Below are positions 1-27,078 of a stretch of 27,078 bases of DNA, in pieces (position 1 is the stretch's first letter; each line of letters begins with the position of its first letter). The stretch is taken from the IMG/VR virus record IMGVR_UViG_3300025120_000440, positions 1-27,078 of that record; one strand, written 5' to 3'. This DNA comes from a virus. The translations under genes were made by a program, and so were the position numbers. Below the pieces are notes generated by a model. That model was not told the origin of the DNA, ran no database searches, and was given only the letters and a program-made list of their open reading frames with translations.

Positions 1-1232
1 AGTGCATGATGGGTTCAACTAGCAACTCATTAGACAAAGGTGGTGATAACTTTAAAAAATTATACAATGACTCGGACGTCACTCAACGAAATGCGAATGG
101 ACAAACTCGCTCTGGATTATATAGCTTGTTTATACCTATGGAGTGGAATTACGAAGGATACATTGATTCTTATGGATTACCTGTCTTCGACACGCCAAAA
201 AAACCAATTGAAGGACCACAAGGCGATGAAATAGATTTAGGTGTAATAGAGTATTGGGACAATGAAGTTGAAGGATTGAAACAAGATCAAGATGCTTTAA
301 ATGAATTTTATAGACAGTTTCCACGTACTACTAAGCATGCTTTTAGAGATGAATCAAAAGAATCTTTATTCAACCTAACTAAAATATACGAGCAGATAGA
401 TTTTAATGAAGATCTTAAAAATTCTATAAGTGTAACAAAAGGTTCTTTTCAATGGGAGAACGGTCAGCAAGACAGTAAAGTTATATTTGTACCAAATAAC
501 AGTGGTAGATTTTTAGTAACTTGGGTGCCAGCAGTTCATTTGCAAAATAAAAGATATCAAAAAAATGGTATCAATTACCCAGGTAACGAGCATATAGGTG
601 CCTTTGGATGTGACCCTTACGATATATCAGGTACTGTAGATAAAAGAGGTTCTAAAGGATCTTTGCACGGCTTAACCAAGTTTTCAATGGAAGACGCGCC
701 AGCAAATCATTTCTTTTTAGAATATATAGCAAGACCTCAAACAGCTGAAATATTTTTTGAAGACGTGTTAATGGCATGTGTATTTTATGGTATGCCAATA
801 TTAGTAGAGAATAATAAACCAAGACTTCTATACTATTTTAAACGTAGAGGTTATAGAGGATTTGCAATGAACAGACCTGATAGAACCTATAGCAAGTTAT
901 CAGTAACAGAAAAAGAACTAGGCGGTATACCAAACTCTAGTGAAGATATAAAACAAGCTCATGCTTCAGCTATAGAAAGTTATATAGAGCATTTTGTTGG
1001 ATTAAAAGAAACAGGTTACGGTGATGTTTATTTTCAAAAAACATTAGAAGACTGGGCTAAGTTTAATATAAACAATAGAACAAAGCACGATGCTTCTATT
1101 AGCTCTGGACTAGCTTTAATGGCTTGTAACAAACACAGATATTCACCAGTAAATAAAAGAATTTTAAAACCTGTAGATTTAGGTATCAAAAGATATGACA
1201 ACAGGGGAACTACATCAAAAATAATAAGTTAA
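1..1232 (+). CDS. terL: Terminase large subunit, C-terminal part (5' end outside window)
   Basis: This is the C-terminal part of the DNA-packaging motor, carrying the nuclease that cuts concatemeric phage DNA. The frame stays open to the left edge (codon TGC precedes the two ATGs at 6 and 9), so ATG 6 is probably an internal methionine and the ATPase domain with Walker motifs lies upstream. The segment GSTSNS followed by LFIPMEWNYEGYIDSYG matches the linker after the ATPase domain. The RNase H-like nuclease fold is suggested by GCDPYDISGT (Asp at residue 203 counted from ATG 6), PILVENNK (Glu 268) and TKHDASISSG (Asp 362), a plausible D-E-D metal-binding triad. The stop codon is directly followed by the portal ATG, so the two are co-transcribed and probably translationally coupled. 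The family call is from recognised motifs; the catalytic residues are inferred. Confidence 0.88.
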   Translation, partial: CMMGSTSNSLDKGGDNFKKLYNDSDVTQRNANGQTRSGLYSLFIPMEWNYEGYIDSYGLPVFDTPKKPIEGPQGDEIDLGVIEYWDNEVEGLKQDQDALNEFYRQFPRTTKHAFRDESKESLFNLTKIYEQIDFNEDLKNSISVTKGSFQWENGQQDSKVIFVPNNSGRFLVTWVPAVHLQNKRYQKNGINYPGNEHIGAFGCDPYDISGTVDKRGSKGSLHGLTKFSMEDAPANHFFLEYIARPQTAEIFFEDVLMACVFYGMPILVENNKPRLLYYFKRRGYRGFAMNRPDRTYSKLSVTEKELGGIPNSSEDIKQAHASAIESYIEHFVGLKETGYGDVYFQKTLEDWAKFNINNRTKHDASISSGLALMACNKHRYSPVNKRILKPVDLGIKRYDNRGTTSKIIS

Positions 1233-3620
1233 ATGAATATATATACTAATTCAAATAGCGCTTTTCCAAGTCAAGTAGTTAGTGATGCTGAAAAAGCAAG
1301 CATAGAGTACGGCAGTCAAGTTGCTATGGCTATTGAGTATGAATGGTTCAAGTCAGGTAGAACTAACGGTAACGCTTATTTAACCAATTGGAATAACTTT
1401 AACACATTGAGACTGTACGCTAGAGGTGAGCAGCCTGTTCAAAAATATAAAGATGAGTTGTCTATTAATGGTGATTTGTCTTATCTTAATTTAGACTGGA
1501 AACCTGTACCTATTTTATCTAAGTTTGTGGACATTGTTGTTAATGGTATATCAGCACATTCTTATGATGTTAAAGCTTATGCTCAAGATCCTGAATCTAT
1601 AAAGAAAAGAACTGAGTATGCTTCTAAGATATATGAAGACATGCTAGCTAAACAATACTTAGATAATTTAAAAACAAATCTAGGTATTGACTTATACCAA
1701 GTACCAAACCCTGATTTACTACCAGAAAGCGAAGAAGAGCTAGAGCTTCATATGCAGTTGTCATATAAGCAAAGCATAGAGATAGCTGAAGAAGAAGCTA
1801 TATCCTCTGTTATGGCTCAAAATAAATACGAGCTTACAAAACGTAGACTTAATATGGATCTAGCTGTTTGTGGTATCGCAGCTGCTAAAACAAACTTTAA
1901 CACAGCTAACGGTATTACTATTGATTACGTAGACCCAGCTTATATGGTTTATTCATATACAGAAGATCCTAACTTCGAAGACATATATTACGTAGGCGAA
2001 ATAAAGTCTATTACAATACCAGAGCTCAAAAAAGAGTTTCCAAATATATCTGAAAGAGAATTAGAGCGTATACAACAAATGCCAGGCAATAGGCAATATG
2101 TTACTGGTTGGGGTGGATACGATGAGAATACTGTACAGGTTTTATACTTTGATTACAAGACGTATCACAATCAAGTATTTAAAATTAAGAAAACAGATCA
2201 AGGTCTGTTAAAAGCTATTGAAAAGCCAGATACGTTTAATCCACCTGAAAATGATAACTTTGAAAGAGTATCAAGATCAATAGAGGTTTTATACAGCGGC
2301 GCTAAAGTATTAGGAACTGATACAATGCTTAAATGGGAACTTGCTGAAAACATGTCAAGACCTTATGCTGATACTACTAAAGTTAAAATGAATTATTCTA
2401 TATGTGCACCCAGAATGTACAAAGGTAGAATAGAAAGCTTAGTTAGCAAATGTATTGGCTTTGCTGATATGATTCAAATAACACATTTGAAGCTACAACA
2501 AGTAATGTCTAGAATAGTACCAGATGGTGTTTATTTAGATATGGACGGTTTAGCAGAGGTTGATCTAGGCAATGGCACTAACTACAACCCAGCTGAAGCG
2601 TTGAATATGTATTTCCAAACTGGTTCTATTGTAGGTAGAAGCCTAACGCAAGATGGTGAATTAAACAGAGGTAAAGTACCGATTCAAGAATTAAACTCTA
2701 GCTCTGGTCAAGGCAAAATACAAAGTCTTATAAATACATACCAGTATTACTTGCAAATGATACGTGACGTAACGGGTCTTAATGAAGCTAGAGATGGCAG
2801 TACGCCAGACAAAAGCACTTTAGTAGGTTTACAAAAAATGGCCGCTAACGCGTCTAATGTTGCTACTAGACATATCAAGCAGTCATCATCTTATTTAACT
2901 CTTAGAGTTGCAGAAAACATAGCTCTTAAAATAGCAGACGCACTAGAGTTTCCATTAACAGCTGAGTCGCTTACTAACTCTATTAGTAATTACAATGTTA
3001 ACACATTGAAAGAAGTTGTTAATTTAAATCTGCATGACTTTGGTATTTTCTTAGAGTTAGAACCAGACGATGAAGAAAAAGCTCAGTTAGAAGCTAATAT
3101 ACAAGTTGCACTGCAGCAAGGAGGTATTGATCTTGAAGATGCTATAGATTTAAGACAGATTAAAAATCTTAAATTAGCTAATCAACTATTAAAAGTTAAG
3201 CGAAAAGCCAAAGCTAAACAAGACCAAGAAAATAATCAAGCTAATATTAGAGCTCAAGCCGAGTCTCAAGCAGATGCTAATGAGAAAATTGCAATGAACG
3301 AAGTTCAGAAGCAAGAGGCTATTAGCGGATCTAAGGTTCAATATGAACAAGCTAGAACTCAAATGGAGATTCAAAAAATGCAAATTCAAGCTCAGCTTGA
3401 TCAACAAAAGATGCAAATGCAGCATCAGTTTGATATGCAATTGAAACAACTTGAAGTTCAAGGTCAATCTCAAAAAGAACAAGAAAAAGAAAATAGAAAA
3501 GACAAGCGTATAAAAATGGAAGGTACGCAACAAAGTGAAATGATAAGTCAGAGAAATAACGATGGCTTACCAATAGACTTTGAAAATCAGCCAGACGCTG
3601 GTATGAACGCGTTTATGTAA
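1233..3620 (+). CDS. Portal protein
   Basis: This is the dodecameric ring at the capsid vertex through which DNA is packaged and ejected. The call rests on position (directly after terminase, before scaffold and capsid), length (795 aa, in the range of large podovirus portals) and sequence style: an alpha-helical N-terminal region, a central region ending in DVTGLNEARDGSTPDKSTLVGLQ (nt about 2768-2840), and a C-terminal helical tail. The DVTGxNxxRDGSTP-type segment is one I recognise from portals of Bacteroidota and marine phages. Residues about 651-767 are extremely Gln/Lys/Glu/Met-rich with heptad-like spacing (many QMQ, QKM and KQ repeats), which predicts a long coiled coil, probably the portal barrel extending into the head. 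The start ATG abuts the terminase stop with no gap and has no Shine-Dalgarno sequence. Confidence 0.85.
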   Translation: MNIYTNSNSAFPSQVVSDAEKASIEYGSQVAMAIEYEWFKSGRTNGNAYLTNWNNFNTLRLYARGEQPVQKYKDELSINGDLSYLNLDWKPVPILSKFVDIVVNGISAHSYDVKAYAQDPESIKKRTEYASKIYEDMLAKQYLDNLKTNLGIDLYQVPNPDLLPESEEELELHMQLSYKQSIEIAEEEAISSVMAQNKYELTKRRLNMDLAVCGIAAAKTNFNTANGITIDYVDPAYMVYSYTEDPNFEDIYYVGEIKSITIPELKKEFPNISERELERIQQMPGNRQYVTGWGGYDENTVQVLYFDYKTYHNQVFKIKKTDQGLLKAIEKPDTFNPPENDNFERVSRSIEVLYSGAKVLGTDTMLKWELAENMSRPYADTTKVKMNYSICAPRMYKGRIESLVSKCIGFADMIQITHLKLQQVMSRIVPDGVYLDMDGLAEVDLGNGTNYNPAEALNMYFQTGSIVGRSLTQDGELNRGKVPIQELNSSSGQGKIQSLINTYQYYLQMIRDVTGLNEARDGSTPDKSTLVGLQKMAANASNVATRHIKQSSSYLTLRVAENIALKIADALEFPLTAESLTNSISNYNVNTLKEVVNLNLHDFGIFLELEPDDEEKAQLEANIQVALQQGGIDLEDAIDLRQIKNLKLANQLLKVKRKAKAKQDQENNQANIRAQAESQADANEKIAMNEVQKQEAISGSKVQYEQARTQMEIQKMQIQAQLDQQKMQMQHQFDMQLKQLEVQGQSQKEQEKENRKDKRIKMEGTQQSEMISQRNNDGLPIDFENQPDAGMNAFM

Positions 3621-3634
3621 AACGTTATTTAATT

Positions 3635-3652
3635 ATTTAATTATATTATATT
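3635..3652 (+). promoter_or_regulatory. A/T-only leader, copy 1 (upstream of scaffold)
   Basis: This is an 18-base leader, ATTTAATTATATTATATT, ending exactly at the scaffold ATG. It matches the leader directly before the 272-aa gene (6371-6388) at 17 of 18 positions. Similarity continues weakly upstream (TTATT followed by AA-T). It has no Shine-Dalgarno sequence. It may be an unstructured translation enhancer, as expected in Bacteroidota, or a phage late-promoter element. The sequence alone does not decide. Confidence 0.45.
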
Positions 3653-4858
3653 ATGTCAGAAGTAAAAACAAATGAACCTGTTAAACAGGAAGGTGAGTTT
3701 AAATTGAAAACAAAAAAGAAAACACCTAAAAAATTAAACCAAACAGAGGATAACGTAACTAAAGTAAATGTTAATCCTAAAGAACCTTTGATTGAATTAG
3801 AACCAGAGGTTAAAAAAGTAGTAATAAAAAAAGAAGAAGATGCCATTCAAGTCGGAGAAACAAAGGAGGTATCTGTGGAAGAACCATCCGGAGATAGCAC
3901 AGAGGTGGGAGAACCTATACAAGAGTCCAACGAGACTACTGAAGGGTTTTCTCCGATACAAGAAGTAACAGAAGCTGAAGTTAAACAAGTTGAGGCAGAA
4001 GTTAAAGAAGCTATAAGAGATGAAAAAGTATTAGGCAAACCATTGCCAGAGAATATTGAAAAGCTAGTCGCCTTTATGGAAGAAACTGGTGGGACAATAG
4101 AAGATTATACTCGTCTAAATGCTGATTACAGTAATGTAGACGATAAAACTCTTTTGAAAGAGTATTATAAAAAGAATAAACCTTACTTAGATAACTCGGA
4201 CGTCGAACTTCTATTAGAAGATTTTGACTATGACGAGGACATCGATGAAGATAAGGATATACGCAAAAAGAAACTTGCGTTTAAAGAAGAAGTTGCGAAA
4301 GCCAAAAGCTTTTTAGAGGAAACCAAGAGTAAATATTACGACGAGATCAAGTTGAGACCGGGCGTTACTCAGGAACAACAAAAAGCTATGGATTTTTTCA
4401 ATAGATATAACAAGGAGCAAGAACAAGCTGAGCAACAGCATCAAATGTTTAAGAATAATACAAAAAAGCTTTTTAGCGATGATTTCAAAGGTTTTGATAT
4501 CAATGTCGGTGAAAAGAAATATAAGTACAATATTCAAAATGTTGATAAAGTTGCAGAGAACCAGTCTAATATAACAAACCTCGTTGGGAAGTTCCTAGAC
4601 GAAAATGGTAATGTTCAAGACGTTAATGGTTATCACAAGGCTATTTATGCTGCTGAAAACGTAGATAAGATTGCCGCTCATTTCTATGAGCAAGGAAAAG
4701 CAGACGCTGTAAAAGAAGTTGTAAACAAATCAAAAAACTTGAGTGACACTAAAGCTAGGACTACTCAAGGTGATGTGTTTTTAAACGGTTTTAAAGTTAA
4801 AGCTATTTCAGGCGCTGACGCTACAAAGCTAAAAATAAAAACAAAAAAATTTAACTAA
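3653..4858 (+). CDS. Capsid scaffolding protein
   Basis: This is a probable internal scaffold that directs assembly of the capsid shell and is removed before or during packaging. It lies between portal and major capsid protein, the usual scaffold position. It is 401 aa, highly charged and low in complexity. Residues 1-135 are Lys/Glu/Val/Thr-rich and look disordered. Residues about 160-275 are acidic and helical, with a Gln/Glu-rich stretch (EQEQAEQQHQ) near 260. The C-terminal part contains FLDENGNVQDVNGYHKAIYAAENVD followed by HFYEQGKAD (split here only for reading), a pattern I recall from scaffolds of marine phages. It ends in a basic tail (KLKIKTKKFN) that could bind the shell. A perfect AAGGAGGT lies just before an in-frame GTG at 3875, which could start a shorter 327-aa form. 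Confidence 0.75.
   Translation: MSEVKTNEPVKQEGEFKLKTKKKTPKKLNQTEDNVTKVNVNPKEPLIELEPEVKKVVIKKEEDAIQVGETKEVSVEEPSGDSTEVGEPIQESNETTEGFSPIQEVTEAEVKQVEAEVKEAIRDEKVLGKPLPENIEKLVAFMEETGGTIEDYTRLNADYSNVDDKTLLKEYYKKNKPYLDNSDVELLLEDFDYDEDIDEDKDIRKKKLAFKEEVAKAKSFLEETKSKYYDEIKLRPGVTQEQQKAMDFFNRYNKEQEQAEQQHQMFKNNTKKLFSDDFKGFDINVGEKKYKYNIQNVDKVAENQSNITNLVGKFLDENGNVQDVNGYHKAIYAAENVDKIAAHFYEQGKADAVKEVVNKSKNLSDTKARTTQGDVFLNGFKVKAISGADATKLKIKTKKFN
3863..3877 (+). promoter_or_regulatory. Perfect Shine-Dalgarno and in-frame GTG inside the scaffold gene
   Basis: AAGGAGGT (3863-3870) is followed after four bases by GTG at 3875-3877, in frame with the scaffold (Val 75). Spacing suits initiation. A product starting here would lack the Lys/Glu-rich N-terminus and have 327 residues. 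No other gene in the window has such a site, and the bases also simply encode Lys-Glu-Val, so it may be chance. Confidence 0.25.
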
Positions 4859-4873
4859 TAAAAACTTAATATT

Positions 4874-6310
4874 ATGAGTTTAACTCCTCAATTTGGGACT
4901 ATTATCCCATCTCAAAAGCAAGAGCTTTTGAATTCTAACTACTTAAAATTTAACGACGGTGCTGCAGCTGGCGATACAGATACTTTTGCGCAGCAGTATT
5001 TACCAGAGATTTATGAACAAGAAGTAGAGCGTTATGGAAACAGAACATTATCTGGATTCTTACGAATGGTTGGCGCTGAAATGCCAATGACATCTGATCA
5101 GGTTATCTGGTCTGAGCAAAATAGATTACACATCTCTTACGATGGATGTAGTCTTCCAAGTAACCTTACAATTAACATCAATCCTGGCGCTGCTGCAGAC
5201 GTATTCAATGTTGTATCTCCTAGAGCTACTATCGTTGTTTTAGATCCAGTAACTGGTCTTGAAGAAAAATGTTTGGTAACTGCTTCTAACACTACAACTG
5301 GTGTTCTTACTGTACAACCTTATACTGTTGCTAACCTTGCTGCTTTTACAGCTACAGGATTAAAAGTATTTGTTTACGGTTCTGAGTACCAAAAAGGTGG
5401 ATCAATTTCAGCTGGAGCTGCTGGCGCTAACACTGGAACTCAATACGTAAGTGTTGATCCTCAGTTTACACAATACTCTAACTCACCAATCATCATCAAA
5501 AGCCAATACGTAGTATCTGGTTCTGATATGGCGCAAATTGGATGGGTTGAAGTTGCTACTGAAGATGGTGCTTCTGGTTATTTATGGTACTTAAAAGCTG
5601 AGTCTGAAACAAGACTACGTTTTGAAGATTACCTAGAAATGGCTATGATTGAAGGTGAAAAAGTAGGTGCTGCTTCCGCTATTACAACAGGAAAAGGTAC
5701 TGAAGGTTTATTCGCTGCTATCGAAGGACGTGGTAATGTAAACGTTGGTTTCACTGCTGCTGCTGGATTAGATGCTTTCGATGATATCTTGAAAAACTTA
5801 GATACTCAAGGAGCTATTGAAGAAAACATGTTATTCTTACAAAGACAAACTGCTTTGGATTTTGACGACATGTTAGCTGCAATCTCTGGCGGAACTGCTG
5901 GTGGTACTGCTTTTGGATTATTTGAAAACTCAGAAGAAATGGCATTGAACTTAGGGTTCAGCGGTTTCCGTAGAGGTTCTTATGATTTCTACAAAACAGA
6001 TTGGAAATACTTAAACGATGCTTCTACTCGTGGTGCTATCGATGGAACTAATTCTATCGAAGGTGTATTAATACCTGCTGGAACATCAACTGTATACGAT
6101 CAAGTACTAGGAACTAACATCCGTAGACCTTTCTTGCACGTACGATACAGAGCTTCACAAGCTGATGATCGTCGCATGAAGTCTTGGTTGACTGGTTCTG
6201 CTGGTGGAGCTTTTACATCTACATTGGATGCTATGGAAGTAAACTTCCTATCTGAAAGATGTTTAGTAACACAAGCTGCTAACAACTTTGTATTATTCAA
6301 AGGAGTGTAA
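4874..6310 (+). CDS. Major capsid protein
   Basis: This is the main shell subunit, expected to have the HK97 fold. It follows the scaffold after 15 bases, is 478 aa, and starts MSLTPQFGTIIPSQKQELL. An N-terminal segment (QQYLPEIYEQEVERYGNRT, about residues 40-58) is followed by a helix-to-sheet region. Residues about 105-175 form a beta-rich, Ala/Thr/Val-rich section that looks like an insertion domain. The C-terminal part (RRPFLHVRYRASQADDRRM) resembles the spine-helix and P-domain end of capsid proteins in marine phages. Codon use differs from its neighbours: Asn, Tyr, Phe and Ile are often AAC, TAC, TTC and ATC, as expected for the most heavily translated gene. Directly after its stop lies a cluster of overlapping hairpins that may limit read-through or stabilise its 3' end. 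Confidence 0.85.
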   Translation: MSLTPQFGTIIPSQKQELLNSNYLKFNDGAAAGDTDTFAQQYLPEIYEQEVERYGNRTLSGFLRMVGAEMPMTSDQVIWSEQNRLHISYDGCSLPSNLTININPGAAADVFNVVSPRATIVVLDPVTGLEEKCLVTASNTTTGVLTVQPYTVANLAAFTATGLKVFVYGSEYQKGGSISAGAAGANTGTQYVSVDPQFTQYSNSPIIIKSQYVVSGSDMAQIGWVEVATEDGASGYLWYLKAESETRLRFEDYLEMAMIEGEKVGAASAITTGKGTEGLFAAIEGRGNVNVGFTAAAGLDAFDDILKNLDTQGAIEENMLFLQRQTALDFDDMLAAISGGTAGGTAFGLFENSEEMALNLGFSGFRRGSYDFYKTDWKYLNDASTRGAIDGTNSIEGVLIPAGTSTVYDQVLGTNIRRPFLHVRYRASQADDRRMKSWLTGSAGGAFTSTLDAMEVNFLSERCLVTQAANNFVLFKGV

Positions 6311-6317
6311 TTACACA

Positions 6318-6361
6318 GGTAATGTTTACCCTCGTTAAAACAACGGGGGTAACTGTTACCC
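6318..6361 (+). terminator. Three overlapping hairpins after the capsid gene; possible terminator or processing site
   Basis: Hairpin B pairs 6326-6336 with 6342-6352 (11 bp with one T-G pair, loop AAAAC). Hairpin A pairs GGTAA 6318-6322 with TTACC 6326-6330. Hairpin C pairs GGGTAA 6347-6352 with TTACCC 6356-6361. B shares an arm with both A and C, so the RNA can form B or A plus C, not both. No clean U-tract follows, so this is not a textbook intrinsic terminator. A partial terminator, attenuator or RNase processing site between capsid and downstream genes all fit. Confidence 0.55.
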
Positions 6362-6370
6362 TTATTAACT

Positions 6371-6388
6371 ATTTAATTTTATTATATT
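6371..6388 (+). promoter_or_regulatory. A/T-only leader, copy 2 (upstream of the 272-aa gene)
   Basis: ATTTAATTTTATTATATT ends exactly at the ATG at 6389 and differs from the leader before the scaffold gene (3635-3652) at one position. Because it sits directly after the hairpin cluster, it is well placed to restart expression after partial termination, either as a promoter element or as a strong SD-independent ribosome entry region. Confidence 0.45.
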
Positions 6389-7207
6389 ATGGCTAAAAAA
6401 GCTAAAGCAGTAGAAACTGTTGAGGTTGCACCTCAAGAAGTAGCGGTTAAAACCGCACCAAAAACAACTAAACCAAGTTGGGAAATTAAAGATAGAGTTT
6501 ATTACTTAAAAGGTAATAAAAATCCTTTAACATTAACAATACCTAGTAGACATACTAAAAAACACTCTTTATTATATTTTGACAAAGTAAATGGTAAGCA
6601 AAGAGAAATTAGATATGCTACAAATCAAGATTCACCGCTCGTAGATGAACAAAAAGGTGAAGCAACTTTAGGTCACATTATGTTTAAAGACGGTGATTTA
6701 AAAGTTCCAAAAGAAAAACAAAACCTACAAAAGCTACTTTCTCTGTATCACCCATTAAAAGGTAGAATATACGAAGAATTTAGTGCTGTTGAAGAAGCTG
6801 CTGATGATTTAAGTATTTTAGATCTTCAAATTGATGCTTTAAACGCGGCTAGAAATATGGATATAGATCAAGGTGAGGCTATTTTAAGAGTTGAACTTGG
6901 ATCTAAAGTAAGCAGCATGAGCTCTAAAGAAATAAAAAGAGATTTGCTTTTGTTTGCTAGAAACAATCCACAGTTATTTATTAGCTTAGCTAATGATGAT
7001 AATGTTCAATTAAGAAACACAGCTATTAGAGCTGCAGAAGCTGGTATAATTAATTTATCAGGCGATCAAAGAACATTCACCTGGGGATCAAATGGTAGAA
7101 AATTAATGAACGTACCTTTTGATGAAAACCCTTACTCGGCATTTGCTGCTTTCTTGAAAACAGATGAAGGTGTTGAGATCTATAAATCTATAGATAAAAA
7201 ACTATAA
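6389..7207 (+). CDS. Head-associated protein of unknown function (272 aa)
   Basis: I do not recognise a specific family, although the region GNKNPLTLTIPSRHTKKHSL and the segment LLSLYHPLKGRIYEEF resemble proteins that follow the capsid gene in other marine phages. The first 30 residues are Lys/Ala/Val/Pro-rich and look disordered. Residues about 35-110 look beta-rich. The rest is alpha-helical (LSILDLQIDALNAARNMDID, then SSKEIKRDLLLFARNNPQLF). There is no signal peptide or membrane segment. The gene stands alone between a hairpin cluster and a strong terminator, which suggests its own expression level, high enough for a decoration, internal head or head-completion protein. That role is inferred from position only. 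Confidence 0.6.
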   Translation: MAKKAKAVETVEVAPQEVAVKTAPKTTKPSWEIKDRVYYLKGNKNPLTLTIPSRHTKKHSLLYFDKVNGKQREIRYATNQDSPLVDEQKGEATLGHIMFKDGDLKVPKEKQNLQKLLSLYHPLKGRIYEEFSAVEEAADDLSILDLQIDALNAARNMDIDQGEAILRVELGSKVSSMSSKEIKRDLLLFARNNPQLFISLANDDNVQLRNTAIRAAEAGIINLSGDQRTFTWGSNGRKLMNVPFDENPYSAFAAFLKTDEGVEIYKSIDKKL

Positions 7208-7217
7208 AAACAAGTGA

Positions 7218-7254
7218 TACTAATACATAGGCGGTTTCGGCCGCCTTTTTAGTA
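7218..7254 (+). terminator. Intrinsic (Rho-independent) terminator
   Basis: GGCGG (7230-7234) pairs with CCGCC (7241-7245) around the loop TTTCGG and is followed by five T residues (7246-7250). An outer stem can form between TACTAA (7218-7223) and TTAGTA (7249-7254). This is the most GC-rich spot in the neighbourhood and has classical terminator form, just after the 272-aa gene and before the neck/tail genes. Confidence 0.85.
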
Positions 7255-7269
7255 TTTAAAAAAATTAAT

Positions 7270-8028
7270 ATGGCAGTAAGCGTAAATACAGTATACCAAA
7301 CAGTCTTGTATATATTAAACAAAGAACAAAGAGGTTACGTAACTCCAGCTGAATTTAACAGTTTAGCAGTGCAGGTTCAAGATGAAATATTTAATTCTTA
7401 TTTTCCTAACGCTAATCAATTAAACAGACAAAACCAGAATAACACACAAAACGACACTGAATTTTTTAACATGTTTGAAGAGGTTTCTTATAAATTATCT
7501 TCATTTATTCAAGAAGTAAACTTAACTCTTCAACAAGATTTTTTTTATTATCCTTCAGTAGATCCTACCACAGGACAATCAAACAGAGCTCTATATAGAG
7601 TAGGAGAAGTCATATCCACGTACACAGGTCAACCTAAATATTCCTCAATTACACAACTTGTTTCTAAAACTGAATATAGTAAAATAGAGAGATCAAAACT
7701 AACCAAGCCAACCAAGCAGTATCCTATATATTATTACACAAAAGGAGCTAGCAATAGTAATTTTTTAAAAATAAGTCCTATTCCAGATTCCGCTGTCGCT
7801 AATGTCTTGTTAAAACCTTTAGATCCAGTTTGGGGATTTCAAATTGGTTCTTTAAATCAGTATGTTTATAGTCCATCTGTTTCTCAAGATTTTGAATTAG
7901 ATGTATCTGAACAATCTAATATTATAATGAGAATATTGAAATATTGTGGTGTTATAATAAATGATCCAACGATAATACAAGTTGCTGAACAAGAATCTAA
8001 AGAAGTTGAAATTAACGATAAATCTTAA
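7270..8028 (+). CDS. Head-tail connector / ring-type structural protein (252 aa)
   Basis: This is a probable neck protein linking the portal to the tail. The N-terminal segment VNTVYQTVLYILNKEQRGYV followed by TPAEFN is a pattern I recall from a small structural protein found in the neck region of many Bacteroidota and marine podovirus-like phages, including crAss-like relatives. Residues about 60-95 are helical and Asn/Gln-rich. The middle (YYPSVDPTTG, then YRVGEVIST) looks beta-rich, with a repeated short P-x-Y-Y-Y type segment. The C-terminal part contains ILKYCGVIINDPTIIQVAEQ and ends in an acidic-basic tail. It starts the tail transcription segment, 20 bases after the terminator's T-run, and is followed after only four bases by the 412-aa gene. 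Confidence 0.6.
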   Translation: MAVSVNTVYQTVLYILNKEQRGYVTPAEFNSLAVQVQDEIFNSYFPNANQLNRQNQNNTQNDTEFFNMFEEVSYKLSSFIQEVNLTLQQDFFYYPSVDPTTGQSNRALYRVGEVISTYTGQPKYSSITQLVSKTEYSKIERSKLTKPTKQYPIYYYTKGASNSNFLKISPIPDSAVANVLLKPLDPVWGFQIGSLNQYVYSPSVSQDFELDVSEQSNIIMRILKYCGVIINDPTIIQVAEQESKEVEINDKS

Positions 8029-8032
8029 ATAA

Positions 8033-9271
8033 ATGAGCTTAGTAACAGAAACAAATCAACAGTATTATCAAGGGGCTCAGATATTTATATCTGCTGCGAC
8101 TTTACCAAGTCCAAACACTCAGACTTTTACTACTACTTTCGACACAGATTTATTTTTAGGCTCTTATGATCCAGCTCAAAAAGATTATGCTTTAAATAAT
8201 TTTAAAATATATACTAGTTCTACTGGACTTCCTAATCCTTCTAGTTGGACTGAATATACTAATATTTATACTGTAAGCAATAATGCTATAACTTTTAGTA
8301 ATTTAGCAGCCAGCACTTATATAGCTGTTCAACTAAAATCTTTAACAGGTGGTAACTATGGTGAAACTGAACAGGAAAAAGCTTATGGTGATACAGTAGA
8401 AAATAACTATGGAGGATATGAGTATATAACGCTAAACGATGCTATAGACAATTTTATGGTTGGATATGTTGGTGATGGTAAAATACTTCAAAAAGCTAAA
8501 AAATCAGATGTTTTATTTTTTGCTAAAAGATCTCTTCAAGAATTTAGCTATGATACCTTAAAAAGTATACACTCACAAGAGTTAACAATACCTGCCAGCT
8601 TAAACATTGTTTTGCCCCAAGACTACGTTAATTATGTAAGCGTTTGCTATATTGATGAACTAGGAGTTAAAAGACCTATATATCCAGCAAATAATCTTAC
8701 AACTAGTCCATATGAAAATCCAATTCAAGACACAGCTGGTATTCCTATTCAAGATAATTTTGGCTCAAATATAGAAGGAACTTCTATAACTGAAGAAAGA
8801 TGGAAGCAAGGAAACACTAAGATGTTAAGTCAAGAGTTTTTTAATAATTTAGATGACTATGCTTTTTGGGCTAATTATTATGGCTTTGGTACCGACGTTT
8901 TTTATGGCCAACAGTATGGCATAGTACCTCAGTATGCTCAAAGAAACGGTTGGTTCAACCCTAATTATAGAGAAGGTAAAATGTCTTTTTCAAGTAATTT
9001 AGTAGATAAATTGATCGTGCTTGAGTATATATCAGATGGTTTAGCTTATGATGGCGATAGCAAAGTACCAAAGCTAGCTGAAGATGCTTTATACGCCTCT
9101 ATAATGTATAATATAATATCTACAAGAGCTAATCAACCAGAGTATGTAGTACAAAGATTTAAAAAAGACAGAAGTGCTAAGCTTAGGAATGCTAAAATAA
9201 GATTATCAAATATTAAACTTGACGAAATAGTGCAAGTTATGCGTGGTAAATCTAAATGGATAAAACACTAA
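8033..9271 (+). CDS. Tail adaptor-like protein with an N-terminal beta-sandwich domain (412 aa)
   Basis: This is a probable second neck/adaptor protein. Residues 1-105 form a Thr/Ser/Tyr-rich beta domain (TFTTTFDTDLFLGS, then DYALNNFKIYTSSTGLPN, then NAITFSNLAASTYIAVQLKS) that resembles the small immunoglobulin-like domains at the ends of phage tail and fibre proteins. A short charged linker (GETEQEKAYGD) follows. Residues about 125-412 look like a connector core: DAIDNFMVGYVGDGKILQKA, LFFAKRSLQEFSYDTL, then IPASLNIVLPQDYVNYV, recalling T7 gp11-type adaptors and neck proteins of marine phages. The combination suggests an adaptor that also carries an external beta domain, for example for fibre attachment. 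Assignment is by resemblance and position. Confidence 0.6.
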   Translation: MSLVTETNQQYYQGAQIFISAATLPSPNTQTFTTTFDTDLFLGSYDPAQKDYALNNFKIYTSSTGLPNPSSWTEYTNIYTVSNNAITFSNLAASTYIAVQLKSLTGGNYGETEQEKAYGDTVENNYGGYEYITLNDAIDNFMVGYVGDGKILQKAKKSDVLFFAKRSLQEFSYDTLKSIHSQELTIPASLNIVLPQDYVNYVSVCYIDELGVKRPIYPANNLTTSPYENPIQDTAGIPIQDNFGSNIEGTSITEERWKQGNTKMLSQEFFNNLDDYAFWANYYGFGTDVFYGQQYGIVPQYAQRNGWFNPNYREGKMSFSSNLVDKLIVLEYISDGLAYDGDSKVPKLAEDALYASIMYNIISTRANQPEYVVQRFKKDRSAKLRNAKIRLSNIKLDEIVQVMRGKSKWIKH

Positions 9272-9277
9272 AATTAA

Positions 9278-12200
9278 ATGGCTAAAGCTATAAATACGTT
9301 TTTAAGGTCTAAAATGAATAAAGACCTTGATGCCCGTTTGATACCAAATGGAGAATATAGAAATGCAGTAAACGTTCAAATAAGCAAATCAGAAGGAGAT
9401 GGTGTAGGTACAGTTGAAAATGTGTTAGGTAACACTCTTATTTTTGACTTTGAGTCTATAACAGGTGTTTCTAATTTGTACTGTATCGGATATCTATCTG
9501 ACGACGTTTCTAATACTGCTTTTGTATTTTTAACAGATAACACTACAAATGCTTATAAACCAACTGGTATTGGTTCAAATCATTTTATTTTTGCTTGTAA
9601 TCCAACTGCTAAAGACCCTGTTTTATTAGTTACTGGTCCTTTTTTAAATTTATCTCAATTAAATCCTATATATGGAATTAATTTACTAGAAGGTCTATTA
9701 TTTTGGACTGATAATAGAAATCAACCAAGAAAAATAAATATTAATTTAGCAAACCCTCAAGGAGAGATAAACACTGCCACTTATTATACAAGTGAAGATC
9801 AAATATCTATAGCTAAGTATAATCCATACAGCTGTATGCAGCTTTACAAAGAAAGCTATTTAGCCTCAGGTGATAAATATGAGTCAACAATGAAAGATGT
9901 TAGCTCTTTATTTTATCCTAATGGCGGAAAAGGAAGTGTTGCTACAAGTCAATTAACTGGACAAACTACAGTAGTTTTAAAAGCTTTTGTAGGTGACATA
10001 CAAACCTCTAATTCCTTATATGGTGGCGCCAAGGTTGGCGTAACAAACGGTTTTACAGGCGAGATAGAAACACCAGCTTCTCTAGTTGGAGCAACTGTAG
10101 ACAGTTTTAGTTTTGATCCTGCTTTAAACGAGTGGACAATAACCATAACAGGAGGAACTTTTCCAGCTTTGGAAACAAATCAAGACGTTGTTTTAAATCC
10201 AAACCCATACTATAACCCAGCTTTTCCAGGAGACGAGGATTTTTTAGAAGATAAATTTGTTAGATTTAGCTACAGATTTAAGTTTGAAGACAACGAATAT
10301 TCAGTGTTTGCACCATTTACTCAAATAGCTTTCATACCAAAGCAAGATGGCTATTTTATGTATGTAAAAGAAAATTCTTTAGGTTTAAAATCTTTTGATG
10401 ATCAAGCAGATGCTTATAGAAGTACAGTTGTTTACTTTGTTGAAAATAAAGTAGATAATATTATATTAAGAATACCACTTCCATTTGATAACTTCAACAT
10501 AAGTGATAGTCTAAAAATTAAAGAAGTAGACATACTTTATAAAGAAGCCCAGGGTTTAGCTGTAAAAGTTGTAGATACTATACCTGTTTCTGATATAGGA
10601 AACTCTGCGGGAAAATTTAAAGTAGTGAGCAACACGACAGTAGGAGGTGTTTCTCAGCTTGTAGTAAGTGATATACAAGGCGGAACGCCAGTAGGTGGTT
10701 TAGTCACTGGCTTTGGAATAAGTGGAAAACCTAAAATAGCACAATTTACACCAACAAACCCTAATAATCCTTCTAGTGGTGGAACAATAAAATTAGATTT
10801 AGAAGAAACAGGGATTATAGCCAATAGTGTTTTACAAGTAAATGAAGTAAATTATTATAATTATAACTACCAGTCAAAAAAACCATTTAAAACACTACCA
10901 GAAAATAATTTAACTAGGGTTTATGACAAAACTCCTGTAAGAGCTTTTGGTCAAGAAATATCAGGAAATAGAGTAATATATGCTAATTACCAAGATAAGC
11001 ATACTCCTCCTGAGTTTTTAAATTACAATGTTGCTGTTTCTGCTAAAAGTGATTTTGAGCTTAACAGAAAAGAAACTAGTACTACAGGTACTTTTACAGG
11101 AAAGACTATTAGTCTATCTACAGCTTCACCTGCTGTAGTGCCTGAAGTTGGTGATTTTGTTACAATTATATCTGGAACAGGGACTATACCCGCTGAAACT
11201 CAAGTAACAGAAGTAAGCGCTACGAATCCTTCAAGCTCTATATCAGTAACTCTTAATAAAGATGTTACAAACGTTACGGCGTCTGATTTACTTCTTTTTC
11301 AGCCAAGTGGAGACATACAAGACACGACGAGTATTGTAGAATATCCTAATAGTACTTTAAAACAAAATAGAAACTATCAAGTTGGTGTTGTATTATCTGA
11401 TAGATACAGTAGAACCTCGGGTGTTATACTATCTAGCAATAGATCTGTTATTAACGTAGGGTCGCAGGCTTTTTCAGGATCTACTATATACTCTGCTTAT
11501 TTAGATGAATCAGTTGTGATGCCAGGTTGGCCTGGTAATTCTTTGAAATTACTTTTCAATGAAACCATAAACTCTGTAAAAAACCCTTTAACTGGAACAC
11601 CAGGGCTTTACAATGGAGATCCTACTAGCGCGAATTATAATCCGCTAGGTTGGTATTCTTGGAAGATTGTAGTAAAACAAACAGAACAAGAGTATTATAA
11701 CGTTTACCTACCAGGAATAATGGCGGCTTATCCTGAAGATAATACTTTAGAATTAGGTAGTACATCTCACACTGTTTTAATTAATGATAACATAAATAAA
11801 GTTCCAAGAGATTTAAGCGAAGTCGGACCACAGCAAAGACAATTTAGAAGTTCTGTGCAGTTGTTTGGTAGAGTTGAAAACACTAATATCGCTATAACCT
11901 CAGCTAACACTAACATAGGAGCAGCTAATAAACCTTATTACACAGAAAATGAATCTGATACTGTTTCTATAATATCTACGCTTCAGGATTTATTTGATTA
12001 TGAACCTATTAACCCACCTAGACCTAATTATTTTCCTCAATTTTATTCTTTTGAATCAAATCCTCTTATAGCTAGAATAAGTACAGAATCTAAAATAGGT
12101 CAAGTATCAACAACTAATTACAATACAATTAGTTTTAAAATAGCATTGACTGCAACTACGGATTTAATAAGAATAAAAGATATTTCTGGAGGAGACGGCA

Positions 12201-14206
12201 CTGCGAGTCTTGGTATAATTCCAGGTGATCCAGTTATAGGAGATTTTTCAAATGAAGTAGTGGTTGGACCTAATGGTTATACACAAGGAGGATCAGTAGG
12301 TTCACCTACAACTATAACCTCAGCTTCTCAGACTAATGAAATAATAGTTGCTAGCACTTCAAATATAACCTCAGGAAGTATAGCTGTAGCGAATGGTATA
12401 CCTTCTGGTACCTCTGTAATAGGTATTAATTCACCTACAATAACTTTATCTAATACAGTAAATGTCGGAGCTGCTACTGATGTTGAGTTTTTTAACGCAG
12501 ACACATTAGATCTAAGCGAAGTAGTTTCTGTCCAAGTAGATGAAAACGCAACTGTTAGACCAGCTTCTAATCCTGGTCTTCAGTATTTAGCTGTTTATGA
12601 AACAGAACCAACAGAAAGCTTATTAGATATATTCTGGGAAACTTCTTCTTCAGGTCTTATATCAGACTTAAATAATGCTATATTAAATGATTCTAATGGT
12701 GGAGCTGGTCTTAGTGATATAAATACTAGCGTATTCAATGAAGGTATACAGGCTGGTGACAACATATCAACAACTCCTTTCTCTATATTAGATAATTTTG
12801 GATCTCAAGTTCCTTTTGCAGATATAACTAGTGAATTAAAGCTAGTAAGTGCTTTTAACGCTTTAGGTGAAGCTGTTAATAATGTAAGTCAGGGTCAAGC
12901 AACTACAAACTATTTTGAATTAGTTCCAGTAACTGCAGGTGTTAATTCTTATAATATAATAGTAACACAAACATACTTTAATAATATATACTTTGGAGAA
13001 AATGATACATCTAGCGGAGAATTAAGAAGAAATTTTACACTAAACTTAAGGGCTTCTGTAAATAATTTAGAGTCTAATTACTCTATAGAATTAAGTTTAG
13101 CTAATATTCCACCTAATATTACAAGCCCAAGTAATGGAGATCAATTATCAAAAAATACTACAGACGAAATAGTTGCTACTGTTGTAGCTGTTAATGGAGC
13201 AGCGGCAAACGTGCAGCCAAATGATTTTAATGTTGATTTTGCTCTTAATTCATGTGAAATTACTGCAGTAACTAACTCTGCTGGGCAAAACGTCTTACCC
13301 TTAAACTATTTTAGAATACCACAGCAAGGTTCAATTCTTAACAACACAAGAAGATGGAATGTATTTAATAATTTATTTGATCAAAACCCTCTTATTCCAA
13401 TCGACACTTATAACATAACAACTAGAGTTAAAGACGCGGGTGGCGTACAAGATTCTGTTTCTGTTAGTTTTAGTATTAATTATGGCGCTAAAGTTAGAGG
13501 TGTTAAACAATTTAGTTATAGATGGGCTGTTGGTCACACTGGAGAAGGCGGAGGTTTTAACAATGACTGGTGGTATCAAGATATAACTGTTTTTGAAGTT
13601 TTTGATGGAGCTGGATCGAATCAACAAGGTTTTTATTTATATAACGGCCCATGGAGCAGTGAAACAACGTTTCAAAATTACACTTACAATTACAACGGGC
13701 AGACTTATCAGCCTGTTACTGCTAATAAATCATGGCCAAATAATTTACCTGTTTTATCAGATAGACCTAGTTCTTGGCGTGTTTATGGGCCTCAACTAGA
13801 TCCATTGTTAGGTAATATTGGAAGCAACAATCAAATAACCGTAGATCACACTACGTCTAATACTCCTGTTACAGCGCAGAATTTAGGAACACCTGCAGCT
13901 GGAAATAATTTTTTATTGTTTTCTCAAGCAAGCACAGGAGGCTCGGAAGCAGCAGTTATTCAAGCTTGGAAAGATCAATTTAGCTCTTTCCCTATTTTAT
14001 CTATACAATTTCCAAACATCAATCCACCTCCGTTTGTACCTAGACCTGGTAATTACTACTCGCCTAGTGTTGCTGCCGGCCAAAATGGACACGTTCTTGT
14101 AGATTGGGACGCCCTTGATTTACTTCCAGCGCCAGGATTTCCAGGAATTATAATTGATGATGCTAATGGTTATAATATAAGTAACTTTTCTTGGACCGTA
14201 ATTTAA
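9278..14206 (+). CDS. Large tail nozzle/stabilisation protein (1642 aa)
   Basis: This is a main tail protein, probably the nozzle below the neck. The N-terminus (NTFLRSKMNKDLDARLIPNG, then EYRNAVNVQIS, then GTVENVLGN, residues 6-52) is a signature I recall from tail stabilisation proteins of Bacteroidota and marine short-tailed phages. The first ~450 residues look like beta-propeller blades similar in role to T7 gp12. The protein is far larger than T7 gp12 (about 800 aa) because of inserts: three copies of a short beta module (residues about 447-523, 602-675 and 1009-1073). A segment with PPNITSPSNGDQ (about residues 1280-1410) looks Ig/cadherin-like, and an aromatic-rich C-terminal part (WAVGHTGEGGGFNNDWWYQ) could be exposed at the tail tip. 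No membrane segments are seen. Role in receptor contact is an inference. Confidence 0.7.
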   Translation: MAKAINTFLRSKMNKDLDARLIPNGEYRNAVNVQISKSEGDGVGTVENVLGNTLIFDFESITGVSNLYCIGYLSDDVSNTAFVFLTDNTTNAYKPTGIGSNHFIFACNPTAKDPVLLVTGPFLNLSQLNPIYGINLLEGLLFWTDNRNQPRKININLANPQGEINTATYYTSEDQISIAKYNPYSCMQLYKESYLASGDKYESTMKDVSSLFYPNGGKGSVATSQLTGQTTVVLKAFVGDIQTSNSLYGGAKVGVTNGFTGEIETPASLVGATVDSFSFDPALNEWTITITGGTFPALETNQDVVLNPNPYYNPAFPGDEDFLEDKFVRFSYRFKFEDNEYSVFAPFTQIAFIPKQDGYFMYVKENSLGLKSFDDQADAYRSTVVYFVENKVDNIILRIPLPFDNFNISDSLKIKEVDILYKEAQGLAVKVVDTIPVSDIGNSAGKFKVVSNTTVGGVSQLVVSDIQGGTPVGGLVTGFGISGKPKIAQFTPTNPNNPSSGGTIKLDLEETGIIANSVLQVNEVNYYNYNYQSKKPFKTLPENNLTRVYDKTPVRAFGQEISGNRVIYANYQDKHTPPEFLNYNVAVSAKSDFELNRKETSTTGTFTGKTISLSTASPAVVPEVGDFVTIISGTGTIPAETQVTEVSATNPSSSISVTLNKDVTNVTASDLLLFQPSGDIQDTTSIVEYPNSTLKQNRNYQVGVVLSDRYSRTSGVILSSNRSVINVGSQAFSGSTIYSAYLDESVVMPGWPGNSLKLLFNETINSVKNPLTGTPGLYNGDPTSANYNPLGWYSWKIVVKQTEQEYYNVYLPGIMAAYPEDNTLELGSTSHTVLINDNINKVPRDLSEVGPQQRQFRSSVQLFGRVENTNIAITSANTNIGAANKPYYTENESDTVSIISTLQDLFDYEPINPPRPNYFPQFYSFESNPLIARISTESKIGQVSTTNYNTISFKIALTATTDLIRIKDISGGDGTASLGIIPGDPVIGDFSNEVVVGPNGYTQGGSVGSPTTITSASQTNEIIVASTSNITSGSIAVANGIPSGTSVIGINSPTITLSNTVNVGAATDVEFFNADTLDLSEVVSVQVDENATVRPASNPGLQYLAVYETEPTESLLDIFWETSSSGLISDLNNAILNDSNGGAGLSDINTSVFNEGIQAGDNISTTPFSILDNFGSQVPFADITSELKLVSAFNALGEAVNNVSQGQATTNYFELVPVTAGVNSYNIIVTQTYFNNIYFGENDTSSGELRRNFTLNLRASVNNLESNYSIELSLANIPPNITSPSNGDQLSKNTTDEIVATVVAVNGAAANVQPNDFNVDFALNSCEITAVTNSAGQNVLPLNYFRIPQQGSILNNTRRWNVFNNLFDQNPLIPIDTYNITTRVKDAGGVQDSVSVSFSINYGAKVRGVKQFSYRWAVGHTGEGGGFNNDWWYQDITVFEVFDGAGSNQQGFYLYNGPWSSETTFQNYTYNYNGQTYQPVTANKSWPNNLPVLSDRPSSWRVYGPQLDPLLGNIGSNNQITVDHTTSNTPVTAQNLGTPAAGNNFLLFSQASTGGSEAAVIQAWKDQFSSFPILSIQFPNINPPPFVPRPGNYYSPSVAAGQNGHVLVDWDALDLLPAPGFPGIIIDDANGYNISNFSWTVI
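10616..10846 (+). repeat. Beta-rich insert module, copy 1 (in the 1642-aa tail protein)
   Basis: Residues 447-523. The core VGGLVTGFGISGKPKIAQ is followed by GGTIKLDLEETG. It is the most divergent of four copies that share the pattern V-G-x-x-V-x-G-x-G-I, a short turn, then (T/I)-x-L-x with a terminal aromatic or hydrophobic strand. Confidence 0.4.
11081..11302 (+). repeat. Beta-rich insert module, copy 2 (in the 1642-aa tail protein)
   Basis: Residues 602-675. The module reads TFTGKTISLSTASP, then EVGDFVTIISGTGTIPAETQ, then SISVTLNKDVT and ends LLLFQ. The order V-G-x-x-V, G-T-I-P, T-x-V and a closing LN/LS strand matches copies 3 and 4. Confidence 0.5.
12302..12496 (+). repeat. Beta-rich insert module, copy 3 (in the 1642-aa tail protein)
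   Basis: Residues 1009-1073. The core GSIAVANGIPSGTSVIGINS is followed by PTITLSNTVNVG and ends DVEFFN. The G-I-P-x-G-T-x-V core is the clearest version of the shared pattern. Confidence 0.55.
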
Positions 14207-14230
14207 AAAAATAATAAGTAATAATCATAA

Positions 14231-15949
14231 ATGGGAGCAGTAATAGAAATTAAATACTTTAACTCGTTTGTTTTAAACAAAACAAATAGCTCTGACGAAC
14301 CAATATGGAACGGATCTAAAGGTATACCAGCTGATATAGGCGGGTATCCTGTAATCTCTAACGCTATTACTAGCCCTGATTCTGATAGTTGGATATTAGA
14401 AGAGTCTAGAATTAGAGGTGGATATAACAATACATCTACTGACTATGGCGCTAGAGCCTACTTAGTTGAAGAAAATTCAAGTGCTTCATTTAGAATTGCT
14501 TCTATGATATACTCTGGAATATTTAATTCTAGAACAGGTATAAATAACTCTAATGTTTTTTCAGTAGCAGAAGACATAACTAAAAGCGCTAATCCAATAA
14601 AAGGATCAATACAGAGACTTTATGCTGAAAATTCTAATTTAATTATTTTTCAAGAAGAAAAAGTATCTAGAGCGTTAATAGAAAAAGATGCTATATATAG
14701 CGCTGAAGGTGGCGGTAGTATTACTAATGCTAATTTAGTTATTGGGACCATACAGCCCTACTTAGGTGAATATGGTATAAGTAAAAATCCTGAAAGTTTT
14801 GCTGTTTATGGTTATGATAAGTATTTTTCAGACAAAAATAACAATGCAATACTAAGGCTTACTAATAGTGGCATCGTAGAAATATCTGCATATGGCATGA
14901 AAGATTTCTTTAGAGATCAATTAAACTCTATTGATACCGCTAGTTCTAGTGGAATAGTATTAGGTGGTTATAATGTTTATAGCTCAGAGTATACAGTTTC
15001 ATTGCAAAAAAACCCTGTAACTCAAGCAGATGAACCGTACAGTACCACTTCTTTCGACTCTAAAGTAAATGGTTGGCCAACATTTTTCACATACCAGCCA
15101 GAGCAAATGTTTAGTATACAGAATAAATTCTATACAGTTAAATCTGGAGGTTTGTATCAGCACTATGTAACCGAGACAGCTGTTGGGTCTATTGTTAATA
15201 GAAATACTTTCTATGGAATACAAGAACCAAGTTCTATAACATTTGTTGTTAATGATCGTCCTAGTTCTTCTAAAACTTTTCAAGCTATAGGATATGAAGG
15301 TAATAGCGGATGGCAAGTTAATAGTTTTACTTCTGATTTTACAGGAAAAATAATTGATCCTAATGGATCTAGTTGGGATAAAACGTTTGATGTAACTACA
15401 CCGCCTCCACCTTTAACTGGTCCAGCTGTTAAAAGTTATTATGAAGGTGAATATGTTATTGTAAATTCTACAGCCATAACAAGTGAAGCTTCAACGAATA
15501 CCACGGTTACACTTTCTAGTTTCACTGAAACACCAGCTGTAGGGGCATTAGTAAGCGGAGTAGGTGTAAGCGACGGAACTACAGTTGTTAGTTTTGTTTT
15601 AGGAACAGGAACGCTTACTGTTAGCCAAAACTTAAATGTAACTCAATTTGAAACTTTAAGTTTTAACTTAGTAGTTAATAGATCTGGTTATAATGCTGCA
15701 TTTGGAACTACAACTCCAGCTTACCCAAAATACTATTGTGGTTTTACTATAAAAGAAAATAAATATGTTGCGAATTTAATTAACACAAGTTCAGCTAATG
15801 AAAAAGAAGTTATATTTGGACAGAGTGTTAGTGGCATAAAAGGTTTTTACTCTGATGTTACAGTAGCTACAGATACAACAACAGACCCAGGTGGTGAAAA
15901 ACAATTATTTAACGTAACTACAACATATACTTCTAATAATGGATATTAA
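14231..15949 (+). CDS. Tail protein, beta-propeller type, second nozzle component (572 aa)
   Basis: This is a probable partner of the 1642-aa protein. Segments SDSWILEESRIRGGYNN, then IYSGIFNSRTGINNSNVFS, then GSIQRLYAENSNLIIFQEEK and GEYGISKNPESFAVYGYDKY form a series I recall as a conserved tail protein in marine and Bacteroidota phages. The repeated strand patterns suggest a propeller similar to the distal part of T7 gp12. Residues about 411-482 are a copy of the beta insert module found three times in the preceding gene. The C-terminal ~90 residues are again beta-rich and lack Cys apart from one YYCGF. The gene begins 25 bases after the 1642-aa gene with an A/T-only leader. Whether the two genes were once one is discussed as a finding. 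Confidence 0.65.
   Translation: MGAVIEIKYFNSFVLNKTNSSDEPIWNGSKGIPADIGGYPVISNAITSPDSDSWILEESRIRGGYNNTSTDYGARAYLVEENSSASFRIASMIYSGIFNSRTGINNSNVFSVAEDITKSANPIKGSIQRLYAENSNLIIFQEEKVSRALIEKDAIYSAEGGGSITNANLVIGTIQPYLGEYGISKNPESFAVYGYDKYFSDKNNNAILRLTNSGIVEISAYGMKDFFRDQLNSIDTASSSGIVLGGYNVYSSEYTVSLQKNPVTQADEPYSTTSFDSKVNGWPTFFTYQPEQMFSIQNKFYTVKSGGLYQHYVTETAVGSIVNRNTFYGIQEPSSITFVVNDRPSSSKTFQAIGYEGNSGWQVNSFTSDFTGKIIDPNGSSWDKTFDVTTPPPPLTGPAVKSYYEGEYVIVNSTAITSEASTNTTVTLSSFTETPAVGALVSGVGVSDGTTVVSFVLGTGTLTVSQNLNVTQFETLSFNLVVNRSGYNAAFGTTTPAYPKYYCGFTIKENKYVANLINTSSANEKEVIFGQSVSGIKGFYSDVTVATDTTTDPGGEKQLFNVTTTYTSNNGY
15461..15676 (+). repeat. Beta-rich insert module, copy 4 (in the 572-aa tail protein)
   Basis: Residues 411-482. 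The core VGALVSGVGVSDGTTVVSFV is followed by GTGTLTVSQNLNVT and ends LSFNL, paralleling copies 2 and 3 in the neighbouring gene. Confidence 0.5.
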
Positions 15950-15967
15950 TAATAAAAATATAAAAAA

Positions 15968-16633
15968 ATGGTAGGAGCTATAATAGGCGGCGTAGCTAGT
16001 TTAGCTGGTGGTATATTTGGGTCTAATAAGGCTAGAAGAGCAGCTAAAAGAGCTCGTAGAGAAGCTGCTAAGCTAGAAAAAAAATTAACTGAACTAGAAA
16101 AAAATCGTCAAGAAATAATTAATCCTTACGAAGGTGTTCAGGATTTAAGCTCAATGCTTAGTAATCCTTTTGCTAATTTAAGCGTAGCTACTCAAGCAGC
16201 TGAAATACAAATGGAACAAAGTGATATTGCTTTAGCTAATACTTTAGATACTATAAGAGCTACAGGCGCATCAGCAGGTGGAGCTACGGCTTTAGCTCAA
16301 GCTGCTTTACAAGCCAAAAAAGGTGTAGCAGCTAGTATTGAAGGTCAGGAAGTGGCTAATGAAAAACAAAGAGCAGCTGGTGAAGCTACATTGCAGCGTC
16401 AGCAAATGTCTGAACAACAAAGGCTACAACAAGCGGATGTTGCTGGTAGACAGTTTGTATTTGGAGCTACAGAGCAAAGAGAACAACAACAATTAGATAG
16501 AGTTTCTAATCAAATATCAGCATTAAGAGGTCAAGCTGCTTCTGCTAGTAGAGATAGCACGGCTGCTTTAACCGGCGGCATTGGAGCTGCGGCTAGTTTA
16601 CTAGGAGGAATTGGAGCAGGTTCGAATTCATAA
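15968..16633 (+). CDS. Internal virion (ejection) protein with glycine zippers, 221 aa
   Basis: This is a probable small internal head protein ejected with the DNA, analogous in position and character to T7 gp14 but not shown to be homologous. Residues 1-18 (VGAIIGGVASLAGGIFGSN) are a hydrophobic glycine-zipper segment. It is followed by a strongly basic stretch (KARRAAKRARREAAKLEKK) and a coiled coil rich in Ala/Glu/Gln up to about residue 190. The C-terminus (GGIGAAASLLGGIGAGSNS) is a second glycine-zipper segment. Such ends can insert in a membrane, and the Ala/Gln-rich middle is common in ejection proteins. The gene lies between the tail genes and two further putative internal proteins. 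No Shine-Dalgarno sequence is present; the start follows AAAAATATAAAAAA. Confidence 0.6.
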   Translation: MVGAIIGGVASLAGGIFGSNKARRAAKRARREAAKLEKKLTELEKNRQEIINPYEGVQDLSSMLSNPFANLSVATQAAEIQMEQSDIALANTLDTIRATGASAGGATALAQAALQAKKGVAASIEGQEVANEKQRAAGEATLQRQQMSEQQRLQQADVAGRQFVFGATEQREQQQLDRVSNQISALRGQAASASRDSTAALTGGIGAAASLLGGIGAGSNS

Positions 16634-16642
16634 AATATAAAA

Positions 16643-17740
16643 ATGGAGAATAAAAACATAACATATAATCTGTCTATACAGCAAGCTAATAAAAGTAACG
16701 CGCTAGCTTACAACGAAGATTACGTTGCAGCTAACATTGACGCTTCTTTTAAAATACTAGACAATGCTTACGCCAATACAGGTAAGATGTATGCTAAACT
16801 AAAAATGGCTATACAATCAGGTAAATGTTTAGATGAAAGCTGTAATTATGAACATGAGCAAGTAAAGAGACTAGATGAAGCTCCTCAGAAGTCCATAGAG
16901 TTCTTACAACAGGTCGTAGACGAGCTTTCTGTAACAGAGGATAATTACTATGATGTTAACAACGATTACTCTTTTATGGTCGCTAATTGCATTATGACCA
17001 ATAAGCCTGGTTTTTCTAAGACAGAAGGATATAATGTTTATTTAAATCTTATGCAAGATGGTTCTCAGGAAATAGTATTTGAAGGACCTTTGTTTGAAAA
17101 GCCTTTAGTAATTAACAACAATACGCTTAGTGCTTTACTAGAATCAAATACTAGTCTTGTAGTTGAAACTCCAGATGTAAATGCAGACATGCTAAAACTA
17201 TTAGTTGATAGCGGTGTTTTAGCAGACGGATCTGCAGATGAAGAAGGCAATTTATTACCAGAAGCTTCTTTGTCTGAAGAGTTTGTTATGAAAAATGTAG
17301 ACGGATCTTTTGACTATGAAATAATAGACATAGGCGGTGGTAAAGGTAGAAACGTACTTAAATTTGATTTAGATAAAATTAAAAGAAAAGCACAGCCATT
17401 TGTAAATGCTGAAGTAGCAGGCTTGTTACAACAAGAACAAAGCGTTGTAGCTGCTTGGAACGTTTTTATTGGTCAAGGATCAAGTGTTGAAGAAGATGAT
17501 CAAATGGCACAAAATGCAAACGCAGGCAGTGTTGCTTGGGATTACAAAGAAGTATTACCTTTGTCTCAAAAAAATAAAGAATTATTTGAAAGCAAATACG
17601 GAGATTATTTTATGAATAATTACTTAAAGCAATTTACTACAAACAAGCTACCTACAGTAGGGGCAGACGCTGCTGTATTTGATTTAGCAGAAGCTAAAAA
17701 AGCTAAAGCTCAAAAGTTTATTGACGATAACCAATTATAA
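16643..17740 (+). CDS. Putative internal virion protein of unknown function (365 aa)
   Basis: I do not recognise this family. The protein is acidic and soluble, with no signal peptide or membrane segment. The N-terminal ~90 residues are helical (DASFKILDNAYANTGKMYAK) and include KCLDESCNYEHEQ, whose spaced Cys and His residues could bind metal but do not form a familiar motif. The middle (residues about 120-215) looks mixed alpha/beta. Residues about 227-238 include the glycine-rich DIGGGKGRN. The C-terminus is Ala/Lys-rich and helical. Its tight position, 10 bases before the 3008-aa gene and 9 bases after the ejection-type protein, suggests a virion-internal partner or a chaperone for the giant protein. 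That is inference from order only. Confidence 0.5.
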   Translation: MENKNITYNLSIQQANKSNALAYNEDYVAANIDASFKILDNAYANTGKMYAKLKMAIQSGKCLDESCNYEHEQVKRLDEAPQKSIEFLQQVVDELSVTEDNYYDVNNDYSFMVANCIMTNKPGFSKTEGYNVYLNLMQDGSQEIVFEGPLFEKPLVINNNTLSALLESNTSLVVETPDVNADMLKLLVDSGVLADGSADEEGNLLPEASLSEEFVMKNVDGSFDYEIIDIGGGKGRNVLKFDLDKIKRKAQPFVNAEVAGLLQQEQSVVAAWNVFIGQGSSVEEDDQMAQNANAGSVAWDYKEVLPLSQKNKELFESKYGDYFMNNYLKQFTTNKLPTVGADAAVFDLAEAKKAKAQKFIDDNQL

Positions 17741-17750
17741 ATTAAATTAA

Positions 17751-20700
17751 ATGCTGTTAATAGAAAAAGTACAGGAATTACAAGCAATTCAACCTCCTCT
17801 TGATCCTACAGAAATGAACAGAAGGATTGCAGAATGGAAAAAACAAACTGGTTACAAAGCACCAGAAGCAATAGAGGTTAAAGAAGTAAAGACACAAGAC
17901 TTCCCGGAAAAGGATCCGAACGAGAAGTCGCAAAACAATACAGGGTCCGTAGTTTCAGATTCTGGAAGTGGCAAGCCGACTTTTACTTCAATGTACGACG
18001 AAGATATAGTAGCTCAAAACAGCCTTAATAAGATAAATCAAAATATAGAAAGAGGCATAATAGCAGATGCTCAAAGAGCTTTAGCTACTTCTCGAGTTTC
18101 ATTTGAAGATCCTTACGCTGGATTTGATGAGCTGATTGAAGAAGAAGGCATTGGAGAGGCTGGTAAAATTGATTTACAAAAAGCCGAAGCTGTTTTACCT
18201 GTAGTAGATAAATCAGAAAGAGTTCCAGATCAAGTTAGAAGTTTTATAGAAGCAGAGGCTTTAAGTAAAGAGCAATTTGATAGCCTGCAAAATGAGTTTT
18301 TTAATAATGAAGATTTATTTAAGCCTATTACTAGAACACGATTAGCAGAAGGCTCAGCAGGTAGTGGTATGGATATTAAAGCCGGTTTAATGACACCTGG
18401 CCTACAAGAACAATACACTGTTTATCCAAACCAAGCAGAATTAGATAAAGCTAAAAAACAACTATTAGAAAAACCTAGAAAGAAAGGCGATCCAAAGCCT
18501 ACTCAAGAAGATATAGAATATAGAGCTAGACAAAACATGTTTAACGCTAAGGCTAGAGACATTAGAATGTCTAATGCTACTGATTGGCTGTTTAATATAA
18601 CGGACCCTGAAGAAAGAGCTAAAGTAAGAGAAGAAATAGGTGGTTATATAGTTGAGAAAAAAGATAAAGCTACTTGGGAAATAGATGACTATGCTAAAGA
18701 TTTAGAATTTGATTTAAGTAAATTTAAAGAAAGTTCTCTTGTTAGTGATTTTAAAAATTACACTAAAGGCTTAAAAGAAAAACAAAAGGCTATAAAGACT
18801 CTTCAAGATAAAATTGTTGAAAAACAAAAAAAAGGTTTGCCTGTAACTGAAGATCTTTTGAAATATAGAGAAATATCTGAAAATTACAAAAACTTTGTAG
18901 GTTCTTATAATAAGCTTGGAGCTAATCTAAGAAATGAGCAAATGGATCTTGAAAATAGAGTTTCAGAATACACTGAAATGGTTTCTACTATAAAAGAATC
19001 AGAAACTCAATTAGATGCTTTAAAGAGAATTTATAACAAAACAGATAAAAGATTTACAGATTTAGGATTAGGTTTCGCTGGATTATTTTCTAATAGTACT
19101 GCTTTTTTGGAAACTGCTAGCAATTATCTTGGTGCTAAAACAATAATTTTAGACGAAGAAACTAAAACAGTAAAAGAAGCAGAGGGTTCTACATTTTTTC
19201 AAGATGTAGCTAAAAAAGTATCTAAAGCAAAAGAATTTGCTGCAGAGAAATATTACAAACCAATAACTTTTGATAAAGCTTTTAGTAGTTTAGAGAACTT
19301 TGGTGAATATGCTATAGATCAAGTTGTAGCTCAAGCACCTATATTTGCCGCAATTGCATCAGGTAATGCAGGTATGCTTGGTGTTTCTGCTGCTTCAGCT
19401 GGTGAATATCAAACCAGTAGACAGCTAGAAGCTAAACAAATTGGAGGTAGAAAATACGATAAAGATGCTGTTTTTCTTCAATCATTAGGTTTTGGAGCCG
19501 CTGAATACGCTTTTGGTGTAGCACCTACTTCTTTGATATTAAGAGGTTTTGGAAAAAGTAGTACTGAGCTTGGCAAAAGAAAATTGTTTGATGGCTGGAA
19601 AAATTACTTTAAATATGTAAAAGAAAATGGAGCCTTAGATATAGGTCTAGCAGCTGCAGATGCTTTAGGTGAAGGTTTAACCACAATAGCTCAGAACGGT
19701 ATAGATGGTAGACCATTAGGTGAAAATGTAGCAGAGTCTATTTTTTCAGGTGGGATGTTTGGTGCTACTTTTGCAGCAGCACCGTATTTTAAAGGAGCTT
19801 TTGCTGCGTCTTTAAGTGACTACAGTACAACTTCTGATTATAGAGCTAATCTTAAAATGATGCAAAGTTTACAAAACGCTATAGATTCACCGTTTACATC
19901 TAAACAAGACAAAGAGGCTTTTGAAAAACAAAGAAAAGAACTAGAAGATCAAAATAATAAAATAGTAGAAGATAGAATAAATTTAACTACTAACAACCTA
20001 AACAAGCAGGGTGGAGAGTTGCTGTCTGCTTCTATGAAACGGCAAGAAGAACTTAGAGTTCAAGCCGAGGCTTTAGATAATAATGATGCAATACCAGCTG
20101 ATCAGAAAAAAGCAATGATTAGCGCTCTTCAAAACGAATTTAATACATTAGAAGCTGGAGCAGATAAGTTTAAAAAAGCTTTTACCAACACCTTTGGTCT
20201 TTTAAAAACTACAGAGCAAAACAGATTAAAGACTGAAGCCACTAGATTACTGCAAGTTGATGGCGTTCAAGAACCGTCTGGAACTCAAATAGCTAGAAAA
20301 GCAGAGCAATTGCATGTTAAAGAAAAATTAGAAAACACTTTAAAGTCTGATAAGTCTACTTTAAAAGCAATGGCTGGAGCTGGTATAGATGTTAAATACA
20401 ATGTTTCTGACACCAACAAGCAGGCTATTGATGAGTTTACCAAAATGATGAATGCTAGAGCGGCAGACTCTAATAATAGTATTACAGAAGAGCAAGCTAA
20501 AGCGGAAATAGATAGATTTACAGAAGGAATAAAAAGTGGTAGATTAAATGGCTACAACGTGTCTTCAACTAATTTAAAAACTGGTAAAAAAGTATATGAC
20601 TCTATTACATCTGTTCAAAACTCTATAGCTAATGAAAGAAGCCAAACAAGTCTTCACGAGCTTGGACATGTTATACTAACTGAGGCTTTAGGTATTGATT

Positions 20701-23700
20701 CTGCGGCTTTTAAAGAAGGCTCAGATCTTATTCTATCTTATTTAAAAGAAGCAAACCCAGAGGCTTACACTAGAATTTCAACTAGAACAAAAGGTCAAGG
20801 CGCTGATGAAGTTTTTACTGTGTTTTTTGAAGAAGTTGCAGATGGTAAAATAAAATTAGACAAAGCAAAAGGTACAGGATTTTTAGGTTATTTAGGATCA
20901 ATGCTTGGAACAGCTACATCGCAAGCGTCAAAAACAGATTATAACTACAATTTTAAAGGAGAAACTGATATAATTAAGTTTTCTAAAGAAATAGGTAGAA
21001 AATTAAAAGATGGTACTTTAACTGTTGGTGATGTAAAAACAATACAAGAAGAAGGTTTAGCAGGAAAAACAGAAGTTCCAGTTCAAGAACTTGATGAAGT
21101 AGTTGTTACAGCTCAAGCTGCTAGTACAGAAAGCAAAGCTAGTATTGAAGTTAAAAATAGAGCTCAAGAATTAATAATAAAATCTAAGTCTGAAGAAAAA
21201 CTAACAAGAAAAGAAGAAGCAGATTTACAGACTCAATTAGAGATTTTAGCTTTAGACGCTTTAGGTTTTAAGCAAGGAAAAGGAACAGCAACCAGACAAG
21301 AAGCTTTAAGCTTTGTTAATCAATACATACCAGGCATAGTAAGAAGATTTGATCCTAAAAGAAACCTTCAAATATCTACTCTTTTATTTAGAAATATAAG
21401 TCCTAAAAAACAAAGGTTTTATGGTGAAGAATTACAACTTGAAAAAAGAGGTGTTGAATCTAGTTTAGCAGATGAAAGAGTTGGAGAATTAACTACTGAA
21501 GAAACTAAAACTGAAACAGTTGATATAGAATTAGCTAAAAAACCTAGCGAAACTACTAGGTTTAATGAAAACTATATTGATTCGGCATTTAAAGAAAACA
21601 ATGATACTAGCAAAGAGGGTATTGAAAATAAAATAACAGAAACTGTAACTGAGTCTTTTAAAGACAGACCTGTAAAAAACTTTAAAGAAACTGGTAAAAT
21701 ACCTCAAGCTTTAGCTAAATTATATGCTGACATGTTTGGTATAAAAACGGTTAATGCTTTAATAGAAAAACAAAGAAACCTTCAAAAGCTAGATGAGCCT
21801 GGAGCTATAAGGGCTAGACAGTTTTTAATTGACAATGCTGCAACTGATTTTGCTAGACTGCCTAGAGTTAAAGATGATCTTGGAAAAGCTACTGGTATAT
21901 TTCAAACAAAGTTAGGTAAAGTAATGTACAATAAAAATGGTAAACTTGTTGGTACATTAAAGCAATATAAAGATATAATACAAGGTAAAGAAATTACATT
22001 ACCAGATTACAATGGTAATGAAATTACTTTTAACGCTAGAGATGCTCAAGGTAAAAAGAAACCTATATATAGAGACTCTCAACATATAACCGCTGCTTTA
22101 GATTTTCATATTAGAAACAGAGCATTTGAAACATTAGTGCCATTACAAGGAAAAAGAGTACAGCTAGGTGCTAAATTTAGCTTAGAGACGCGTCAAGATT
22201 TAAACTGGAAGAAAACTGACGAAGATATTCAAACCACGTTTGAAGTTAAAGGAAAAAAATATACTACTAGACTAGAGGAGACTGCTTTCATGGAGTTTGA
22301 CGAAGGCCAAACTTATGATGACATTGATGATATAGCTAAAAAACTAGGTATACAAAAAGACTCTGAAGGTGACGATATATCAAGCTCTGAAAGATTTTAT
22401 CATTTACAATTTGCAGATAAGGCTGGTAAAATGGATATAACAGGAGCTGGTAATGCAGCTGAGGTATTTTCAGTTAATATAAACGGAGTTGTAGATTATT
22501 TAAAAAATAATCCTGAAATAGAAGGAGTTATATTTACAGCTAAAGAAGCTAGTAGAATTAGACTTTACAAAAGACTGGCCGAGGCTATGGCTGATAAGTT
22601 AGGTGGTACATTTGGATTTGAAAATGACACTTTTATTGTAGCTAAAAAAACAAAACCAGAAGCTAAGCTAAGCGAGGAGGTTAAAATAACACCAGCTAGT
22701 TTAAGAAAAGCAGCTTTAGCAGCTACTGGATCTCTAACTGGAGGTACGTTTAAAAACTTCACAGTTAAAGAGCTTAAAGATATGGGCTTCGAAACTGTAG
22801 CTGATGTTAAAAGAGCATTTAATCTAAACATAAGACCTGATGATAATAGACCTATAACTAGTTCAGGTTTTAAAGCTTTAGGAGGTAATGTTCAGGTAAT
22901 GACAAATGCAGTCAATGAATTCTTAAAAGAATTTCCTCAATATAGGGAAATTATAAGAAGATCTACCACTAGTTCTATGAAAAGAAATAGTATGGTTGGT
23001 GCTACTTATTTTGATAAAGTTGTACCTAAAGTAGAAGGTAAATTTGATATTATAAAAAGAGATCCATACAAAGGTAAAGATAAAAAACTTACCAAAGGTT
23101 TTGTTAAAAAGACTAACAGCAAAGACTACTTAAGAGATCAATATAGTAAGTTAAAATACCTTGAAAATTTTTGGATTGATGTTCAAAGTTATTTAAAAGA
23201 CAATAAAGATCAAGCTTTTATGTTTGAACAAATGCTAGATGATTCTCAAAACAATATGGGTAGTTTAATGCGTATATCTCCTCCTATATTATTTTTGCCA
23301 TTAAAAAATGGTAAAATAGATTTTACTAGTATTATAAGAGAAGAACATAATTTTCCAGCTAATCAAGTTGGTAGTATGTTATTAGACGCTGCCATGAAAG
23401 GTAATGTTGAAGAAGCATTTAAAGTCGTAAGCGCTGCTTATATGCAAGGACCGCTCATAATGAGTGATGATAATAAAATAGATGTTGATTTTAAAAGAAC
23501 TATGCCAGATTTTTTCTGGGATACAATGGTTCCAAGAATACTATCTGGTGATTTAAAAATACCTGAAGGATCTGCTTCTGTTATAAGACTATCGGAAGCG
23601 GGTGTTAATTTAGATAATTATTTATTTTTACCAGAAAACCAAACTTTTTCAGAATACTTTTTTGGAACAAATGGTCTACCTGTGCAAACTCAAAATGCTC

Positions 23701-26700
23701 TTCTAAAAGAATATTTCAGCGGTGAAAGTTCATTACAGCAAATAAGAGATTATGGTAAAAAAGACGCTCCAATTGTAGCCAAAGAAAACATTGTTGCTCC
23801 TATAAACAATGAAATGGCTGGCAAGCTTAGTATTGAAGGTGACAACTCTAATAACTCTATAGAAGTTGTTAAAGAGTTAAGTAATTTAGATGCCGCCGCG
23901 AGAGTTGCTAGAAAATTAAACAACCCTATTAAAAAAGCTAGAATATTTGATTTTGATGATACATTAGCTAGATCCAATAGTAAGGTTATTGTTACAATGC
24001 CTTTTTTAGAACGTGGTAGTGAAATGGCAGATATAATAGCTAGAAGATTGTTTAAAAAAGAATTTGAAAATCTACCAAGCTATAAGCAAACTTTTAACAG
24101 CTTAACAGATCAGCAACAAATAAAAGTATTACAACAAATACCTGGAGCTGTTACAGAAATAAATGCAACTCAATTTGCTGAGCAAGCTGGTGATCTTGAA
24201 GCTCAAGGCGCTACATTTGATTTTAGTCAGTTTGAAAAAGTTATTGATGGTAAAAAAGGACCTTTATTTAAAGTGGCAGAAAATATTGCTAACGCTAGAG
24301 GAACTGAAGATATATTTATATTAACCGCTCGACCACAAGCTGCAGCTGGTCCTATACAAGAATTTATGAAAGCTTTAGGTATAAATATACCTTTAGGTAA
24401 TATAACAGGTTTAGGAGATGGAAAAGCTTCAGCTAAAGGTAGATGGGTTGCTAGTAAAGCTGCAGAAGGTTATAATGATTTTTATTTTGCAGATGACGCC
24501 GTTAAAAACGTAGCAGCTGTTAAAGAGGTTTTAGATCAAGTTGATGTAAAATACAAAGTGCAAATAGCTAAAGCTAGTAAAGAAAATACTTTTAACACTA
24601 TAGTCAACGATATGATATTTGATTCTTCTGGAATTGAAACATATAAGCAATTTTCAGCTGCAAAAGCTAAAACAGTTGGTGCTAACAAAGGTAAGTATAA
24701 TTTCTTAATACCTGCATCGGCAGAAGACTTTACAGGGCTACTGTACAAAATGTTAGGTAAAGGCAAGAAAGGCGATGCTCAAATGGCTTTTCTTAAAACA
24801 AACTTGTTAGATCCATACATGAAAGCTGAAGACACCGTTGTGCAGGCTAAAATGGCTGCAGCTAATGATTTTATGGCGTTAAAGCAAGAGTTTCCAGGTT
24901 TACCTAAGACATTTAGAAAAGAAACTGGTATTGGTGGTTTTACATATCAACACGCTATAAGAACTTATATTTGGAATAAACAAGGCATGTCAATACCTGG
25001 GCTGTCTAAAGCAGATATTAGAAAATTAAGTAAGTTTGTAAAAGACAATACAGATCTTAGAGTTTTTGCAGATCAATTAATAACTTTACAAAAAGGTAAG
25101 TTATATCCTGAACCTGGTAAAGACTGGTTAGGTGGTAACTTAACTACAGATATTATTGGTGGTATAAACAAGATCAGTAGAGCAGAAGCTCAGCAAGAGT
25201 TTAGAGAGAATTTAGATATTATATTCTCACCTGAGAACTTAAGTAAAATGGAAGCTGCTTACGGTACAAGATGGCGGCGAGCTATGGAAGATAGTATACG
25301 TCGTATGAAAGCAGGTACTAATAGACCAATAGGAAGCAACCCTGTAACAGAAAAGATATTTGACTGGCTAAACAACTCAGTCGGTGCTGTAATGTTCTTA
25401 AATACAAGATCTGCATTGCTACAGACTATCTCTGCTGTAAACTTTATAAATTGGGGTGATAATAATATTGTAGCCGCAGGTAAAGCGTTTGCAAATCAGA
25501 AACAATACTGGAAAGACTTTATGTCGCTTATGAACTCTGATTATTTAGTGCAACGCCGTAATGGTCTTAAGATTAATGTAAGTGAATCTGAAATAGCAGA
25601 TGCAGTAAAAGATTCTAAAAACAAACCAAGAGCTGCTATTGCTTTCTTACTTAGCAAAGGTTTTGTTATGACAAGGTTTGCTGATAGTTTTGCTATTGCT
25701 TCTGGTGGAGCTACGTTCTATAGAAATAGAATAAAGAAGTATATTAAAGAAGGTATGGATCAAAAGCTTGCAGAAGAAAAAGCATTTGATGACTTTAGAG
25801 CATTAGCTGAAGAAAACCAGCAGTCAAGTGATCCGTCTAAAATTAGTATGCAGCAGGCATCAGCCGCAGGTCGTGTAATACTTGCTTGGGCAAATACTCC
25901 GATGCAGTATGCTAGAATACAAAAAAGATCTGCACAAGATCTTATTGCAGGTCGTGGCGACTGGAAGACTCATGTGTCTAAAATAGCTTATTACGGTTTT
26001 GTACAGAATTTAATATTCAACGCGCTGCAGCAAGCTTTATTCGCCATAGGATTTGGTGATGACGATGAAGATGAAGATCCAAAGAAAAAAGCACGTGCTG
26101 ATAAGAAAATAGCTAGAGTTGCAAACGGTATGATTGACTCACAATTAAAAGGTTTAGGTATTGCAGGTACAGCGGTTTCAGCTGTCAAGAATATGATAAT
26201 TAAGCTATACGATGAGCACGGTAAGAAAACACCTGAGTATGAAGCTGCGTCAGTTGAAGCTCTAGGATTTTCACCACCACTTAACTCTAAATATAGAAAA
26301 CTAGTAGGCGGATTAAAAAGCTTTAGCTGGAATAGAAAAGAAATGAAAGAAAAAGGCTTTAGCCTTGACAATCCAGCTTATTTAGCAGGTGCTCAGATTA
26401 TATCTGCTTTTACAAACGTGCCTGTTGATCGTGTTGTTAAAAAAGCAAACAACGTTAGAGGTTTATTAAGTAATCAAACAGAGACTTGGCAAAAGATTGC
26501 ATTAGGTTTAGGTTGGGGTACTTATGATATTGGTTTACCTTACTATGGAGGTTGGGATAAACCTAAAGATCCAACACCTGAAGAGATTAAACAACGTGAG
26601 TTTGATACAATGAAAAAAGATACTAAAACATCTGATCAAGTACAAATGCTATTAGATTTAGGTCTTGATAAAAAACAAATTAAAGCATTGCGTTATGAAG

Positions 26701-26777
26701 ACGCTAGAGTTAAAAAAATAATTGAACTACAAAATAAAAAGAAAGATGGCATCACCACTATACGGAAAGATAAGTAG
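17751..26777 (+). CDS. Giant multidomain virion protein with metallopeptidase and HAD domains (3008 aa)
   Basis: This is probably packaged in the head and delivered with the DNA. Domains seen, by residue: about 324-445, a long coiled coil; about 523-553 and 630-685, glycine/alanine-rich hydrophobic stretches (ALGEGLTTIAQNGIDG) that could enter a membrane; 969-973 HELGH, a zinc-metallopeptidase motif, with Glu 1020 or 1027 as possible third ligand; 1114-1121 LDEVVVTA, like a TonB box; about 1490-1635, a phage domain with FTAKEASRIRLYKR; about 1770-2010, a helical region with REEHNFPANQ; 2061-2265, a HAD domain (FDFDDTL, LTARP, Lys 2225/2229, FADDA); about 2320-3008, a conserved C-terminal region including GRVILAWANTPMQYARIQ and a hydrophobic segment (2744-2768) followed by an acidic patch. 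K-F/L-S segments recur at boundaries. This resembles polyvalent proteins of phages. Enzyme activities are predicted only. Confidence 0.75.
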   Translation: MLLIEKVQELQAIQPPLDPTEMNRRIAEWKKQTGYKAPEAIEVKEVKTQDFPEKDPNEKSQNNTGSVVSDSGSGKPTFTSMYDEDIVAQNSLNKINQNIERGIIADAQRALATSRVSFEDPYAGFDELIEEEGIGEAGKIDLQKAEAVLPVVDKSERVPDQVRSFIEAEALSKEQFDSLQNEFFNNEDLFKPITRTRLAEGSAGSGMDIKAGLMTPGLQEQYTVYPNQAELDKAKKQLLEKPRKKGDPKPTQEDIEYRARQNMFNAKARDIRMSNATDWLFNITDPEERAKVREEIGGYIVEKKDKATWEIDDYAKDLEFDLSKFKESSLVSDFKNYTKGLKEKQKAIKTLQDKIVEKQKKGLPVTEDLLKYREISENYKNFVGSYNKLGANLRNEQMDLENRVSEYTEMVSTIKESETQLDALKRIYNKTDKRFTDLGLGFAGLFSNSTAFLETASNYLGAKTIILDEETKTVKEAEGSTFFQDVAKKVSKAKEFAAEKYYKPITFDKAFSSLENFGEYAIDQVVAQAPIFAAIASGNAGMLGVSAASAGEYQTSRQLEAKQIGGRKYDKDAVFLQSLGFGAAEYAFGVAPTSLILRGFGKSSTELGKRKLFDGWKNYFKYVKENGALDIGLAAADALGEGLTTIAQNGIDGRPLGENVAESIFSGGMFGATFAAAPYFKGAFAASLSDYSTTSDYRANLKMMQSLQNAIDSPFTSKQDKEAFEKQRKELEDQNNKIVEDRINLTTNNLNKQGGELLSASMKRQEELRVQAEALDNNDAIPADQKKAMISALQNEFNTLEAGADKFKKAFTNTFGLLKTTEQNRLKTEATRLLQVDGVQEPSGTQIARKAEQLHVKEKLENTLKSDKSTLKAMAGAGIDVKYNVSDTNKQAIDEFTKMMNARAADSNNSITEEQAKAEIDRFTEGIKSGRLNGYNVSSTNLKTGKKVYDSITSVQNSIANERSQTSLHELGHVILTEALGIDSAAFKEGSDLILSYLKEANPEAYTRISTRTKGQGADEVFTVFFEEVADGKIKLDKAKGTGFLGYLGSMLGTATSQASKTDYNYNFKGETDIIKFSKEIGRKLKDGTLTVGDVKTIQEEGLAGKTEVPVQELDEVVVTAQAASTESKASIEVKNRAQELIIKSKSEEKLTRKEEADLQTQLEILALDALGFKQGKGTATRQEALSFVNQYIPGIVRRFDPKRNLQISTLLFRNISPKKQRFYGEELQLEKRGVESSLADERVGELTTEETKTETVDIELAKKPSETTRFNENYIDSAFKENNDTSKEGIENKITETVTESFKDRPVKNFKETGKIPQALAKLYADMFGIKTVNALIEKQRNLQKLDEPGAIRARQFLIDNAATDFARLPRVKDDLGKATGIFQTKLGKVMYNKNGKLVGTLKQYKDIIQGKEITLPDYNGNEITFNARDAQGKKKPIYRDSQHITAALDFHIRNRAFETLVPLQGKRVQLGAKFSLETRQDLNWKKTDEDIQTTFEVKGKKYTTRLEETAFMEFDEGQTYDDIDDIAKKLGIQKDSEGDDISSSERFYHLQFADKAGKMDITGAGNAAEVFSVNINGVVDYLKNNPEIEGVIFTAKEASRIRLYKRLAEAMADKLGGTFGFENDTFIVAKKTKPEAKLSEEVKITPASLRKAALAATGSLTGGTFKNFTVKELKDMGFETVADVKRAFNLNIRPDDNRPITSSGFKALGGNVQVMTNAVNEFLKEFPQYREIIRRSTTSSMKRNSMVGATYFDKVVPKVEGKFDIIKRDPYKGKDKKLTKGFVKKTNSKDYLRDQYSKLKYLENFWIDVQSYLKDNKDQAFMFEQMLDDSQNNMGSLMRISPPILFLPLKNGKIDFTSIIREEHNFPANQVGSMLLDAAMKGNVEEAFKVVSAAYMQGPLIMSDDNKIDVDFKRTMPDFFWDTMVPRILSGDLKIPEGSASVIRLSEAGVNLDNYLFLPENQTFSEYFFGTNGLPVQTQNALLKEYFSGESSLQQIRDYGKKDAPIVAKENIVAPINNEMAGKLSIEGDNSNNSIEVVKELSNLDAAARVARKLNNPIKKARIFDFDDTLARSNSKVIVTMPFLERGSEMADIIARRLFKKEFENLPSYKQTFNSLTDQQQIKVLQQIPGAVTEINATQFAEQAGDLEAQGATFDFSQFEKVIDGKKGPLFKVAENIANARGTEDIFILTARPQAAAGPIQEFMKALGINIPLGNITGLGDGKASAKGRWVASKAAEGYNDFYFADDAVKNVAAVKEVLDQVDVKYKVQIAKASKENTFNTIVNDMIFDSSGIETYKQFSAAKAKTVGANKGKYNFLIPASAEDFTGLLYKMLGKGKKGDAQMAFLKTNLLDPYMKAEDTVVQAKMAAANDFMALKQEFPGLPKTFRKETGIGGFTYQHAIRTYIWNKQGMSIPGLSKADIRKLSKFVKDNTDLRVFADQLITLQKGKLYPEPGKDWLGGNLTTDIIGGINKISRAEAQQEFRENLDIIFSPENLSKMEAAYGTRWRRAMEDSIRRMKAGTNRPIGSNPVTEKIFDWLNNSVGAVMFLNTRSALLQTISAVNFINWGDNNIVAAGKAFANQKQYWKDFMSLMNSDYLVQRRNGLKINVSESEIADAVKDSKNKPRAAIAFLLSKGFVMTRFADSFAIASGGATFYRNRIKKYIKEGMDQKLAEEKAFDDFRALAEENQQSSDPSKISMQQASAAGRVILAWANTPMQYARIQKRSAQDLIAGRGDWKTHVSKIAYYGFVQNLIFNALQQALFAIGFGDDDEDEDPKKKARADKKIARVANGMIDSQLKGLGIAGTAVSAVKNMIIKLYDEHGKKTPEYEAASVEALGFSPPLNSKYRKLVGGLKSFSWNRKEMKEKGFSLDNPAYLAGAQIISAFTNVPVDRVVKKANNVRGLLSNQTETWQKIALGLGWGTYDIGLPYYGGWDKPKDPTPEEIKQREFDTMKKDTKTSDQVQMLLDLGLDKKQIKALRYEDARVKKIIELQNKKKDGITTIRKDK

Positions 26778-26901
26778 CGCTTGTAAAGCTGCAGCAAAAA
26801 GAAAATTTAAGGTTTGGCCTAGTGCTTATGCTTCAGGTTGGGGCGTAAGATGTACTAAAGCTGGTGGACCTAGTAACTTCGGAGGTAAAAAGAAAAAGTA
26901 A
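26746..26901 (+). CDS. Small basic protein with a KVWPSAYASG motif (51 aa)
   Basis: It is encoded in another frame, overlapping the 3' end of the giant gene by 32 bases. The product is very basic, with two Cys residues. It contains KFKVWPSAYASGWGVRCTKA and ends GGKKKK. Short basic proteins with a K-V-W/F-P-S-A-Y-A-x-G core recur, as I remember it, in marine phages and some large eukaryotic viruses, with no established function. Nucleic-acid binding or DNA condensation in the head would suit the charge. The ATG at 26746 follows an A-rich stretch and is the only ATG before the motif. The next gene's ATG overlaps its stop (TAATG). Confidence 0.7.
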   Translation: MASPLYGKISSACKAAAKRKFKVWPSAYASGWGVRCTKAGGPSNFGGKKKK

Positions 26902-27078
26902 TGGCTTATTCACAAAAAACACCTATGATGCATTGTGCTGCTACAGTTATGCACTCAAAACCTTGGAATAAAATGCGCAATAGAACTGCTGCTGTTTCTG
27001 GTAGAGGAGATGGTAACAAAGTAGGTTTAGCTCATGCAGAAGAAAAAAGATCTCCACTTAATAAACAAAAAGGTGGTG
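26901..27078 (+). CDS. Small protein of unknown function, cut by the right window edge
   Basis: The frame opens with the ATG overlapping the previous stop (TAATG at 26899-26903) and stays open for 59 codons to the edge. The visible part is basic and Met/His/Cys-containing at the N-terminus (MAYSQKTPMMHCAATVMHSK), followed by a Gly/Arg-rich, probably flexible stretch (VSGRGDGNKVG) and KRSPLNKQKGG. I do not recognise it. Start-stop overlap suggests translational coupling with the 51-aa protein. It is too small and too partial for a functional call. Confidence 0.55.
   Translation, partial: MAYSQKTPMMHCAATVMHSKPWNKMRNRTAAVSGRGDGNKVGLAHAEEKRSPLNKQKGG

Follow-up and report, generated by a model that had tools for sequence, protein, structure and literature searches.

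A cysteine-free giant protein with conserved peptidase and HAD-hydrolase motifs as a probable tail-ejected protein of short-tailed phages

RESULTS AND DISCUSSION

A 27,078-base IMG/VR virus record, cut at both ends and here called the window, contains one uninterrupted reading frame of 3008 codons (17751..26777; this and all further features of the window are on the + strand), which starts with ATG, has no internal stop, as originally predicted, and encodes a giant protein without a single cysteine. We consider it likely that this protein (the giant) is packaged in the virion and ejected through the tail of a short-tailed Bacteroidota phage, as a protein of the large polyvalent type that occupies the gene slot of the N4 virion RNA polymerase (vRNAP). 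Since the absence of cysteine is a mark of tail-ejected proteins, the giant is most likely a multi-enzyme package delivered by injection, comparable to the giant virion polymerase of N4 except that no polymerase is recognisable in it.

Genomic context and host

The phage was placed by its portal protein (1233..3620), which is closest to that of the uncultured podovirus MW202828 (51% identity), followed by those of Maribacter phage Panino (44%), the Flavobacterium elemoviruses (42%) and Cellulophaga phi38:1 (33%, Pervagoviridae), with phi18:3 (Pachyviridae) at ~27% in a wider listing. Given this relatedness to Panino, the elemoviruses and the Cellulophaga phages, the host is very likely a member of Bacteroidota. 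From the portal to the giant, the genes follow the order found in phi38:1 and N4, and the last gene of N4 encodes the ejected vRNAP. The gene for the giant closes the structural operon, after the pilot-like gene orf221, and the predicted location behind ejection-type genes was thus borne out. The product of orf221 (15968..16633) resembles a pilot/ejection protein, with Gly-rich hydrophobic ends and a Gln/Ala-rich helix. Between it and the giant lies orf365 (16643..17740), with a weak PHROG match to an Alt-like RNA polymerase ADP-ribosyltransferase (E 0.009). Further upstream, orf572 (14231..15949) encodes a tail protein with the C-terminal domain of the crassvirus muzzle (PF25729, 41.9 bits, cut-off 27), and at the level of this profile match the domain links window-type flavophages to the crassvirus tail tip. 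Within 9278-15949, PHROG 14478 is matched by two ORFs, of 1642 and 572 aa; in elemovirus, this virion protein of 1474 aa is encoded by a single gene.

Cysteine exclusion in the giant and in ejected proteins

For the giant alone, the Poisson probability of finding no cysteine in 3008 residues is ~5e-10. Cysteine is also absent from 67 of 70 long relatives, and it makes up 0.0043% of the residues in the family, versus 0.715% across 679 further ORFs from these loci. All 68 homologues of orf221 are cysteine-free as well (0 in 17,084 residues). None of the 15 homologues of orf365 is, though its gene sits between two cysteine-free genes; because the cysteine content of orf365 is normal (0.76%), its product is, by this rule, probably not ejected. 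Among known ejected proteins, N4 gp50, gp51 and gp52 and T7 gp15 and gp16 have no cysteine, and crAss001 gp46, gp47, gp49 and gp50 have 0, 1, 1 and 3, respectively; the DNA and RNA polymerases and the muzzle/tail proteins of these control phages have 10-12. When ORFs were ranked by cysteine deficit, the top positions were taken by gp50 and gp51 in N4, by gp16 and gp15 in T7, and by gp47, gp50, gp49 and gp46 in crAss001. The counterpart of the giant came first in phi38:1, phi18:3, elemo, Panino and MW202828, and also in Gundel_1, where two stretches were read and it led its own stretch. A counter-example is DarB of P1, a head-packaged defence protein of a contractile-tailed phage, which has 9 cysteines; the exclusion is therefore strong in short-tailed phages and not universal.

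N4-like vRNAPs without cysteine have been reported, and this was tied to their passage through tail and periplasm (PMC2784036, PMC3715699). For the giant family, the exclusion is a new observation, which the original prediction had missed. A broader reading, which we put forward tentatively, is that the exclusion of cysteine marks tail ejection in short-tailed phages of Gram-negatives in general, readable from sequence alone, and that the giants are injected polyproteins in which a zincin releases a HAD phosphatase effector unlisted for polyvalent proteins. If this holds, the cysteine count would tell which proteins any uncultured podovirus ejects (in the window, the giant and the orf221 product, and not that of orf365), as a cheap listing for uncultured phages of what is otherwise a question for proteomics.

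Domain layout and relatives of the giant

A scan of viral contigs yielded 79 loci with relatives of the giant. Iterated profiles matched 33 ORFs for HYD (residues 500-760, including elemo gp18), 58 for PEP (925-1170), 57 for MID (1790-1960), 62 for HAD (2045-2285) and 82 for CORE (2286-2960). The C-terminal CORE is the constant part of the family, nearly always together with a HExxH peptidase, and everything N-terminal of CORE varies, with the reservation that the constancy of CORE comes in part from scan patterns that favoured it. All of the motifs named beforehand were found in the frame (HELGH at 969-973, SRIRLY at 1601, DFDDT at 2067, LTARP at 2191 and FADD at 2246). The N-terminal region (residues 1-480; 17751..19190) is charged and poorly conserved, with profile matches in only 2-11 loci, and is possibly a leader or packaging part. 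The MID domain (23118..23630) carries EEHNFP at 1864.

That the architecture is an assembly artefact, i.e., a chimera of unrelated genes, has a negligible probability: the frame is broken in two relatives (L010, at 12700-12830, and L083, at 9368-13418), but independent contigs refute such an origin, and 64 long relatives from separate metagenomes, complete at both ends, show peptidase-(HAD)-CORE in this order within a single frame. The C-terminal parts of the two broken giants are 91-95% identical to the window, and the break in L010 falls between HAD and CORE; the breaks are either sequencing errors or true splits. Contig L064 carries two diverged giants on opposite strands (2595-12947 and 19286-22822), which may reflect a true duplication, an inversion or the joining of two phages during assembly. 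In MW202828.1 (L002), the contig with the closest portal, the same slot holds a giant of 3859 aa (741-12320) with two HExxH motifs and one cysteine and without a detectable sequence match to the giant of the window. Judging from these sequences, the gene slot is kept and the protein replaced.

The HYD domain (19248..20030), Gly/Ala-rich and helical, is common to the giants of cultured flavobacterial phages, its HMM matching elemo gp18 (7e-58), phi38:1 gp101 (1.7e-19), phi18:3 gp123 (5.5e-18, 55 bits) and Panino CDS69 (3e-12). Of the glycine-rich hydrophobic segments of "membrane type" that had been proposed, the composition stood (up to 35% Gly/Ala per 60 residues, conserved) and the membrane character, judged by hydropathy, did not: the best 19-residue hydropathy mean of the giant is 1.39, which is under the transmembrane range and lower than the maxima that shuffled copies reach (1.77 on average), and relatives reach at most 1.65-1.71. 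Besides HYD, the four cultured-phage proteins share with the giant its slot and the lack of cysteine. The elemo protein also matches the peptidase profile (2.3e-10); none of the four shows HAD or CORE, and those of phi38:1, phi18:3 and Panino are also without HExxH. Virion evidence comes from a counterpart, phi18:3 gp123, the cysteine-free product of the last gene of the corresponding operon, which is annotated as "structural protein" from experimental MS/MS; HYD is all that it has in common with the giant, as it is without peptidase, HAD and CORE.

A zincin-type metallopeptidase domain

Residues 930-1170 (20538..21260; profile from 925) were assigned to a zincin-type metallopeptidase (PEP), based on the conserved HExxH and downstream Glu and on a structural model. 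The zinc-binding motif HELGH (969-973; 20655..20669) is conserved in relatives: HExxH, with a chance expectation of 0.0025 per protein of the giant's composition, is present in 66 of 71 long relatives. In 45 aligned peptidase segments, most of them at 13-48% identity, E970, H973 and E1020 (20808..20810; the putative third zinc ligand) are invariant and H969 is kept in at least 90%. The metallopeptidase motif that had been claimed is thus well above chance. In an AlphaFold2 model of residues 480-1195 (mean pLDDT 73.6, the peptidase domain mostly >90), two strands (934-941 and 947-954) are followed by the HELGH helix (966-980), and E1020 lies on a later helix (1018-1030). This is the order of zincins described for polyvalent proteins, with strands, the HExxH helix and Glu on the following helix, in which the zincin is the commonest hub domain (PMC5512222). 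Against curated families, no match exceeded the cut-off (weak M78 matches only, in 4 of 52 relatives); the domain had no sequence match in the PDB and no significant one by Foldseek.

Because the zincin is nearly universal while the passenger modules change, auto-processing seems the likelier role for it than action on host proteins. The latter, with the peptidase itself being the effector that cuts, for example, defence proteins of the host and does not process the giant, is in our view unlikely. It would agree with a near-universal HExxH amid surroundings that have diverged to 13-27% identity in most aligned segments, as expected of an arms-race effector, and with the pN/pS to the nearest full-length relative, which reaches 0.36 in the peptidase and only 0.04 in HAD. 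However, a self-processing protease that co-evolves with its own cut sites predicts the same pattern.

A HAD-type hydrolase domain

The HAD-type hydrolase (residues 2045-2285; 23883..24605) was assigned by its conserved motif set. It comprises motif I DFDDT (2067-2071, with D2067, D2069 and T2071; 23949..23963), motif II with T2192 in LTARP (24324..24326), motif III with K2229 (24435..24437) and motif IV with D2248-D2249 in FADD (24492..24497). The motif set had been described as complete, and indeed none of the four motifs (DFDDT, LTAR, AK and FxDD) varies among the 40 carriers that were aligned. The pN/pS of this domain to the nearest full-length relative (L005) is 0.039, the lowest among all regions. 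In the model, strands alternate with helices and the motifs lie at strand ends, with strand 2062-2066 before motif I, strand 2188-2192 ending at motif II and strand 2243-2247 before motif IV. By its motifs, the domain is a HAD-superfamily hydrolase. The model matched PDB entries including SERCA, ATP7B, acid phosphatase, PSP and LNS2, all of them weakly (E 0.07-5), the curated profile PF00702 scored 20.5 bits, below its cut-off of 26.4, and PDB searches with the HAD, peptidase and whole-model profiles returned nothing significant; the match of the HAD profile to baculovirus Ac109 was discarded as chance.

The profile phrog_415, labelled polynucleotide kinase, matches 31 of the 40 HAD carriers (best 3.9e-8). 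A T4 Pnkp-type 3'-phosphatase, as suggested by the labels of phrog_415 and phrog_3970, was considered but is not supported: in hhalign, T4 PseT aligned over motif I only, with a probability of 44%, and the crAss001 protein with the same label, gp61, is the kinase half.

The conservation of the HAD active site also bears on a different role of the peptidase, in which it would act before or during assembly like a head maturation protease, the rest of the giant being an inert internal structural protein and no effector being injected. Such a scheme has a precedent in DdrB of P1, which is processed before packaging (PMC5512222), and the MS/MS of phi18:3 gp123 shows virion presence only. Nevertheless, we regard it as improbable, given that an inert protein does not readily account for a fully conserved active site and that cysteine exclusion fits ejected proteins and not the portal, tail and orf365 proteins encoded alongside them.

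Exchangeable modules

Of 68 relatives, 55 carry HAD and 13 lack it, with at least 3 state changes on the CORE tree; HAD is therefore not essential to the basic function. The spacing between MID and CORE is 78-133 residues without HAD and at least 275 with it; as far as these sequences tell, HAD is a clean unit of exchange in the family. L005, which is the closest relative of full length, lacks the segment with the SR..LY module (residues 1477-1640, SRIRLY at 1601-1606; 22179..22670). The module was found in 5 of 68 relatives, with 4 changes on the CORE tree and differently placed in different proteins, and tblastn found none in named phages. An infection "toolkit" had been proposed for the domain set of the giant. 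Peptidase and HAD are joined in one chain, as this idea had it, but since HAD and SR..LY are optional, the set in the window is one of several and no fixed toolkit.

The CORE domain and the RNA polymerase reading

The family-defining CORE (residues 2286-2960; 24606..26630) is all-helical according to the model, and had no match in Pfam, PHROG, NCBIfam or PDB. In the model of residues 1775-2965 (mean pLDDT 78.3), everything C-terminal of HAD is helical. Foldseek of this MID-HAD-CORE model against viral models retrieved four unnamed members of the family (A0A218MMX7, A0A218ML07, A0A218MLT5 and A0A7S9STY3 (Virus NIOZ-UU157)), with 28-40% identity over most of the model, which from their sequences belong to the giant's family, already deposited without function. 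One of these four UniProt entries carries the name "UDP-N-acetylglucosamine kinase". Remote matches, at 10-13% identity, were a structural protein of Tenacibaculum phage Gundel_1 (2e-9) and many giants annotated as LPD/PolyVal (E 1e-7 to 1e-4), the latter in agreement with the proposed closeness to large polyvalent proteins. Since the comparison was between multi-domain chains, the Foldseek matches have moderate TM-scores (0.2-0.4).

The giant could also be an N4-like vRNAP with motifs diverged beyond recognition. Its slot and size are those of N4 gp50, it is cysteine-free like the N4 vRNAP, and the giants of StenR_269 and Zobellviridae were called putative vRNAPs on like grounds, namely size, helicity and cysteine absence (PMC10747016). 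Moreover, 14 related contigs of 56-77 kb yielded no T7-type RNAP, although this is a weak test, as PF00940 detects the N4 vRNAP itself only marginally (E 0.007). Even so, we consider this reading very improbable: CORE is predicted to be all-helical, without the palm strands that polymerases need, it has no invariant His able to form motif C, and neither sequence nor fold searches of the PDB matched an RNAP (with models covering residues 480-1195 and 1775-2965). A candidate motif B, R961-K965-Y973YG in A2 numbering, resembles RxxxKxxxxxxxYG but was rejected, K965 not being conserved and the core being all-helical. With a core that lacks strands and conserved motif residues, the N4-vRNAP reading therefore fails. 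Cysteine absence, used in print for vRNAP calls (PMC10747016), would then indicate ejection rather than polymerase function.

Comparison with known systems

The closest systems differ from the giant in distinct parts. The N4 vRNAP (gp50, 3500 aa) is like it in gene slot, size, single chain and zero cysteines, and also has an MPTase domain (PMC5512222); unlike it, the giant shows no RNAP motif or palm-like fold and has HAD and a different helical core. Large polyvalent proteins, for which delivery with the DNA is predicted, combine a zincin MPTase and other catalytic modules in one chain (PMC5512222), as does the giant. These proteins are defined by at least two domains of disparate activity in one polypeptide, and in the giant both the peptidase and the HAD motif sets are conserved. 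In contrast to the catalogued ones, LPD, ART, methylase and ParB modules were not recognised in it (the Pfam LPD models gave no match), such catalogued domains being optional in the class, and a HAD phosphatase is absent from the main text of the polyvalent-protein paper (PMC5512222). The cargo proteins gp45-gp50 of phi-crAss001, encoded after the muzzle gene, are packed and ejected and have few or no cysteines, like the giant; this cargo includes RNAP subunits, and the likeness is one without a sequence or fold match.

Proposed course of infection

Taken as an ejected package, the giant would be packed in the head, where the all-helical C-terminal CORE may hold it. At infection it would be threaded, unfolded, through tail and envelope together with the orf221 product, either ahead of the DNA or along with it. 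The Gly/Ala-rich HYD domain may help to form or pass a conduit across the envelope. Selection against disulfides, in an oxidising periplasm or during transit, could be what removed all cysteines. The zincin, with its conserved catalytic residues, would cut the giant chain, most likely its own, and release parts. The released HAD, joined in certain relatives by SR..LY or further modules, would then work in the cytoplasm as infection begins, the HAD substrate being perhaps, and quite tentatively, a nucleotide or nucleic-acid phosphate. For the "giant unknown protein" of many marine Bacteroidota phages, this turns a label into a testable statement (packed, ejected, protease-bearing and modular), with the conserved CORE as the region on which work on packaging and ejection should centre.

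A bacterial or prophage origin of the family was considered and rejected. In genome collections, CORE occurs only on 13 MAG contigs (L088-L100), mostly short and with mixed host names (Aliivibrio, Woesearchaeota, Ilumatobacteraceae and others), and these are probably binned phage contigs that contaminate the MAGs. Finally, a short ORF 3' of the giant (~26780-26905) codes for a small peptide of basic character (..FKVWPSAYASGWGVRCTKAGG..), and similar peptides occur in other marine phages.
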